From Variovorax sp. S12S4 (GTDB lineage: Bacteria; Pseudomonadota; Gammaproteobacteria; Burkholderiales; Burkholderiaceae_C), in assembly GCF_023195515.1 (NCBI RefSeq), contig NZ_JALPKR020000002.1:2581001-2645000 (forward strand): 64,000 bases of DNA, written 5' to 3'. Position numbers and translations under genes: made by a program. Each line of letters starts with the position of its first letter. Positions within the stretch are counted from its first letter, which is position 1. Under the pieces are notes generated by a model. The model was not told the origin of the DNA, did no database searches, and was given only the letters and a program-made list of their open reading frames with translations. Shown here one piece after another: positions 1-64,000 of the stretch.

Positions 1-485
1 TCTTCGCCGTCGTCTCCCACGTACACCACGTCGAACCGCAGCAGCTTGGGCGACACCATCTTCCAGTTCTGGATGCGCTTGACGGTGACGCAGGCTGTCC
101 TGTCGTGGTACTGCATTTCCGCCATTGGGCCGCCCTGAAAGCCCGTTGCATCGAACAGCCGCCCCGGCGCCGCAAAGGGGTTGAGCACGGCGCCGTTGCG
201 GGCGGTGATGCAGCCTTCGGTCCGCACGAAAGATTCGATGGTCGGCGCCGCGCTTCGCACGATCTTGGCCACGGCCGGCGTCGGCGGCTTGGCGACGATT
301 GCCTCGCGAATGCGCTCCACCTGCTCTTCGGTGATGGGTGCGAGCCCGCTGGGAGAAACGACCGGTGGTGGCGCCGGTGGCGCAGGCGGCGCCTGGTTGG
401 GCAGCAATGGCGCCAGATAACTGCAGCCCGCCAGCGCAAGAGGCGCTGTGCAGGCAAGTGCGGCGGTCTTGAATCCGAACTTCAT
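1..485 (-). CDS. Putative lipoprotein, 3' end cut by window edge
   Basis: The reading frame opens at an ATG at 485 and stays open for 161 codons to the left edge, so the C-terminus is missing. It has a short signal peptide ending in the lipobox LALAGC (Cys about residue 21), so it should be an inner- or outer-membrane lipoprotein. A Pro/Ala-rich linker (about residues 30-42) follows, then a mixed region with paired cysteines (RTEGCITARNG and DRTACVTVKR). An AGGAG Shine-Dalgarno sequence lies 6 nt upstream of the ATG. I do not recognise the family. It is the last gene of the leftmost minus-strand group, 81 nt downstream of the pseudouridine-synthase-like gene. Confidence 0.7.
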   Translation of the reverse strand, partial: MKFGFKTAALACTAPLALAGCSYLAPLLPNQAPPAPPAPPPVVSPSGLAPITEEQVERIREAIVAKPPTPAVAKIVRSAAPTIESFVRTEGCITARNGAVLNPFAAPGRLFDATGFQGGPMAEMQYHDRTACVTVKRIQNWKMVSPKLLRFDVVYVGDDGE

Positions 486-493
486 TTTTTCTC

Positions 494-517
494 CTGTCCC
501 TGTACCTGTCCCTGTAC
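494..517. repeat. 12-bp tandem duplication next to a Shine-Dalgarno
   Basis: The unit CTGTCCCTGTAC occurs twice in exact tandem (494-505 and 506-517), with a partial third copy (CTG). On the minus strand it sits directly upstream of the AGGAG ribosome binding site of the lipoprotein starting at 485. Function unknown; it may be simple replication slippage. Confidence 0.7.
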
Positions 518-566
518 CTGTTTTTTGTCCCCCGACAGCTTCTTTCTTGTTGTTGTCGTTGTCGTG

Positions 567-1277
567 TCAGAAGCGTTCGTGCGGCGAAAGATAACGCCAC
601 TGCCCTGGCTGCAGCCCCGACAGCGGCACGCGGCCGATGCGAATGCGCCGCATCGCAAGAATGCGCAGCCCTGCGTCATCGCACAGGTGCGCGATTTGGC
701 CCGGCCGCGCGCCCTTCAGCGCAAAGCGCAGGCCCGTCTGATCGTCGGCCTGGCGGCCGATGCTCACGCGCGCGGGCGAGCGCTCGAAGCGCACCAGCTG
801 CTCGGGGCTGACCGTGCCCGCCACGTCGACCATGACCTCGTGCTCGATCACGCCCGCGTCTTCATGCAGCTTGCGTTCGATGCGCCAATCCTGCGTGTAC
901 ACGACGAGTCCGCTGGCGCCGGTTTCGAGCGGCGTCATGCAGTTCTGGCCCTTGGCATGCGCCGGCAGAAAGCGCATGCCCGCGCGCTCGGGTTCGTGAT
1001 GGTTGGCGGCCACCAGCAGCCGGTGCGCGTTGTCGGTCGGCATGCCGGCCGGTTTGTGCAGCAGCAGGGTGACGGGCAGCACCGGCTCAGGCTTGGCGCC
1101 GGCTTCGATCTCGACCTTCTGGTGGTCTTGCACGCGCGACTGCGGCAGCAGCGCCGGCACGCCGTCCACCCGCACTGCGCCGTTTTCGATGAGCAGCTCG
1201 GCCTCGCGGCGCGAGCAGCCGGCGATGGCGGCCACGCGCTTGGCAAGGCGAATGCCTTCTTCGCTGGCGCCGGTCAT
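567..1277 (-). CDS. RsuA/RluF-type pseudouridine synthase homologue, catalytic Asp replaced
   Basis: The product is 236 aa. Residues about 8-55 form an S4 RNA-binding domain (RREAELLIENGAVRVDG). The rest matches the RsuA/RluB/E/F pseudouridine synthase fold, including a C-terminal block RIRIGRVPLSGLQPGQWRYL like the RluF end. The catalytic motif of the family is GRLDxxTxGLLxxT; here the aligned stretch reads TPLETGASGLVVYT, so the nucleophilic Asp is Glu (codon 924-926) and the GR before it is TP. It may bind rRNA without modifying it, or use an altered mechanism. The ATG overlaps the stop of the upstream NUDIX/MBL gene by 4 nt (1274-1277), implying coupled translation. Confidence 0.75.
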   Translation of the reverse strand: MTGASEEGIRLAKRVAAIAGCSRREAELLIENGAVRVDGVPALLPQSRVQDHQKVEIEAGAKPEPVLPVTLLLHKPAGMPTDNAHRLLVAANHHEPERAGMRFLPAHAKGQNCMTPLETGASGLVVYTQDWRIERKLHEDAGVIEHEVMVDVAGTVSPEQLVRFERSPARVSIGRQADDQTGLRFALKGARPGQIAHLCDDAGLRILAMRRIRIGRVPLSGLQPGQWRYLSPHERF

Positions 1278-2938
1278 TGGGCGGAAGCCAGTTGCCGGAT
1301 GCGCGCCACGTGGGCGGCCAGCGAGCGGGCCGCCACGGGCCACATGCGCTCGGGCACGTCGTCGTAGGCAAGCGGCAGCCAGTCTTCGGGCGTGCCTTGG
1401 GGGAGTTTCTTCATGGCGGATGCAATCTTGGCTTCGCGCTTGAGGCGATGCGCTTTCAGTTGGGCGATGGCGGCGCGCGCGCTGCCGATGACGTAGCCGT
1501 GCGCCGGCAGGATGAAGTCGATGCCGCCCACTTCGCATGCCGCGTCCAGCTTGTCCAGCGAATCGAGGTACGCGTTCATGTCGCCATCGGGCGGGTCGAC
1601 CACGGTGGTGCTGCCGTTCAGGATGTGGTCGCCGGAGAACAGCAGTCCGTCTTCTTCCAGCACCAGGCACACGTGATTGGCGGCATGGCCGGGCGTGTGA
1701 ATGGCGCGCAGCGTGTGGGTGATTTTTTGGCCTTCGGCGCCGGTGCCCGAGAGCACCAGGCGCTCGCCGTCGAGCAGTTCGCGCTCGGCGGCAAAGCGCG
1801 CGGAAGAGCGCGCCGTGGGCGCAGAAGAAAGCCCGAGGATCGGCGGCTTTGCCTTTTCGCACAGCGCCTGCAGCGGTGCCGCACCGGGTGAATGGTCGGC
1901 GTGCGAATGCGTGCAGACGATCATGCGGATGTCGCCCTGCGTGGCACGCCAGAGCCGGCCGATGTGCGCGGCATCGTTCGGCCCGGGGTCGATCACCAGG
2001 TAGCCCGTGGCCGCATCGCCCACGATGTAGCTGTTGGTGCCCGGGCCGGTCATGGCGCCTGAATTGGGCGCGGTCAGGCGCTGCACGTTCTTGAGCAGCG
2101 GCACCGCGTGCTCGCTTTGCCAGTCGAGCGTGTGCAGCAGTTGGCCGTCGGGGCATACCAGCGCGAGCTCGCCGTAGGGCGATTCGCCTTCCATGTAGCG
2201 CGCATCCTGCCCGCCGAGCAGTCCGGCGCGCGGGCAGCTGGTCCACAGCGGCTTTTCGCCGGCGCAGGCTTGCAGCACCGCATCGACCTTGGCATAGGCC
2301 GCCAGCCGCTGCAGCGTGCGCACTGTCGGAAAGATCATGAAGAAACTGCCCGCCGCGTGGCGCGCCAGCGCATCGGCCGGCCGCACCCAGCAGGGCTCGA
2401 ACTGCTCGCTTTCGTCGGCCGTGGGCGTCTGGCCTTCGGGCATGCGCGCCACCAGAAAGGGCACGTCGAAGCGCTTGGGCAAGTCGCGGTCGGTGATCCA
2501 GTGCGCGAGGGTGAAGACCTGGTCGGACGCGAGCAACAGCCCGCGCTGCTCGCACTGCGCCACAAAGGAAACGGGCGACGTGGTGCTGCGGTCCATCGAT
2601 GCGATGTCTTCCGCGCTCACGGGCCGGCCGTCGGCGTGGCGCGCGAGCAGCACGCCCAGTTCTTCAAAGCCTTCGCGAATGGCCGCAATGGCCTGCGTGA
2701 GTTGAAGTCCGCTCTGCGTCGGGCGGTGCGTGGCAATGCGCTGGGCGGCTTCGTCGGCCGCATCGATCTGGCCGCCGGGAAACACATAGGCGCCTGGCGC
2801 GAAGCTTGCTCTGTCGGAACGGCGCGTCATCAGCACTTCGATGCCGGCTTCGGAATCGCGCAGCAGCAGCACGGTGGCTGCTGCGCGCACGGGCACCGGC
2901 TCGCGTGCGGGGTGGAGTTGTTGGGTGGGGCGGACCAT
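1274..2938 (-). CDS. NUDIX hydrolase fused to metallo-beta-lactamase-fold hydrolase
   Basis: The product is 554 aa with two enzyme domains. Residues about 18-250 are NUDIX-like: VFPGGQID followed, after an insertion, by REGFEELGV, which fits the REUxEExGU half of the Nudix box. The split box resembles NUDT19/NUDT7-type enzymes that act on CoA or nucleotide diphosphates. Residues about 285-500 are an MBL-fold domain of the LACTB2/glyoxalase II type, with the metal motif THSHADHSPG and later HTPGHAANH and LFSGDHIL. It is probably cytoplasmic, as no signal peptide is seen. Substrates are unknown. It is upstream of and overlaps the pseudouridine-synthase-like gene by ATGA. Confidence 0.85.
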   Translation of the reverse strand: MVRPTQQLHPAREPVPVRAAATVLLLRDSEAGIEVLMTRRSDRASFAPGAYVFPGGQIDAADEAAQRIATHRPTQSGLQLTQAIAAIREGFEELGVLLARHADGRPVSAEDIASMDRSTTSPVSFVAQCEQRGLLLASDQVFTLAHWITDRDLPKRFDVPFLVARMPEGQTPTADESEQFEPCWVRPADALARHAAGSFFMIFPTVRTLQRLAAYAKVDAVLQACAGEKPLWTSCPRAGLLGGQDARYMEGESPYGELALVCPDGQLLHTLDWQSEHAVPLLKNVQRLTAPNSGAMTGPGTNSYIVGDAATGYLVIDPGPNDAAHIGRLWRATQGDIRMIVCTHSHADHSPGAAPLQALCEKAKPPILGLSSAPTARSSARFAAERELLDGERLVLSGTGAEGQKITHTLRAIHTPGHAANHVCLVLEEDGLLFSGDHILNGSTTVVDPPDGDMNAYLDSLDKLDAACEVGGIDFILPAHGYVIGSARAAIAQLKAHRLKREAKIASAMKKLPQGTPEDWLPLAYDDVPERMWPVAARSLAAHVARIRQLASAQ

Positions 2939-3057
2939 GCGGCGATTATGGAGAGGTAGCGCGATGCGGGCGCGACCCGCATAAGCTCATACCGGATCGG
3001 GCATGAACCGCGCGCCACAATCCCGGGCTGCACCGCCCGCATCGAGGAAAGACAGTC

Positions 3058-4068
3058 ATGACTCATTCTCCCTTTTCACGTTCCTTCCGGCCCGGCCTGC
3101 TGCTGGCCGGCGCCGCCCTGTGCGTGGCCGCGTCGTCCGCCGCCTTTGCCCAGGCCGAGTGGCCCCAGCAGCCCGTCACGCTGATCATGGGCTTTCCGGC
3201 CGGCTCCGGCGTGGACGTGGTGGCCCGCGCCATCCAGGAGCCGCTTGCAAAGCAACTCGGCAAGCCCGTGATCATCGACTACAAGTCGGGCGCGGCCGGC
3301 AACATTGCCAGCGAGTATGTGGCCCACGCCAAGCCGGACGGCTACACGCTCTCTTTTGGCACCGCCGCCACGCACGGCAGCAACGCCGCGCTCTACAAGA
3401 AGCTGCCGTTCGACGTGGAGGCCGACTTCGTGCCCGTGGCGCCGGTGCTCGATGTTTCGAACGTGCTCACCATCAACCCCGAGGTGATCAACGCAAAGAC
3501 ATTGAAGGAGTTCGTCGATCTCGTCAAGGCCAACCCCGGCAAGTACAACTATGCGTCTACAGGCAACGGCGCCGGCACGCACATGGCCTTTGCCGAATTC
3601 AATTCGCGCCTTGGCCTGAACATGGTGCACGTGCCCTACAAGGGCGGGCCCGAGGCCATCACGTCGGTGGTGCGCGGCGAAACCTGCTGCATCATGAACC
3701 AGGTGCAGACGGTGCTGCCGCACTACAAGGCGGGCAAGGTGCGCCTGCTGGGCGTGACCACGGCCAACCCGGTGGCGGCCGTCAAGGAGGTGCCCACCAT
3801 CGCCTCGAGCGGTCTCCCTGGCACCAAGGGCTTCGACAGTTCGATCTGGTTCGGCATCTTCGCGCCCAAGGGCACCGATGCGCAGGTCGTCAACAAGCTC
3901 AACGCCGCGGTGAAGGCGGTGCTGGAGCAGCCCGACATCCGCGAGCGCTTCGAAAGCCAGGGCAACACCGTGCGCATCGAAACGCCAGCGCAGTTCAAGA
4001 AGACCGTGCACGACAACCGCGTGAAATGGGCCGAGGTGGCCAAGGCCGCGAATATCAGCATCGATTGA
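3058..4068 (+). CDS. Bug-family (TctC-type) periplasmic solute-binding protein
   Basis: The product is 336 aa, the usual length for the Bug/TctC family, which binds small carboxylates in the periplasm. A signal peptide covers about residues 1-31 (cleavage after SSAAFAQA). The mature start WPQQPVTLIMGFPAGSGVD is the typical Bug N-terminus. AGGAAAG lies just before the ATG. No TctA/TctB membrane genes are adjacent, which is common for Bug proteins in Burkholderiales. It converges with the fds operon, whose last gene ends 25 nt away. The ligand cannot be read from the sequence. Confidence 0.9.
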   Translation: MTHSPFSRSFRPGLLLAGAALCVAASSAAFAQAEWPQQPVTLIMGFPAGSGVDVVARAIQEPLAKQLGKPVIIDYKSGAAGNIASEYVAHAKPDGYTLSFGTAATHGSNAALYKKLPFDVEADFVPVAPVLDVSNVLTINPEVINAKTLKEFVDLVKANPGKYNYASTGNGAGTHMAFAEFNSRLGLNMVHVPYKGGPEAITSVVRGETCCIMNQVQTVLPHYKAGKVRLLGVTTANPVAAVKEVPTIASSGLPGTKGFDSSIWFGIFAPKGTDAQVVNKLNAAVKAVLEQPDIRERFESQGNTVRIETPAQFKKTVHDNRVKWAEVAKAANISID

Positions 4069-4092
4069 TGGCAGGGGCGGGGCCCCGCAGTG

Positions 4093-4317
4093 CTATTCGA
4101 GCAGCGCCCGGTGAACGCGAATCGCCTCGGCCGACACCGGGTTCAACGCCCCGCTTCCATCCGCATCCAGGTGCGCGAGCAGTTCCCTGCGCATGCGCGG
4201 CTCCCAAAAGCGCTTGAGGTGCAGCGCAAGATCTTGCAAGGCCTCCGCGCGGTCGGGCATGGCTTCGAAGAAGCTGCCCATCTGGTTCACCATGCGAATC
4301 AGCTGGTCTACATGCAT
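4093..4317 (-). CDS. fdsD: Formate dehydrogenase subunit delta
   Basis: The product is 74 aa and matches the small FdsD family (N-terminus HVDQLIRMVNQMGSFF, then a KRFWEPRMRRELL block). FdsD helps assemble active NAD-dependent molybdenum formate dehydrogenase and is the last gene of fdsGBACD operons. It starts 11 nt after the fdhD stop, so it is in the same transcript. No cofactor-binding cysteines are present, as expected. Confidence 0.9.
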   Translation of the reverse strand: MHVDQLIRMVNQMGSFFEAMPDRAEALQDLALHLKRFWEPRMRRELLAHLDADGSGALNPVSAEAIRVHRALLE

Positions 4318-4328
4318 TGCTGAAAACC

Positions 4329-5165
4329 TCAGGCGGTTGCGGGCTGGCCGTTCAGCCGCCCCGGGTGGGTGTAGATGACCAGGTCGTCGCCGCGCACGAA
4401 GCCCGCCAGCGTCAGTCCTGTTTCTTGCGCGACGGCCGTGGCCATCGAGGTCGAGGCCGACACCGCGGCCAGCAGCGGCACCCCGGCCGCAACGGTCTTT
4501 TGCACCATCTCGAAACTCGCGCGGCTTGTCACGGCGATGAAGCCGGTGGAAGCGGCCAGCGTGCTCTTGGCAAGCGCACCCACCAGCTTGTCGAGCGCGT
4601 TGTGCCGGCCGATGTCTTCGCGCACCAGCAGGGCCTCGCCTTCTGCCGTGCACCAGGCCGCCGCGTGCACCGCGCCCGTCACCTTCTGCAGCACCTGCAG
4701 CGACGCAAGCTCCCGCATGCCGCGGGCCACAGCGCTCTTCGATAGCGAGGAGCCCGGAGGCAAGGCAGGCAGCGTGCGCGCGACATGCGCGAGGCTTTCG
4801 GTGCCGCACAGTCCGCAGCCCGTGCGGCCGGCCATCGAGCGGCGCCGCTCCCTCAGCCGCGCGAAGGCCGCGCTTGCGACTTCGAGCTTCAGGGTGATGC
4901 CCTCGGGCCCGTACTCTTCCTCGATGCCGTAGAGCTCGCCGCGCGCCAGCAAGATGCCCTCGCTGAGCGCGAAGCCCAGCGCAAAGTCGGCCAGGTCGGT
5001 GGGTGTTGCAAGCATCACGGCGTGCGCAATGCCGTTGAACTCCAGCGCAACCGGTATCTCCACGGCCACCCAGTCGCGGTTGTCGAAAGCCTGCCGTGCG
5101 CGCACGCCGCGCACGGGCAGCAACTCGGCGCCTCCGGGCCGCAGGGGTATGTCGGCCAGGTTCAT
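4329..5165 (-). CDS. fdhD: FdhD-family sulfurtransferase (FdsC)
   Basis: The product is 278 aa. FdhD/FdsC binds the bis-MGD cofactor and passes it, sulfurated, to formate dehydrogenase. The family cysteine pair is visible in GRTGCGLCGTES (about residues 117-120). Other conserved blocks are VREDIGRHNALDKL and TSRASFEMVQK. Its ATG overlaps the fdsA stop (5162-5165, ATGA), so translation is coupled. Position between fdsA and fdsD is the fdsC position of the canonical operon. Confidence 0.92.
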   Translation of the reverse strand: MNLADIPLRPGGAELLPVRGVRARQAFDNRDWVAVEIPVALEFNGIAHAVMLATPTDLADFALGFALSEGILLARGELYGIEEEYGPEGITLKLEVASAAFARLRERRRSMAGRTGCGLCGTESLAHVARTLPALPPGSSLSKSAVARGMRELASLQVLQKVTGAVHAAAWCTAEGEALLVREDIGRHNALDKLVGALAKSTLAASTGFIAVTSRASFEMVQKTVAAGVPLLAAVSASTSMATAVAQETGLTLAGFVRGDDLVIYTHPGRLNGQPATA

Positions 5166-8044
5166 TTGGCCACCGCTGTTTCTGCCGCTTCGCCGAGCCG
5201 CTTGTTCAGCAGTTCTTCCTGCAGCGCGTTGAAGCGGCTGTACTCCTGCTGCCATTCCGAAGGCTGCATCACCGGCATCACCTGCACCGCGGTTACCTTG
5301 AATTCGGGGCAATTGGTGGCCCAGTCGGAGTTGTCGGTGGTGATCACGTTGGCCCCCGATTCGGGGAAGTGGAAGGTGGTGTACACCACGCCCGGCTGCA
5401 CACGCTCCGTGATGGTGGCCCGCAGCACGGTTTCGCCGGCCCGGCTGCGGATGCCGACCCAGTCGCCCTCCGCAATGCCGCGGTCCTCCGCGTCGGCCGG
5501 ATGGATCTCGAGCCGGTCTTCGCTGTGCCACTGGTTGTTCTCGGTGCGGCGGGTCTGCGCGCCCACGTTGTACTGCGAGAGGATGCGCCCCGTGGTCAAT
5601 ATCAGCGGGTACATGCGCGTGACCTTCTCGTCGGTGGGCACGTACTGCGTGATGATGAACTTGCCCTTGCCGCGGACAAATTCGTCGATGTGCATGGTCG
5701 GCGTGCCTTCGGGCGCGGCCTCGTTGCACGGCCACTGCACGCTGCCCAGTTTTGCCAGCTTGGCGTAGCTCACCCCCGTGAAGGTGGGCGTGAGCGCGGC
5801 GATCTCGTTCATGATTTCTTCGGCGCTCGCATAGTTCATGGGGTAGCCCAGCGCGTTGGAGAGCAGCTGCGTCACCTCCCAGTCGGCATAGCCGGCCTTG
5901 GGCGGCATGACCTTGGTGACGCGCGAAATGCGCCGCTCGGCGTTGGTGAAGGTGCCGTCTTTCTCCAGGAACGACGCACCCGGCAAGAACACGTGCGCGT
6001 ACTTGGCGGTCTCGTTCAAGAACAGGTCTTGCACCACGATGCACTCCATCGCCATCATGGCCTCGGCCACGTGCTGGGTGTTCGGGTCCGACTGCACCAC
6101 GTCTTCACCTTCGCAGTACAGGCCCTTGAAGCTGCCGGTAATGGCGGCATCGAACATGTTGGGAATGCGCAGGCCCGGCTCGGGCCGCAGCTCCACACCC
6201 CAGGCCGATTCGAAACTGCCGCGCGCGGTGCTGTCCGACACATGGCGGTAGCCGGGCAGTTCGTGCGGAAACGAGCCCATGTCGCACGAGCCTTGCACGT
6301 TGTTCTGGCCGCGCAGCGGATTCACCCCCACGCCCTCGCGGCCCACGTTGCCCGTGGCCATGGCCAGGTTGGCAATGCCCATCACCATGGTCGAGCCCTG
6401 GCTGTGCTCCGTCACACCCAGGCCGTAGTAGATGGCGGCATTGCGCTTGCCGTCATAGCCTTGGGCAAACAGCCGCGCGGCAGCGCGCAGGTCGGCGGCC
6501 GGCACGCCGGTCACTTCTTCCATGGCCTCGGGCGAGTTGGCCGGGCGTGCGACAAATTCGCGCCATTCGTTGAACGACTTGGGCTCGCAGCGCTCGGCCA
6601 CGAAGGCTTCGTCGACCAGGCCTTCGGTCACGATCACGTGCGCCATGGCGCTGATGACCGCCACGTTGGTGCCGGGCTTGAGCTTCAGGTGATAGTCGGC
6701 CTTGACGTGCGGCGACCTCACCAGGTCGATGGTGCGCGGATCGACCACGATCAGCCGCGCACCGGCGCGCAGGCGCTTTTTCATGCGCGATGCGAACACC
6801 GGGTGGCCGTCCGACGGGTTGGCGCCAATCACCATGATCACGTCCGACTTTTCCACCGACTTGAAGGTCTGCGTGCCGGCCGATTCGCCCATGGTCTGCT
6901 TCAGGCCGTAACCGGTGGGCGAGTGGCATACGCGCGCGCAGGTGTCGACGTTGTTGTTGCCGAAGGCCGCACGCACCAGCTTCTGCACCAGGTAGCCCTC
7001 CTCGTTGGTGCAGCGCGACGACACCAGGCCGCCGATGGAATCGGTGCCGTACTTGGCCTGGATGCGGCGGAACTCGCTGGCGGCGTAGTTGACGGCTTCG
7101 TCCCAGCTCACCTCTTGCCACGGGTCGGTGATCTTGCTGCGGATCATGGGCTTGAGCACCCGGTCCTTGTGGGTGGCGTAGCCCCAGGCAAAGCGGCCCT
7201 TCACGCAGGAGTGGCCTTCGTTGGCCTTGCCGTCCTTCCACGGCACCATGCGCACCACTTCATTGCCCTTCATCTCGGCCTTGAAGCCGCAGCCCACGCC
7301 GCAGTAGGCGCAGGTGGTAATGGCGCTGTGCTCGGCCTGGCCCAGCCAGATGACCGATTTTTCCTGCAGCGTGGCGGTGGGGCAGGCCTGCACGCAGGCG
7401 CCGCAGCTCACGCATTCGGACTCCATGAATGGCTGGTCTTGGCCCGGCGACACGCGCGACTCGAAGCCGCGCCCGCTGATGGTGAGCGCAAAGGTGCCCT
7501 GCGTTTCTTCGCAGGCACGCACGCAGCGGTTGCACACGATGCACTTGGACGGGTCGTACGTGAAATACGGGTTGGACTCGTCCTTGGCGCTCTTCAGGTG
7601 GTTGGCCCCGTCATAGCCGTAGCGCACGTTGCGCAACCCGGTCACGCCGGCCATGTCCTGCAGTTCGCAATCGCCGTTGGCGGCGCAGGTGAGGCAGTCG
7701 AGCGGATGGTCGGAGATGTAGAGCTCCATCACGCCCTTGCGCAGCTCCTGCAGCCTGGGGCTTTGCGTGCGCACCTTCATGCCGGCCTCTGCCGGCGTGG
7801 TGCAAGACGCCGGGTAGCCCTTGCGCCCGTCGATCTCCACCAGGCACAGCCGGCAAGAGCCGAAGGGCTCCAGGCTGTCGGTGGCGCACAGCTTGGGCAC
7901 CTGCACGCCCGCGTCCGCTGCGGCGCGCATCAGCGAGGTGCCCTTGGCCACCGTCACCGGCATGCCGTCGATTTCGAGCGTGACTTCCTCGGTGGACTCG
8001 CGCCTGGGCGTGCCGTAGTCGATGTCTTGCGATGGGTTCAGCAT
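5162..8044 (-). CDS. fdsA: NAD-dependent formate dehydrogenase alpha subunit (Mo, Fe-S)
   Basis: The product is 960 aa and is the catalytic subunit that oxidises formate to CO2 in the cytoplasm. In order: an N-terminal [2Fe-2S] ferredoxin domain (Cys residues in FGSCRLCLVE), a His/Cys-ligated cluster (HPLDCLTCAANGDC), two ferredoxin-type clusters (CIVCNRCVRAC and CVSCGACVQAC), the CAYCGVGC cluster that opens the molybdopterin domain, and the bis-MGD domain. The Mo ligand is the second Cys of TCARVCHSPTGYG, so it is a Cys rather than a selenocysteine enzyme. It lies 17 nt after fdsB and overlaps fdhD. Confidence 0.96.
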   Translation of the reverse strand: MLNPSQDIDYGTPRRESTEEVTLEIDGMPVTVAKGTSLMRAAADAGVQVPKLCATDSLEPFGSCRLCLVEIDGRKGYPASCTTPAEAGMKVRTQSPRLQELRKGVMELYISDHPLDCLTCAANGDCELQDMAGVTGLRNVRYGYDGANHLKSAKDESNPYFTYDPSKCIVCNRCVRACEETQGTFALTISGRGFESRVSPGQDQPFMESECVSCGACVQACPTATLQEKSVIWLGQAEHSAITTCAYCGVGCGFKAEMKGNEVVRMVPWKDGKANEGHSCVKGRFAWGYATHKDRVLKPMIRSKITDPWQEVSWDEAVNYAASEFRRIQAKYGTDSIGGLVSSRCTNEEGYLVQKLVRAAFGNNNVDTCARVCHSPTGYGLKQTMGESAGTQTFKSVEKSDVIMVIGANPSDGHPVFASRMKKRLRAGARLIVVDPRTIDLVRSPHVKADYHLKLKPGTNVAVISAMAHVIVTEGLVDEAFVAERCEPKSFNEWREFVARPANSPEAMEEVTGVPAADLRAAARLFAQGYDGKRNAAIYYGLGVTEHSQGSTMVMGIANLAMATGNVGREGVGVNPLRGQNNVQGSCDMGSFPHELPGYRHVSDSTARGSFESAWGVELRPEPGLRIPNMFDAAITGSFKGLYCEGEDVVQSDPNTQHVAEAMMAMECIVVQDLFLNETAKYAHVFLPGASFLEKDGTFTNAERRISRVTKVMPPKAGYADWEVTQLLSNALGYPMNYASAEEIMNEIAALTPTFTGVSYAKLAKLGSVQWPCNEAAPEGTPTMHIDEFVRGKGKFIITQYVPTDEKVTRMYPLILTTGRILSQYNVGAQTRRTENNQWHSEDRLEIHPADAEDRGIAEGDWVGIRSRAGETVLRATITERVQPGVVYTTFHFPESGANVITTDNSDWATNCPEFKVTAVQVMPVMQPSEWQQEYSRFNALQEELLNKRLGEAAETAVAK

Positions 8045-8061
8045 GGAGTGGCTCCTGTCAA

Positions 8062-9618
8062 CTAGGCTGCAGCGCGGTCGGGGGCTTCGATGCCGAAGTC
8101 CTCCGGGTAGTGATTGATGGCGGACAACACGGGGTAGGGCGTCATGCCGCCCATGGCGCAGAGCGAGCCGTGCAGCATGGTGTCGCACAGGTCGCGCAGC
8201 AAAATGACTTGCTGCGGCCGGTTCTGGTTGCTGGTGATCTTGTCGATCACTTCCACGCCGCGTGTGGAGCCGATGCGGCACGGCGTGCACTTGCCGCACG
8301 ACTCGATCGCGCAGAACTCCATGGCGTAGCGGGCCAGCTGCGACATGTCGGCCGTGTCGTCGTGCACCACGATGCCGCCATGGCCCACTACCGCGCCCAC
8401 GGCAGCGTAGGCCTCGTAGTCGAGCGGCAGGTCCCATTGCGATTCCGGCACATAGGCGCCCAGCGGGCCGCCCACCTGCACCGCCTTGATCGGCCGGCCG
8501 CTCGCACTGCCGCCGCCGAAGTCGTAGAGCAGTTCGCGCAGCGTAAGGCCGAACGCCTTTTCGACGAGGCCCCCATGCCGGATGTTTCCGGCCAGCTGAA
8601 ACGGCAGTGTGCCGCGCGAGCGGCCCACGCCGTAGTGCTTGTAGAAGTCGGCGCCGCGCGCCAGGATGAGGGGAACCGACGCCAGCGTGATCACGTTGTT
8701 GATCACCGTGGGCTGGCCGAACAGCCCCTGCAGCGCCGGCAGCGGCGGCTTGGCGCGCACAATGCCGCGGCGGCCTTCCAGGCTTTCGAGCAGCGCGGTT
8801 TCTTCGCCGCACACATAGGCGCCCGCGGCCTTGCGCACGATCAAGCGAAAGCTGCGGCCCGAGCCCAGGATGTCGTCGCCCAGAAAACCCGCCTGCTCCG
8901 CATTGCCGATGGCCTCGTTCAGCGTGGCAATGGCATGCGGGTATTCCGACCGCACGTAGATGTAGCCCTCGGTCGCGCCCGTCGCAATGCCGGCAATGGC
9001 CATGCCTTCGACCAGCATGAGCGGATCGCCTTCCATCGTCATGCGGTCCGAAAAGGTGCCTGAGTCGCCTTCGTCCGCATTGCAGACGATGTATTTCTGG
9101 CGTGCCTGCGCGGCCAGCACCGTCTTCCACTTGATGCCGGCCGGAAAGGCGGCGCCGCCGCGGCCGCGCAATCCGGAGTCGAGCACTTGCTGCACGATAT
9201 CCGCCGGTGCCATTGCCAGCGCGCGGCGGAGCCCCGCAAAGCCTTCGTGCGCCTCGTAGTCGGCCACCGACACCGGGTCGGTCACGCCCATGCGGGCAAA
9301 GGTCAGGCGCTCCTGCTTCTTCAGGTAGGCGATTTCTTCCGTCAGGCCCAGGTTCAGCGCATGCGCGCCGCCGTCAAGAAAGCCTGCGTCGAGCAGGCCG
9401 GCCACGTCGGCGCGTGTGACCGGACCGTACGCAACGCGGCCTTGCGGTGTTTGCACTTCGACCAGCGTTTCCAGCCAGAAAAGGCCGCGCGAGCCGTTGC
9501 GCACAATGCGCACCGGCAGGTTGCGCGCAAGGGCTTCGGCTGCAATCTGCCGGGCCACACGGTCGGCGCCCACCGCCAGTGCGGCGGAGTCGCGGGGAAC
9601 ATAAATGGTGGTGGTCAT
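8062..9618 (-). CDS. fdsB: Formate dehydrogenase beta subunit (FMN, NADH site)
   Basis: The product is 518 aa and is homologous to the NuoF-type diaphorase subunit. The N-terminal 120 residues are a thioredoxin-like domain without an obvious cysteine set. The FMN/NADH domain shows GLRGRGGAAFPAG and ADEGDSGTFSDR. The [4Fe-4S] site is ESCGKCTPCRIG near the C-terminus. It passes electrons from FdsA to NAD+. The ATG at 9618 was chosen because it overlaps the fdsG stop (9615-9618) and begins the family N-terminus MTTTIYVPRD. Confidence 0.95.
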   Translation of the reverse strand: MTTTIYVPRDSAALAVGADRVARQIAAEALARNLPVRIVRNGSRGLFWLETLVEVQTPQGRVAYGPVTRADVAGLLDAGFLDGGAHALNLGLTEEIAYLKKQERLTFARMGVTDPVSVADYEAHEGFAGLRRALAMAPADIVQQVLDSGLRGRGGAAFPAGIKWKTVLAAQARQKYIVCNADEGDSGTFSDRMTMEGDPLMLVEGMAIAGIATGATEGYIYVRSEYPHAIATLNEAIGNAEQAGFLGDDILGSGRSFRLIVRKAAGAYVCGEETALLESLEGRRGIVRAKPPLPALQGLFGQPTVINNVITLASVPLILARGADFYKHYGVGRSRGTLPFQLAGNIRHGGLVEKAFGLTLRELLYDFGGGSASGRPIKAVQVGGPLGAYVPESQWDLPLDYEAYAAVGAVVGHGGIVVHDDTADMSQLARYAMEFCAIESCGKCTPCRIGSTRGVEVIDKITSNQNRPQQVILLRDLCDTMLHGSLCAMGGMTPYPVLSAINHYPEDFGIEAPDRAAA

Positions 9619-10097
9619 GAGGCTTGCCGCGCTTCCCCGACGATTTCGTCGAACAGCGCCGGCGTGATGCGCGCATGCACTTCGTCGTTGATTGCAATGG
9701 ACGGCGACGAGGCGCAAAGGCCAAGGCAGAACACCGGCTCCAGCGAGTACTGGCCGTCGGCCGAGGTGCCATGCACGCCGCAGCCCAGCCGTTGCTCGGC
9801 ATGCGCCAGCAGCGCGTCCGCACCCATCGCCTTGCAGGCCTCGGCCCGGCAGACCTGCACCAGCAGCCGGCCCGCCGGCGCAGAGCGAAAGTGGTGGTAG
9901 TAGCTGACCACGCCGTGCACCTCGGCGCGCGACAGGTTGAACTGCTCGGCCACGAGCGGCACCGCATCGGGCGGCACGTAGCCCAGCGCGTCTTGTATGC
10001 CGTGCAGCGCGGGCAGCAGCCCGCCGGGCACGTCCTTGTGCGCGGCGGCAATGGATGCCGCGATGCCCAGGCCTGCCGTATCTGTCGTCTCTGTCAT
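9615..10097 (-). CDS. fdsG: Formate dehydrogenase gamma subunit ([2Fe-2S])
   Basis: The product is 160 aa and is a NuoE-like thioredoxin-fold [2Fe-2S] subunit. The four ligands are in CRAEAC (C-x4-C) and CLGLC (C-x3-C). It is the first gene of fdsGBACD. The start at 10097 has an AGGAG 11 nt upstream; an in-frame ATG 12 codons earlier has no comparable site. FdsG partners with FdsB to form the diaphorase module. Confidence 0.94.
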   Translation of the reverse strand: MTETTDTAGLGIAASIAAAHKDVPGGLLPALHGIQDALGYVPPDAVPLVAEQFNLSRAEVHGVVSYYHHFRSAPAGRLLVQVCRAEACKAMGADALLAHAEQRLGCGVHGTSADGQYSLEPVFCLGLCASSPSIAINDEVHARITPALFDEIVGEARQAS

Positions 10098-10158
10098 ATG
10101 CTTTTCATCTCCTAATTTCGGAGTTGCCATACCCGTGGTTGCGCGAGTGTATGGAGCA

Positions 10159-10182
10159 GCATCAAGTGCCACAATATGATGC
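10159..10182. promoter_or_regulatory. Inverted repeat between fdsG and its divergent regulator
   Basis: GCATCA (10159-10164) and TGATGC (10177-10182) form a perfect inverted repeat with a 12-nt spacer in the 123-nt divergent region. Its size and location suit an operator for the adjacent regulator. That role is inferred. Confidence 0.5.
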
Positions 10183-10220
10183 GACCGGCCCAATAAATAT
10201 GCTTTGAAAAGCCTAAACCT

Positions 10221-11348
10221 ATGCATGAAGTGCACATCAAGCCGCAATGGACCATTCGCCAGCCCGATGGCGCAGCCCTGGCGCCGCGGGTGATCGAGCT
10301 GCTGGTGAAGGTGCTGGAGCACGGCAGCCTGTCCAGCGCCTGCACGGAGGCCGGCGTGTCCTACCGCCATGCCTGGGAGCTCATTCGCCAGGGCGAAGCC
10401 ATGTTCGGCCAGCCGCTCGTGGCCATGCAGCGGGGCAAGGGCTCCAGCCTCACGCCGCTTGGCGAAAAGCTGGTGTGGGCAGACCGCCGCATCACCGCGC
10501 GCCTGTCGCCCTTGCTCGATTCGCTGGCCTCCGAGCTGGGCGCTGAAATAGAAAAGCTGATTCCCACCGCGCCCAACTTGCTGCGCATTCATGCCAGCCA
10601 CGGTTTTGCCATCGAGGCGTTGCACGGCTTCCTGGCCGCGGCGCAGGTGCCGGGCGATTTGCGCTACTGCGGCAGCGAAGAGGCTGTGGCCTCGCTGCAT
10701 CACGGCAGTTGCGACGTGGCGGGTTTTCATGTGCCGCTCGGCGCGTTCGAGGCCGAAGCCGTCACCCACTACGGCGCCTGGCTCAACGCCGATACGCAGA
10801 AGGTCATCGGCATGGCAACCCGCCACCAGGGCCTGATGGTCGCGCCCGGCAACCCGAAAAAGATCTACTCGCTGGCCGACCTGGCGCGCCCCGATGTGCG
10901 CTTCATCAACCGGCAGGCGGGATCAGGCACGCGCTACCTGTTCGATCTTCAGTTGCGCGAGCAGGGCATTGCGCCCGAATCGATCAAGGGCTACGAGCAA
11001 TGCGAGTTCACGCACGCGGCCGTGGCCGCCTTCGTGGCCAGCGGCATGGCCGACGCGGGCTACGGCGTGGAAACACCCGCGCGGCAGTTCAAGCTGGACT
11101 TCATCTCCAACCAGGTGGAGCGCTACTTTCTGCTGTGCGACGAACGCTCGCTCGCCGCGCCCATCGTGCAGCGCATGCTGGACATTCTGCGCAGCGATGC
11201 CTATCAGCAGGCGGTGAACCGGCTGCCGGGCTACCAGGCGGTGAACTGCGGCCGTGTGCTGTCGCTCTCCGAGGCGTTCAGTTCATTGGGCAATCAAGCC
11301 GCTTCGATCGAAAGCCGGGGCCACCGCTCGGCAAACCGCTTGGCCTGA
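10221..11348 (+). CDS. FdsR-like regulator: LysR/ModE-type HTH plus binding-protein domain
   Basis: The product is 375 aa. Residues about 18-85 form a winged helix resembling ModE/LysR (SLSSACTEAGVSYRHAWELI, then RGKGSSLTPLGEKL). Residues about 95-345 look like a periplasmic-binding-protein type sensor (INRQAGSGTRYLFD). It is divergent from fdsG. Related regulators (FdsR) control fds operons in Cupriavidus, and the ligand may be formate or molybdate; neither is proven here. The last 55 nt overlap the convergent nucleotidyltransferase gene, and the tail beyond about residue 350 is low in conserved features. Confidence 0.85.
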   Translation: MHEVHIKPQWTIRQPDGAALAPRVIELLVKVLEHGSLSSACTEAGVSYRHAWELIRQGEAMFGQPLVAMQRGKGSSLTPLGEKLVWADRRITARLSPLLDSLASELGAEIEKLIPTAPNLLRIHASHGFAIEALHGFLAAAQVPGDLRYCGSEEAVASLHHGSCDVAGFHVPLGAFEAEAVTHYGAWLNADTQKVIGMATRHQGLMVAPGNPKKIYSLADLARPDVRFINRQAGSGTRYLFDLQLREQGIAPESIKGYEQCEFTHAAVAAFVASGMADAGYGVETPARQFKLDFISNQVERYFLLCDERSLAAPIVQRMLDILRSDAYQQAVNRLPGYQAVNCGRVLSLSEAFSSLGNQAASIESRGHRSANRLA

Positions 11349-11938
11349 ACGCGCTCGCGGTAGGTCGCAGCGCTTGCCCTCTGCGGGTTGTGCCGAACGC
11401 GCAGCCCGAAAAGGTCGTCGAGCCCATGCGGAGCAACGACGCCCAGTGTTCCGTCGTCGTTGAGGTACACGCCAACGCACGTCGCGAACTCCGGCCACGT
11501 CGCAACGCCTTCTTCAAGCGAGGCAAGTGGCGCAACAACCTGGCCGAGGGCGTCGGCAAACCAGCGATGGACGCCGGCCTGGTTCGTGACTTCCCAGCAG
11601 AGGTTTGGCATGGCTGAGCGAAGCTGCTCTTCGAGATGGGCATCGTGCTCGGGACTCGCCTTGGCGTCGAAGTACACGACGTCCATGTCTTCGACGGGCG
11701 AGCGGTCGTCGAAGCCATGAAGGGTGTCCCAAACCAACGAGCGGATGGCGCCGGCACCGATGCACCAGGACCGGAGTTGAAGCGAGCGGACCGCATGCAG
11801 CGCGGCCATCAGCGGGTCTGATGCGGCCACCATCGCGGTGAGCCTGCGCTCGAGGTGCGCATGGGGTGCGTCAGTGACGAACGTGCGACTGCCAAAGCCG
11901 TGGGCGTCGGGCTTCGCTGCCGAATTTCCAATCAGCAT
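11294..11938 (-). CDS. Nucleotidyltransferase family protein (NTP_transf_6-like)
   Basis: The product is 214 aa. The stretch CIGAGAIRSLVWDTLHGF followed by EDMDVVYFD is the signature of the NTP_transf_6 (PF06042-type) nucleotidyltransferase family, whose substrates are mostly unknown. The C-terminal half (WPEFATCVGVYLNDDG, then GLDDLFGLRVRHNPQ) also fits that family. It overlaps the preceding small gene by 7 nt and the fdsR-like gene on the other strand by 55 nt. Confidence 0.85.
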   Translation of the reverse strand: MLIGNSAAKPDAHGFGSRTFVTDAPHAHLERRLTAMVAASDPLMAALHAVRSLQLRSWCIGAGAIRSLVWDTLHGFDDRSPVEDMDVVYFDAKASPEHDAHLEEQLRSAMPNLCWEVTNQAGVHRWFADALGQVVAPLASLEEGVATWPEFATCVGVYLNDDGTLGVVAPHGLDDLFGLRVRHNPQRASAATYRERVQAKRFAERWPRLSIEAA

Positions 11939-12273
11939 ACGAGCGGCCCCAGCTCGATAATGTCACCCTCAAAGAGGCAGAAGTCGAGGTCTTGCTTCAG
12001 GCAGATTTCCACACCTTGCCGATAAACATGGATGTCGACGAGGCAGCCTGCATCTGCGTCGTTCTCCTTGAACTTAAAGTACTTGGGCTCAGCAAGGTAA
12101 GGATCGAGGGGGTCGCCAGCGAATGGCGTAATCGTCACATTGAATCGAGCTTCATATGCGGCAATTGCCTGCCCGAGCGTTGCGACATCCAGTTTGTATG
12201 CCAGATCTTTGTGCGGCACTGGCGAACCAGTGAATGAGTAGCGGGAATTAGATGGGCCAAAGATCAACTGCAT
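11932..12273 (-). CDS. Hypothetical protein
   Basis: The product is 113 aa and I do not recognise it. It has no signal peptide or membrane segment and is acidic in its second half (KFKENDADAGCLVDIHVYRQ). It overlaps the nucleotidyltransferase gene by 7 nt, so the two are probably co-translated. The local GC content looks somewhat lower than that of the fds operon. Confidence 0.65.
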   Translation of the reverse strand: MQLIFGPSNSRYSFTGSPVPHKDLAYKLDVATLGQAIAAYEARFNVTITPFAGDPLDPYLAEPKYFKFKENDADAGCLVDIHVYRQGVEICLKQDLDFCLFEGDIIELGPLVC

Positions 12274-12298
12274 TGCGAAGAAGCTTGTCTAAGGCTGC

Positions 12299-12535
12299 TC
12301 ATGAGCCGAAAAAATGTTTGAACAGCCAGATAGCCGCCATTCCTATGGCCGCGATAACGGCTGCTCCTCCTGCTTCATTGAAGATCTCTTTCCACCACTT
12401 CGGTCGCTGAATCCGGACCTCGGCAGTGCGCTTTCTTGGGGCAGTCAATTGATATGAAGCGACCAAGTCGTGCCCACATCGAGCGCAGAAAGCTGCAGTC
12501 GGAATATTCTCACCGCCACAGTGCTTGCAGTACAT
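12299..12535 (-). CDS. Small zinc-ribbon membrane protein
   Basis: The product is 78 aa. The N-terminus MYCKHCGGENIPTAAFCARC has two CxxC pairs typical of a zinc ribbon. A hydrophobic stretch near the C-terminus (AAVIAAIGMAAIWLF) is a likely single membrane segment. A basic linker (PRKRTAEVRIQRPKWWKE) lies between. It starts 119 nt downstream of the DinB-like gene and ends 25 nt before the hypothetical gene that follows. Role unknown. Confidence 0.7.
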   Translation of the reverse strand: MYCKHCGGENIPTAAFCARCGHDLVASYQLTAPRKRTAEVRIQRPKWWKEIFNEAGGAAVIAAIGMAAIWLFKHFFGS

Positions 12536-12654
12536 GAATGAACTGTAGAGCAGATTGATCGCCGGACCTCGAAAGCCAAGAATCCCGAACTGTAAGTTGT
12601 TAAAAATTCCTCTTCACGGCATTCTTGAACTTCGTATCGCGCCGCGGTGGTTCC

Positions 12655-13155
12655 TCAAAGAACAGGCGGAACATCCCTCAAGAACACCGGCAAGTCCATC
12701 GTCGGGGGACGAACCGATGCCTGGTAAAGCATCTGCGCCACGTATCCGCGGTGATAGGTCTTGTGATTCACCACATGGAGCACCATGTCGCCGCAGGTCA
12801 TCGCGCCTGAGCCGCCGTCGACGAACTCGAAGTGCACCACTTCATCGTGCGCCGTGCCGGAGATCCGGTCGGCGTAGTCGATGTACCAGTCGTCGATGAG
12901 CGCCTGTGCATCGCGAAGCTCCCCAAGGCTTGGCATCACTTCCGTATTGCGCCAAGTGAAGCCATGGCGTTCTCCTTCGAGATGAGCCTTCCAGATCAGG
13001 TCGACCACATAGGCGTGATTCAGCGTCTTGACCATGTCGCCCAATGCGGATGCAGCTGCCTCGCTTTTGGGCAATTCGGCCAGCGCGCTGAAGAGGCGCG
13101 AGTTTGCCCAGGCCGTGTAGCGCGTGAGCATGCGGATGTTGCGGGTGTCGGTCAA
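12655..13155 (-). CDS. DinB-like family protein
   Basis: The product is 166 aa from a TTG at 13155, chosen because GGAGG lies 5 nt upstream and the start then avoids the LysR stop. An ATG 8 codons further in (13131) and one 27 codons earlier (13236) are alternatives. DinB-like proteins are four-helix metal-binding proteins. The helices and His ligands are visible in TRYTAWANSRLFSAL, TLNHAYVVDLIWKAH and HVVNHKTYHRGYVAQML. In many bacteria these act as thiol-dependent transferases or stay uncharacterised. Confidence 0.82.
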   Translation of the reverse strand: MTDTRNIRMLTRYTAWANSRLFSALAELPKSEAAASALGDMVKTLNHAYVVDLIWKAHLEGERHGFTWRNTEVMPSLGELRDAQALIDDWYIDYADRISGTAHDEVVHFEFVDGGSGAMTCGDMVLHVVNHKTYHRGYVAQMLYQASVRPPTMDLPVFLRDVPPVL

Positions 13156-13193
13156 AAATGCCTCCGTGAGCTGCCAATGATCGTCATCTCGTG

Positions 13194-14081
13194 CTATTGC
13201 TCCAGAAAGAGATCGGAGATGACCGATCTCAGCCACTTGTTGGAAGGGTCATGCTGGTACCGCTCGTGCCAATGTTGCTTGATGGCGAAGCCCGCCAGCT
13301 TGAAAGGAGGCGGAAAAACCTTCACGCTGGCAATTCGCAGCAAAGTCTCGGCCACGCGGGCAGGCACGGTGATCATCAACTCCGTCTGCGCAATCAGCGC
13401 GCCTATGCCCAGAAAATCCGGAAGGTGCAGGCTGACGTTTCTTTGTACGCCAAGCCGCGCGAGTTCGCGTTCGACGAGTTCGTTTCCTGCTCCTGTGGCT
13501 GACACCACCACGTGGTTCTCTCGCTTGAACATGCCTGGAGTAAGGCGAGACTGGATACGAGGGTGGTCTTTTCGCACGACGCATACGAAGCGCTGGTCGA
13601 AGAGCTTTTGCTGGTAGAAGCCTGCCTCCAGTTCCGGCATGAAGCCCACGGCCAAGTCTGCATCGCCCGATTCGAGCATCTTGGGTGTCTGAGCTGAAAT
13701 GTGGGTGATCTCGACGCGGATCGACGGCGCAACCGCATTCAGGCGGTTCATGAGGTCGGGCAGAAGTACAAGGTGGGTAATGCCGGTCATGCACACGCGA
13801 AAAGTGCGGTCGGCCTTTGCCGGATCGAAGATGGCCTGCTGCCGCGTGACGGCACGCAGCAGCTCCAGTGCCTGCCGGATCGGAGCCACCAACGAAGTGG
13901 CGTGCGGCGTCGGTTGCATGCCGTCGGACGTGCGAACGAAGAGCGGGTCGCCGAAGTGCCGCCGCAGCCGTGCCAAGGCGATGCTGATGGACGACTGCGG
14001 CATGCCGAGGTGATCGCCCGCGCGAGAGACGCTGCGGGTCTTGTAGACCTCGTCGAAGATGCTCAGCAGTTTCAGGTCCAT
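13194..14081 (-). CDS. LysR-family transcriptional regulator
   Basis: The product is 295 aa. The N-terminal winged helix (residues about 1-60) shows SVSRAGDHLGMPQSSISIAL. The remaining two lobes form the LysR substrate domain. It is divergent from the small secreted protein gene at 14155, and the 73-nt AT-rich gap between them probably holds its operator. Whether it controls that gene or the downstream DinB-like gene is unknown. Confidence 0.9.
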   Translation of the reverse strand: MDLKLLSIFDEVYKTRSVSRAGDHLGMPQSSISIALARLRRHFGDPLFVRTSDGMQPTPHATSLVAPIRQALELLRAVTRQQAIFDPAKADRTFRVCMTGITHLVLLPDLMNRLNAVAPSIRVEITHISAQTPKMLESGDADLAVGFMPELEAGFYQQKLFDQRFVCVVRKDHPRIQSRLTPGMFKRENHVVVSATGAGNELVERELARLGVQRNVSLHLPDFLGIGALIAQTELMITVPARVAETLLRIASVKVFPPPFKLAGFAIKQHWHERYQHDPSNKWLRSVISDLFLEQ

Positions 14082-14154
14082 TATTTAGATTCTTGATCAA
14101 ATGTATTGAGCGTATGTCATAGCTTAAATACTTTGGCAGACCTAGCATCGTTGA

Positions 14155-14457
14155 ATGACTCTGAAATTTCCGATGGTGGTTCTCGCCCTCTTGCCCCTCG
14201 CCCTACCCGCAGGAGTTTTGGCGAAGCCGAGGCAGGCTGACCCGCCAGTCGTCAGTGCCTTCTATCGTGATCCAGAGCACTGCGCTTACATGGCGGGGTT
14301 GCCGGAGAACGATTCACCAGAGTTTCTCAAGCGCTTCGAAACCGATGTCAAAGCCGCGGTAGAGGCCCTGCAGGTTCGGAATCCGTCGCTGAATCTGACG
14401 ACCGCCCTTTTCCATCTCAAAGCTGGGTGCGATCGGGCACTGGCAAGGGTCAGATAA
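14155..14457 (+). CDS. Small secreted protein of unknown function
   Basis: The product is 100 aa with a clear signal peptide (about residues 1-23, ending LPAGVLAKPR). The mature part has two cysteines (EHCAYM and KAGCDRAL) that could form a disulfide, and the segment AFYRDPEHCAYMAGLPE. I do not recognise the family. Its end overlaps the convergent acetyltransferase remnant by 8 nt. Confidence 0.65.
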   Translation: MTLKFPMVVLALLPLALPAGVLAKPRQADPPVVSAFYRDPEHCAYMAGLPENDSPEFLKRFETDVKAAVEALQVRNPSLNLTTALFHLKAGCDRALARVR

Positions 14458-14980
14458 AGCCGCTGCCGGGACCTTCTCTTTCACACCGCATAAGCAGCGC
14501 AGGCCCGTCAGGCGTCATGACTTCGCCAACGTCCTTGAAGCCGACTTTTCTGTAGCACCGTATGGCACGTGCGTTCTCGGGCGAGGGGTCTGTCTGCACT
14601 TTCGAAACCCTTGGGTCTTGAAAGAGCCGGTCGACGAAGGCCTTGATCATTGCGGTGCCCAGACCCTGGTTCAATCGCGCGGCGTCTGCCAGGAACTGGT
14701 CGATGCCTCTCGCGCCGGCATCGGTTTCGTCTTCCCACCACCCGTCTCCGGAGCCTTGCACCACATAGACCTGGATGAACCCGATCGGGTCATCGTCAAG
14801 GCTGGCGATGAATGCCCTAGTCGACGACCTGCCGTCGAGCGTCGGAAGGTACTCGTCCCTGATCTCTTCGAGCGTGCTGGGCTCGCTCCACCATTAAGCG
14901 ACGTGGGGCCGCCGAACCCATTCGTGGAGCATCGGAAAGTCGCGCTCTTCCAGTGGCCTGAATGAAAGTGTCGTGAACAC
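14450..14980 (-). pseudogene. AAC(6')-type GNAT acetyltransferase with one internal stop
   Basis: Read from a GTG at 14980 (AGGAG 8-9 nt upstream), the frame gives a full GNAT of about 176 codons: FRPLEERDFPMLHEW near the start, then WEDETDAGARGIDQFLAD, GLGTAMIKAFV and NARAIRCYRKVGFKDVG. This is the layout of aminoglycoside 6'-N-acetyltransferase-like proteins. A TAA at 14894-14896 interrupts it where family members usually have Glu in HVAEWW (here HVA-stop-WW), so a single G-to-T change would explain it. Only the 104-residue C-terminal part, from GTG 14764, stays open. The gene is therefore inactive, or the base is a sequencing error. Confidence 0.8.
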
Positions 14981-15059
14981 GAGCGGTACTCCTTTTCAAG
15001 GTGAGGGCGGGTCTTTACTATAGGGCTCGAGTCGGCGTCGACCTGTACCAGGAGCTCAC

Positions 15060-15632
15060 ATGAACCGCGCTGCCGTATGCATGCTGCTGGCCAGTGCCCT
15101 TGTGCTGGGCTGCGCGCCAGGCCCGGGCCAGACCGACACCGGGTGGGGCGCGCTGCGCAATGGCGATGTCGTTGTGTTCAGGCATGCCGAGGCACCTGGA
15201 ATCGGAGACCCGCCCGGCATGCGCCTGGACGACTGCAGCACCCAGCGCAACCTTGACGACACGGGTCGCAAGCAGGCGCGCCGCATCGGCGAGCGGTTTC
15301 GCGAACGCGGCATTGCAGTGTCTACCGTGCTTACGTCCGAATGGTGCCGTGCGCGCGATACCGCTACCTTGGCCTTCCCCGCCATCAAGGCTCGTGTCGA
15401 CAGTGCATTCAATTCGCTGTTCTCCGATCGATCGCGCGAACCCGAGCAGAGCGAGCGTGCGCGGGCGCTGCTCCTGGCCTGGCGCGGCCCGGGTGTACTC
15501 GTGGTGACCACGCACCAGGCCAACATCAGTGCGCTGACGGGCGTCGCGCCGGCGTCTGGCGAAGGCGTGGTCATGCGATCGCGCCAGGGCGCCTTGGCGG
15601 TGGTGGGCACGCTACCCACCGACGGGCAATGA
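15060..15632 (+). CDS. Histidine phosphatase family lipoprotein
   Basis: The product is 190 aa. The N-terminus carries a lipobox (VLGCAP, Cys about residue 18), so it is probably membrane-anchored. The catalytic motif of the phosphoglycerate-mutase-like superfamily is FRHAEAPG (family RHG/RHA). Later family residues are SEWCRARDTA and the second His in TTHQANI. It belongs to the SixA-like/short-branch histidine phosphatases; the substrate is unknown. Confidence 0.85.
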   Translation: MNRAAVCMLLASALVLGCAPGPGQTDTGWGALRNGDVVVFRHAEAPGIGDPPGMRLDDCSTQRNLDDTGRKQARRIGERFRERGIAVSTVLTSEWCRARDTATLAFPAIKARVDSAFNSLFSDRSREPEQSERARALLLAWRGPGVLVVTTHQANISALTGVAPASGEGVVMRSRQGALAVVGTLPTDGQ

Positions 15633-15640
15633 CGCCTGGG

Positions 15641-16408
15641 TCAGGTGAACGAAGCGACCCAGTCCCAAACCGCTTCGGGCGCCTCGATCATCACGTTGTG
15701 GCCGTGCGGCCCGAGGTCGCGTGCATCAGGGTCGAGCGCGCGGGTCTGCTCCATCGTCACCAAAGCATCGTCGCGTCCCCGGCCAAGGTGAACGGGGCAG
15801 CGGGCCAGCGCCATCAGTTCGGACAGCGGCGGTTTGCCGACTGCATTGGCCCGTGGGTCCATCGCCAGGCGCCATCCATCGGCGTCGCGCTCCACGCCTC
15901 TTGCAGCGGCAGCCGCCGATGCATCGGCGATTCCCGCAAGGCCTGAAACCTTCACGTATCTCTCCCGCGCCTCTTCTTCCGTGGAAAACTTCTTTGCGGG
16001 TTGCGATGCCAGCGTGTCCATGCGGCGCAGTTCATCGTCGCTCCATGCTGCCTTGATGCCGGCCCCAAAGACCCGGTGCGGTGCCACGCCGAACCAGCCG
16101 GTGGCCAGTGCGAGGGCGATCACTCCGCCCAGCGAATGCCCGAGCACTACCAGCCGACCTGCGGGGTCGACGTGCGGAAGTGCGGCGCGCGCAACAGTTG
16201 CGGCGTATTGGCCAATTGCATAAGAGTCTTGCCGGCCAGAGCGGCCATGGCCGGGCAAGTCCAGCGCGAGCCAGCGGCCGGCCCAGCGGGTGCCAGCCAT
16301 GCCGCACATGGGCGACCACACGGCGCCGGTTGCGCCCATGCCATGCAGCATGAGAAGCAGGTCGGGGCCTTCGCCGCCTTGTTCCGCGTAAATGTTCGCT
16401 GTTTGCAT
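15641..16408 (-). CDS. Alpha/beta hydrolase
   Basis: The product is 255 aa. Typical features are LLMLHGMGATGAVW (oxyanion HG), the nucleophile elbow GHSLGG (about residues 90-95), the acid residue in the RGRDDALV strand and the catalytic His in GPHGHNVM. No signal peptide, so it is cytoplasmic. It ends 9 nt from the convergent phosphatase gene and is followed upstream by a small membrane protein gene 11 nt away, likely one transcript. Confidence 0.9.
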   Translation of the reverse strand: MQTANIYAEQGGEGPDLLLMLHGMGATGAVWSPMCGMAGTRWAGRWLALDLPGHGRSGRQDSYAIGQYAATVARAALPHVDPAGRLVVLGHSLGGVIALALATGWFGVAPHRVFGAGIKAAWSDDELRRMDTLASQPAKKFSTEEEARERYVKVSGLAGIADASAAAAARGVERDADGWRLAMDPRANAVGKPPLSELMALARCPVHLGRGRDDALVTMEQTRALDPDARDLGPHGHNVMIEAPEAVWDWVASFT

Positions 16409-16419
16409 CGCATCGCTCC

Positions 16420-16773
16420 TCAGGCGCGGCGCACTTCCATCACGCCATGCTCGCCGGCCTGCTCATAGACCGATGGCACGCGCGCGGCCAGGTGCAAAAG
16501 AATGCGGGGCGCCTGCTTCTTGACGGACCACCGCACCAGGATGCCGGCCACCACCGACGGCCCGCCGATCCACAGATGCCCGGCCAACGCCGCGGCAATG
16601 CCGGGGCCGATGAGGGCAAGGGCCAATGCCGTCGCATGCATGCGGTGCGACACGAAGGGCGCTGCCAGCGCGGGGTTGACGATGACCCGAAAGCGCCCTT
16701 GCGGCAGCCCCTCGCGGAATTCCTCGAAAGGAATGTGTTCGGTGGTCTCCTGCGTGTCGTTATGGTGGCTCAT
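16420..16773 (-). CDS. Small membrane protein of unknown function
   Basis: The product is 117 aa. The N-terminus is polar (MSHHNDTQETTEHIPFEEF). One or two hydrophobic helices follow (ATALALALIGPGIAAAL and GGPSVVAGILVRW), then a basic tail. It lies 11 nt before the alpha/beta hydrolase gene on the same strand. The family is not recognised. Confidence 0.65.
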   Translation of the reverse strand: MSHHNDTQETTEHIPFEEFREGLPQGRFRVIVNPALAAPFVSHRMHATALALALIGPGIAAALAGHLWIGGPSVVAGILVRWSVKKQAPRILLHLAARVPSVYEQAGEHGVMEVRRA

Positions 16774-16825
16774 GGGCGCATTCTGGCCAAATGGCTATGG
16801 GTCGGCTACTGCTGCTTTCGATAGC

Positions 16826-17149
16826 TCAGCGGCGGCCCTCGCTCTCCGGTGGGACGTGCCCACGGATCTTCGACCAGTACTCATCTCGAGCGTCGTCGTC
16901 TATGGCTGGCTTGATGTGCGTTGCATACAGGGCGTCTTTCCCGTCCTTCCTGGGACCAGAGATCCAGTAGTGCTCGCCGGTTTCAACGTCGTAGTAGTTC
17001 GATTTGAAACCGTCGCCCTTGAGGCTGCAGAACGCCTTGCCTCCGTAGTAGAGCGTTGCGCCAGATTTGGAACTGGTGACGCGGCCTATGCGGGCCGGCC
17101 CTGTCAGCCCGCCCGTCTTCGCTTCGATGTACATGATGCGGCTTTTCAT
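16826..17149 (-). CDS. Small conserved hypothetical protein
   Basis: The product is 107 aa, opening with MKSRIMYIEAKTGGLTGPAR and containing FSLKG-like and YYDVETGEHYWISGPRKDG blocks. Similar small proteins are often labelled 1-deoxy-D-xylulose-5-phosphate synthase in databases, but at this size that cannot be the enzyme, so I give no function. It starts at the stop of the 2'-5' ligase gene (shared base 17149), so the two are coupled. Confidence 0.75.
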   Translation of the reverse strand: MKSRIMYIEAKTGGLTGPARIGRVTSSKSGATLYYGGKAFCSLKGDGFKSNYYDVETGEHYWISGPRKDGKDALYATHIKPAIDDDARDEYWSKIRGHVPPESEGRR

Positions 17150-17676
17150 CAGCGCTCACCCTTGGGAAGATCAAAGACGTGCAACTCTTCCCATCGGCCG
17201 GTCGAGTTTTCGATCAGCATGACCGAAGTGCAATCTGCGGTGACAGCACCGAGTGCATCGAGCCGGCTCTGCAGCTCAGCGGCGACTGCACTGGCTTCGG
17301 CCGCGTCACCATGGGCCACCGTGAGGTGCGGAATGATGCCTTGGTGCTCTCCGCCGTAAGGCTGAAAATCCGGAAAAGCCTCCACGAGCGCTTTGGTCAT
17401 CCTGATGAAGGGCTCGGCCGATTGCGGTGAGACATACGCGGTGGTCGGAAAGCACGCCACGGTATTCAGCGAGAAGGAGAACGCGGCAACTGTGTTCAAC
17501 ACGGTTTGCGCCCGCTCCAATACGGCAGGTGTGATGTGCCGAGGGTCCATGAACGGCACGAGCACGGTGATATGCGCAGGCACTCCCAGCTCGGTGGTCG
17601 CATCGAAACGCCGGCGCAGGTCTCCAACGAGCGCTTCGGCCGAGGGCACCGGAACAATGAATGCGGATATCGCCAT
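17149..17676 (-). CDS. 2'-5' RNA ligase / phosphoesterase superfamily protein
   Basis: The product is 175 aa. The two HxTx motifs of the 2H phosphoesterase superfamily are present: HITVLVPF (about residue 35) and HLTVAHG (about residue 117). Members hydrolyse or join 2',5'-linked or cyclic phosphates in RNA or nucleotides. It is the first gene of a two-gene unit with the small protein at 16826. Confidence 0.88.
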   Translation of the reverse strand: MAISAFIVPVPSAEALVGDLRRRFDATTELGVPAHITVLVPFMDPRHITPAVLERAQTVLNTVAAFSFSLNTVACFPTTAYVSPQSAEPFIRMTKALVEAFPDFQPYGGEHQGIIPHLTVAHGDAAEASAVAAELQSRLDALGAVTADCTSVMLIENSTGRWEELHVFDLPKGER

Positions 17677-17734
17677 GCCCGATGATATTCATCAAGCCGC
17701 GTACTCCGCATCGCCTCATGCAAGATCTCCTGAC

Positions 17735-17804
17735 GGCGTTCTGCAACCTGTTCGTGAGCGAGAACAAAGGGCTGGACGTGCACCTCGCTGCCACGGGCCA
17801 TCGC
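17735..17804 (+). pseudogene. 70-bp fragment paralogous to the 2OG-oxygenase-like gene downstream
   Basis: This segment encodes AFCNLFVSENKGLDVHLAAT plus GHR, matching AFCNLFLSEDKGLDVHFAAT in the gene at 18361. The two 70-bp segments (17735-17804 and 18669-18738) align without gaps with about nine differences, mostly at third codon positions. The flanks do not match. It looks like the remnant of a second copy after deletion, or a small insertion of a diverged paralogue. Confidence 0.65.
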
Positions 17805-17950
17805 TACGAGGAGGAACACTTCGGCCTGCAACGAAACGTGCGCGCCCTCGGCCTACGCAAAAGTCCGTTGTCGGCTGTAGAACGCCGGGCCGGCGCCAGG
17901 AGAGCCTTAGCCGCAGATTCAAATTTTCGAAAAGAAAAGAAAGGCCTTCC

Positions 17951-18235
17951 ATGCGCGCCAACGACAAATCGCTGTTCGGACCCGTTGCCGATGAACTGAC
18001 GCCGCTGGAAATTTCCCAGGCCGTTCTCCAGGGCGAAGAAAACCCCAACACGGCACGGCCGCTCACGCCGCTCGAACAGGCCGCCACAGGCATCGGAACG
18101 GGCAGCGGACAACGCTCGTCGCTCGGCCGCATGCTGTGCAGCCCCGCGGTGGCTTGGGGCGCCGCGGCCATGGCGGGCCTGGGCCTTTTTGCCGCGCTGG
18201 CCTATGCAAGGCGGGAGCCCACGCTCAGGCCTTGA
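17951..18235 (+). CDS. Hypothetical protein with one membrane segment
   Basis: The product is 94 aa from ATG 17951 (AAAGG upstream). The N-terminal half is polar (SLFGPVADELTPLEISQAVL). Residues about 70-88 are a hydrophobic segment (VAWGAAAMAGLGLFAALAY). I do not recognise the family. It lies between the 70-bp remnant and the 2OG-like gene. Confidence 0.55.
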   Translation: MRANDKSLFGPVADELTPLEISQAVLQGEENPNTARPLTPLEQAATGIGTGSGQRSSLGRMLCSPAVAWGAAAMAGLGLFAALAYARREPTLRP

Positions 18236-18360
18236 CGCCGCTAGCGGCGATGGCGGGCACGCGGAGCCTGCCTCACTACACTGCTGCGGATGAGCCTTTC
18301 CCTCCACCGCATCGCGTGCGAGAAGACCACCTCGTTTCCTACTTCCTGAGCGGCGACGCC

Positions 18361-19032
18361 ATGCGCAGTCGCAGCGTAGGCGATGTCGTGCTGTCCGGCA
18401 CGGTCGATGTGCCGGTGCCTCCTGCAAGGCTCACAGCCGATTGGGAGCGCGAGATCTCTTCACGACTGGCCTTGGAGCCCGGCGACGTGGAGTCGTTGCC
18501 CCTGGCGCGGGCGCGTGCGCGCTGGCCCGACTACGCGCGTTGCGTGCAGGCTGCGGCGGAGTGGACGCGCGCGCTCGGCCTGGGCGACGTGCTTGCGTCG
18601 AGCGACGTTGCCCTCATGGCTTGCCGCGGCGCGAGGTACCACCACGATGCTGCGCAATACGGCGGCGCGGCGTTCTGCAATCTCTTTCTGAGCGAGGACA
18701 AGGGGCTCGACGTGCACTTTGCTGCCACGGGCCATCGCATTCCGCTTGCGCGCGGCACGGTCCTGGTCTTCGATACCGGCCAGCCTCATGCGGTGGTTCC
18801 GCGCGGCGGCAGCGGTTTCGATGCGGCCAGCTTCGGCCCGGAGAAAGACTGCACCCAGGTGTTTCTTACCTGGGAGCTGCCCATTGAAGATGCCAATGTG
18901 GCGCGCGCACTCGGCGTTGCGTTCGACGTCGATCCTTCGACCGCATCGCAACTGCATGAAGAGCAGGTGAGGGTGAACGGCAAGCGAGCAACGGTGTGCC
19001 CTGAATTCGGCCGATGGACGCCGTTCGACTGA
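18361..19032 (+). CDS. Probable 2-oxoglutarate/Fe(II)-type oxygenase
   Basis: The product is 223 aa from ATG 18361; an in-frame ATG at 18250 is an alternative and no strong Shine-Dalgarno decides between them. The metal facial triad of this superfamily may be HHDAAQYGG (H-x-D, about residue 100) and the distal His in GQPHAVVPRG (about residue 143), within a double-stranded beta-helix-like region (LARGTVLVFDTG). Substrate unknown. The assignment rests on motif layout only, so another cupin-fold function remains possible. Confidence 0.6.
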   Translation: MRSRSVGDVVLSGTVDVPVPPARLTADWEREISSRLALEPGDVESLPLARARARWPDYARCVQAAAEWTRALGLGDVLASSDVALMACRGARYHHDAAQYGGAAFCNLFLSEDKGLDVHFAATGHRIPLARGTVLVFDTGQPHAVVPRGGSGFDAASFGPEKDCTQVFLTWELPIEDANVARALGVAFDVDPSTASQLHEEQVRVNGKRATVCPEFGRWTPFD

Positions 19033-19042
19033 GAAACATCGG

Positions 19043-19064
19043 CAATGCATTACCAATGCATTAC
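19043..19064. repeat. Exact 11-bp tandem repeat
   Basis: CAATGCATTAC occurs twice in direct tandem (19043-19053 and 19054-19064), just after the oxygenase-like gene. About 75 nt further, GCCGCC (19140-19145) and GGCGGC (19156-19161) form a 6-bp stem whose loop contains GATGCATT. Both lie in the 192-nt region before the lipoprotein/phospholipase pair and could be part of its control region. Confidence 0.6.
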
Positions 19065-19224
19065 TGATTTGCCTCCGACGCCTACCAAGGTTCGCATCGC
19101 TGCTACATCGCGGTGTCATGGCTGCTTCGTACGCTTGATGCCGCCTTGATGCATTGGCGGCGGAGACACTGCCGGTCGTCAAGGCCATTCAAATTGCCTC
19201 GGCGAAATCAGGAGTGACTCATCC

Positions 19225-19446
19225 ATGCATTCACGGCTTTTGTATTTGCGCGCGCCGCTCGCGCTGTTGGTCCTCGCTTGCGCGTTGAGCGCATGCGGCG
19301 GTGGTGATGGCGGTGGCGGAAGTGGCGGCTTCAGCGCCAGTGCCTCCGCAAAGGACAGCGGTGACAACACGGCCAAGACCGACCCCGCATCGACCACGTC
19401 CAACGCGGGCAACAACAGCGAACCCACCGTCAGCTACGCCCCCTGA
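19225..19446 (+). CDS. Small lipoprotein next to phospholipase C
   Basis: The product is 73 aa. The signal peptide ends in the lipobox ALSACGGG (Cys about residue 24), followed by a Gly/Ser/Asp/Asn-rich tail without folded-domain features. It ends 37 nt before the phospholipase C start on the same strand, so the two are probably one transcript. Its role is unknown. Confidence 0.7.
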   Translation: MHSRLLYLRAPLALLVLACALSACGGGDGGGGSGGFSASASAKDSGDNTAKTDPASTTSNAGNNSEPTVSYAP

Positions 19447-19483
19447 AGGCGCGCGCATCTTCAACACCTGAAACCGACCCACC

Positions 19484-21883
19484 ATGACCACACGTCGCAA
19501 GTTTCTCCAGAGCGCCACGGGCACCGGCATTGCAGCCGCCACGCTGGCCACCTTTCCGCCCAGCATTCGCCGCGCGCTGGCCATTCCGGCGCACCACGAC
19601 ACCGGCACCATCAAGGACGTGAAGCACGTCGTCCTGCTGATGCAGGAGAACCGGTCATTCGACAGCTACTTCGGCACCTTCAAGGGCGTGCGCGGCTATG
19701 GCGACCGCTTTGCCATTCCGGCGCCCAACGGCAAGACCATCTTCCACCAGACCTATACCAAGACATCGCCGCCCAGCACCTATGTGCCCTACCGCCTGGA
19801 CGAGAGCAAGGGCAACGCGCAGCGCGCGGGAAGCACGCCGCACAGCTGGTCCGATTCGCAGGCCGCTTGGGACCATGGCCGCATGTTCAAGTGGCCGGAC
19901 TCGAAGAACCTGCTGTCGATGGGCTACTACGACACCGCGGAAGTGCCGTTCCAGCGTGCGCTGGCCGAGGCCTTTACGCTGTGCGACCACTACCACTGCG
20001 GCATGCACACCGGCACCATTGCCAATCGCCTGTTCTACTGGAGCGGCACCAATGGCCCCAACGGCACCAGCCCGGTCGATGGAAGCAAGGTGCAGCTGGC
20101 GGTGCTCAACAACCAGTTCAACGCGGGCAACGACATTGGCGCCTCCACCGAAGGCTGGACCTGGACCACCTATGCCGACCGGCTCGAAAAGGCCGGCGTC
20201 AAATGGAAGGTCTACCAGAGCCTGATCGACAACTTCGGCTGCAACGAGATGATGAGCTTCAGGCACTGGCGCACCGCCATCGAGCAGATGCCCGAAGCCC
20301 GCCGCCCCGTGTACGTGCCCGCCACGGACATCACGCAGCCGGTGACCGCCGCGGGGCCGTTTTATGACCCTGCCATCGACGACCCGCTCAGCCCGCTGGC
20401 CAAGGGCTTCGGCAACACCATGCCGTATGGCTTTCTCGAAACCTTCCGTGAAGACATCCGCAACGGCACCTTGCCGGCAGTGTCGTGGATCATTTCGCCG
20501 TCTGCCTACAGCGAGCACCCCGGCCCTTCGAGCCCGGCCAAGGGCGGCTGGTATGTGCAGGAAGTGCTGGACGCACTCACCTCCAACCCCGAGGTGTGGA
20601 GCAAGACCGTGCTGCTCATCAACTTCGACGAGAACGACGGCTTCTTCGACCACCTGCCTTCGCCCGCGGCACCGTCGCGCAACCCCGACGGAACGCTCGC
20701 CGGTGCCACCACCATGGCCGAGGCCGACGTGGCCGTCGAATATCACAACTACACGCCGGCCACGCCGCGGCAGCCCGCCATGGACGGCCGCCCCTACGGC
20801 CCCGGCCCGCGCGTGCCGATGTGGGTGGTTTCTCCGTGGAGCCGCGGCGGCTGGGTCAACTCGCAGGTGTGCGACCACACCTCGACGCTCATGTTCCTGG
20901 AAAAGTGCTTTGGCGTGGCCGAACCGCAAATCAGCAAATACCGCCGCGCCGTGTGCAGCGACCTCACCAGCGCCTTCAACTTCGAGCGGCCCAACGACGA
21001 GCCCTTGCCCACCCTGGCAGGCCGCAAGACCAAGGCAGAGGCCGATGCGCTCACCGCCGCGCAGCAGACCATGCCGAGCATCGTGCCCACGGCCGACGCC
21101 GCATTGCCGGTGCAGGCGACCGGTGTGCGGCCCTCGCGCGCGCTGCCCTACGAGCTGCATACCAGCGCGCGCAGCGATTCGCTCAACGGCCGCGTTCAGC
21201 TGCTGTTTGCCAACAGCGGCAAGGCGGCCGCGGTGTTCCACGTGTACGACAAGCTGCACCTGTCGGACAGCCTTCCGCGCCGCTATGCGGTAGAGCCCGG
21301 CAAGCAGCTCGACGGCTACTGGAACGCCATGACCGACAACGCCGGGCTGTACGACCTGTGGGTGCTCGGCCCCAACGGCTTTCACCGCCAGTTCAAGGGC
21401 GACCTGAACCGGCTGCGCGCCGGCGGTGCGGCCGCGCCCGAAATTCGCGTGGGCTACGACGCGCGCCGCGGCGACATCTACCTGCAGATGCGCAACGACG
21501 GCCGGCGCGATTGCCGCTTTACCGTGCAGTCGAACAAGGCCTACCCGCGACCCGACGCCTACCAGGCCGGAGGCAAGGGCCGCCACGAAGACCGCGAAGA
21601 CGACGACAACGACCGCCGCCACGACAACAACGGAAACAACAACCACGGCGACCACGGCAACAACGGCATCTACCGCCCCCACCCCGACGGCTCATGGCGC
21701 GTTCGCGTCAAGGGCGGCGGCGACACCGCCATGCGCTGGAGCCTGGACGCCAGTGGCCAGTGGTACGACTTTGTGGTGACCTGCGATGCCGACCCGTCCT
21801 TCTACCGGCGCTTTGCCGGCCGCATCGAGACGGGCCGGCATTCGGTGAGCGATCCGGCCATGGGGCTGCCAGACCGCTTCTGA
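19484..21883 (+). CDS. Phosphocholine-type phospholipase C, Tat-exported
   Basis: The product is 799 aa. The N-terminus MTTRRKFLQSATGTGIAAAT is a twin-arginine signal, so the enzyme is exported folded. The catalytic phosphoesterase domain (about residues 40-520) opens with HVVLLMQENRSFDSYFGTF, the family hallmark, and has LINFDENDGFFDHL. Two C-terminal beta domains (DUF756 type) follow. It belongs with non-haemolytic PlcN-like enzymes that release phosphocholine or similar head groups. Residues about 698-729 are an Asp/Asn/His/Arg-rich loop inserted into the last domain. The member is longer than the roughly 700 aa usual for the family. Confidence 0.93.
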   Translation: MTTRRKFLQSATGTGIAAATLATFPPSIRRALAIPAHHDTGTIKDVKHVVLLMQENRSFDSYFGTFKGVRGYGDRFAIPAPNGKTIFHQTYTKTSPPSTYVPYRLDESKGNAQRAGSTPHSWSDSQAAWDHGRMFKWPDSKNLLSMGYYDTAEVPFQRALAEAFTLCDHYHCGMHTGTIANRLFYWSGTNGPNGTSPVDGSKVQLAVLNNQFNAGNDIGASTEGWTWTTYADRLEKAGVKWKVYQSLIDNFGCNEMMSFRHWRTAIEQMPEARRPVYVPATDITQPVTAAGPFYDPAIDDPLSPLAKGFGNTMPYGFLETFREDIRNGTLPAVSWIISPSAYSEHPGPSSPAKGGWYVQEVLDALTSNPEVWSKTVLLINFDENDGFFDHLPSPAAPSRNPDGTLAGATTMAEADVAVEYHNYTPATPRQPAMDGRPYGPGPRVPMWVVSPWSRGGWVNSQVCDHTSTLMFLEKCFGVAEPQISKYRRAVCSDLTSAFNFERPNDEPLPTLAGRKTKAEADALTAAQQTMPSIVPTADAALPVQATGVRPSRALPYELHTSARSDSLNGRVQLLFANSGKAAAVFHVYDKLHLSDSLPRRYAVEPGKQLDGYWNAMTDNAGLYDLWVLGPNGFHRQFKGDLNRLRAGGAAAPEIRVGYDARRGDIYLQMRNDGRRDCRFTVQSNKAYPRPDAYQAGGKGRHEDREDDDNDRRHDNNGNNNHGDHGNNGIYRPHPDGSWRVRVKGGGDTAMRWSLDASGQWYDFVVTCDADPSFYRRFAGRIETGRHSVSDPAMGLPDRF

Positions 21884-21899
21884 CCGCGACAGCCGGGGC

Positions 21900-22835
21900 C
21901 TAAGGCAGCAGCTTCGCAACCGAATCCGTGAACGACGGAATATCGGTTGCGGTGTGCGTGGTCGAGTAGGTGGTTTCTTCCACCGTAAGGCCCTGGTACA
22001 CGCGCCCCTGCAGCCGCCTGAATATCGAGTCGACAGGGCCCGAGTTGCACTCGACCGGGTCGCTGCAGCGCGTAAGAATGAGTGTGGCGGGCAGGGGCCG
22101 GCCGTTGAGTGCGTCGTGCATTTGCTGCTCGAGGTTTTCGTACTCCGGTCCCTGGTACGAATACGCGCCTTCGAACGACAGGAAGTGCGAGAACGTCAAG
22201 CTGCCCGCCGCCCCTTCGAGAAAGAGCGCAATGCCCGCCATGCTCCCGCTCAGCGACAGGCCGGTGAGCATGCGCCTGCCTGTGTCGGCGCGGTACTTCG
22301 CTTCGATGAACGGCACCAGCTCTTGCGTCAGAAAGTCGTGATACGCCCTGGCGCCGGGCAAGGTGTAGTCCTGCTCGCGGCGCGACGTGCCGCCAATGCC
22401 GACCAGGATCGCCTGCGTTCCGCGGCTTTCGAGAATGTCTTTGAAGTTGGAAAAGCGCGTGCCCGGCGGGTTGAAGATCGCGTCGCCGTCCATCGCGTAG
22501 ATGATGGGGTAGCGCGTTGAACTGCCGTCGTAAGAAGCGGGCAGATAGATCTCGAGCGGATAGCTTGCGCCGGTCTTGGCCGAGGCAATGCTGTCGGAAA
22601 CCACGCGGCTGGTTGCCGGAGGCGGATCGACCGGCTCAGCAGGTGGGGGCGGCGGCGGTGAAGGCGGCGCGGCGGGCGTATCGCTCGGCGGCGGCGGCGG
22701 GGTACCCACGGCCGCAATGGGAAACACCGCGCCACCACCTCCGCCACCTCCGCCGCCGCAGCTCGACATGCCGAGCACCAACGCCCAGCCCCCAACGAAT
22801 ACGAACGCGCGCAGCGTTCGTCCAAGTTGCCGCAT
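21900..22835 (-). CDS. Putative esterase lipoprotein (alpha/beta hydrolase)
   Basis: The product is 311 aa. The lipobox GMSSCGGG (Cys about residue 26) is followed by a long Gly run and a Pro/Ser-rich linker to about residue 75. The rest is an esterase-D/ferri-enterobactin esterase-like domain: YPIIYAMDGDAIF, the nucleophile region TGLSLSGSMAGI (Ser) and a late TTHTATD His. It converges with the phospholipase C gene, leaving only 16 nt between stops. Confidence 0.82.
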   Translation of the reverse strand: MRQLGRTLRAFVFVGGWALVLGMSSCGGGGGGGGGAVFPIAAVGTPPPPPSDTPAAPPSPPPPPPAEPVDPPPATSRVVSDSIASAKTGASYPLEIYLPASYDGSSTRYPIIYAMDGDAIFNPPGTRFSNFKDILESRGTQAILVGIGGTSRREQDYTLPGARAYHDFLTQELVPFIEAKYRADTGRRMLTGLSLSGSMAGIALFLEGAAGSLTFSHFLSFEGAYSYQGPEYENLEQQMHDALNGRPLPATLILTRCSDPVECNSGPVDSIFRRLQGRVYQGLTVEETTYSTTHTATDIPSFTDSVAKLLP

Positions 22836-22990
22836 CGCAACTCCTCGATCGAGTGTGGTTGAAAAGAAATGCCGTCAGGCGCCACGTCGACAAAGTGCGC
22901 GCGCAAGCCAATACAGCCCCGCTTCAGAATGCCACACGAGCCCGCCGTTGCGGGCCAATCAAGGGGTAGCTCAGCCCTGAAACACTCGTA

Positions 22991-23806
22991 TCAATCCCAT
23001 GCGGGCGAAAGGCCCGCGGGGTCGGTCAGCCGCTCGCCGCGGTCGAGTGCCGCAATCTGCGCCATCTCGGCATCCTCCAGCCGCAACTGCTGCGCCTTCA
23101 GGTTGCTCTCGAGGTTGGCGCGTCGGGTCGATGACGGAATGACCGCGTAGCCCAGCTGCATGGCCCACGCCAGCACCACCTGCGCGGTGGTTGCGTTGTG
23201 CGCCTTCGCAATCGCCTCGATCACCGGGTCGGCCAGCACCTTGCCGTAGGCCAGCGTCATGTAAGAGGTGATGTGAATGCCCTGGCTCTTCGCAAACTCT
23301 GCCACCTTGCGGTTCTGCAGGTAGGGGTGCAGCTCGATCTGGTTGGTGGCAATGTTCTGCGCGCCCACTGCCGCAATAGCCTCCTTCATCAGCGCGATGT
23401 TGAAGTTGGAAATGCCGATCTGCCGCGTGAGCCCCTGCGCCCTGGCGTCGGCCAGCGCGCCCATGAACTCCGCCACCGGCACCGCGTTGCCGGGCGAGGG
23501 CCAATGGATGAGCGTCAGGTCGACATGGTCTGTGCGCAGCCTGGCAAGGCTTTCTTTCAGGCTGGGCACCAGCTTGTCTTTTGCGTAGTTGTCCGTCCAG
23601 ATCTTGGTCGTGATGAAGAGCTTGCCGCGCGGCACGCCGCTTTCGGCGATGGCCTGGCCCACCTCGGCCTCGTTGCCGTAGATCTGCGCCGTGTCGATCA
23701 GTCGGTAGCCCAGGTCGAGCCCGTTCTTCACCGAGTCGATCACCACTTGGCCCTTCAGGCGAAAGGTGCCAAGGCCGAAGGCGGGAATGGTGTTGTCGGT
23801 TGTCAT
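22991..23806 (-). CDS. Aldo/keto reductase (DkgB-like)
   Basis: The product is 271 aa, normal for 2,5-diketo-D-gluconate reductase-type enzymes. The catalytic tetrad is visible: Asp and Tyr in [11 protein letters not shown], Lys in FITTKIW, His in LTLIHWP. The NADPH end shows [15 protein letters not shown]. It is cytoplasmic, reducing aldehydes such as methylglyoxal or diketogluconate. It lies 49 nt downstream of the MFS gene on the same strand. Confidence 0.92.
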
Positions 23807-23855
23807 GATGTTGTTTGTCCTTGTGCGTTTTAAAAAAGAGAAAGAAGAGGGCCGC

Positions 23856-25058
23856 TCAGTGCCCTACCGGCACCGGGCCCGAAGCCCGCACCGGAATGCC
23901 GGCACGTCGGTCGAGTGCTCCGCTCCACTGCGTGAGCGCCAGCGACACCAGCACCACCAGCGCGCCAATCCACGGCGTGTGCATCAAGCCAAGGTGCGTC
24001 ACGATCAGTCCGCCCACCCACGCTGCGAGCGCAATGCCCAGGTTGAACGCCGCAATGTTCAGGCCCGAGGCCACGTCGACCGCCTGCGGCGTAAAGCGCT
24101 CGGCCTGCTTCACCACATACACCTGCAGCCCCGGCACGTTGCCGAAGGCCACCGCGCCCCACATCAGCACCGCCACCAGCGCCAGCCACTTGTGCGGCGC
24201 TGCAAAGTTGAACACCAGCAGCACCGCGGCCAACAGCGCAAAGATGATCTTCAGCGCCGGAATCGGCCCCATGCGGTCGGCCAGCCTGCCGCCCCAGATG
24301 TTGCCCACCGCCACCGACACACCGTACACCAGCATGACCCAGCCCACAGCGCCCGCGCTGAAGCCCGACACCTCCGTGAGGATGGGCGCCAGAAACGTGA
24401 ACGGAATGAACGAGCCGCCGTAGCCGATGGCCGTCTTGGCATACACCAGCAACAGCCGCGGCTCTGCCAGCACCTTGGCCTGCTGCGCCAGCGAGGCCGG
24501 TGGTGTGTGGCGGATGTTGCTGGGAACAAAAAACCAGCTGCCGATGAACGCGATAACCCCTAGCGCAGACACTGCCAGAAAAGTCTCGCGCCAGCCGAAG
24601 TGCTGCCCGATGAACGTGCCCAGCGGCACGCCCGTAACCAGCGCCACCGTGAGCCCGGTGAACATGATGGCAATGGCGCTCGCGGCCTTTTCCTTAGGCA
24701 CCAGGCCCGTGGCAATGGTCGAGCCAACCGAGAAGAACACCCCGTGCGCCAGCCCTGTGAGCACGCGGGCGGCAATCAGCGATTCGTAACTCGGCGCCTG
24801 CCACGCCAGCAAGTTGCCGAGCGTGAACAGCGTCATCAGCCCGAGCAGCAGCGCCTTGCGCGGCAGCTTGCCCGTGAGCGCGGTGAGCACCGGCGCGCCG
24901 ATGGCGACGCCCAGCGCATAAAGGCTGACCAGCAGGCCGGCGGAGGGAAGGCCGATGCCGAGATCAGCAGCGACAGTTGGGATGAGGCCAACGATGACGA
25001 ACTCGGTCGTCCCGATGGCGAAGGCGCTGAGGGTCAGCGCGAGTAGGGCGATTGGCAT
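23856..25058 (-). CDS. MFS transporter (AraJ/YdhP-like efflux)
   Basis: The product is 400 aa with about 12 hydrophobic segments and an N-terminus [20 protein letters not shown] typical of the DHA1 sugar-efflux/AraJ group. The family loop [13 protein letters not shown] is present. AGGAG lies 6 nt before the ATG. It is the first gene of a pair with the aldo/keto reductase. Substrate not inferable. Confidence 0.9.
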
Positions 25059-25320
25059 GAGGCACTCCTGAATGGGTTAGGAGGAGTGTCTTGGGATTAC
25101 CTTTGCGGATAAATGGGGGTTGGGGCAGAAGATAGTTGCTAGCAAGTCAATAGTCGACCGCACTGCAAGCGGTGTGGAGCATGACTTCGTAAGCACACAT
25201 CGGTCAGTGAGAGGAATGGCTTGCCTCCCCTAAGGACGAACATATCGCAAACCTAGTGGTGATTTGTCAACTCTCTTGTCATACTCCGTTCGGCATTTAA
25301 ATTCTCTTAGGGGGAGATGT

Positions 25321-26199
25321 ATGGCAACTGTAGTCACAGTCATGAATATGAAGGGTGGCGTCGGCAAAACAACCGTGGCAATGCATATTGCCGGGGCAAG
25401 TGCAGCTTATAAATTTGGGGCGACAACGCCGCGGCGTGTTCTTGTTATTGATTACGACCCGCAGTTCAATCTGTCACAAGCTCTCTTGCCCGCAAGGAAA
25501 TACTTCGCTCTTGAGGCCGAGCGGAAAACAGTGCTTTCGGTATTGACTGATGCGCAAGAGGAGCTCAATCCATATGAATTGGCGGTTCCTGGAAATGAAA
25601 GACCTCCAACGGTTACATCGCTAGCAGCCAGAGTACTCAGTTATGGATCGATCGGACACTTGGATATTGTTCCTTCGACACTGGATTTAATGTATGTAGC
25701 CCTAGGTGATCACGAGCACAGTGCGAAACCTATGGAGAATAGGTTCAAAAAATTTATTGCTGAATGTCGGACTTGCTATGATCTGATTTTAATCGATTGC
25801 CATCCAGCGGGTTCAATCTTTACAAAAACATCGCTGCGAAATTCTGATCATGTACTAATTCCGGTTTTGCCGCAAAAATATGCAGTGCGAGGGGTTGGGC
25901 TCATGGCTGCATTTATAGATGCAAAAAAACAAGGTGCGAGTGGCCCCAAACCTCATATTTTGTTTAATCGGGTGCCTCGAAAGGGAGTTTCTCGAGAAGA
26001 ACGAAGTATCCGCGCAGAGGCTAAGTTTTCCTCGCTTTGTCTTGCGCATACGTTAAAAAAATATAGTGCTTTTACCGAGCCGGAAAATGGTTCTGGATTT
26101 GTTTGGGAGAGCAGTAAGCCATATAGCACAGAGGCTTTTAATAATCTAACCGCAGTGACCAAGGAGTTTTTAATTCGTATAGGGGTGGCCAATCCATGA
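25321..26199 (+). CDS. ParA/MinD-type ATPase, first gene of an AT-rich three-gene cassette
   Basis: The product is 292 aa. The deviant Walker A motif is MNMKGGVGKTTVAMH, and Walker B-like residues are in LILIDCHPAGS. The start at 25321 is supported by GGGGGAG 4 nt upstream. ParA-type ATPases position plasmids, chromosomes or protein complexes; this one has no ParB gene beside it. Composition differs sharply from neighbours: 26041-26100 has 23 G/C of 60, against 42 of 60 at 24301-24360. Its TGA overlaps the next ATG (26196-26199), so it is coupled to the following gene. No plasmid replication gene is near, so a stand-alone role, perhaps in defence, is possible. Confidence 0.85.
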   Translation: MATVVTVMNMKGGVGKTTVAMHIAGASAAYKFGATTPRRVLVIDYDPQFNLSQALLPARKYFALEAERKTVLSVLTDAQEELNPYELAVPGNERPPTVTSLAARVLSYGSIGHLDIVPSTLDLMYVALGDHEHSAKPMENRFKKFIAECRTCYDLILIDCHPAGSIFTKTSLRNSDHVLIPVLPQKYAVRGVGLMAAFIDAKKQGASGPKPHILFNRVPRKGVSREERSIRAEAKFSSLCLAHTLKKYSAFTEPENGSGFVWESSKPYSTEAFNNLTAVTKEFLIRIGVANP

Positions 26200-26662
26200 A
26201 TGAGAGAAAAAAGCGTTGCTGCGCACAATGTGTGTTGCAATCTTTGGTAATTTCAGCGATGCTGAAATTAAAAAAATAGCAAGAGAACTGAAATCGGATT
26301 TTTCCTTCACAGAAGACCTGCATTCGATCTTAATGCGCACCCTTGTCGCTTGGGACGAGGGGCATGGTGAAGCTAAGCACTCTCCAATGCCGATGCATAG
26401 CGAGATGTCAGTTGTCGATGAGTTGTATCGAGGAGTGCAGCAAAGAAAGATCTCCAGATTGAGGCTGATCGACATCCTTCATAACCTCGGCTTCTTTTTC
26501 GACGACGCTGCGATGGACGAAAATCTAACAATACGTCAAATATTGGAGTCATTTTTCTTGGATTCCACTGTGCGCCAAATGGAAGAGTTTAAGGCAAGAA
26601 TTGGAATTTCTTCTGACCCCTATCTAAAAGGTATTGTCGATTCGAAGAGAGGAAAAAAATGA
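26196..26662 (+). CDS. Unknown protein, second gene of the ParA cassette (likely one-base deletion)
   Basis: An open frame of 148 codons runs from a TTG at 26216 (or ATG 26228) to 26662. The expected ATG at 26196 overlaps the ParA stop by ATGA but is in another frame. Adding one A to the six-A run at 26207-26212 joins them as MNERKKALLRTMCVAIFGNF, giving about 155 aa. The protein is predicted helical and acidic, with FSDAEIKKIARELKSDFSF and IDILHNLGFFFDDAA. I do not recognise the family. The A run suggests a sequencing indel or a real lesion. Its TGA overlaps the next ATG (26659-26662). Confidence 0.6.
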
Positions 26663-27365
26663 CAGTTCTGCAGCTTAAAAAAGCGCTAAGTTCTGTCGAT
26701 TGGAATGCCGGTGTTCTGAATTTTTCTAACGATGCGAATACCATGGAAAAATTCGATAAAGGGTGCGCGCGCATCGCCGAATGGGTGAGAGGTCTAGCGT
26801 CCGCAGATGCCGGAAATCCTGCACTTGCGTTCCTATGGTCGGCTCAGACAGCAGCTAACACCGCAGTGGTCTCGTCTTCGCTTTCTCTTTACCACGCCGC
26901 AGCAGCCTCAATACGAAACGTCGTGGAGAACGGGTTGTACTACTCGTATTTTCGATCTCATCCCGCGGAATTGGCGACTTTGGTGAGGGATAAGTCGTTT
27001 TATATTTCGAAGGCCGATGTAATTGCGTTTTATAGGTTGCACATTCCTGAGTTCAAGTCAATACAAGAAAAACTTGGTCTCCAGAGTCGACTTGAAAACT
27101 GGTATAGCGATATATCTGCAATTGTTCACGGGCAATTGCCAGGCGTATGGGTGCATCATGTGGCAATCAAGGACATAAATCCAAATCAGGCTACTCAGGG
27201 GAGGTGCTGAAGCAATTTCAGACTGCCGAGCAGATTTTGCACGATATCTTGCTGGCAACAGTAGCGCAAGAAATGTGGGATAAATTCACTGCTTCTACGA
27301 AGCGGGCGCTATTGAGCGGAATGAGTGGAGATTTGAAAACAATCTTGAAATTAGACAGGGCATAA
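26659..27365 (+). CDS. Unknown helical protein, third gene of the ParA cassette (frameshifted)
   Basis: The frame from ATG 26659 stops at 27210. A second frame then continues to 27365 with VLKQFQTAEQILHDILLATV. Adding one G to the GGGG run at 27198-27201 joins them into about 235 aa. It is all-helical in look, with IRNVVENGLYYSYFR and, later, RLENWYSDISAIVHG. An Arg and a His in such helices recall HEPN-like proteins, which include RNases of defence systems, but the match is by eye and weak. Composition matches the ParA gene, so the three genes moved together. Confidence 0.6.
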
Positions 27366-27499
27366 TGAGAAAGCGCTGCAAGGTTAAAATTCTATTTCAA
27401 AAATAGGAATATTGGCGATATTTTATTTCTTTTTGTGAATTGAGTTTTTTATTTGAGGCGTGACAAGTTCGGGGTTGATGTCGGACTGTCTTGGATATA

Positions 27500-27750
27500 C
27501 TTCGGAGTCGCGCAAAAAAGCGCGATCGGGTTTGGAAGCCCGTTGAACCCTCTGCGACGAAAGCCGCAGTTACCGCACGTGGTCTGCGGCCTTTTCGTTC
27601 GTGCGCCATTTATGGCGGCTCGGACGGGAGGGCGCGAGCCCTGCCGGCTTTCGCAAGAGGGTTCCCGGTCTTCCAACCCGTTCGAGCTGCCGCCACCGTT
27701 TGGAAGCGGGTGCGTCGGCTGTAGCAAACAGAACCCGACTGGAGGCCTCT
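27500..27750 (+). promoter_or_regulatory. Structured RNA leader upstream of a small gene
   Basis: This fills the 385-nt gap after the island. A -10-like TATACT is at 27496-27501. Four folds follow. TCGCGC-A6-GCGCGA is a perfect 6-bp hairpin (27508-27525). ACGAAAGCCGCAG pairs with CTGCGGCCTTTTCGT (27557-27598, one bulge), a terminator-like stem with T's in its 3' arm. TGGCGGC (27613-27619) pairs with GCCGCCA (27689-27695), enclosing AGGGC-GCGA-GCCCT with a GNRA-type loop. The decamer GTTTGGAAGC occurs at 27530-27539 and 27698-27707. The layout fits a cis-regulatory leader or attenuator. 27366-27499 is AT-rich with nothing else visible. Confidence 0.6.
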
Positions 27751-28077
27751 ATGGCTGAATCTGAAGCTGCCCTAGGGCGATCTAGCGCCCCTTTCACCGC
27801 TCCTGAGCCAACATCATCCAGCCTCGACGACTTCGCTCTGCAAGCTTGCGACGACGCCCAGGCCCTAAACCACGTAGTGCGCGCCTACACGGCGCTCGAA
27901 AAGCTCATCGACACCAGCGCCCTGAGTGACTGCGAAGTACTCACCCCAAGCCGTACCGAACTGAGCGCCTTGCTGCGCCTGCTCAACGACGCCCTGCTGG
28001 TCCGCATCAACACCGTCAACGCCGCCACTGGCGTGGTTCACGAAGCGCTTCAACGGAACACTACCGGCGCCATGTAG
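27751..28077 (+). CDS. Hypothetical protein behind the structured leader
   Basis: The product is 108 aa from ATG 27751 (GGAGG 5 nt upstream). It is helical, with a Ser/Pro-rich N-terminal 25 residues and then FALQACDDAQALNHVVRAYT and LSALLRLLNDALLVRIN. No signal peptide, membrane segment or catalytic motif. The family is not recognised. High GC and normal codon use place it with the chromosome rather than with the ParA island. Expression probably depends on the leader RNA. Confidence 0.7.
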   Translation: MAESEAALGRSSAPFTAPEPTSSSLDDFALQACDDAQALNHVVRAYTALEKLIDTSALSDCEVLTPSRTELSALLRLLNDALLVRINTVNAATGVVHEALQRNTTGAM

Positions 28078-28105
28078 CGCCAGCTTTTTCCCCACAACAC
28101 AGCCG

Positions 28106-29047
28106 ATGCCCGTTTCACCCGTTGCCGATGGCAAATCTGAAAGCGTTTCCGCCACTTGGGCACGCCTCCGGAACATGGTCGCGGCGCGAGCCTCTTCAGA
28201 CGGCCGCACCGACGCCCTCTACCCCGGGCTGCGCTACTACCGTTTCTCCCACCCCATCCGCTACGAGAAAACCCAACGCCTCACACCCGGCGTCGTGGTC
28301 GTCTTGCAAGGCCGCAAGACCGCGCACCTTGGTAATAGCGACCGTCGCTCGCTCGACTACGGCGCCACCCAATGCCTGGTGCTCGGCGCCGAGGTCGCGT
28401 GCCTGGGCACGGTCGTCGGGGCGAGCGCCGAAGAGCCGTACCTCGCCATTCACCTCGACCTGCCGCCCGACGTGCTGGTCAAGTCTTTCGTCGCGCTGGC
28501 AGAGAGCGGCACGCTCGCGGCCGAGCCGGCCAGGGTGACCGAGAACTTCACGGCGCCGGTAGTGCCGGAGGTGGTCGAGGCCTTCGCGCGCTTGCTGCTG
28601 GCGGCGGACGACCCGGTGGACCGCCGCACGCTCGCGCCGCTGGCGGTCGAAGAGATCGTGCTGCGGCTGCTGCGCTCCGAAGCGGCGGCGGCCATTCGCA
28701 GCGCGAGCGCCGTCACCAAGGCGGGCGCACGCATACAGGCGGCCATCGCCTTCATGCGCCGCCACTTGGGCCGGCCGCTGTCGGTGGCCGAAATTGCCAG
28801 CCACGTGCACATGAGCCCTTCGCACTTTGCGCACAGCTTCCGCGAGGTGGCCGGGGTCACGCCGATGCGCTGCATTCGCGACCTGCGGCTGGAAGAGGCG
28901 CGCATGCTGATGCTGGGCACCGGGCTGCGCCCCGGCGATGCGGCCGCGAAGGTGGGCTTCGAGAGCGCCGCGCATTTCAACCGCGCGTTCCGCAGACGGT
29001 TCGAGGCGACGCCCGCGGAATACGTGCGGCGCGTGCAGTCGGGTTGA
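28106..29047 (+). CDS. AraC-family transcriptional regulator
   Basis: The product is 313 aa. An N-terminal AraC_N-type sensor domain (residues about 25-195; VVVLQGRKTAHLG) precedes two helix-turn-helix motifs in residues 205-310: LSVAEIASHVHMSPSHFAHS and GDAAAKVGFESAAHFNRAF. No adjacent oxidoreductase that would reveal its target; the next gene is a monooxygenase-fold protein 128 nt downstream. Confidence 0.9.
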   Translation: MPVSPVADGKSESVSATWARLRNMVAARASSDGRTDALYPGLRYYRFSHPIRYEKTQRLTPGVVVVLQGRKTAHLGNSDRRSLDYGATQCLVLGAEVACLGTVVGASAEEPYLAIHLDLPPDVLVKSFVALAESGTLAAEPARVTENFTAPVVPEVVEAFARLLLAADDPVDRRTLAPLAVEEIVLRLLRSEAAAAIRSASAVTKAGARIQAAIAFMRRHLGRPLSVAEIASHVHMSPSHFAHSFREVAGVTPMRCIRDLRLEEARMLMLGTGLRPGDAAAKVGFESAAHFNRAFRRRFEATPAEYVRRVQSG

Positions 29048-29175
29048 AGGGACGGTGGCTGCGGCAGTTCGCAGCCATGGTCAATGTGTTCGCAGCTTTG
29101 CGTCTTGGCGCGGGGAAGGGCGCTGGCTAACCTGCCTGCTTCCTTTTTCTTTTGTTGAAAGCAGCGCGAAATTTC

Positions 29176-29466
29176 ATGGACCCGATCAACGTCATCATCA
29201 CTTTCGAAGCCAAGCCAGAGGGCGCTTCTGCATTCGCCGAGCTCATGAACCAGGTCAAGCAGTCGTTGCCGTCGGCCGATGGCTGCCGGGGCGTGCGGCT
29301 GTTCGGGCACGGCGACAACGCCTGCGCGTTCACACTGGTCGAATCATGGGAGTCAAAGCGCCACCATCAGGCGCATATCGATCGTGCGGTGGCGTCGGGC
29401 GCCTGGAGTGCGCTGGAGGCGCAGCTGGCTTGTGCGCCTGTGAGCCGCTATTGCATGGAGCTTTGA
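29176..29466 (+). CDS. Antibiotic biosynthesis monooxygenase (ABM) fold protein
   Basis: The product is 96 aa from ATG 29176. The ABM ferredoxin-like fold is suggested by INVIITFEAKPEGASAFAEL at the start and by CAFTLVESWESKRHHQAHID. Members are cofactor-free quinol monooxygenases or haem-degrading enzymes, or have no known activity. It follows the AraC regulator on the same strand. Confidence 0.8.
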   Translation: MDPINVIITFEAKPEGASAFAELMNQVKQSLPSADGCRGVRLFGHGDNACAFTLVESWESKRHHQAHIDRAVASGAWSALEAQLACAPVSRYCMEL

Positions 29467-29574
29467 TCGACGGTCCGGCGGCGCGCCGTCAGCGGCGGCT
29501 TAATCTGGCAAGAGGTGTGAGGCCATTGCCGACGCAACGACTGCAACGGCGCCCCCGGCCTACACTCCCCACGC

Positions 29575-29691
29575 ATGACCGCCACCGTCGCTTGCATCCA
29601 CGTTGCCTTGGCTGCGCTGCTTCTCGCAGCGGCCTATGCCCGTGTGGCCGCAAAGAAGGTGCGTCGTCAGCTGACGCCCGCACATTCCTAA
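29575..29691 (+). CDS. Possible small membrane protein (38 aa)
   Basis: A 39-codon frame from ATG 29575 encodes a hydrophobic stretch (VALAALLLAAAYARVAA) and a basic tail (KKVRRQLT). TACACT lies 14 nt before the ATG and could be a -10 element for a near-leaderless message. A 9-bp inverted repeat (GCCCGGCGG 29692-29700, CCGCCGGGC 29732-29740) follows the stop at once. The rest of 29467-29807 shows no other coding signal. Confidence 0.35.
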   Translation: MTATVACIHVALAALLLAAAYARVAAKKVRRQLTPAHS

Positions 29692-29763
29692 GCCCGGCGG
29701 TCCGCTCTTCCCCTTTCAGCGCAACCATCCACCGCCGGGCACAAAGCCTCGCGCGGTAGCGGT

Positions 29764-29784
29764 CGCCGTCCCCATCGGACGGCG
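29764..29784 (+). promoter_or_regulatory. Hairpin just before the Rnk-like gene's ribosome binding site
   Basis: CGCCGTCC (29764-29771) and GGACGGCG (29777-29784) form a perfect 8-bp stem with a 5-nt loop. It ends about 12 nt before the GGAG site of the gene starting at 29808, so it could affect translation initiation. Confidence 0.45.
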
Positions 29785-29807
29785 CTCGCATTCGATGGAG
29801 TGCGTCA

Positions 29808-30209
29808 ATGCATGCAACGATTCACGGCGAGCGCATGCTCACCGACCTTGACTTCGCCCGCCTGAGCAAACTGCTCGGGCGCGAGCTTCCGCCAAGCCTG
29901 GCAGACCTGTTGGCAATTGCCGAAGTAACGAGCTCGCGCGCGGCGCCACCCGATGTGGTGACGATGTACTCGCGAGTGGAACTCGTCGACCTGCACACCG
30001 CGCGGCGTCAAACGCTCACTGTGTGCTACCCGGGCGATGCCGATGCGGGGGCCGGTTTCATCTCGGTGCTCTCTCCGGTCGGCGGCAGCCTGCTGGGCCT
30101 GAAGGTCGGCGACATTGCGAAATGGCTGACGCCGAAGGGCGACAGCTGCGCTGCTGAAGTCGCGGCGATTCTCTTCCAGCCAGAGGCCGCTGGCGACTAC
30201 CAGCGATAG
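29808..30209 (+). CDS. Rnk / GreA-GreB C-terminal family protein
   Basis: The product is 133 aa. Rnk proteins have an N-terminal helical piece (LTDLDFARLSKLLGRELPP) and a Gre-factor-like FKBP domain (VVTMYSRVELVDLHTARRQ, then YPGDADAGAGFISVLSPVGG and GLKVGD). They bind RNA polymerase in the secondary channel, and in Escherichia coli Rnk influences nucleoside diphosphate kinase. A GGAG site and a hairpin lie directly upstream. Confidence 0.85.
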   Translation: MHATIHGERMLTDLDFARLSKLLGRELPPSLADLLAIAEVTSSRAAPPDVVTMYSRVELVDLHTARRQTLTVCYPGDADAGAGFISVLSPVGGSLLGLKVGDIAKWLTPKGDSCAAEVAAILFQPEAAGDYQR

Positions 30210-30293
30210 ACGCCCGGCTCGAGGTGGAGCTCCCGCGCGGGCGCCGAGTGCGCGCTGGCGCGCCGCAAACGCCAGGCCGCCCTTACGGCAACC

Positions 30294-30650
30294 CTACGCC
30301 CGAAACCAGATCTTGAGTGTTACGTAGGCTGCATAGCCCAGGCCAAGGACCATCCACGCAAGGAAGAACATGTTGGCCCAGTAGTCGCCAGTATTCGCCG
30401 CCAGGGTGTAGACCTGCATCCTGCACGCCTTGCCGACGCATGGCACCTCACCTCGAACGAGCGCGCGCAAAAACTCGAACAGGAAGTAGCAGACTCCGGC
30501 AGCAGTCATGAGCAATCCCACCGGCCCTACAAGGCCTTCGGTGCGCTCGCCCTTTTCATTCCAACGCTCTTTTTGAAGCAAGTTTTGCCCGTACTTGTAC
30601 CAGGCAAATCCGAGCAGGAGCATCAGCGAGTAGTAAATGGCGGTACGCAT
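30294..30650 (-). CDS. Membrane protein of unknown function
   Basis: The product is 118 aa with three likely membrane helices (AIYYSLMLLLGFAW, VGLLMTAAGVCYFLFEFL, MFFLAWMVLGLGYAAYV). A cysteine-containing loop (PCVGKACRMQ) separates the last two. No family recognised. It stands alone on the minus strand. Confidence 0.65.
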   Translation of the reverse strand: MRTAIYYSLMLLLGFAWYKYGQNLLQKERWNEKGERTEGLVGPVGLLMTAAGVCYFLFEFLRALVRGEVPCVGKACRMQVYTLAANTGDYWANMFFLAWMVLGLGYAAYVTLKIWFRA

Positions 30651-30775
30651 GTCATCGAGCCGTCGTGCTGTTGGGGGAAGAGCGTTCGACAAGATGGTAT
30701 CCGAGCAGTGAAACGGCGGCCGATTTCGAAGCGCTCGCCCGTTCGGGCAAATGTGGATCGGATGCGCGGCGGGCT

Positions 30776-31162
30776 TCAACCAGGGGAGTGCGGAATGTCG
30801 GGACTGAGGCACCACTCGAAAAAGCGGTCGAGTTCGTTCGATTTGTCGAACAGTGCATCGGCGCCCAACTCCAGGCTCCGGCGCCGCATTTCTTCGGTCG
30901 GATAGTTCGTCAACACAACCATCCTCTGATGCGATGCGCGTTCCTTGCAAGCTCGCAATACCGTGAGACCCGAGCCTTCGCGCAAGAAAAGATCGACCAC
31001 AGCCAAGTCCCAGGCATTGCCCAGATTCTTGAGAACGGTGACAGCCTCGCTTGCCGTCTCAGCCAGGGCAACAACTTCCGCATTGGCGAGGTCAGCTAAC
31101 GCCGGGATCAGAGCCTCTCTGATGGTGGTGCTGTCCTCGATGAGAACTGTCTGGAGCGGCAT
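30776..31162 (-). CDS. Stand-alone response regulator receiver protein
   Basis: The product is 128 aa from ATG 31162 (a TTG 13 codons earlier is possible). Receiver features: VLIEDSTTIRE (acid pocket), phosphorylatable Asp in LAVVDLFLREGSG, Thr/Lys switch in VVLTNYP and FDKSNELD. It has no output domain, so it acts like CheY-type or adaptor receivers. No histidine kinase is adjacent. It is divergent from the coiled-coil protein gene at 31333. Confidence 0.85.
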   Translation of the reverse strand: MPLQTVLIEDSTTIREALIPALADLANAEVVALAETASEAVTVLKNLGNAWDLAVVDLFLREGSGLTVLRACKERASHQRMVVLTNYPTEEMRRRSLELGADALFDKSNELDRFFEWCLSPDIPHSPG

Positions 31163-31332
31163 GGCGGTTGGAGCGTCGTTGCTCAATCCCACTTGTTGCA
31201 ACAGGTTGCGGACTGTGAATGTTTATACGTACTGGTGGGTTGATGATGTAGGTCAAAAGCTTGATCTTGCAGAAGCGACCGAGTCGTTGCTACATGCCGA
31301 CTAACATCGGATTTCAAAGTGAAAGGTGTGCC

Positions 31333-31611
31333 ATGACCCGCCCATCCCCCGACGAGAAAGACCCTGCCGATCTGGCCAAGGCGCTTGAAGAGAACAAGCA
31401 TGCGGCTGAGACGGTCCAGGAAGTTGCCGAGGATCTATCGGTCGTCCATACGGTGCTGGACAGTGAAGTGCCGAAAGAGACGCTGCACCCCGACGTCGGC
31501 CAGGCGATCGAGCAAACAGACCAGCTCAAAGACAAGCTCAGGTCGGCCGAGGAAAAGCTGAAGACAGTGAACGAGACGCTTGAACAGCAGGTCGCCTCGA
31601 AAGACTCTTGA
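31333..31611 (+). CDS. Small coiled-coil protein
   Basis: The product is 92 aa, charged and helical. Its C-terminal half has heptad-like spacing (QLKDKLRSAEEKLKTVNETL). AAAGG precedes the ATG. Function unknown. Confidence 0.6.
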   Translation: MTRPSPDEKDPADLAKALEENKHAAETVQEVAEDLSVVHTVLDSEVPKETLHPDVGQAIEQTDQLKDKLRSAEEKLKTVNETLEQQVASKDS

Positions 31612-31670
31612 GGTGACCATGGGAGAAACTCTTGAGCATCGGCTCTACTGGAAGAATTTCCGAAGTGAAC

Positions 31671-32147
31671 TCATGCGTATTCACGCTGCACCGCATGCGA
31701 GAGCACCAGCGGATCGGCCAGCAGCGAGGCCGCCAGAAAGGTCGGCCGTAGGTTGATCGACGCGAGTTCCGCGAGGGCGAACCAGCGGAACTCCAGCTTC
31801 AAGTGGCTCTCGATGCCGTGGTGGGTTCGTTCCTTGTCGAGCACGCTGGAGCACGGATCGAGTGCAACGCGAAAATAGAAGCCGATCTCGTGGTTGCGCT
31901 GGCCCGCAAGGTCGAAGAAATTCTCGGCGACATGCACAAGAGGGCCGCATTCGACCGCCTCGCCGAGTTCTTCCCTCATCTCGCGCACAACCGTCGCCGA
32001 CGCGGCTTCGCCGACCTCGACGCGGCCGCCCGGCAGCGCCCAGTACGCATCGCCCGGCGCACGATGCACGAGCAGGTGACCGGCATCGAGCACGATGGCC
32101 GCGGCACGGACCTGGAAGCGCTGGCCGTGAAGATGAACTGAAATCAT
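31671..32147 (-). CDS. NUDIX hydrolase
   Basis: The product is 158 aa from ATG 32147. The complete Nudix box runs from GGRVEVGEA to VVREMREELGEAV (about residues 41-63), with all GX5EX7REUXEEXGU residues. The first strand is VRAAAIVLDAGHLLVHRAP. The substrate is likely a nucleoside diphosphate derivative. No coupling with the reductase gene upstream can be shown. Confidence 0.92.
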   Translation of the reverse strand: MISVHLHGQRFQVRAAAIVLDAGHLLVHRAPGDAYWALPGGRVEVGEAASATVVREMREELGEAVECGPLVHVAENFFDLAGQRNHEIGFYFRVALDPCSSVLDKERTHHGIESHLKLEFRWFALAELASINLRPTFLAASLLADPLVLSHAVQREYA

Positions 32148-32260
32148 GGGGGCTGCCTGTCGTTTGCAGTGGGACTCGCGCAAGTTTGCACCATCGAGCA
32201 GCGCAGCCCCCAGCGCCCGCCCGCTAGTCCGAATGCGGCCAAGAGCGCGCGTTGCTCCGC

Positions 32261-32845
32261 TCACTGCGGCCGGCAGTCATAGTGCAACGCCACCGTGTCC
32301 GACCCTGGCAGGCGATTCTGGCTCAACAGCTTCCAGTTCTGCGCCAGGCCGGGCTCGAAGGTGGGGACACCCTCACCCAGCAACACGCTACCCACCAGCA
32401 AATGCAGCTCGTCGACCAGCCGCCGTGCCAGAAGGTCGTTGTAGAGCACGTGGCTGCCGTAGATCAGCAGGTCGGGGCCGGGCGCGGCTTTGAGTTGGCC
32501 GATGCGGGCCGGTGCTTGGGCTCGGCTGACCACTTCGGTGTCGGCCCAGGGTGAGTCGGGGCGCACGACCAGGCGGTCGCTGACAAGCACTTTGCGTGCT
32601 GCCCCCACACGCTCGGCAATCTCGCGCTGCACCGGTTCACTGCCAGGGCCGCGGTCGACGTTGGGCCAATAGGCCTCGAACATAGGGAAGGTGGTCGCGC
32701 CGAAGAGCAGCGTGCCGGCGAGGCGCATGCAGTCGAGGTTGTGGGCACTGAAGGCGGCATCCATCGGCAGGCTGGCGAGCGCGCCGCCCGGGCCGGCGCA
32801 GTAGCCGTCCAGTGAACTGAGGATGCTGACGATGAGCTTGGCCAT
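32261..32845 (-). CDS. Dihydrofolate reductase-like (RibD C-terminal) family protein
   Basis: The product is 194 aa. It opens with AKLIVSILSSLDGYCAGPGG and has GPDLLIYGSHVLYNDLL and LHLLVGSVLLGEGVP, as in RibD-C/dihydrofolate reductase family proteins that bind NADPH. It lies 102 nt downstream of the sigma factor gene on the same strand, so it may be its target or partner. Confidence 0.88.
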   Translation of the reverse strand: MAKLIVSILSSLDGYCAGPGGALASLPMDAAFSAHNLDCMRLAGTLLFGATTFPMFEAYWPNVDRGPGSEPVQREIAERVGAARKVLVSDRLVVRPDSPWADTEVVSRAQAPARIGQLKAAPGPDLLIYGSHVLYNDLLARRLVDELHLLVGSVLLGEGVPTFEPGLAQNWKLLSQNRLPGSDTVALHYDCRPQ

Positions 32846-32947
32846 GAAAAGGTCTCCTTGAGTTGTGCCACGCCGCCGGCCCTTCCGGGGCGTGTCATCT
32901 ACTTGGAGACAGGGCGAGGGCCAAACTCATCGGCCCCGGCAGCCGCA

Positions 32948-33967
32948 TCAGCAGATAAGAAGTTCGTCGGGCATGCCGAAGCGCCGGCAGACTGCCGGGT
33001 CGATGAAGCTGTCGATGGATTCGATCAACCCACCGCGCAGGCGCAGCAGCACCACGCCGCCTGGCGTAAACCGCTCGGCACCGGCGTGCTGCATGTAGCA
33101 GGCAAAGCCGGGTTGGCCATTGGCGCGCAGGGGCTGCAAACGCCAAGGCGTCTGGAACACGCGCTCGGCGAAGAACATCATCGCGAAGCGGCGGCCGCTG
33201 AACCAGGCGGGCAGCGGCGGCATGGTGAATCGCGCGTCCTCGGCCAGCAGGCTGGCCAGGGCTGCGACGTCGCGGCTCTCCCAGGCGCTGACGAAGCGCT
33301 GCAGCAGACTATGGACGCCTTGCGCCCCGAGTGCCTCCACGTCGGCCGCCGGTGCGCGCTCCTTCACCGTCTTCTGCGCGCGCTGCAGCGCGCTGTTGAC
33401 CGACGCCACCGAGGTGCCGAGCATCTCGGCCGCTTCGGCTGCCGAATACTCCAGCACCTCGCGCAGCAGCAGCACGGCGCGCTGCGTGCCGGGCAGGTGC
33501 TGCAGCGCGGCCACGAATGCGAGAGCGACCGACTCGCGCCCTTGCAGCGTGATGGCCGGATCTTCATGATTGCCGATCCACTCGGCATCGGGCAAGGGCT
33601 CCAACCACACCGGCCCGGCCACCGGCTCGCCCAGTTCGGCCGTGGCCTGCAGCGGCGCACCATGGTCCGGCGATGTCATGCGGCGGGGGCGCTGCGAGAT
33701 CATGCGCAGGCATGCGTGGGTGGCAATGCGGTAAAGCCAGGTGCCGAGCGCGCTGCGCGACTCGAAGCCGGCCAGGCCACGCCAGGCGGCAAGCAGGGTC
33801 TCTTGAAGCGCGTCGTCTGCATCGAACGGAGAGCCCAACATTCGATAGCAGTGAGCGTGAAGCTGGCGGCGATGGGGCGCCACCAGTTGGTCGAAAGCAG
33901 CGGTGTCGCCGGCACGGGCACGCGTCAGGCACTCGGCTTGGGCAGCAAGGTCGGGCGCAGGGGGCAT
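32948..33967 (-). CDS. ECF-type sigma factor with SnoaL-like C-terminal domain
   Basis: The product is 339 aa from ATG 33967. Region 2 is seen in DADDALQETLLAAWRGLAGF, region 4 in SAAEAAEMLGTSVASVNSAL. Residues about 215-335 form a SnoaL-like domain, as in the SigG/SigX5 type of extracytoplasmic sigma factors, where the extension replaces an anti-sigma factor. No anti-sigma gene is adjacent, which fits. The reductase-like gene is directly downstream. Confidence 0.88.
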   Translation of the reverse strand: MPPAPDLAAQAECLTRARAGDTAAFDQLVAPHRRQLHAHCYRMLGSPFDADDALQETLLAAWRGLAGFESRSALGTWLYRIATHACLRMISQRPRRMTSPDHGAPLQATAELGEPVAGPVWLEPLPDAEWIGNHEDPAITLQGRESVALAFVAALQHLPGTQRAVLLLREVLEYSAAEAAEMLGTSVASVNSALQRAQKTVKERAPAADVEALGAQGVHSLLQRFVSAWESRDVAALASLLAEDARFTMPPLPAWFSGRRFAMMFFAERVFQTPWRLQPLRANGQPGFACYMQHAGAERFTPGGVVLLRLRGGLIESIDSFIDPAVCRRFGMPDELLIC

Positions 33968-34113
33968 GGCGCATTCTGGCGCAACCGACGGCAATCGCTG
34001 CGTAGTCGCCCCGCGGGCAAACGCCCGAAATGAACCGCATTGCCCCCTTGTTTGCCCACTGCCGCGACGAGGCCCCCAGGAAAATCGAACCTCCATTCGT
34101 TCCCGAAAATTCC

Positions 34114-35667
34114 ATGAGAGACCTGAAGATCGGCACCCGTCTAGGGATGGGCTTCACGCTACTGCTGCTGCTCCTGCTTGCCATCGGCGCGATCGGCCTG
34201 CAACAAATGGCCAGGCTCGCCGATGAGATCCGGGTCGTCAACGAGGTGGCCGGCGGCAAGCTTTATGCGCTCAACCGAATTCGATTTGCAATCGGCACAC
34301 GGGCGATCGCGGCGCGCAATCTGGCGCTGGTGAGCGATGCGCAGCTGCAGAAGAAGGACCTGGAACTCGTGAAGTCCTCCCAGTCCGAGATCGACGAGGG
34401 CATGAAGACCTTGGGCGCCATATTGAAAGACCCCCACTCGGCCGCGGTGGAAGAAGAGCAGCGCCTGCTCGCGCAGCTGCAGGCGCTCGAGGCACAGTAC
34501 CTGGTGATCGCGGGCAAGGTCGTGTCGCTCGCGACCGGCGGCAAGACCGAGGACGCCGTGCGCGCGCTCACGCAGGAATGCATGCCGCTCCTGACGCAGG
34601 TGATCGCTCATGTCGGCACCTTCGAGAAGGTGCTCAAGGAAGGCGCGGATCGCACCGCGGCCGAGGCCGCGCAGGCCTACCAGACCGCCCGCTGGCTGAT
34701 GCTGCTGCTCAGTGGTCTCTCTCTGGCGCTGGGCATCACCGCTGCGCTGTGGCTCACGCGTTCGATCACGCGTCCGCTCAACGAGGCGGTGCGCGTGGCG
34801 CAGTCGGTCGCCGCCGGCAACCTTGCCACCCAGGTGATGCCCGCCGGCCGCGACGAAGCCGGCCTGTTGATGCGGGCGTTGCACGAGATGAACACCAGCC
34901 TCGTCCGGCTGGTCAGCGAGGTGCACCGCGGCGTGGCGAACATCGGCGAAGCCTCGGCCCAGATCTCGGCCGGCAACCGCGACCTGTCGTCGCGCACCGA
35001 GCACCAGGCGAGTTCGCTCGAGGAGACGGCGGCGTCTATGGAAGAGCTCACCTCCACCGTCAAGCAGAACGCCGCGAACGCGCGGCAGGCCAACCAGCTC
35101 GCGGTCTCCGCATCGTCGGTGGCGGCCGAGGGCGGAACGATCGTCGGGCAGGTGATCGACACCATGGCGGCCATCAATGGCTCGTCGAAGAAGATCGTCG
35201 ACATCATCGGCGTGATCGACGGCATCGCCTTCCAGACCAACATCCTCGCGCTGAACGCAGCGGTCGAGGCGGCACGGGCCGGCGAGCAGGGCCGCGGCTT
35301 TGCCGTGGTGGCCTCGGAGGTGCGCAGCCTGGCGCAGCGCTCGGCCGCGGCGGCCAAGGAGATCAAGGATTTGATCGGCGATTCGGTAGGCCGCGTCGAA
35401 GCCGGCAGCGAACTGGTGGACCAGGCCGGCCGCACCATGCGCGAGATCGTTGCCAGCGTGCAGCGCGTCACCGAGATCATGGGCGAGATCACGGTCGCGA
35501 GCCGGGAGCAGACCGACGGCATCGAGCAAGTGAACCAGGCCATCGCACAGATCGACCAGGGCACGCAGCAGAATGCCGCGCTGGTGCAGCAGGCGGGCAC
35601 TGCCGCCGGATCGCTGCAGGCGCAGGCCGGCAGCCTCTCGCAGGCGGTCAGCGCGTTCCGGCTCTGA
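34114..35667 (+). CDS. Methyl-accepting chemotaxis protein
   Basis: The product is 517 aa. TM1 is about residues 12-32, the periplasmic part looks like a four-helix-bundle sensor, and TM2 is about residues 193-215 (MLLLSGLSLALGITAALWLT). A HAMP domain follows (ITRPLNEAVRVAQSVAAGNL). The signalling hairpin is conserved (DGIAFQTNILALNAAVEAAR, about residue 370 onward). The C-terminus ends SQAVSAFRL, so no CheR-binding pentapeptide is present. No chemotaxis genes are adjacent. Ligand unknown. Confidence 0.95.
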   Translation: MRDLKIGTRLGMGFTLLLLLLLAIGAIGLQQMARLADEIRVVNEVAGGKLYALNRIRFAIGTRAIAARNLALVSDAQLQKKDLELVKSSQSEIDEGMKTLGAILKDPHSAAVEEEQRLLAQLQALEAQYLVIAGKVVSLATGGKTEDAVRALTQECMPLLTQVIAHVGTFEKVLKEGADRTAAEAAQAYQTARWLMLLLSGLSLALGITAALWLTRSITRPLNEAVRVAQSVAAGNLATQVMPAGRDEAGLLMRALHEMNTSLVRLVSEVHRGVANIGEASAQISAGNRDLSSRTEHQASSLEETAASMEELTSTVKQNAANARQANQLAVSASSVAAEGGTIVGQVIDTMAAINGSSKKIVDIIGVIDGIAFQTNILALNAAVEAARAGEQGRGFAVVASEVRSLAQRSAAAAKEIKDLIGDSVGRVEAGSELVDQAGRTMREIVASVQRVTEIMGEITVASREQTDGIEQVNQAIAQIDQGTQQNAALVQQAGTAAGSLQAQAGSLSQAVSAFRL

Positions 35668-35879
35668 CGCGACGCGGCTTTGCAACGCGCCCGTCGCCGC
35701 CACGTAGGAACACCCGCACCCGTCATGGGGGTGACAGAAGATCTCGCTTCTCGAACGGCTGGAGTGGGCCCCTTTGCGCCGATCGGCCGTGAGGCTACAG
35801 TCGGCCAAGATCGGACATCTGGACTTAAGTCAGAATTCGCTCCAACTGGTGATCACCACAGCAGAGAAGGCCGAACGTC

Positions 35880-36227
35880 ATGAGCGATTCCGTTGTCTTG
35901 TATCGCCCGACCGGGCCAGAGGAACTCGCCCTTGTTCGGGAGAGTGGATTTACCAAGTGGCCGCCCCGCCTGCCGGAGCAACCCATTTTTTACCCGGTGA
36001 CCAACGAGCAGTACGCCGTTGACATTGCCAGTGACTGGAACGTCAAAGCCAGTGGGTATGGCTGTGTCACACGGTTCCACGTCCGAAAGGAGTTCATGGA
36101 CCGTTACGAGATTCAGAAGGTCGGAGGCGTGAACCACACTGAATGGTGGATTCCCGCGGAAGAACTCGAGGAACTCAACGAAAACATCGTCGGACTGATC
36201 GAGGTAATTCGAGAATTCAAAGCCTGA
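35880..36227 (+). CDS. Small protein of the ADP-ribosylation/crystallin J1-labelled family
   Basis: The product is 115 aa, opening with SVVLYRPTGPEELALVRESG and containing FTKWPPRLPEQPIFYPVTNE. Proteins like this are often named after ADP-ribosylation/crystallin J1, but at this size they lack the ADP-ribosylglycohydrolase core, so the name says little. No signal peptide. The first of three small genes in a row with short gaps. Confidence 0.7.
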   Translation: MSDSVVLYRPTGPEELALVRESGFTKWPPRLPEQPIFYPVTNEQYAVDIASDWNVKASGYGCVTRFHVRKEFMDRYEIQKVGGVNHTEWWIPAEELEELNENIVGLIEVIREFKA

Positions 36228-36292
36228 TGTGCAGGCAGGTCTCGGCCACAACCGGACCTTCGCTACGGTCGCCGAATGAATTCTTGCCATCC

Positions 36293-36790
36293 ATGAACAT
36301 CCAGGAAGCGCGCCCCTCCGATGCCCCAATAGTTGCCTCTATCCTGCAAGAGGCAGCCGAGTGGCTCGCTGGCGGCGGTAGGCCACTTTGGTCGGCAGCG
36401 GAAATTGACCGCGAACGCGTTCAGAAAGATGTGAACGACGGCCTTTTCCACATTGCCCGTCAGGACGGGCAACTGATTGGCGTCATGAAGTTCGAGTTGG
36501 AGGACGCCTATTTTTGGCCGGAGGTTCTGCCGGGCACCTCGGCATTCGTCCACAAGCTCGCCGTGCGCCGGGCGTGGGCGAAGAAGGGCGTCTCGACGGC
36601 ACTGTTGTCATATGCTCGAAGTCGGGCCCAGCAGCTTGGACGTGCTCACCTTCGCCTAGATTGCGTCGCCGATCGCCAAGGGCTCCGGAACCTTTATGAA
36701 GGCTTCGGCTTCGCCCTACACAGCGTCGTTCAGATAGGGGCCTTCTCGTATGCGCGGTATGAACTACCGACTGCAACCACTAGGGACTAA
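36293..36790 (+). CDS. GNAT family N-acetyltransferase
   Basis: The product is 165 aa. The acetyl-CoA-binding core shows HKLAVRRAWAKKGVSTALLS and the late RNLYEGFGFAL. The first strand is IQEARPSDAPIVASILQEA. Substrate unknown. Confidence 0.88.
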   Translation: MNIQEARPSDAPIVASILQEAAEWLAGGGRPLWSAAEIDRERVQKDVNDGLFHIARQDGQLIGVMKFELEDAYFWPEVLPGTSAFVHKLAVRRAWAKKGVSTALLSYARSRAQQLGRAHLRLDCVADRQGLRNLYEGFGFALHSVVQIGAFSYARYELPTATTRD

Positions 36791-36859
36791 AGAGGGTTCG
36801 ACCGGCTACAGCCGCCCAATAGCCATCGTTCAGCCACTGGTCTAAGCCATGGAAGCCAC

Positions 36860-37111
36860 ATGCGATTGTCCGATGTTCAAGCGCTAGAGCACCTCGCGGC
36901 GCGAATCACCTCCGGAGAACTGGTTGGCGAGGACGCCTTGGCAGCGCTACGGCCGTATTCAGAAGCAGAGGCTGCAGCCGTCAATGTCATTCACCTTCTT
37001 TATCACTTCGTCTCTGATGCAGACATACGAGCGCTTGAGCCTGAGTACGAGCGTAAGCAGACGCAGCGCCTGAAAGCGATTCTGGCCTCTTTGCAGCATG
37101 ACGCCACGTGA
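36860..37111 (+). CDS. Hypothetical protein
   Basis: The product is 83 aa, helical: LSDVQALEHLAARITSGELV, then VNVIHLLYHFVSDADIRALE. No recognised family. It is 69 nt after the GNAT gene. 37112-37273 holds nothing clear. Confidence 0.55.
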   Translation: MRLSDVQALEHLAARITSGELVGEDALAALRPYSEAEAAAVNVIHLLYHFVSDADIRALEPEYERKQTQRLKAILASLQHDAT

Positions 37112-37273
37112 GCCAGTCGTGCTCCGGTGCATAGTCCCTAAGGGCAAAATGCGGCCAGAACCAGCCGGTCGCGATCGTCAGCTTTTTCTGCGGGCTGTCT
37201 GACGCCCAATCACCAGATGCGATTCGCGCGAGCGGAGTGGCAACAACACGAGCCTTGCAAGCGGCAGCACTGG

Positions 37274-38203
37274 TCATGCCGTTGCAGCGCCCACTCCTCG
37301 CTTGGCGTAACGTCCCGGCGGAATGCCAACGTGCCGTGTGAATGCAACGCCGAACGTGCTTACCGAGCTGTAGCCGACGCGCTCCGCGATTTCCGAGATC
37401 GCGATTTCGCGTTGCCGAAGCAGCTGCTTCGCGAGCGCCATGCGCCAAGCCAGCAAGTATTCCATCGGTGCCATGCCAACAGCCCCGCTGAAGCGTTCGA
37501 AGAATGCCGAGCGCGACATCGCGGCCTCGCGCGCCAGCTGTGCAACCGTCCATGGATCTGATGGCCGCTGGTGCATCAGCCGAAGCGCCAGCGCCAGCCT
37601 GGTATCGGACAGGCCCCGCACGAGACTGGAGGATGTCGATGAGCTAGCTGTCGAGCGCAGCGCTTCGATCAGGAGCACCTCCAGCAGTCGCGCCATCACG
37701 ATCTCGCGCGCGGGCCGATCGTTGCGGGATTCGTCGCCCACCAACTGCACCAGCGTCGACAGGCGGTGCTCGCCCTGGATATGCACCCAGTTCGGCAGCA
37801 ACGACACCAGAATCGCAGCGTCCGGCGATCCGAAAATGCAATTGCCCACGAGCATGCGGGTGTCGACGGGTCCATCCGGATCGCCGACCCGCGCGCCGCC
37901 GGGCATTGCGACGATCGCCGTATCAACGGCTTCGTCGTCGCCCGGCGGCTGCCGGTCGAGGCTCGACGTTGCAAAGGAACGCGCAGAGGGGAGCAGCGCG
38001 AAGTCGCCTTCATTTAGCGTGATGGTGTCGCTGTGCGTTGCGCTGTCGATGCGCAGGAGGCAACTTCCCTGCAACAAGACGAAGTAGAAGGGGCGGCCGG
38101 TCTCGGTACGGCGCACCGCCCACGGCGCTGACGCGACCACGAGCTTGGAGAACGGCGCGCCCGGCTGCAGCAACGACACGACTTCGGCCAGGGGATCGGT
38201 CAT
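37274..38203 (-). CDS. AraC-family regulator with cupin sensor domain
   Basis: The product is 309 aa. The N-terminal half is a Cupin_6-type domain (GRPFYFVLLQGSCLLRID, then NEGDFALLPSARS). The C-terminal half carries the two HTH motifs (WTVAQLAREAAMSRSAFFER and ISEIAERVGYSSVSTFGVAF). It is divergent from the SDR gene at 38297 across a 93-nt gap, which makes that gene its probable target. Confidence 0.9.
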   Translation of the reverse strand: MTDPLAEVVSLLQPGAPFSKLVVASAPWAVRRTETGRPFYFVLLQGSCLLRIDSATHSDTITLNEGDFALLPSARSFATSSLDRQPPGDDEAVDTAIVAMPGGARVGDPDGPVDTRMLVGNCIFGSPDAAILVSLLPNWVHIQGEHRLSTLVQLVGDESRNDRPAREIVMARLLEVLLIEALRSTASSSTSSSLVRGLSDTRLALALRLMHQRPSDPWTVAQLAREAAMSRSAFFERFSGAVGMAPMEYLLAWRMALAKQLLRQREIAISEIAERVGYSSVSTFGVAFTRHVGIPPGRYAKRGVGAATA

Positions 38204-38296
38204 GTGGACTCTCTCGACAAAAACTTGGACCTACAAATGTAGCCAGTCCGGCTTTGGACTTCTATCGTGACGACATCACCTCAAAGGAGTTTGTTG

Positions 38297-39047
38297 ATGT
38301 CTCTCACTTCCACTGTCCTCATCACTGGGTGCTCGTCCGGCTTTGGCCTCGAGACCGCCCACCTCTTCCTCGAAAGAGGCTGGCGCGTCATCGCGACGAT
38401 GCGCACGCCCCGCGAAGACGCATTGCCGTCCTCCGATCGGCTACGCGTGCTCGCGCTCGATGTGACCGATGCCGAAAGCGTCCGCCATTGCGTGGAGCAG
38501 GCCGGGTCAATCGATGCGTTGGTCAACAACGCCGGCATCGGCCTGCTGGCCCCGTTGGAAGGCATCGCGATGACTAGCGTGCGCGAGGTCTTCGAGACCA
38601 ATGTCCTCGGCACGATTGCGATGACCCGGGCCGTGGTGCCACAACTGCGCGAGCGGCGAGCGGGCGTTGTCGTCAACGTAACATCGAGCGTGACGCTCAA
38701 GCCGCTGCCGCTGTTGTCGGTGTATACCGGGAGCAAGGCGGCGGTGAACGCATTTACCGAATCGCTCGACTTGGAGCTGGCGTCGTTCGGCGCGCGCGCG
38801 GCTGGTACTGCCAGGTCGAGCGCCGGGCACGAGCTTTGGCGACAACGCCCGCCGCCTCGTAAGCGGCAGCGCGCATGCGGCCTATGCCGACTTCACGCAG
38901 CGTGTGTTCGCCGCTGTGCGCGACACCGATTCGCCGGTCACGCACTCGAAGGATGTGGCTGAGGCCGTGTGGCGGGCGGTGACCGACCCTGCCGCGCCGA
39001 TGCGGATTCCGGCAGGTGTGGACGCGATCGCACTGTTAGACGCATGA
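38297..39047 (+). pseudogene. Short-chain dehydrogenase/reductase, frameshifted
   Basis: AAGGAG lies 7 nt before ATG 38297. Frame one encodes a normal SDR start: VLITGCSSGFGLETAHLFLE (cofactor loop), ALVNNAGIG and the catalytic Y-x3-K in SVYTGSKAAVNAF. After ASFGARA the frame becomes nonsense. Another frame continues as RLVLPGRAPGTSFGDNARRL and ends at DAIALLDA (stop 39045-39047). The switch falls in the (CG) tract at 38790-38800, where a net change of one base (gain of one or loss of two) restores a protein of about 249 aa. Either a pseudogene or an assembly error. Confidence 0.85.
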
Positions 39048-39251
39048 GCGTCGAGGACGCTATATCGAAAGGACCGTGCGCAGGACGAATGGCCGCTTCC
39101 CGCCGCGGACTTCGACGTTCTGAACGTCGCTTCAGGGCCCCAAGCCGACCTTCCATTTGCTCCAAAGCGGCCGTCCATTCAAAGAGCCGTAAGCGCGCGA
39201 CAACAGTGCGGTGCTCGCCTGCCAACTCGGGTCAGCGGTGCTACTCACCCC

Positions 39252-39845
39252 TCAACGCAGCGCTAGCTCAAGAAATTCCAGGCGGTCCTGCCCCCAGAAT
39301 AGTTCGCCATCGAGCACATAGGAGGGCGAGCCGAAGACGCCCGCCGCGACGGCGGCATCGGTGTTGCGTACATAGGCTGCCTGGACGGCAGCCGTCTCGG
39401 CCAAACGCAGCAGCGTGTCGGCGTCCAGGCCGTGTAAAAGAAGGATCGCCCGCAGCGTCGATGCGTCGGAAATGTCCTGTTCATCGCACCATTCGGCCGC
39501 CAGAATTGCCTTGTAGAGCGGGGCCACATGCACTCCCGCCGCGTCGGCTGCGATGACCACGCGTGACGCAAGGCCGGCATCCGGGCACATGAACCGGGGC
39601 GTCGGATTGACATGGATGCCGAGGCGCTTGCACCATCGCTTCAACTCGGCAATGCGATAGGCCTGCCGCTCGGGCGCACGTTTCGGCAAGATCACGCCCC
39701 CGGTGCGCGCGTAAACGGCGGGAAGATCGACAGGCAGGTAGCGGATCGAGACGCCGTGCCGCGCCGCCAGGTCCTCGAGCCGGTCCGCACCCAGGTAGGC
39801 CCAGTCCGAGTTCATCCAGAAGTAATAGTCGATCGTTCGCGGCAT
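39252..39845 (-). CDS. DsbA-family / 2-hydroxychromene-2-carboxylate isomerase-like protein
   Basis: The product is 197 aa. The thioredoxin-fold start is TIDYYFWMNSDWAYLGADRL and the end AAGVFGSPSYVLDGELFWGQ is the usual HCCA isomerase/kappa-GST tail. These are glutathione-dependent isomerases in aromatic degradation. It starts 2 nt after the MFS stop, so it is in the same operon as the transporter and aldolase. Confidence 0.85.
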   Translation of the reverse strand: MPRTIDYYFWMNSDWAYLGADRLEDLAARHGVSIRYLPVDLPAVYARTGGVILPKRAPERQAYRIAELKRWCKRLGIHVNPTPRFMCPDAGLASRVVIAADAAGVHVAPLYKAILAAEWCDEQDISDASTLRAILLLHGLDADTLLRLAETAAVQAAYVRNTDAAVAAGVFGSPSYVLDGELFWGQDRLEFLELALR

Positions 39846-39847
39846 CT

Positions 39848-41191
39848 TCAGGGCGCCTTCGCCAGGAGCGGGGATGCAGCAAGCACCTTGAAGCGCTGGT
39901 CGCCGTGCATCTTCCACGCGCTGAAGCAAGCCACGGCCCCGAGTGCGCTCAGGTACCAGATCACGTACTGCGGATCTCCATTTCCCTTGCTCAGCAGCCA
40001 GGTCGCGACGATCGGCGCGAGGCCGCCGCCGATGGCGCCGGATACCTGCACCGCCAGCGAAATGCCGGTGTAGCGCACTTCCGCGGGAAATTGGCTGGAG
40101 AACAGGCTGCCTTCAGGCCCGTAGAGCGAGGCATACACCAGACCCACGGCAAGGATCAGCGCGGCGTTGATCCAGAAGCCCTCGCGTGTATGAAGGAACG
40201 AGAAGAACAGCGGCGCACATGCGAGGATGCCCACGGTGCCGATCATGAACACCCATTTCTGGCCGATCCTGTCGCCCAGCCATCCGAAGAAGGGCATCGT
40301 GAGCAACGCGGCGGTGGCGCCCCAGATGATTGCATCGAGCATGGTGCTGCGCGGAATGCCGAGAGTGCCTGTGGAATAGGCAAGCGCGAATGTCACCGTG
40401 GTGTAGAACCAGGTCACCTCGGCCAGGCGGGCACCCACGACGACCAGCGTTTCGCGCGGGTATTTCTTCAGCACCTCGACCACGGGCACCCGCACTTTCT
40501 TGCCCACCTGCTCGATGTCCTGGAAGTCGGGCGACTCGGCCACCTTCGCGCGGATGAACCAACCCACGAGCAGCAGCACGACGCTGGCCAGGAACGGAAT
40601 GCGCCAGCCCCAGGACAGCATGTCCGCTTCCGGCAGCTTGGCAACCGCGCCCATCGCCAGGGAAGACAGGATGAGGCCGGGTGCCACGCCGACTTGCGGC
40701 AGGCTTCCGAAGAATCCCTTCTTGCCTTCGGGCGCGTGTTCGACCGCCATCAGCACCGCACCGCCCCATTCGCCGCCCACCGCCACGCCCTGCAGGAAGC
40801 GCATGCACACCAGCAGCACTGCGCCCCAGTAGCCAATCTGCTCGTAGGACGGGATCAGGCCGATCAGGATCGTGGGCACGCCCATGAGCATCAGGGTGAT
40901 GAGCAGCATCGACTTGCGTCCGACCTTGTCGCCGAAGTGCCCGAACACGATTCCGCCGAGCGGCCGCGCGAAGAAACCGACGGAATAGGTCGCAAAGGCC
41001 GCCATGGTGCCGACGATCGGATCGAAGGCCGGAAAGAAGATCTTGTTGAAGATCAATGCGGCGGCCGTTCCGTAGAGGAAGAAGTCGTACCACTCGATGG
41101 TGGTCCCCATCATGCTTGCGAGACCGGCCGTCACATAGCGACGCTTGGCGTCGGTTTTCTCGCTTGCACCGCTGTCAGTGTGTGTGTTCAT
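39848..41191 (-). CDS. MFS transporter, metabolite:proton symporter (MHS) type
   Basis: The product is 447 aa with about 12 helices. The stretch ASMMGTTIEWYDFFLYGTAA is the MHS family signature seen in shikimate, citrate and proline/betaine symporters. GHFGDKVGRKSMLL is the cytoplasmic loop motif. It probably imports the substrate of this cluster, an organic or aromatic acid. Confidence 0.92.
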   Translation of the reverse strand: MNTHTDSGASEKTDAKRRYVTAGLASMMGTTIEWYDFFLYGTAAALIFNKIFFPAFDPIVGTMAAFATYSVGFFARPLGGIVFGHFGDKVGRKSMLLITLMLMGVPTILIGLIPSYEQIGYWGAVLLVCMRFLQGVAVGGEWGGAVLMAVEHAPEGKKGFFGSLPQVGVAPGLILSSLAMGAVAKLPEADMLSWGWRIPFLASVVLLLVGWFIRAKVAESPDFQDIEQVGKKVRVPVVEVLKKYPRETLVVVGARLAEVTWFYTTVTFALAYSTGTLGIPRSTMLDAIIWGATAALLTMPFFGWLGDRIGQKWVFMIGTVGILACAPLFFSFLHTREGFWINAALILAVGLVYASLYGPEGSLFSSQFPAEVRYTGISLAVQVSGAIGGGLAPIVATWLLSKGNGDPQYVIWYLSALGAVACFSAWKMHGDQRFKVLAASPLLAKAP

Positions 41192-41227
41192 GGTGTCACC
41201 AGGTAGTGTTGCGAATGCGTGTGGGAT

Positions 41228-42013
41228 TCAGGAGGCTGCATGGCCTGTGCGCAGTGCCGTGGTCTGGCGACACCAGTAGTTGAACGTCGCGTTGACGATC
41301 GACGGCTTCAGCAGATAGTCGTGCGCCTCTCGCGCCAGCGCGTCGTCAACGGGCGTGAGCACCCCGAAGGCAGCCTGCGCCCGAAGCTGCATACGGGCAG
41401 CACGCTCCAGGTAGACGGCAAGGTAGGTAGCCTCTTCGATGGTGTGGCCGGCCGTCAGGTAGCCGTGATGAGCGAGCACTATTGCCCGCTTGCTGCCGAG
41501 CGCTTCGGAGATGATCACGCCCTCCTGGTCGGCAATGGGCACACCCGGCCACTCGGCAAGGAACGCACAGTCTTCGTGAAGCGGAGTCATGTCCATCTGC
41601 GAGATGACGAGCGGCTGACGCGCCGCCGCCAACGCCGACGCCCAGGGCGAATGGGTGTGGATGATCGACTGCACGTCGGGGCGGGCGCGGTACACCCAGA
41701 GGTGGAATCTGGTCGCCGGATTGGCCATGCCCGTGCCGCTCAAGGTGTTCAGGTCCTGGTCGACTTCGATGAAGTCGCTTGGCGTGGCCTCGTCGAAACC
41801 GAGGCCGAAACGCAGGGTCCAGTAGGCGCCTGGACGCTCCGAGCGGGCGCTGATCTGGCCGGCAAGGCCGGCCTCCTGTCCCGTCATCGCAAGGATCCGG
41901 CAGGCAAGGGCCAGCGTCTCCCACATGTCGCGCGGTGTGTCCTTCAGGTGTTGCGCCATCTCGCGCGTCGCGCGCTCGTCAAAATACTCCTTGGTTCGCA
42001 GGTCGTCTTTCAT
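41228..42013 (-). CDS. Class II aldolase/adducin family protein
   Basis: The product is 261 aa. The metal site of the family is visible: HTHSPWASALAA (HxH) and LAHHGYLTAG (second His group). The N-terminal RILAMTGQEAGLAGQIS block (GxxGxiS-like) also fits. Members cleave or decarboxylate hydroxy acids or fuculose phosphate. It is first in the aldolase-MFS-isomerase operon and downstream of the LysR gene. Confidence 0.9.
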   Translation of the reverse strand: MKDDLRTKEYFDERATREMAQHLKDTPRDMWETLALACRILAMTGQEAGLAGQISARSERPGAYWTLRFGLGFDEATPSDFIEVDQDLNTLSGTGMANPATRFHLWVYRARPDVQSIIHTHSPWASALAAARQPLVISQMDMTPLHEDCAFLAEWPGVPIADQEGVIISEALGSKRAIVLAHHGYLTAGHTIEEATYLAVYLERAARMQLRAQAAFGVLTPVDDALAREAHDYLLKPSIVNATFNYWCRQTTALRTGHAAS

Positions 42014-42144
42014 GCATGCCGTCCGTGGTTTGGGTTTGCGGCTGCATGAGCACCCCACGCACGTCCGCTGCCGTGGGAAGTATCGAGACAGCGGCCTTCG
42101 CGAGCCATGCAGCAGACCGCATAGCACCTATGCGGCGGCGGGCC

Positions 42145-43023
42145 TCAGGAGCCGGCGGCGATGGCGATGGCGGCGTCGACCAGGTGCTCGACGATCGGCG
42201 GAAGCACGCGTCCTGCCTTGACGATGACGACGACCCGCCGGCGTAGCGCCGGCCGGGTAATGGCGACCTTGCGCAAGCGGTGGTCGATCAGCAGCTTGTC
42301 GGGAATCCGGCATGGCAGGATGCAGCACCCGACCCCAGAAGACACGATCTCGAGCATGGCGTCGACCGTCTCGGCCTCTGCCGCTATCTGGGGAACGAGC
42401 CCGCTGCTGTGCACCATGCGCCGCAGCATGTAGTGGGAAGGAAATGCGACAAGCTTCGGCAGATGCACGGTCAGGTCGATCCGATCGCCGATGTCGCAGG
42501 CCTCCGGCACGAGCAGGCACATCTCGTCGTCGAACAGCGGCCGCGAGACCACGCCGGCCGATGCAACCGCCGAGTCGTAGACGAAGCCAACATCGGCCTT
42601 GCCGCTTTCCACGAACTCCACCACCTCGGGAGAGCTGCGCCCCAGCAGCGAGAGATTGACGCTTTCGTGCTGGCTGACGAAGCGGGCCACGACCTCGCCC
42701 ATGAAGTAGTAGCTCAGGGTGTGGATCACGGCAAGCCGCACCGTGCCCTGGGTGACGCCATCGCGCACTCGTAGCGTGTCGAGTGCAGTGTCGATGGTGC
42801 GGAATGCGCCTTCGGTCTGCTCTTTGAGCTGTCGGCCCGCCTCGGTCAGCTCGACACCTCTGCCGGTGCGGACAAACAGTGCCTTGCCCACGTGGGCTTC
42901 GAGCGCGGCGAGCTGCCGGCTCAGGCCGGATTGCGTCTGGTCCAGATCTTCAGCCGCCCGCGATAGCGATTTCAGCTGTGCAATCTGCAGAAAATAGCGA
43001 AGCTGGCGGTCGAAGGTTTCCAT
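42145..43023 (-). CDS. LysR-family transcriptional regulator
   Basis: The product is 292 aa from ATG 43023. The HTH is in SLSRAAEDLDQTQSGLSRQL. The sensor half has GTVRLAVIHTLSYYFMG. It reads in the same direction as the aldolase cluster and probably controls it. Confidence 0.9.
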   Translation of the reverse strand: METFDRQLRYFLQIAQLKSLSRAAEDLDQTQSGLSRQLAALEAHVGKALFVRTGRGVELTEAGRQLKEQTEGAFRTIDTALDTLRVRDGVTQGTVRLAVIHTLSYYFMGEVVARFVSQHESVNLSLLGRSSPEVVEFVESGKADVGFVYDSAVASAGVVSRPLFDDEMCLLVPEACDIGDRIDLTVHLPKLVAFPSHYMLRRMVHSSGLVPQIAAEAETVDAMLEIVSSGVGCCILPCRIPDKLLIDHRLRKVAITRPALRRRVVVIVKAGRVLPPIVEHLVDAAIAIAAGS

Positions 43024-43292
43024 GTGGCCTTTGCATCTGGAACGGAAAGCACCCACTGGAGCGAGCGCGCCCGTATTGGCGCAATGCAAGGATCGGGCCG
43101 AGCAGATCTGCCTGCGAGAGCAGCCCAGGCGTCGGGATTCCCCTGATGCAATGAGCAATGCGAAGCGACGCCCTTAACCATCGGTTAAGACCGGCTAAAC
43201 AAGACGCGAATTGTCGGCCTGCGCGCGAATTGTGAGGATGCGAAGCGCTGACACCAGCGTCGGTCCGCACAAAAAAAGAGACAGGAGACAGC

Positions 43293-45449
43293 ATGCACCC
43301 CAACAGCCCGGTCGGGCGCCAGTTGCGCCTGCGCTGGTTCACGGCGACAGCCGCAGCGGCCATAGCTATTGCTGCCGCGCCCGCGAATGCCCGCGTCACT
43401 CGCATCGTGATCGACAGCGTCGCGCCTCTTGCGGGGCAGTCGATTCCCTATGAGCAGATTCGCGGCCGTGCCTTCGGCGAGCTCGACCCGAACGATCCGC
43501 ACAACAGCGTCATCACCGACATCAAGCTGGGGGCGGACGCAGACGGCAAGGTGCGGTACGAGACCACCTTCAATCTGGTGAAGCCGGTCGACATAAGCCG
43601 GGCGAGCGGCTTTCTGTGGCACGACGTGCCCAACCGCGGCGGCGCGGGCACCATTGTTGTGGACGAACGCGAGCTGGGCGACATTGGCCTGCGCAGCGGC
43701 TGGCAGGCGGACAACGCGGGCAACACGGGCATTCCCGCCAACCGGGCGGAGGGCACCAATCACTGGGTGGCGGCGCCTATTGCCAAGGTGAACGGCGTGG
43801 CTGTCACAGGCCAGGTGTTCGGGCGCATCGTCAACCGCAGCGGCGCAGCCTCGCAGCCGCTGATGGTGCAGACCAACCCCGTGCCCTACCTTCCGGCCAC
43901 GCCGGACACGACCAAGGCAACGCTGAAGACGCACACCAAGGAAACGGTCGATGGCGTTGTCACCGAAGGGCCGGCCATTGCGGCGGGCGATTGGGCGTTT
44001 GCCAAGTGCGACGCGGGCAATCCGTTTCCTGGCACACCCATCGACATCAACCCGGCCAATGCGCCCGGCAACCTGCCGGTGCACATCTGCCTGCGCAACG
44101 GCTTCGACGCCAACCTGCTGTACCAGGTGGTGTACCCGGCGCAAAACGCCTATGTGTTGGGCGTGGGCATGGCGGCGTTCCGCGATGTGGGCACCTTCTT
44201 TCGCTACGAGGCGGCCGACGACTTCGGCACGCGCAATCCGGTAGCGGGACTGGTCAAGGGCACGGCGGTGCGGGGGGTGTCGCAGTCCGGAAACATGGTG
44301 CGGCAGTTCATCTTCATGGGCCTGAACCAGGACGAGCGCAACCGCAAGGTGTACGACGGGGCCTGGCCGATCATCGCGGGCCGCCGGGTGGCGGCCAACT
44401 CGCGCTGGGCCCAGCCGGACGGCGTGCTGGAGCTGTACCAGCAGGGCAGCGAAGGCCCGCAGTGGTGGGTGGACTGGCCAGACCCGGTGCGCAAGCAACC
44501 CACCGGCAGCATCTTCTCGCGCTGCGACACCAACGACACCTGCCCGAAGGTGATCGAGCACTTCGGGTCGGCCGAGGTGTACGCGCTGAAGCTCACGCCC
44601 GAGTGGATCGGCACGGCGGGCGATGCGGACATTCCGCTGCCGCGCAACGTGCGGCGCTATTACGTGCCGAGCTCGCACCACGGCGGCGGCGCGGGCGGCT
44701 TCACGCACATGCCCGCGGCGACGGGCACGGCCACTGCTACCGCCACGACTGGCCCAAGCTGCCCCGGCAACAACTTCGGCCGTGGCACGTTGGCGGCAAA
44801 CCCGGTGCCGCACACTGAAATTACCAACGTGCTGCGCCTGGCCATGCGCGACTGGGTGCTGAACGGAACGCCGCCGCCGCCCAGCCGTTGGCCCACGCTT
44901 GCGGGCAAGACGCTGGTCGACGCCAACAAGAAGGCGATGGGTTTTCCGAGCGGCGTGCCCGGCATTCCGGACTCGATCTTCCTGCCGGAGAACTTTGCCT
45001 TTCCGGTGTTCGATTACGACTGGGGGCCGCAATTCAATCATGCGGAAGCCTCCGGCGTGCCCACCCACGTGCCGCCGGTCATCAAGAAGGTGATCCCGAT
45101 GAAAGTGCCGAAGGTCGATGCCGACGGCAACGAGATCGACGGCGTTCCCACGGTGCTGGTGATGGCGCCGCTCGGCACTTACCTGGGCTTCAACGTCACC
45201 GCAGAGGGGTTCCATCGAGGCCAGGTGTGCAACTACGTGGGCGGCTACGTGCCGTTCGCACGCACGCGCGCCGAGCGAGCTGCCAGCGGCGACCCGCGCC
45301 TGTCGCTCGAGGAGCGCTACGGCAGCCACGAGGGCTACGTGGCCGCCGTGCGAGGCGCCGCCGAGAAGGCGTTCGCGCAGGGCTTTCTTCTGCCCGCGGA
45401 CCGCGACCGCCTTATCCGGCAGGCTTCGGAGAGTGCCGTGCTGCGCTGA
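43293..45449 (+). CDS. Secreted alpha/beta hydrolase domain protein
   Basis: The product is 718 aa with a signal peptide (about residues 1-33, cleavage near APANARV). The body is of the alpha/beta hydrolase domain family (Abhydrolase_10 type). Likely nucleophile motif is RGVSQSGNMVRQF (G-x-S-x-S-G), about residue 330. FLPEN and VPTHVPPVIKKVIPMKVPK are seen later. Family members are large uncharacterised secreted esterases. Its end overlaps the convergent LysR gene by 38 nt. The 269 nt upstream contain no gene. Confidence 0.85.
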   Translation: MHPNSPVGRQLRLRWFTATAAAAIAIAAAPANARVTRIVIDSVAPLAGQSIPYEQIRGRAFGELDPNDPHNSVITDIKLGADADGKVRYETTFNLVKPVDISRASGFLWHDVPNRGGAGTIVVDERELGDIGLRSGWQADNAGNTGIPANRAEGTNHWVAAPIAKVNGVAVTGQVFGRIVNRSGAASQPLMVQTNPVPYLPATPDTTKATLKTHTKETVDGVVTEGPAIAAGDWAFAKCDAGNPFPGTPIDINPANAPGNLPVHICLRNGFDANLLYQVVYPAQNAYVLGVGMAAFRDVGTFFRYEAADDFGTRNPVAGLVKGTAVRGVSQSGNMVRQFIFMGLNQDERNRKVYDGAWPIIAGRRVAANSRWAQPDGVLELYQQGSEGPQWWVDWPDPVRKQPTGSIFSRCDTNDTCPKVIEHFGSAEVYALKLTPEWIGTAGDADIPLPRNVRRYYVPSSHHGGGAGGFTHMPAATGTATATATTGPSCPGNNFGRGTLAANPVPHTEITNVLRLAMRDWVLNGTPPPPSRWPTLAGKTLVDANKKAMGFPSGVPGIPDSIFLPENFAFPVFDYDWGPQFNHAEASGVPTHVPPVIKKVIPMKVPKVDADGNEIDGVPTVLVMAPLGTYLGFNVTAEGFHRGQVCNYVGGYVPFARTRAERAASGDPRLSLEERYGSHEGYVAAVRGAAEKAFAQGFLLPADRDRLIRQASESAVLR

Positions 45450-46353
45450 ACGCGGCGGTGCTTTCTTCGATCATTTCCACCAGGGCAGCCGCCGGCACGG
45501 AGAGTTCCACGCGGCTGCGCATGGCCAGCAGCAGCACGCGCTCCATCTCGATGCCTTCGAGGCCCACCTGCACAAGGCCGAGGGCCTGGGCATAAAGCGC
45601 GGCAGCCGCGCGCGGCAAGATGGCCAGGCCAAGCCCGAACGAGACCATGCGGCACATCGAATCGAAGCTGCGCACCTGCACCCGGATGCGGGGTGTGCGC
45701 TTGACCGCGTCGGCCGCCGCCATCACCTTGCGCGTGAGCGATGCGCTGCGTGCCAGGGTGACCAGGTCATGGTCGAGCACGTTCACGATGGAGGCGTTCT
45801 GCTGGCCGGCGAGCGCGTGGCCCGCCGGCACCAGCAGCACCAGCTGGTCGACGTTGCAGACGATGGTTTCCAGGCCTTCGTGCGGCACGTTGTCGCCAAT
45901 CACCGCCAGCTCGGCCGTGCCCTTGAGCACGGCGCGAATGCCGTCTTCGCTCAAGGCGTCTTCCATGTCGATCACCACCTGCGGATAGCGCCGCGCGTAC
46001 TCGGCCAGCACGCTGGGCAAAAAGCCGCCGAAAGCGGAGGGGTTGGCGCACAGCCGCAGGTGGCCGGTGGCGCCCGATTGAAGATCGTCGACGGCCTGCA
46101 CCAGCTGTTCGAGCCGCGCAATCACCTCGATGGCGTGCCGGTGCAGGGTCTGACCTTCGGGCGTTGCGGTGACGCCGCGCTGGCCTCGCTGGAGCAGCGC
46201 CATGCCGCAGTGCTGCTCAAGCTCGGTAATGCGCTTGCTTGCCGCCGGGAGCGAAACGCCGAATCGGTCCGCGCCCGCGGTCAGGCTTCCGCCATCGACA
46301 ACTGCGACAAAAAGTCGCAGAGAGATGAGATCGAAACGATTCAGGTTGATCAT
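45412..46353 (-). CDS. LysR-family transcriptional regulator
   Basis: The product is 313 aa from ATG 46353. HTH: SLTAGADRFGVSLPAASKRI. Sensor domain begins GATGHLRLCANPSAFGGFLP. It overlaps the hydrolase gene tail-to-tail and is divergent from the I78-like gene; which it controls is unclear. Confidence 0.9.
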   Translation of the reverse strand: MINLNRFDLISLRLFVAVVDGGSLTAGADRFGVSLPAASKRITELEQHCGMALLQRGQRGVTATPEGQTLHRHAIEVIARLEQLVQAVDDLQSGATGHLRLCANPSAFGGFLPSVLAEYARRYPQVVIDMEDALSEDGIRAVLKGTAELAVIGDNVPHEGLETIVCNVDQLVLLVPAGHALAGQQNASIVNVLDHDLVTLARSASLTRKVMAAADAVKRTPRIRVQVRSFDSMCRMVSFGLGLAILPRAAAALYAQALGLVQVGLEGIEMERVLLLAMRSRVELSVPAAALVEMIEESTAAFSAARHSPKPAG

Positions 46354-46411
46354 TGCGGGTGGATTTGACCACCGCCGGCGATACGATCCGTTGAAAGAAG
46401 CGACACACACC

Positions 46412-46789
46412 ATGCCCATGCCTCAGCAAACCGGTTTCATCTCTTCCACGCGGGCGCGCGGCGCCATGGCGGCGGCCCTGTGCGCGGCAATGCTGTTCAT
46501 TGCCGGCTGCCAGGCACAGCCTGAGTTCCGCCCGCTCACCTCCGAGGCGCCGCCGCCGCCGAGCTTTGTGACTGTGCCCGCCGAGGAAGCTTGCCAGGCC
46601 ACGCAGGCGCGCTACGCGCTCGGCCGGCCGCTCAACCCGCCGCTGCTTGAAGAAATGCGCACCCGCACCGGCTCCAAGTCGGCCCGTACCTCGGCGGCCG
46701 GCACGCCGCTGCCGGTGCCGACGGATCCGGCGCGGCTCAATGTCGACCTTGACCCGCAAGGCCTGGTGGTTGCCGCCCGCTGCGGCTGA
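46412..46789 (+). CDS. Peptidase inhibitor I78 family lipoprotein
   Basis: The product is 125 aa. Lipobox FIAGCQAQ (Cys about residue 33) marks a lipoprotein. The mature domain has the I78 pattern: EEACQATQARYALGRPLNP, then a Gly/Arg/Ser stretch, and the family end DPARLNVDLDPQGLVVAARC. I78 proteins inhibit subtilisin-like serine peptidases. A 58-nt gap divides it from the divergent LysR start. Confidence 0.85.
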   Translation: MPMPQQTGFISSTRARGAMAAALCAAMLFIAGCQAQPEFRPLTSEAPPPPSFVTVPAEEACQATQARYALGRPLNPPLLEEMRTRTGSKSARTSAAGTPLPVPTDPARLNVDLDPQGLVVAARCG

Positions 46790-46814
46790 GGGGCATTGAC
46801 CTAATAATTTCGCA

Positions 46815-47491
46815 ATGACGAAGAAGACCAGCACCACCTCGACTTCCTCCGCCGCGCCCATCGCGCTGGACTGCTACTACAGCCTTTCCTCGCCCTGGGC
46901 CTACCTGGGCGGCCCTCAGCTGCAAGACATCGTGCGCCGCCACCATGTGCGACTCACGCTCAAGCCCTACGACTTTCAGGCGGTGGTCCGCAAACCGGCG
47001 GCATTCCGCTGAAGACCCGGCCCGAGCCGCGGCGCACGTACCACGCGCTCGAACTGGCGCGCTGGCGCGACTACCTGGGCATGCCGCTCAACCTGGAGCC
47101 GGCGTACTACCCCAAGGGCGCTCCGGTCGACCCCAACTGGAACAAGTACCCGGGCTGGATGGTGATCGCCGCCCAGCTGAAGGGCCTCGACGCGCAGCCG
47201 CTCTCGCATGCGCTGCTGCGCGCGCTGTGGGCGGAAGAGCGCGATACCTCCGAAGCGGCGGTGCGCATCGCGGTGGCCGACGAAAACGGCTACGACGGCG
47301 CCTCGCTGCAGGCGCTGGAGCAGGCGGCCGAAACCCTTGCGATCTACCGCGCCAACAGCGCCGACGCCATAGAGGCCGGCGTGTTCGGCGCGCCCACGTT
47401 CATCCTGAACGGCGAGCGCTTCTGGGGGCAAGACCGGCTGGCCTTTCTGGACAGGGCTTTGGACAAGCTGCGCCACGCCAGGGGCGGATAA
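46815..47491 (+). pseudogene. 2-hydroxychromene-2-carboxylate isomerase, frameshifted
   Basis: From ATG 46815 the frame encodes ALDCYYSLSSPWAYLGGPQL and stops at 47012 after KPYDFQAVV. The continuation from 47013 is open in another frame (RTYHALELARWRDYLGMPLN and [20 protein letters not shown]) to 47491. Adding one A to the AAA run at 46992-46994 restores KTGGIPLKTRPEPRR and a 225-aa enzyme of the glutathione-dependent HCCA isomerase family. The lesion may be an indel error. Confidence 0.85.
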
Positions 47492-47498
47492 TCGCCGG

Positions 47499-48383
47499 AT
47501 GCGAATCCGCTTTACCAAGATGCAGGGAGCCGGCAACGATTTTGTCGTGCTCGACGAAACCCGCGGCACGCTGGGCCTCACGGCCGCGCAATACCGCTTT
47601 CTGGCCGACCGCCACTTCGGCGTGGGCGCCGACCAGATCCTCACGGTGCGGCGCCCCTCCAAGGACGCGGGCAAAGACATCGACTTTCAGTACGTGATCC
47701 ACAACGCCGACGGCGGCGAGGTGGAGCAGTGCGGCAACGGCGCGCGCTGCTTCATGCGCTTTGTGCGGGAGCACCAGCTGACCGACAAGGACATGGTGCG
47801 CGTCGAAACGCTGGCCGGCATCATCGAGCCGCGCATGAGCGAAGACGGACGCGTGACGGTGGACATGGGCCCGCCCATCTTCGAGCCGGCCCGCGTGCCC
47901 TTCGACACCGCGGGGCTCGACCCGCAGCCCACGGGCGCTTGGCACACCTGGCACCTGGCACTTGGCACGCATGCCGATTCGGCCATTGTTTCGGTAGCGG
48001 TGCTGTCCATGGGCAATCCGCATGCGGTGCAGGTCGTCGACAACGTCGACACGGCGCCGGTCGAGCGGCAGGGCCCGCAAATCGAGCACCATCCGCGCTT
48101 TCCGCAGCGGGTGAATGCCGGCTTCATGCAGGTGATCGACCGCACGAACGTCAAGCTGCGGGTGTTCGAGCGCGGCGCCGGCGAAACGCTGGCCTGCGGC
48201 ACCGGCGCGTGCGCGGCGGTGGTGGCGGGCATCCGGCTGGGCCTGCTCGACAGCCGGGTCGACGTGCAAACGCACGGCGGCGTGCTCACCATCGGCTGGG
48301 AGGGCGAGGGCAACCCGGTGCTCATGACCGGGCCGGCCACCACGGTTTTCGAGGGAGACATCGAGGTGCCCGAGCTGCCATGA
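47499..48383 (+). CDS. dapF: Diaminopimelate epimerase
   Basis: The product is 294 aa. It converts LL- to meso-diaminopimelate for lysine and peptidoglycan. The two catalytic cysteines are in [10 protein letters not shown] and [12 protein letters not shown]. The N-terminus [18 protein letters not shown] is typical. The order dapF, DUF484, xerC matches the conserved operon in many proteobacteria. It is slightly longer than the usual 275 or so. Confidence 0.96.
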
Positions 48384-49078
48384 CCAACTTCAGAAACAAC
48401 AAAGACGACGCCATGAACCCGATCACCGAAGACGACATCGCCAATTACCTGGCGAACACGCCCGACTTTTTCGAGCGGCATGCACAATTGCTGGCGCAGG
48501 TGCAGCTCACCAGCCCGCACGGCAACCGCGCCGTGAGCCTGCAGGAGCGCCAGGCCGAGATGCTGCGCGAAAAGATCAAGGCGCTGGAGCATCGCCTGAT
48601 GGACATGGTGCGCCACGGCACTGAAAACGTGGTTATTGCCGACCGCCTGCAGCGCTGGACCAAGGGCCTCTTGACCACGCGCGACCCGCGCAGCCTGCCG
48701 TACCGCATTGCGGTCGACCTGCAGTCGCTGTTTTTGGTGCCGCAAACCGCCATCAAGGTGTGGGATTGCGGCGCCGACTACCTCAACGAGGCCTACGCCC
48801 AGTGGGTGAGCGACGACGTGAAGGCGCTGGCCACCTCGCTCACTTCGCCTTATTGCGGGCTCAACTCGGGCTTCGAGGCGGCCAACTGGCTGCCCGAACC
48901 GGCCGGCGCCATGTCGATTGCGCTGATTCCGCTGCGGCCCGATGCCGAGTCGCCGGCCTTCGGCCTGCTGGTTTTGGCCTCGCCGGACGCACAGCGCTTC
49001 AACGCCGAAATGGGCACCGACTTTCTCGAGCGCATTGCCGAGCTGGCCTCGGGCGCGCTGTCGCGGCTGCGGCCTTGA
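48380..49078 (+). CDS. DUF484 family protein
   Basis: The product is 232 aa from ATG 48380, whose ATGA overlaps the dapF stop; ATG 48413 ([13 protein letters not shown]) is an alternative. The N-terminal helical block [20 protein letters not shown] and a GAF-like C-terminal half fit DUF484. Function unknown in the family, though it is linked to xerC in many genomes. Confidence 0.88.
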
Positions 49079-49710
49079 GCGGGCGGCACCGGTCCGGGCG
49101 GGCCGTGCGGCCCGTGCTGTGGACGGTGCTGCTTGGCGGGCTGCTGGCTTACCTGGCCATTGCGGCCATCGTCTGGCGGCGTGCGGTCGAGGTCCTCGAC
49201 AGCCCGCCCCAGCGCGCGGCCGATGCCGCGCTGATCCTGGGCAACCGCGCCTACCTGAAAGGCAAGCCCAACCCGTGCCTCACCGGCCGGGTCGACACCG
49301 GCATTGCGCTGGCCAATGCGGGCCGCGTGAAGCAACTGGTGCTCTCGGGCGGTGTCGACAAGGAAGACGGGCGCATCGAAGCCGAGGTCATGCAGCAGCA
49401 TGCGCGCGCCGAAGGCTATGCCGGTCCGCTGCTGCTGGAGCCGGCCTCCACGTCCACCCGCCTGAACCTGGCGATGTCGCGCCCCCTGCTGCAGGCGGCG
49501 GGCATCCGCAGCGTGATCGTGGTGTCGGAGCCCTATCACCTGTGGCGCGTCGAGCGGCTGGTGCGGGCCGCCGGGTTCGACAAAGACTTCGACGTGCAGT
49601 ACGCCGCTGCCAGCACGCGCTGCTGGCAGCGCTGGGGCATGGTTTTCAAGGGCGCATTGCGCGAGCCTTTGGCTGTCGTGAACAATGCGTTCAATGGCTA
49701 CCTCCACTGA
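49075..49710 (+). CDS. YdcF/DUF218-like membrane-anchored protein
   Basis: The product is 211 aa from a TTG at 49075 that overlaps the DUF484 stop by TTGA; GTG 49105 or 49114 are alternatives. An N-terminal membrane helix (VLLGGLLAYLAIAAIVW) precedes a DUF218 domain (AALILGNRAYLKGKP, KQLVLSGGVDKEDG and SVIVVSEPYHLWR). DUF218 proteins such as SanA and YdcF act on the envelope or bind nucleotides, without clear function. It overlaps xerC by 17 nt. Confidence 0.82.
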   Translation: MSGRHRSGRAVRPVLWTVLLGGLLAYLAIAAIVWRRAVEVLDSPPQRAADAALILGNRAYLKGKPNPCLTGRVDTGIALANAGRVKQLVLSGGVDKEDGRIEAEVMQQHARAEGYAGPLLLEPASTSTRLNLAMSRPLLQAAGIRSVIVVSEPYHLWRVERLVRAAGFDKDFDVQYAAASTRCWQRWGMVFKGALREPLAVVNNAFNGYLH

Positions 49711-50734
49711 GACGACCGACACGCGCTGGGTAGAAAAATACCTGGAGCACGTGCGCGTGGAGCGCCGGCTGGCGGCGCGCACGGTCGAGCTCTACGCCAT
49801 TCACCTGCAGGCGCTCTCGGCCAACGCCGCCGAGGCCGGGCTTGCGCTGGACCGCGTGCAAACCGCGCACATCCGGCGCTGGATGGCGCAGTTGCACAGC
49901 GCCGGCCGCGAGGCGCGCGGCATTGCGCTGGTGCTTTCTTGCTGGCGCAGCTTCTACCGCTGGCTCGGCAACGAGGGGCTGGTGGGCTTCAACCCCGTGC
50001 AGGACGTGCATGCGCCCAAGGCCGCGCGGCCGTTGCCCAAGGCGCTGGCTGTGGACGACGCGGTGCGGCTCGCCGAAACCTACGACCCCGAGGCCGACCC
50101 CTGGACCGAGGCGCGCGACGGCGCCATCGTCGAAGTGCTTTACGGCTGCGGCCTGCGCGTGAGCGAACTCACCGGCCTGGATGCGCGCGCCAGCAACACG
50201 GCCCTTGGCTGGGTCGACCTGGACGCGATGGAAGCCAACGTGCTCGGCAAGGGCAGCAAGCGCCGCATCGTTCCCCTGGGCAGCAAGGCGGCCGAGGCGC
50301 TGCGCGACTGGCTCGCGGTGCGCGGCGATTGCCCGGCGCTGGCCACGGCCGGGCTGCGGGATCCGGCCGGCGCCGCGGCGCTTTTCATCAACAGCAAGGG
50401 CCTGCGGATGTCCTCGCATGCGGTGTGGAAGCTGCTGCGCGAGCGCAGCCTGAAGGCCGGCCTTGCAGCGCCGGTGCATCCGCACATGCTGCGGCATTCG
50501 TTCGCGAGCCACGTGCTCCAGTCGAGCAGCGACCTGCGCGCCGTGCAAGAGCTGCTGGGCCACGCCAACATTGCCACCACGCAGATCTATACCCGGCTGG
50601 ATTTTCAGCACCTGGCCAAGGCCTACGACGCGGCCCATCCGCGCGCGCAGGCCCGGCCCGAGAGCACGGATACACAGGCACGCGCCGAAGCAAGTGCGCG
50701 GGCCAAGCCCAAAAAAGACGACACCCAAAAATGA
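49694..50734 (+). CDS. xerC: Tyrosine recombinase XerC
   Basis: The product is 346 aa from ATG 49694 (ATG 49685 is possible). XerC resolves chromosome dimers at dif with XerD. The catalytic residues are seen: Arg in GCGLRVSELTG, Lys in GKGSKRRIVPL, HxxR in HPHMLRHSFASH and His/Tyr in LGHANIATTQIYT. The C-terminus carries about 30 extra polar residues (TDTQARAEASARAKPKKD). It overlaps the methyltransferase gene by ATGA. Confidence 0.95.
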   Translation: MATSTETTDTRWVEKYLEHVRVERRLAARTVELYAIHLQALSANAAEAGLALDRVQTAHIRRWMAQLHSAGREARGIALVLSCWRSFYRWLGNEGLVGFNPVQDVHAPKAARPLPKALAVDDAVRLAETYDPEADPWTEARDGAIVEVLYGCGLRVSELTGLDARASNTALGWVDLDAMEANVLGKGSKRRIVPLGSKAAEALRDWLAVRGDCPALATAGLRDPAGAAALFINSKGLRMSSHAVWKLLRERSLKAGLAAPVHPHMLRHSFASHVLQSSSDLRAVQELLGHANIATTQIYTRLDFQHLAKAYDAAHPRAQARPESTDTQARAEASARAKPKKDDTQK

Positions 50735-51951
50735 AAACCCTCCGCCTCAAGCCCGGCAAAGAGCGCTCGCTGCAGCGCCGCCACCCCTGGATCTTCGAAT
50801 CCGCCATTGCACGCGGCGGCGCCGATTCGGGCGAAACGGTGCGGGTCGAATCGCATGACGGCGCCTTCCTGGCGTGGGCGGCGTTCAGCCCGGTTTCCAA
50901 GATCCGCGCGCGGGCCTGGAGCTTTGTCGAAACGCAGCGCATCGATGCCGCATTCCTGGCCTCGGTGTGCGCCCGCGCCGTGGCCGCCAGGGGGCTTTTC
51001 GACCTGCAGAGCGACGGCGTGCGGCTGATCCACGGCGAGGCCGATGGGCTGCCGGGCCTTATCGTCGATCGCTACGGAGACACGCTGGTGGCGCAGTTCC
51101 TGTCGGCCGGCGTCGAGCGCTGGAAGGCTGCCATTGCCGACGCGCTGCTCGAGGCGACCGGGCTGCACAAGCTTTATGAGCGTTCCGACGCCAGCGGGCG
51201 CGAGCGCGAGGGCCTGAAGCCCGTCACGGGCTGGTTGCGCGGGGAGGGCGCCACCGAGATCACGATTCGCGAGCATGGCTGGAAGCTGTCGCTCGACATT
51301 GCGACCGGCCACAAGACCGGCTTCTATCTCGACCAGCGCGACAGTCGCCAGCGCTTTGCCGAGCTGGCTCAGCACCGGCGCTTCAGGCGCGTGCTCAACT
51401 GCTTTTGCTACACCGGCGGCTTTACCGTGGCGGCGCTTGCCGGCCTGCAGGCGGCGGGTGCGATGGATGGCGTGGAGCTGGTGTCGGTCGATTCTTCGCA
51501 GCCGGCGCTCGAAAAGGCGCGGGCCAACCTGGCGCTGAACGGCTTCGGCAGCGAGGGTTCGGGCGTGAAGGCCGAGTTTCTGGACGCCAACGTCAACACC
51601 GTGCTGCGCGAGTTCATCGAACAGGGCCGGACCTTCGACGCCATCGTGCTCGACCCGCCCAAGTTTGCGCCCACCGCGGCCCATGCCGACCGCGCGGCCC
51701 GCGCCTACAAGGACATCAACCGCCTTGCGCTCAAGCTGCTGGAGCCCGGCGGCGTGCTGCTGACTTTTTCATGCTCGGGTGGCATCAGCGCCGATCTTTT
51801 TCACAAGATCGTGGCATCGGCGGGCATAGACGCCCAAGTAGACGGCTACATCAGCGAACGCCTCGGCGCGGCGCCCGACCACCCGATGACCATCGAGTTC
51901 CCGGAGGGCGAATACCTCAAGGGCCTGGTGGTGGTGAAAAAGCCGGCTTGA
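50731..51951 (+). CDS. RlmI-like class I SAM-dependent rRNA methyltransferase
   Basis: The product is 406 aa. A PUA domain occupies about residues 1-80 (LRLKPGKERSLQRRHPWIF). The Rossmann methyltransferase domain shows CFCYTGGFTVAALAGLQAAG (motif I region) and VLDPPKFAP (motif IV, DPPK). These enzymes make 5-methylcytosine in 23S rRNA. Coupled to xerC by overlap. Confidence 0.9.
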   Translation: MKTLRLKPGKERSLQRRHPWIFESAIARGGADSGETVRVESHDGAFLAWAAFSPVSKIRARAWSFVETQRIDAAFLASVCARAVAARGLFDLQSDGVRLIHGEADGLPGLIVDRYGDTLVAQFLSAGVERWKAAIADALLEATGLHKLYERSDASGREREGLKPVTGWLRGEGATEITIREHGWKLSLDIATGHKTGFYLDQRDSRQRFAELAQHRRFRRVLNCFCYTGGFTVAALAGLQAAGAMDGVELVSVDSSQPALEKARANLALNGFGSEGSGVKAEFLDANVNTVLREFIEQGRTFDAIVLDPPKFAPTAAHADRAARAYKDINRLALKLLEPGGVLLTFSCSGGISADLFHKIVASAGIDAQVDGYISERLGAAPDHPMTIEFPEGEYLKGLVVVKKPA

Positions 51952-52036
51952 CCCCGCGCCAACGCAACTGAGTGGCATTGGCTAAACTGCCTCTCCAGTT
52001 TTTCTTCTTCCCAGTTTTCCGCCTTCGGAGCACACC

Positions 52037-53098
52037 ATGGCCCTTATTCCCGCCACCATCCTCACCGGCTTTCTAGGCTCGGGCAAGACGACGCTGCTCA
52101 AGCGCATCCTGACGGAGGCCCACGGCCAGAAGATCGCGGTGATCGAGAACGAGTTCGGCGAAGAGAACATCGACAGCGACATTCTCGTGACCGAATCGAA
52201 AGAGCAGATCGTGCAGATGAGCAACGGCTGCGTCTGCTGCACCATTCGCGAAGACCTGCGCGAAGCCCTGCAACTGCTGGCCGCCAAGAAGCGCCAGGGC
52301 CTGCTCGACTTCGACCGCGTGGTGATCGAGACCACCGGCCTGGCCGACCCCGGCCCCGTGGCGCAGACCTTCTTCATGGACGACGAAATTGCCGAGAGCT
52401 ATTTGCTCGACTCGATCCTGACGCTGGTCGATGCCAAGCATGCGCCGCAGCAGCTCAACGACCGCCAGGAAGCGCGCCGCCAAGTGGGTTTTGCCGACCA
52501 GATCTTCATCAGCAAGAGCGAGCTGGTGTCGGCCGAAGAAACCGAGGCGCTGATTCACCGCCTGAAGCACATGAACCCGCGCGCGCCGCAGCAAAAGGCG
52601 CATTTCGGCGATGTGCCGCTGAAAGACATTTTCGACCTGCGCGGCTTCAACCTGAACGCCAAGCTCGACATCGACCCCGACTTCCTGAAGGAAGACGACC
52701 ACGATCACGACGACCACGATGGGCATGACCACGCGCATGGCGAGCATTGCGACCATCCCTCGCACAAGCACGAGGGGCACGGCCACCATCACCACACGGA
52801 CGACGATGTCAAGAGCTTCGTCTACAAGGCCGACCGCCCCTTCGACCCGGCCAAGCTGGAGGATTTTCTGGGCGCTATCGTCAACATCTACGGCCCGCGC
52901 ATGCTGCGCTACAAGGGCGTACTGAGCATGAAGGGCACCGAGCGCAAGGTGATTTTTCAGGGCGTGCACCAGCTGATGGGCAGCGACCTGGGCCCCGAGT
53001 GGGGCAAGGACGAAGCGCGCCAGAGCCGCATGGTGTTCATCGGCATCGAGCTGCCGCGCGAAATACTGGAGCAGGGGCTCGAGCAGTGCCTGGTGTGA
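52037..53098 (+). CDS. CobW/COG0523 metal-chaperone GTPase with His-rich loop
   Basis: The product is 353 aa. Walker A: LTGFLGSGKTTLLKRI. The metal-binding CxCC motif is in NGCVCCTIRED. Switch-like residues lie in VIETTGLADPGP. Residues about 221-255 are a His/Asp-rich stretch that likely loads Zn or another divalent metal. The C-terminal CobW_C domain follows. Members insert metal into target proteins. A strong terminator follows. Confidence 0.92.
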   Translation: MALIPATILTGFLGSGKTTLLKRILTEAHGQKIAVIENEFGEENIDSDILVTESKEQIVQMSNGCVCCTIREDLREALQLLAAKKRQGLLDFDRVVIETTGLADPGPVAQTFFMDDEIAESYLLDSILTLVDAKHAPQQLNDRQEARRQVGFADQIFISKSELVSAEETEALIHRLKHMNPRAPQQKAHFGDVPLKDIFDLRGFNLNAKLDIDPDFLKEDDHDHDDHDGHDHAHGEHCDHPSHKHEGHGHHHHTDDDVKSFVYKADRPFDPAKLEDFLGAIVNIYGPRMLRYKGVLSMKGTERKVIFQGVHQLMGSDLGPEWGKDEARQSRMVFIGIELPREILEQGLEQCLV

Positions 53099-53130
53099 CG
53101 GCGCGCTGCCTGCACTGAGCCCGGCCAAAT

Positions 53131-53164
53131 AAAAGGCGCTGCCCCGAGGGGCAGCGCCTTTTTT
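53131..53164. terminator. Rho-independent, bidirectional terminator
   Basis: AAAAGGCGCTGCCCC and GGGGCAGCGCCTTTT pair around a short GA-type loop, flanked by an A run on the left and a T run on the right. It ends both the CobW gene (+) and the DUF945 gene (-). Confidence 0.92.
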
Positions 53165-53177
53165 GTTGAGCCGAGGC

Positions 53178-54659
53178 TTACTTGCCGCCCATGCCGCCCA
53201 GCGGCTTGCCGTTGACCTTCAGGTTGCCTTCGCTGTATTCGACCTGGCTCGTGATGTCGGTGCCGTCGCGCTTGACGAAGCCCATGCCTTCGCCTTGCTC
53301 GACCAGGCCGGCCACCATTTCAGGCGGCGGCAGCTGGCCGCTCTCGGCGCCGGTGGCGGCAATCTGCTCCAGCCATTGCATCGGCAGCCGCACACTGGCC
53401 TTGAGCACGCCGCGCTTCATCAGGAGCGCCATGCCGGGTTCCTTCAGGTCTTCGTCGGTCACGCCGACCAGGCCGGCCGTGTAGCTGATTTCGCCGCGCT
53501 TGCCGCCGATTTCGACCAGCATCTTGTCCAGCCCGAGCTCGGGGTTGTACTTGGCCATGGCCTTGAGGTCCGGGGCGAGCTGGTCCATCAGCGCCTGCAT
53601 GGCGGCCTGGGAGGCTTTGCCGCCGCCCTTGCCGCAGCCGTTGATGGCGGCCGACTGCATCCAGGCGTCGGCCAGCTTCTTGTAGCCGGCCGCGTGAATG
53701 CGGCGTCCGCCGCTGGTCATCTCGAACTTGTCGATCTTCGTTTCGCCGACCTTGCCGGTGCCCTTGATGGTGCCGATCGATTCGTAGAGGCCGTCCTTGA
53801 TGTTGGCATCGGCAATCATGTCGATGTTCTGCAGCAGCACGGCGGGCAGGGGCTTGCCGCTGCCGCTGGCACCCAGGCCCTTGGGCGCCGAGAACTCGAA
53901 GCTGTCGAGCCGGGCTTCGGTCTTGCCCGTGGCAAGAATCCAGCCTTCGCTCTTGTTCATGTCGGCCTTGCCGGCCAGCTTGCCCATTTTCAGGGTCACG
54001 CCGGTGCGCGTGTCGGTCAGGTCCAGGCCGGGCATTGCCAGGCTGTAGTTCACCTGGGTACGGGCGCCGTTCATCTCGGCGCGCATTTGTGCGCCTTGCC
54101 AGGTGAACTGTCCCTTGCCTTCTTCGGCCAGCTTGATCGGCGCCACCGTCAGGTCGGTTGCGTAGCCGCCGTTGAACGCCACCTTGGTGTGGGCGGTCAG
54201 GGGCTTGGCCTTGCCGAAGAGCTTTTCGGCTTCGGCCTGGGCCTTCACATCGAGCACCAGTTCGCTGTCAATGGTGGCCGCAGCCAGCGTGCCGCCGGCA
54301 ATCGGGCCGTGGCGAATGGTGTCGCGCACGGTAATGCGCACCGGCTTGAACGGCGTGCTCTCGGCATCGGCTTCTTCGTCGTCCTCTTCGCCCGGCTCGG
54401 CGGGCTTGGCAACCGCGGGCACCTGCGCGGCGGCCGTATCGGCGGCGCAACCGAACTCGAAGGTCACGGTGCTGACTGCACCGAAGAATCCGCTTTCGTA
54501 TTTGCGATCGATCACGCGCACCAGCGCGGTCTGCTTCGGCAACTCCTCCAGGGCGGCTTCGTAGCTGGACTTGACTTTGGAGCCCGCCCACCACGTGCTG
54601 CCACCATAGGCAACGGCGATGGCTGCGGCCAGCGTGCCCAAAACTGCTTTTTTGCTCAA
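53178..54659 (-). CDS. DUF945 family protein (YdgA-like)
   Basis: The product is 493 aa with an N-terminal membrane anchor or signal (AVLGTLAAAIAVAYGGSTWW). The DUF945 pattern is seen in GSKVKSSYEAALEELPKQTA and YESGFFGAVSTVTFEF. An Asp/Glu-rich insertion (EPGEEDDEEADAE) lies at about residues 88-100. Family members are inner-membrane or periplasmic, of unknown function. Convergent with the CobW gene via a shared terminator. Confidence 0.88.
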   Translation of the reverse strand: MSKKAVLGTLAAAIAVAYGGSTWWAGSKVKSSYEAALEELPKQTALVRVIDRKYESGFFGAVSTVTFEFGCAADTAAAQVPAVAKPAEPGEEDDEEADAESTPFKPVRITVRDTIRHGPIAGGTLAAATIDSELVLDVKAQAEAEKLFGKAKPLTAHTKVAFNGGYATDLTVAPIKLAEEGKGQFTWQGAQMRAEMNGARTQVNYSLAMPGLDLTDTRTGVTLKMGKLAGKADMNKSEGWILATGKTEARLDSFEFSAPKGLGASGSGKPLPAVLLQNIDMIADANIKDGLYESIGTIKGTGKVGETKIDKFEMTSGGRRIHAAGYKKLADAWMQSAAINGCGKGGGKASQAAMQALMDQLAPDLKAMAKYNPELGLDKMLVEIGGKRGEISYTAGLVGVTDEDLKEPGMALLMKRGVLKASVRLPMQWLEQIAATGAESGQLPPPEMVAGLVEQGEGMGFVKRDGTDITSQVEYSEGNLKVNGKPLGGMGGK

Positions 54660-54997
54660 GATTTCTTCTCTTTTGTATGAATGATCGGATCGATCCGCTG
54701 GGCCGCTTGGGCTCGGCAGGTCTTGTTGCCCCCTCCGGCAACGCCGGGGATGCTAACGGACGTAAGCGGTTTGCAGGTACATCTCCCTTCTGTTTTGAGT
54801 TCTCTATACAATCGCGCGCCTGTTCCGGCAGCCACGCTTTCGTTTTAAGAGCGAGATGTGGCTTACGGCAGGGGGCGCCGCAAGTTTCTGGCGGGCTTTC
54901 GGGGGTATAACCCCGGGGTTCGTCGCTGCGAGCACTCCGACAAGTGGAGCCCGCGGGGCCTCAATCCCGCAGTGGTTCCCTTGGGAGGAGACACCCA
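54660..54997 (+). promoter_or_regulatory. Gene-free region with dksA promoter and leader
   Basis: The 338 nt between the divergent DUF945 and dksA genes hold no convincing gene. TATACAAT near 54805 could be a -10 element. A leader of about 185 nt follows, GC-rich from about 54860, with GGGG-TATAA-CCCC at 54902-54914. GGGAGGAG then precedes the GTG start of dksA at 54998. Confidence 0.45.
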
Positions 54998-56038
54998 GTG
55001 AAAGCGCGTTCCAGTTCGTTCAAGGAGCCAGTCACCGTGAAGAAACCCGCCGCCAAGGCAATGCCAGCAACCAAGTCCGCCGCCACCAAAGCGGTGGCTG
55101 CAAAGCCGGCTGTACCCGCGGCAAAAAAGATTTCTTCCGCTGCAAAGGCTCCGGCCACGAAAGAAAAAAGCGCTCCAAAGAAGCCAGCAACGCCAACGGC
55201 CAAGGCCGCGACCGTTGCAAAGAAGCCCGTCAAGCCTGCAAAGTCTGCTGCGCCGCCGGAGGCATCCGCCCCGGCCAGGAGTGCAACCAAAACTGCAGAT
55301 GCGGGTCTACCGCCATCCAAAACTGTCGGCCGCACTGCTGCCGTTACTTCTGCCCCTCCGATACCAATGAAAAAAACGGCTGCCGCCTCTTCTTCCGCCA
55401 CGGCGACACCTTCGATGCCCGCTCAGACCGCCGCACCCGCCCCCGCGCGAGGTGGCCGCGTGTCCCGGCTGTCGCAGCTGACCGTGCCTTCCATGCCGCA
55501 ATCGGTGGCTTCCACCGCTGCCAAGTCCTCCTTCTCGCAGGCGCCCTCCAATGCGCTGGTGCCGCCGCCTCCCGTGGCGGTCAAGAAAGACCCGAAGCTC
55601 GCCAACAACTGGAAAGCCAAGTCGGCTGCCGAGTTGACCGACGCCGAGGTCATCGCCATGCCCGACTCCGAGTACATGAACGAAAAGCAGATGGCGTTCT
55701 TCCGCCTGAAGCTGGTCGAGCTCAAGCGCGGCATTCTCGAAAACGCCGGTGAAACCACCGAGCACCTGCGCGAAGACACCGTGGTGGTGCCCGATCCGGC
55801 CGACCGCGCCACCATCGAGGAAGAGCACGCACTCGAGCTGCGCACGCGCGACCGCGAGCGCAAGCTGCTCAAGAAGATCGAGCAGTCGATCCAGCGCATC
55901 GACGCCGGCGACTACGGCTACTGCGACGAAACCGGCGAACCCATCGGCGTCGGCCGCCTGCTGGCCCGCCCCACGGCCACGCTGTCGCTCGAAGCGCAGC
56001 AGCGCCGCGAACTCAAGCAGAAGATGTTCGGGGACTGA
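54998..56038 (+). CDS. dksA: DksA with long Lys/Ala/Pro-rich N-terminal tail
   Basis: The product is 346 aa from a GTG at 54998 (GGGAGGAG 6-7 nt upstream), far above the usual 150. Residues about 10-185 are an Ala/Lys/Pro/Thr-rich tail like histone H1 C-termini. The DksA core starts near residue 200. The coiled-coil tip is DPADRATIEEEHALELRTRD, where the two key Asp are kept. The zinc region is CDETGEPIGVGRLLARPTAT followed by LSLEA: one Cys remains, with Thr, Ser and Ala in place of the other three, as in zinc-free DksA. It binds RNA polymerase with ppGpp in the stringent response. Confidence 0.9.
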   Translation: MKARSSSFKEPVTVKKPAAKAMPATKSAATKAVAAKPAVPAAKKISSAAKAPATKEKSAPKKPATPTAKAATVAKKPVKPAKSAAPPEASAPARSATKTADAGLPPSKTVGRTAAVTSAPPIPMKKTAAASSSATATPSMPAQTAAPAPARGGRVSRLSQLTVPSMPQSVASTAAKSSFSQAPSNALVPPPPVAVKKDPKLANNWKAKSAAELTDAEVIAMPDSEYMNEKQMAFFRLKLVELKRGILENAGETTEHLREDTVVVPDPADRATIEEEHALELRTRDRERKLLKKIEQSIQRIDAGDYGYCDETGEPIGVGRLLARPTATLSLEAQQRRELKQKMFGD

Positions 56039-56082
56039 ACGGAAAGATTGCAAGAGCCCAGTTCGCCTCGAAATTCCTGTAG

Positions 56083-57785
56083 ATGGCTAAGGAAGAAACG
56101 AGCCGCCTCCTTTCCAAGGTGGCGAAGTTCGTCCGCAATCCGCTGAAGGATTGGTCGGAGCTGAATGCGGCCGCCGATTCCACGCTGCCCGATCAGGCCT
56201 ACAGCCGGGAAATGCTCAAGGAAATGATCGAGCGGCGCCAGCGCAACGACTTTGTGCGCCGGCGCGAGTTCGACATGCTCCGCAAGCTGCGGCAACGCGA
56301 AGCGGCCGCCCATGCCTTCGAAGGCACGGTCACGCCGTCGTCCTTCAACCTGAACACCACCACGGAAAAGTCCGAGGGCCGCGCACTCACGCTCAAGAAG
56401 ATCGACGAGATCGAGGAGCAGATGTCGCAGCAGTGGTGGAAGGGCCGCGGCCCCAACGGCGAGGTGCTGGCCAATGCGCCGCCCGAGGCCGGCGCCGAGA
56501 CGCTGCCCCCGCCGATGGACGAGGCCGAGGTGGCCAGCCTGCTCGCGGCGCCCACGTTCAGGGCTGCGCCTGCTGCACCGGCCGCTGCGCCCGCCGCCGA
56601 GACTCCTGTGCCGGCCCACGCGGCCGCTCCTTTTCGGCCAGCATCCCGGGCAGCGCGGCAGTCGACGACACCTCGCTGCTCACCGCGCGGCTCGCGCGGG
56701 ACAGCGCACTCGAAGAGGCCGTGATCCGTTTCGCGCATGGCGACGACACCGGCGCCGAAGCCATTCTTCTGCAGGCCCTGGCCTCCGAAAGTGCCGGCGC
56801 CGAGGGCGACCACGCCGCCGCCGAGCGCGACGAGACGCGCTGGCGCGCCTTGTTCGACCTGTATCGCGCCACCGGCGACGCGACCCGGTTTGCCGCCGCC
56901 CGCATGCGCTACGCACAGCGCATGAAGCGCATGGGGCCCGACTGGGTTCCACTCGACGAACTGGCGCGCGACGTGCAGGCGGTAGCCGCCAGCGAGCACG
57001 CCGAACTGGCTTCGGCGGCTGCCGACTGGACCAGCCCCGCACGCCTGTCGCGCGATGGGCTGGTCAACCTCACGCGTGCGTTGTCGCAGGCCGGCCCGAT
57101 CTGGACGCTCGATTGGCGCGCGCTGACCGCGGTCGAGGCCGATGCCGTCTCTCCATTGCGCGTGCTGTTCACCCATTGGGCGAATTCGCCGGTCAAGCTG
57201 CGCTTCATCGGCTCGGCCAAACTGCTTGCCGTGCTGGCCGAGGCCACGCCCAACAACGAGCGCAGCACCGAAGACGTGTGGTGGCAGTTGCACCTGGCCA
57301 CGCTGCGCATGATGAACCTGCCGGACGACTTCGAGCTGGTGGCGCTCAACTACTGCATTACCTACGAGGTGTCGCCGCCTGCGTGGCAAGACCCGAATGG
57401 CGAATGCACCACGATCGAGGCGCCGGAAGGGAGCCGCTCGGGCGCCGGCTCCGTGTGGTCGCTGTTGTCCGTCAACGGCGAATCGGACAGCTTTCCTTCC
57501 ACCGACAGCGGCTTTGCCGCCTTGGCCGGCGACCTGCGCGGCGAGGCGCATTCGAGCCTGCAGCGGCTGGACGTCGACTTGCGCAACACCACCGCGCCGG
57601 TTATTTCGTGTGCGGCGCTGCTGCGCATGGACCTTGCCGCCGCCGGCACGCTGCTGAGCTGGGTGCGTGCGCGCGACGCCCAGGGCGAGCGAGTCCAGTT
57701 CGTGGACGCCCATCGCCTGATTGCGGCGTTGTTCGACCTGGTGGGCATTGCCGACCACGCCACGGTAGCGGTTCGCAAGAACTGA
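56083..57785 (+). pseudogene. STAS-like domain protein, frameshifted at a T run
   Basis: Frame one runs from ATG 56083 (KEETSRLLSKVAKFVRNPLK) and loses sense after the TTTT at 56631-56634. The second frame continues as SASIPGSAAVDDTSLLTARL to 57785. Adding one T joins them, giving about 567 aa. The N-terminal part is basic and helical. The C-terminal half has ALSQAGPIWTLDWRALTAVE and SPVKLRFIGSAKLLAVLAEA, which looks like a STAS domain. It lies 44 nt after dksA and 55 nt before hslV. An indel error or a real break are both possible. Confidence 0.75.
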
Positions 57786-57840
57786 CTCCGCCCGGTCGAC
57801 TTGCGCCGGACGGGGTTGCATTGCCCCGCGGCATCCCCAG

Positions 57841-58395
57841 ATGGCTTCGATGGAACAGTTTCACGGCACCACCATCGTGAGCGTGCGCCGCAAGACCCCC
57901 CAGGGCGACCAAGTCGCCATTGGCGGGGACGGGCAGGTCACTCTCGGCAATATCGTCATCAAGGGCACGGCGCGCAAGGTGCGGCGGCTCTATCACGGCA
58001 AGGTGCTGGCTGGCTTTGCCGGCGCCACGGCCGACGCCTTCACGCTCTTCGAGCGCTTCGAGGCCAAGCTTGAAAAGCACCAGGGCCACCTGACCCGCGC
58101 CGCGGTCGAACTCACCAAGGACTGGCGCACCGACCGCGTGCTACGCAAGCTCGAAGCCATGCTGGCCGTAGCTGACGCCACCACCTCGCTCATCATCACC
58201 GGCAACGGCGACGTGCTGGAGCCTGAAGACGGCGTCATCGCCATCGGCTCGGGCGGTGCGTATGCGCAGTCGGCCGCCAAGGCGCTGATCGACAACACGG
58301 ACCTGACGGCTGAGCAAATTGTGCGCAAATCGCTCGCGATAGCCGGCGAAATCTGCATTTACACGAACATGAACCACACGGTGGAAGCGCTCTGA
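57841..58395 (+). CDS. hslV: ATP-dependent protease peptidase subunit HslV
   Basis: The product is 184 aa from ATG 57841, or 181 from ATG 57850. The N-terminus [14 protein letters not shown] places the catalytic Thr behind a short propeptide, where Escherichia coli HslV has it right after Met. The core has [13 protein letters not shown] and [14 protein letters not shown]. HslV forms a two-ring dodecamer degraded through HslU. It ends 2 nt before hslU. Confidence 0.95.
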
Positions 58396-58397
58396 CC

Positions 58398-59726
58398 ATG
58401 TCCATGACCCCGCAGGAAATCGTTTCCGAGCTCGACAACCACATCGTCGGGCAACCGGCCGCCAAGCGCGCCGTGGCCATTGCGCTGCGCAACCGCTGGC
58501 GCCGCCAGCAGGTCGAAGAAAAGCTTCGCACCGAGATCACGCCGAAGAACATCCTCATGATCGGCCCCACGGGCGTGGGCAAGACCGAAATTGCGCGCCG
58601 CCTCGCGCGGCTGGCCGATGCGCCCTTCATCAAGGTGGAAGCGACCAAGTTCACCGAGGTGGGCTATGTGGGCAAGGACGTCGATTCGATCATTCGCGAC
58701 CTGGCCGAAATCGCCGTCAAGCAGACGCGCGAAGCCGAAAGCGCCAAGGTGCGCGCCCGCGCTGAAGACGCCGCCGAGGAACGCATTCTCGACGTGCTGC
58801 TGCCGCCCGCGCGTGGCAGCGACGGCGCCGCGCCGGCGCTGGATGGGCCCAACCCCACCCGGCAGGCCTTCCGCAAGAAGCTGCGCGAGCACCAGCTCGA
58901 CGACAAGGAGATCGAGCTCGACCTTGCCGAGACCCGCGCTCCGCTAGAGATCATGGGCCCGGCGGGCATGGAGGAAATGACCGAGCAGCTGCGCGGCATG
59001 TTCGGCCAGCTCGGCGGCGGCAAGCGCAAGACGCGCAAGCTCAAGATCGCCGAGGCCATGCGCCTGCTGATCGACGAAGAGGCCGCCAAGCTGGTCAACG
59101 AAGACGAAATTCGCACCCAGGCCATCACCAATGCCGAGCAGAACGGCATCGTCTTCATCGACGAGATCGACAAGGTCGCCACGCGCAGCGAAGCCCAGGG
59201 CTCCGACGTGTCGCGCCAGGGCGTGCAGCGCGACCTGCTGCCGCTGGTCGAGGGCACGGCCGTCACCACCAAGTACGGCGTGGTGCGCACCGACCACATG
59301 CTCTTCATTGCGAGCGGCGCCTTTCACCTCAGCAAGCCGAGCGACCTGATTCCCGAGCTGCAGGGGCGCTTTCCGATCCGCGTCGAACTGCAGTCGCTCT
59401 CGGTGGCGGACTTCGAAAGCATCCTCACGCAAACGCGCGCTTCGCTCGTGAAGCAGTACCAGGCGCTGCTTGCAACCGAAGGCGTCACGCTCGAGTTCAC
59501 GCCCGAGGGCGTCAACCGCCTGGCGGCCATTGCATTCGAAGTGAACGAGCGCACCGAGAACATCGGCGCACGCCGTTTGTCGACCGTGATGGAACGGCTG
59601 CTCGATGAGGTAAGCTTCGATGCCACCCGCATCGGCGGACAGACCATCCGCATCGATGCTGCTTACGTCGACGAGCGCCTTGCGGCACTAAGTCACGACG
59701 AAGACCTTTCGCGCTTCATCCTCTGA
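58398..59726 (+). CDS. hslU: HslU ATPase of the HslUV protease
   Basis: The product is 442 aa. Walker A is [14 protein letters not shown] (about residues 55-68), Walker B is [10 protein letters not shown]. The intermediate domain is about residues 115-240. The C-terminus EDLSRFIL is the peptide that docks in HslV. Full length, and coupled with hslV. Confidence 0.97.
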
Positions 59727-59760
59727 AGCCCCTTTGCAGCCCCTGTTACGGGGTTGCGCT

Positions 59761-59839
59761 TCACGCATTACATTCATTGCGTGAGCTAAGTACTTCTTTT
59801 TCAACGAAATTCGCCGATTTCCAGGTTTGGAAATCGGCG
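59761..59839. promoter_or_regulatory. Two perfect hairpins between hslU and mraZ
   Basis: TCACGCA (59761-59767) pairs with TGCGTGA (59778-59784). CGCCGATTTCC (59812-59822) pairs with GGAAATCGGCG (59829-59839), an exact 11-bp stem with a 6-nt loop. Neither is followed by a T run on either strand, so they are not simple terminators. They could be a processing site or an operator. Confidence 0.55.
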
Positions 59840-59906
59840 CTAAGTCGTTGATTCCATTACAAAAAATACCACCAACGACCAGTTGCGCGTGAAGTGTTTC
59901 CTGCTA

Positions 59907-59942
59907 CAGTGCAAAAAAGTGCAGTTAAGTGGGAAAAAGTGC
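59907..59942 (+). promoter_or_regulatory. MraZ operator: four hexamers at 10-bp spacing
   Basis: CAGTGC (59907), AAGTGC (59917), AAGTGG (59927) and AAGTGC (59937) recur with an exact 10-bp step, one helical turn. MraZ is known to bind such repeated GTG-containing motifs in front of its own gene. Here the array lies 53-88 nt before the mraZ start, so autoregulation of the division cluster is likely. Confidence 0.8.
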
Positions 59943-59994
59943 GGATGGCGCCCCTTTCGGGTGCCGCGGCCTTCCCAACACAAAGGTCCTGGTC

Positions 59995-60423
59995 GTGTTT
60001 CAAGGCGCTTCATCGCTCAGTCTCGATGCCAAGGGGCGGCTCTCCGTGCCGACCCGGCATCGTGACGTCCTGAGCGCGACGGCGAACGGCCAGCTCACCA
60101 TCACCAAGCACCCGCACGGGTGCCTCATGGTGTTCCCGCGTCCCGAGTGGGAGAAATTCCGCGAGCGCATCGCCGCATTGCCGATGTCGGCACAGTGGTG
60201 GAAGCGCGTTTTCCTCGGCAACGCCATGGACGTCGAGATGGACGGCACCGGCCGTATCCTCGTGTCGCCCGAACTGCGTGTGGCCACCGGCATCACGCGC
60301 GAGACGCTGTTGTTGGGCATGGGCAACCATTTCGAGCTCTGGGACAAGGCCACCTACGAGGCCAAGGAGGCCGAGGCCACCCAGGGCGAGATGCCCGATG
60401 TGTTTCAGGACTTCGCGTTCTGA
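59995..60423 (+). CDS. mraZ: Transcriptional regulator MraZ
   Basis: The product is 142 aa from a GTG at 59995 (AAAGG upstream). The family's two DxxxR motifs are seen in [10 protein letters not shown] and [10 protein letters not shown], one in each AbrB-like half. The N-terminus [14 protein letters not shown] is the standard MraZ start. It binds the repeats upstream and represses or adjusts the division and cell wall cluster. Confidence 0.95.
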
Positions 60424-60431
60424 GGGCTTGT

Positions 60432-61355
60432 GTGAACACTCCATGGATTCATACAACCGTGATGCTGAACGAAGCGGTGGAAGCCCTTCTTTCCGGCAGC
60501 ACCGCGGCGACCGGCACCTACGTGGACGCGACGTTCGGGCGCGGAGGGCATTCGCGCGCCATTCTCGCGAGGCTGGCTCCGGAAGGCAGGCTGATCGCAT
60601 TCGACAAGGATGCGGAAGCGGTGGCCGAAGCAGCGCGCATCTCGGATGCGCGTTTTTCCATCCGGCACCAGGGATTCCGTTCGCTGGGTGAATTGCCCGA
60701 TGCCAGCGTGGCGGGTGTGCTGATGGACCTGGGCGTGAGTTCGCCGCAAATCGACAACCCGGTGCGCGGTTTCAGTTTTCGTTTCGACGGCCCGCTCGAC
60801 ATGCGCATGGACACCACGCGCGGCGAGAGCGTGGCCGAATGGCTGGCAACAGCCGAACTTCAGCAGATTGCAGAGGTGATCCGTGACTATGGCGAAGAAC
60901 GGTTTGCTGTTCAGATTGCAAAGGCGATTGTTGCTCGCAGACAAGAACGGGGCGCAATTTCAACCACCACCGAACTGGCCGAGCTCGTGGCTGGCACGGT
61001 CAAAACCCGCGAGCAGGGCCAGAACCCTGCAACGCGCACATTTCAGGCTTTTCGGATTTTCATCAACGCCGAGCTTGAAGAGCTGCAACAGGCGCTAGAG
61101 GCGAGCCTGTCGGTGCTGCAGCCCGGCGGCCGGCTCGCGGTGATCAGCTTCCACTCGCTGGAAGACCGCATCGTGAAGCAGTTCATCGCCAAGCACTCCA
61201 AGGAGGTGTACGACCGGCGTGCGCCTTTCGCGGCGCCCAAGGTAATGAAGCTCAATGCGCTGGAGCGCATCAAGCCCTCGGCCGAAGAGGTGAGCGGCAA
61301 CCCGCGCTCGCGCAGCGCCATCCTGCGCGTGGCCGAGCGCACCGAGGCTGTTTGA
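60432..61355 (+). CDS. rsmH: 16S rRNA (cytosine-1402 N4) methyltransferase RsmH
   Basis: The product is 307 aa from GTG 60432, 8 nt after mraZ. SAM-binding: [16 protein letters not shown] and [10 protein letters not shown]. Family motifs [11 protein letters not shown] and [14 protein letters not shown] are present. It modifies C1402 of 16S rRNA. Tight linkage with mraZ and ftsL is universal in such clusters. Confidence 0.96.
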
Positions 61356-61356
61356 C

Positions 61357-61707
61357 ATGACACGCCTCAACCTGCTCCTGCTGCTGGCCGTCGTTGCGAC
61401 GGCGCTGTACCTTGTGCACACGCAGTACCTGTCGCGCCAGCTGTACACCGAGCTCGACCGTTCGCAGCAGGAAGCGCGTCGCCTCGAGCTCGACCACGAC
61501 CGGCTGCAAGTGGAAAAGCGCGCCCAGGCCACGCCGCTGCGCGTTGAAAAGCTCGCCAAGGAACAGCTTCAGATGCGCACCACCACGCCGGCCATCACGC
61601 AGTACGTGCGGCCCGATGGCACGGTCATTCCGGCCGTGGTTGCCCCGCCGCCCGCGCCGCCGGCCGCGCCCGCGCCAAAGCCCACCGCAGCGAGGCCCCA
61701 GCGATGA
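61357..61707 (+). CDS. ftsL: Cell division protein FtsL
   Basis: The product is 116 aa: a short N-terminus, a membrane helix (LLLLLAVVATALYLVHTQ), then a coiled coil (QQEARRLELDHDRLQVEKRA) that binds FtsB and FtsQ. The C-terminal 25 residues are Pro/Ala-rich. Overlaps ftsI by ATGA and starts 1 nt after rsmH. Confidence 0.92.
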   Translation: MTRLNLLLLLAVVATALYLVHTQYLSRQLYTELDRSQQEARRLELDHDRLQVEKRAQATPLRVEKLAKEQLQMRTTTPAITQYVRPDGTVIPAVVAPPPAPPAAPAPKPTAARPQR

Positions 61708-63452
61708 GCCGCCGCAGCGTCCGCTACACCACAAGCCCCTTGCTCGCGAGCAAGACGCCGGTCTGGCGCAGCAAGTTCATCGTGGCCGGCATTGCGCTCG
61801 GCTTCGTCGTGCTGGCGGGCCGGGCCGCGTACGTGCAGGTCTTCAACAACAGCTTCTTCCAGCGGCAGGGCGAAGTGCGTTTTGCGCGCACGCTGGAGCT
61901 GCCGGCCAACCGCGGGCGCATTCTCGACCGCAACGGGCTCATCCTGGCCTCCAGCGTGGTGGCGCCGAGCATCTGGGCCATTCCGGAAGACATCGAGCGC
62001 GACGATCCCGAGGTGCGCGCCAAGCTCAAGCAGGTGGCCAAGCTGCTCGAAATGCCGCAGAAGGAGTTCGACAAGAAGCTCGAGGACGAAGACAAGACCT
62101 TCGTCTGGATCAAGCGCCAGGTCGACGAGCCCATTGCCAAGCAGATTGCCGCGCTCAACCTCAAGGGCATCTACCAGCGCAAGGAATACAAGCGCCAGTA
62201 CCCCGAGGGCGAGGCTGCCGCGCACGTGGTGGGCTTCACCAACGTCGAAGACAACGGACAGGAAGGCATCGAGCTTTCCTTCAACAAGGAGCTGGCCGGC
62301 AAGGCCGGCTCGCGCCGCGTCATCAAGGATCGCCTGGGCCGCGTGGTCGAGGGCGTGGGCGAGCAGGTGCCGCCGGTCGACGGCAAGGACATCCAGCTCA
62401 GCGTCGACAGCAAGGTGCAGTTCTTCGCCTATCAAAAGCTGCGCGACGCCGTGACGGCGCGCCGTGCCAAGGCCGGCAGCGTGGTGGTGCTCGACGCCGT
62501 GACCGGCGAAGTGCTGGCGCTGGCCAACTACCCGAGCTACGTGCCCGACAAGCGCCAGAACCTCACCGGCGAACAGCTGCGCAATCGCGCGCTCACCGAC
62601 ACCTTCGAGCCCGGCTCGACCATGAAGCCGATCACCGTGGCCATGGCGCTGGAGGCCGGCCGCGTGAAGCCGTCCACGCTCATCGAAACCTCGCCAGGCC
62701 GCTACCAAATGGGCGGCTTCACCATCAGCGACACGCACAACTACGGCACGCTCACAGTCGAAGGCGTGATCCAGAAGTCGAGCAACGTCGGCGCGCTGAA
62801 GATCGCGCAGAAGATGTCTCCGCATGAAATGTGGGACACCTACACCGCGCTCGGCTACGGCCAGAAGCCGCAGATCCAGTTTCCCGGGGCGGTGACCGGG
62901 CGACTGCGCCCCTGGAAGACCTGGAAGCCGGTCGAGCAAGCCACCATGGCCTACGGCTACGGCCTGTCGGCGTCGCTGTTTCAAATGGCGCATTCGTACA
63001 CAGCCTTCGCGCACGACGGCGCGATCATTCCGGTCACCATTCTGAAGAGCAACGAGCCGCCCGTCGGCGTGCGGGTGTTCTCGCCCTCGAACGCGCTGGC
63101 GGTGCGCAAGATGCTGCAGATGGCCGCAGGGCCGGGCGGCACCGGCACGCGCGCGCAGACCATCGGCTATTCGGTCGGCGGCAAGTCGGGCACGGCGCAC
63201 AAACAGGTTGGCAAAGGTTACGCAAGCAACAAATATCGCGCGTGGTTCACCGGCATGGCGCCCATCGAAAAGCCGCGCATCATCGTCGGCGTGATGATCG
63301 ACGAGCCGAGCGACGGCCAGTACTTCGGCGGCGTGGCCGCCGCGCCTGTTTTCAGCGAAGTCGTGCAGCAGACCCTGCGCATGATGAACGTTGCGCCCGA
63401 TCTCGCGGTCAAACCTCTGGTGGTGACGCAAGGCGTCGACGAGAGCTTCTGA
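61704..63452 (+). CDS. ftsI: Peptidoglycan transpeptidase FtsI (PBP3)
   Basis: The product is 582 aa. One N-terminal membrane helix (IVAGIALGFVVLAGRAAYVQ), a pedestal domain (ELPANRGRILDRNGLILASS), then the transpeptidase domain with S-x-x-K in PGSTMKPIT (about residue 305), SxN in QKSSNVGA (about 358) and KSGT in GGKSGTAHK (about 493). It makes septal cross-links in the divisome. Confidence 0.97.
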   Translation: MSRRSVRYTTSPLLASKTPVWRSKFIVAGIALGFVVLAGRAAYVQVFNNSFFQRQGEVRFARTLELPANRGRILDRNGLILASSVVAPSIWAIPEDIERDDPEVRAKLKQVAKLLEMPQKEFDKKLEDEDKTFVWIKRQVDEPIAKQIAALNLKGIYQRKEYKRQYPEGEAAAHVVGFTNVEDNGQEGIELSFNKELAGKAGSRRVIKDRLGRVVEGVGEQVPPVDGKDIQLSVDSKVQFFAYQKLRDAVTARRAKAGSVVVLDAVTGEVLALANYPSYVPDKRQNLTGEQLRNRALTDTFEPGSTMKPITVAMALEAGRVKPSTLIETSPGRYQMGGFTISDTHNYGTLTVEGVIQKSSNVGALKIAQKMSPHEMWDTYTALGYGQKPQIQFPGAVTGRLRPWKTWKPVEQATMAYGYGLSASLFQMAHSYTAFAHDGAIIPVTILKSNEPPVGVRVFSPSNALAVRKMLQMAAGPGGTGTRAQTIGYSVGGKSGTAHKQVGKGYASNKYRAWFTGMAPIEKPRIIVGVMIDEPSDGQYFGGVAAAPVFSEVVQQTLRMMNVAPDLAVKPLVVTQGVDESF

Positions 63453-63454
63453 GC

Positions 63455-64000
63455 ATGCTGACACTCACTTCTCCCCAGCTCGCCGCGCTCTGGCTCCAGG
63501 AGCGCGTGCAGGGTGCGCTGCATGCGGACAGCCGGCCCGTAGGCGCCGGCGACGGCTTCATTGCCTGGCCCGGCGCCGCAACCGACGGGCGCAAGCACGT
63601 GGCGGCTGCACTGGCGCAAGGTGCCGCGGCCTGCCTGGTCGAGCACGAAGGCGTGGAAGCCTTCGGCTTCGACCAGGGCGAATTCAGCGACCGCATCGCA
63701 AGCTACCCGGGCCTCAAGGCTGCGACGGGCCCGATCGCCTCCGCGTTCTACGGCAACCCCTCGGCCGCGCTCGAAGTGCTGGCCGTCACGGGCACCAACG
63801 GCAAGACGTCGACCGCATGGTGGCTGGCCGAAGCGCTGTCCACCTTGACCGTGCCCGGCGGCGTTCGCACCCTGCGGCTCGACGGAAGCACCGAGCGCAG
63901 CGTGCCGTCGCCCTGCGCGGTCATGGGCACGCTGGGCATCGGCGTGCCGCCGGAGCTCACCTACACCGGCCTCACCACGCCCGACCCGGTAATGATGCAG
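63455..64000 (+). CDS. murE: UDP-MurNAc-L-Ala-D-Glu ligase MurE (5' part)
   Basis: The frame opens at ATG 63455, 2 nt after ftsI, and runs 182 codons to the right edge without a stop. The ATP-binding loop AVTGTNGKTSTAWWLAEAL is the Mur ligase signature. The N-terminal domain has GFIAWPGAATDGRKHVAAAL. Later GTLGIGVPPELTYTGLTTPD is typical of MurE. The enzyme adds meso-diaminopimelate, the product made by dapF in this window, to the wall precursor. Confidence 0.95.
   Translation, partial: MLTLTSPQLAALWLQERVQGALHADSRPVGAGDGFIAWPGAATDGRKHVAAALAQGAAACLVEHEGVEAFGFDQGEFSDRIASYPGLKAATGPIASAFYGNPSAALEVLAVTGTNGKTSTAWWLAEALSTLTVPGGVRTLRLDGSTERSVPSPCAVMGTLGIGVPPELTYTGLTTPDPVMMQ

Follow-up and report, generated by a model that had tools for sequence, protein, structure and literature searches.

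We found a compact, AT-rich cassette of about 2 kb with three overlapping genes, which encode a ParA/Soj-type ATPase, a small protein of helical structure and a HEPN-like protein. It is probably an undescribed defence module, since the unit recurs in distant bacteria and, in the genome analysed here, occupies a site at which related strains often carry anti-phage genes, although two of its three genes have broken frames in this copy. The analysed DNA, hereafter the window, is a stretch of 64,000 nucleotides of contig 2 in the two-contig, 5.97-Mb genome of Variovorax sp. S12S4, and the cassette (25321-27365) is located on a contig of 5.9 Mb. Its features and those of its surroundings are collected in Table 1.

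Table 1. The three-gene cassette, the inserted segment and its anchors (window coordinates).
Feature	Position	Strand	Evidence and remarks
Gene 1, ParA/Soj-type ATPase, 292 aa, intact	25321..26199	+	ATG at 25321, TGA at 26199; Pfam AAA_31 (5.9e-29); alignment A3
Gene 2, small helical protein in two parts, frame broken close to the 5' end	26196..26662	+	ORF list; alignment A2; model of the Afipia relative; family profile search (28 proteins)
Gene 3, HEPN-like protein, weakly similar to DUF5677	26659..27365	+	protein matches; family profile; structure of a relative; fold comparison
AT-rich inserted segment, GC 0.452	25140..27493		blastn comparison with five relatives; C4 RNA element directly at the right breakpoint
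Left-hand anchor, outside the system; a gene that we take to encode an MFS transporter	23856..25058	-	ORF; conserved in the genus
c4-a1b1 match upstream of C4	27495-27546	+	Rfam, below gathering score
isrK-like match upstream of C4	27507-27596	+	Rfam, below gathering score
C4 antisense RNA, right-hand anchor, outside the system	27608-27697	+	Rfam RF01695, over gathering score
Small gene following the C4 RNA, outside the system	27751..28077	+	ORF; gene or C4 stretch matched in 30 of the 35 hotspot loci

As reported in the first-pass annotation of this DNA, the genes overlap by ATGA at both junctions (26196-26199 between genes 1 and 2, 26659-26662 between genes 2 and 3). The contrast in base composition that it described also holds, the counts of 23 and 42 G/C per 60 bases in the cassette and its flank being exact: GC amounts to 0.455 in the cassette and 0.650 in the remainder of the window, and the lowest value among 1,152 overlapping windows of cassette length elsewhere (0.567) still lies above that of the cassette.

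A protein search with the first piece of protein 3 retrieved 36 proteins among 5.8 billion, the window's own included; these relatives are mostly 230-240 aa long (about 235), and none carries a precomputed Pfam domain. A pattern scan of the genomes of 84,980 species returned 18 trio loci, two more came from scanning viral contigs, and in all 20 scanned loci ParA, gene 2 and gene 3 are adjacent, in this order and on one strand. Counting the window, the 18 genome loci and one viral contig, there are 20 distinct loci, and the three genes occur in the same order in 20/20. The association of the three genes is more than chance, because the same genes, in order, are present in every other locus retrieved. 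Gene calls in the relatives were simple scripted ORF picks. L021, which shows the same ORFs as L015, and L008, near-identical to L007, were omitted from alignments A2 and A3, and L024 and L025, whose contigs equal those of L012 and L017 in length, were not counted as new. The hosts are Janthinobacterium, Caulobacter, Afipia, Methylosinus, Aquabacter, Ancylobacter, Bradyrhizobium, Tardiphaga, Rhizobium (two), Allorhizobium, Phenylobacterium, Methylovorus, Stenotrophomonas and Thiomargarita, together with a Rhizobiales MAG, a Xanthobacteraceae MAG and a Desulfobacterales MAG.

The trio is rare, being present in one of 299 sampled genomes of the family (the window's own) and in 3 of 398 genomes of a phylum sample, again including that of the window. 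Searched separately, a protein 3 profile (E 1e-3) and a ParA profile (E 1e-25) converged on one set of genomes (3 of 398) and on the same pair of viral contigs; therefore, within the searched data, no member of this ParA clade occurred without gene 3. ParA is the best conserved of the three proteins, at a mean pairwise identity of 62%, followed by protein 3 (48%) and protein 2 (26%); their distance matrices correlate (0.75 for ParA and protein 3, 0.79 for ParA and protein 2, 0.66 for proteins 2 and 3), with none of 2,000 permutations as high. The deviant composition is likewise shared: GC of the cassette is more than 0.02 under that of the flank in 18 of the 19 other loci (the exception being L009), with a mean difference of 0.14, so that, window included, 19 of the 20 distinct loci have a cassette clearly richer in AT than its surroundings. 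On the 44.7-kb viral contig L020, an ORF of 371 aa, presumably integrase-like (5040-6155), lies about 450 bp upstream of the trio.

A survey of the trio's neighbourhoods for defence genes, as had been proposed, gave a mixed picture. The 129 ORFs flanking the other trio loci yielded single matches to SspB, SspC, PtuA, BrxC and MTase_II (PADLOC, 1e-10), and the Pfam families around these loci were largely general (among the 25 of 116 listed).

At the insertion site in the window, the left breakpoint is sharp by blastn, homology to all five relatives stopping at 25138-25140. On the right, it resumes at 27494 in two relatives, at 27824 in two others (each after a short 31-base match) and at 28149 in one. 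Two close relatives carry 225-228 bp of mostly other sequence between 25139 and 27824. Many genomes of the genus carry DNA like this C4 element (27495-27697), a phage-type antisense RNA, at several positions.

We then compared 35 loci of the genus that carry the left-hand gene, defined by long matches of at least 87% identity. Three are empty (225-245 bp), three have no recognisable right-hand anchor (L072, L080 and L099), and 29 hold other AT-rich inserts of 1.15-5.7 kb with a GC of 0.42-0.54 (L068, L069, L071, L073-L079, L081-L098 and L100). One chosen protein per insert was scanned with PADLOC (1e-6) in 28 of these 29 inserts, L095, which resembles L071, being left out. Known or candidate defence models were matched in 20 of the 28, a raw count that includes AAA and methyltransferase models, which are broad; in the two inserts for which a second protein was scanned, this protein matched PADLOC as well. 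The matches comprise RmrA, LmuB, PtuA, PD-Lambda-5 A and B, PD-T4-10_B, RT and RT_UG17, as well as a helicase, methyltransferases, AriA/OLD-like ATPases and several PDC families, the last being candidates only. Across 63 insert ORFs, 427 PADLOC models and 41 Pfam families were each matched by at least one ORF (1e-5). The 25 Pfam families listed of these 41 include AAA_15, reverse transcriptase, HEPN_Swt1, Mrr_cat, NERD, SLATT_5, nSTAND3, DUF3732 and PRTase-CE; general families such as helix-turn-helix and 5'-nucleotidase are also among the matches. Since such a variety of systems at one site looks like a defence hotspot, the insertion site, occupied by the trio in this genome, likely is one and may serve as a further source of candidate systems. 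The scanned protein gave no PADLOC match (1e-6) in 8 of the 28 inserts (L069, L073, L075, L084, L085, L087, L092 and L093), which may hold unknown systems.

Turning to the individual proteins, a fold comparison of the modelled structure of a protein 3 relative placed HEPN-type structures in the top four places. DUF5677 (PF18928) gave weak matches (E up to 0.5, the best being 0.00071) in 20 of the 33 family members and none in the first member or in the window piece. On the strength of this fold ranking and of the weak DUF5677 similarity, protein 3 most likely adopts the HEPN fold, without the canonical Rx4-6H motif, which agrees with the earlier description of the last protein as perhaps HEPN-like. 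Within the family H157 is present in 33/33 members and an R at position 151 in only 9/33; R86, H101, E104, H128 and H157 are invariant. None of the HEPN-named Pfam families is among the 11 families matched by any of the 33 members (E up to 0.5). HEPN families that lack the R and keep the H do exist, for example Parep1/8 with PDB 2q00, according to PMC3710099.

The ATPase motifs are conserved: the deviant Walker A motif MNMKGGVGKTT is found in 19 of 19 aligned ParA proteins, IDYDPQ and IDCHP are invariant in the alignment, and the nearest solved relatives are Soj and plasmid ParA. ParA-type ATPases move plasmids, chromosomes and cell-division factors. One alternative is a partition or cargo-positioning system, in which ParA acts with protein 2 as centromere-binding protein or adaptor and protein 3 is the cargo. 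The fully conserved Walker motifs, the matches of the window ParA to partition families and to Soj structures, and the basic start of protein 2 would fit; nevertheless, the ParA_partition score is 87.6 against a cut-off of 180, and the ParB_N profile has no match across the 64 kb of the window, as the first-pass annotation had stated of ParB. The genome holds five ParB_N matches, all more than 0.8 Mb from the cassette, and the best of them adjoins another ParA; therefore, the ParA of the cassette is an extra one. A look for parS or iterons at 25060-25330 and 27360-27500 of the window gave only chance-like short repeats, with no iterons upstream of the cassette. The protein 3 relative P0002 was matched by none of 72,556 plasmid records, which speaks against partition, and by none of 50,697 phage records (1e-5). 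Taken together, we consider partition very improbable.

Protein 2 measures 143-167 aa in the aligned relatives, and the model of the Afipia relative (pLDDT 85) shows a small, two-part helical protein whose C-terminal domain weakly resembles death-fold CARD domains. Its N-terminus is basic: 3-5 of the first 16 residues are K/R in the 18 proteins of other loci that were aligned. In the window, the piece of protein 2 that is open has no ParB, RHH or HTH match in Pfam, NCBIfam and PHROGs, which also argues against partition, although protein 2 could conceivably be a new kind of centromere-binding protein. None of the families searched matched protein 2. One of the proteins retrieved with its family profile, P0044 (236 aa), begins like AAA_15 and continues with an entire protein 2; it is probably a chimera or a deletion junction.

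In the window, genes 2 and 3 are not open throughout, and the ORFs confirm that both frames are broken, as previously noted. Gene 2 is open from 26216 only (148 aa). Gene 3 is broken in its last third, leaving a piece at 26659-27210 and a piece in another frame within 27147-27365; on the family profile of 235 positions the window pieces correspond to residues 1-188 and 179-235, and the first profile match contains one stop. Of 34 ORFs elsewhere in the window that were matched in the close relative G753, 29 are continuous over more than 90%, three stop where the alignment itself breaks off, and two change frame. Since two breaks in about 1.2 kb exceed the density of breaks in these ORFs, decay appears the likelier cause on this comparison; assembly error is possible, given that 2 of the 34 other ORFs also change frame. 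The two differences lie at about 56570-56670 and 61315-61355, and either genome may be at fault. Stretches without long alignment to G753 are found at 11855-12651, 13155-14472 and 33984-43168, the first two lying inside or next to a dip in GC at 12-15 kb.

These breaks raise the question of whether the family is real elsewhere and the window copy is a decaying insertion without present function in its genome. Two genes broken in frame within an otherwise largely continuous window would suggest so. On the other hand, ParA is intact, the frame changes in other ORFs leave room for assembly error, and the start of gene 2 may be downstream of its break; we therefore regard a mere remnant as improbable.

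Considering all the above results, we favour, with some reserve, a horizontally moving conflict module, most likely anti-phage, of an abortive-infection or toxin-antitoxin-like kind, with protein 3 as effector. This reading is based on the anatomy of the unit (a regulatory ATPase, a small partner and a HEPN-like effector), its scattered spread and the hotspot; the suggestion in the first-pass annotation that a lone ParA with helical partners forms a mobile defence or stability module is thereby supported. Judging from its fold, protein 3 may act as the effector, probably on RNA, through a non-canonical active site around R86, H101, E104, H128 and H157. ParA could be a nucleotide-driven switch that restrains or assembles the effector, and protein 2 an adaptor between the two. 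ParB tails stimulate the ATPase of ParA, and the basic N-terminus of protein 2 would perhaps do the same. Infection might then change the nucleotide state or the DNA binding of ParA and so release the effector. A more far-reaching version, which we hold to be rather unlikely, would make the trio the first ParA-driven defence system, in which a DNA-patterned ParA senses an invading replicon or its own lost patterning and, through the small adaptor, assembles or frees a HEPN-like effector whose active site would be new.

Alternatively, the trio could be a selfish toxin-antitoxin, with the HEPN-like protein as toxin and ParA (with protein 2) as antitoxin, whose loss is harmful and which brings no anti-phage benefit. 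Antitoxins are usually the most variable component of such pairs, and ParA is the most conserved of the three proteins; moreover, the site is shared with many anti-phage inserts. The compact overlapping genes, the sporadic spread and a ParA that stays intact while genes 2 and 3 are broken in the window would nonetheless agree with addiction, which is also what PMC3710099 predicts for a HEPN-ParA dyad (MAE_18760). We rate this alternative as unlikely. If the conflict module is real, the coupling of a HEPN-like effector to a ParA-type ATPase at a defence hotspot would extend these ATPases to immunity or programmed dormancy.

In the literature compared (PMC3710099, PMC10853773, PMC13092281, PMC7159879, PMC8195603, PMC12111858, PMC2701414 and PMC5379612, as far as their text was available) we did not find the trio described, most subscription papers and non-PMC preprints lying outside this scope. 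In PADLOC 2.0.0 (5027 models; systems to 2023) ParA matched only PDC-M28B at 0.0023, and the open pieces of proteins 2 and 3 had no match at E up to 1. The novelty of the trio rests on these literature and PADLOC 2.0.0 negatives.

Among known systems, ABC-three-component (ABC-3C) loci consist of an ATPase, a middle component and an effector. The trio resembles them in having these three in one operon, by analogy of layout and not of sequence, its ATPase being ParA-type; one hotspot ORF matches the MC3 component of ABC-3C. With ParABS (Soj/ParA) the trio shares a ParA with an intact deviant Walker A motif, but it differs in that neither a ParB nearby nor a centromere in the window was found, and in its location on a 5.9-Mb contig and its HEPN-like third gene. 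The HEPN toxins of abortive infection and PrrC/RloC similarly combine a HEPN-type effector with a partner protein or domain that keeps it in check (PMC3710099); the trio instead uses a ParA-type ATPase, not an ABC ATPase or a restriction enzyme, with separate genes and non-canonical residues.

The closest precedent is the dyad of a HEPN protein (MAE_18760 family) and ParA/Soj, a predicted toxin-antitoxin (Anantharaman et al. 2013, PMC3710099). Within the literature compared, as far as its text was available, a HEPN gene paired with a ParA gene is described only in that paper. The likeness lies in the combination of a HEPN-type gene with that of a ParA/Soj-like SIMIBI ATPase. In the dyad, HEPN is the proposed toxin and the ATPase the proposed antitoxin, ParA acting via nucleotide-dependent change or phosphorylation (PMC3710099). 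Loci of PF18737 and PF18735, neither model being certain to represent MAE_18760, showed no ParA motif in flanks of roughly 1.5 kb. Unlike the dyad, the trio has three genes, with an extra conserved protein 2 in 20/20 loci; ParA is present in all of them, but gene 2 stands between ParA and gene 3. Likewise, Rx4-6H is conserved in the MAE_18760 family (PMC3710099), whereas the DUF5677-like protein of the trio does not have the motif. Because of this extra gene and of its different, non-canonical HEPN-like protein, we do not file the trio as a HEPN-ParA dyad; as a small portable cassette, it would make the HEPN-ParA prediction of 2013 testable.
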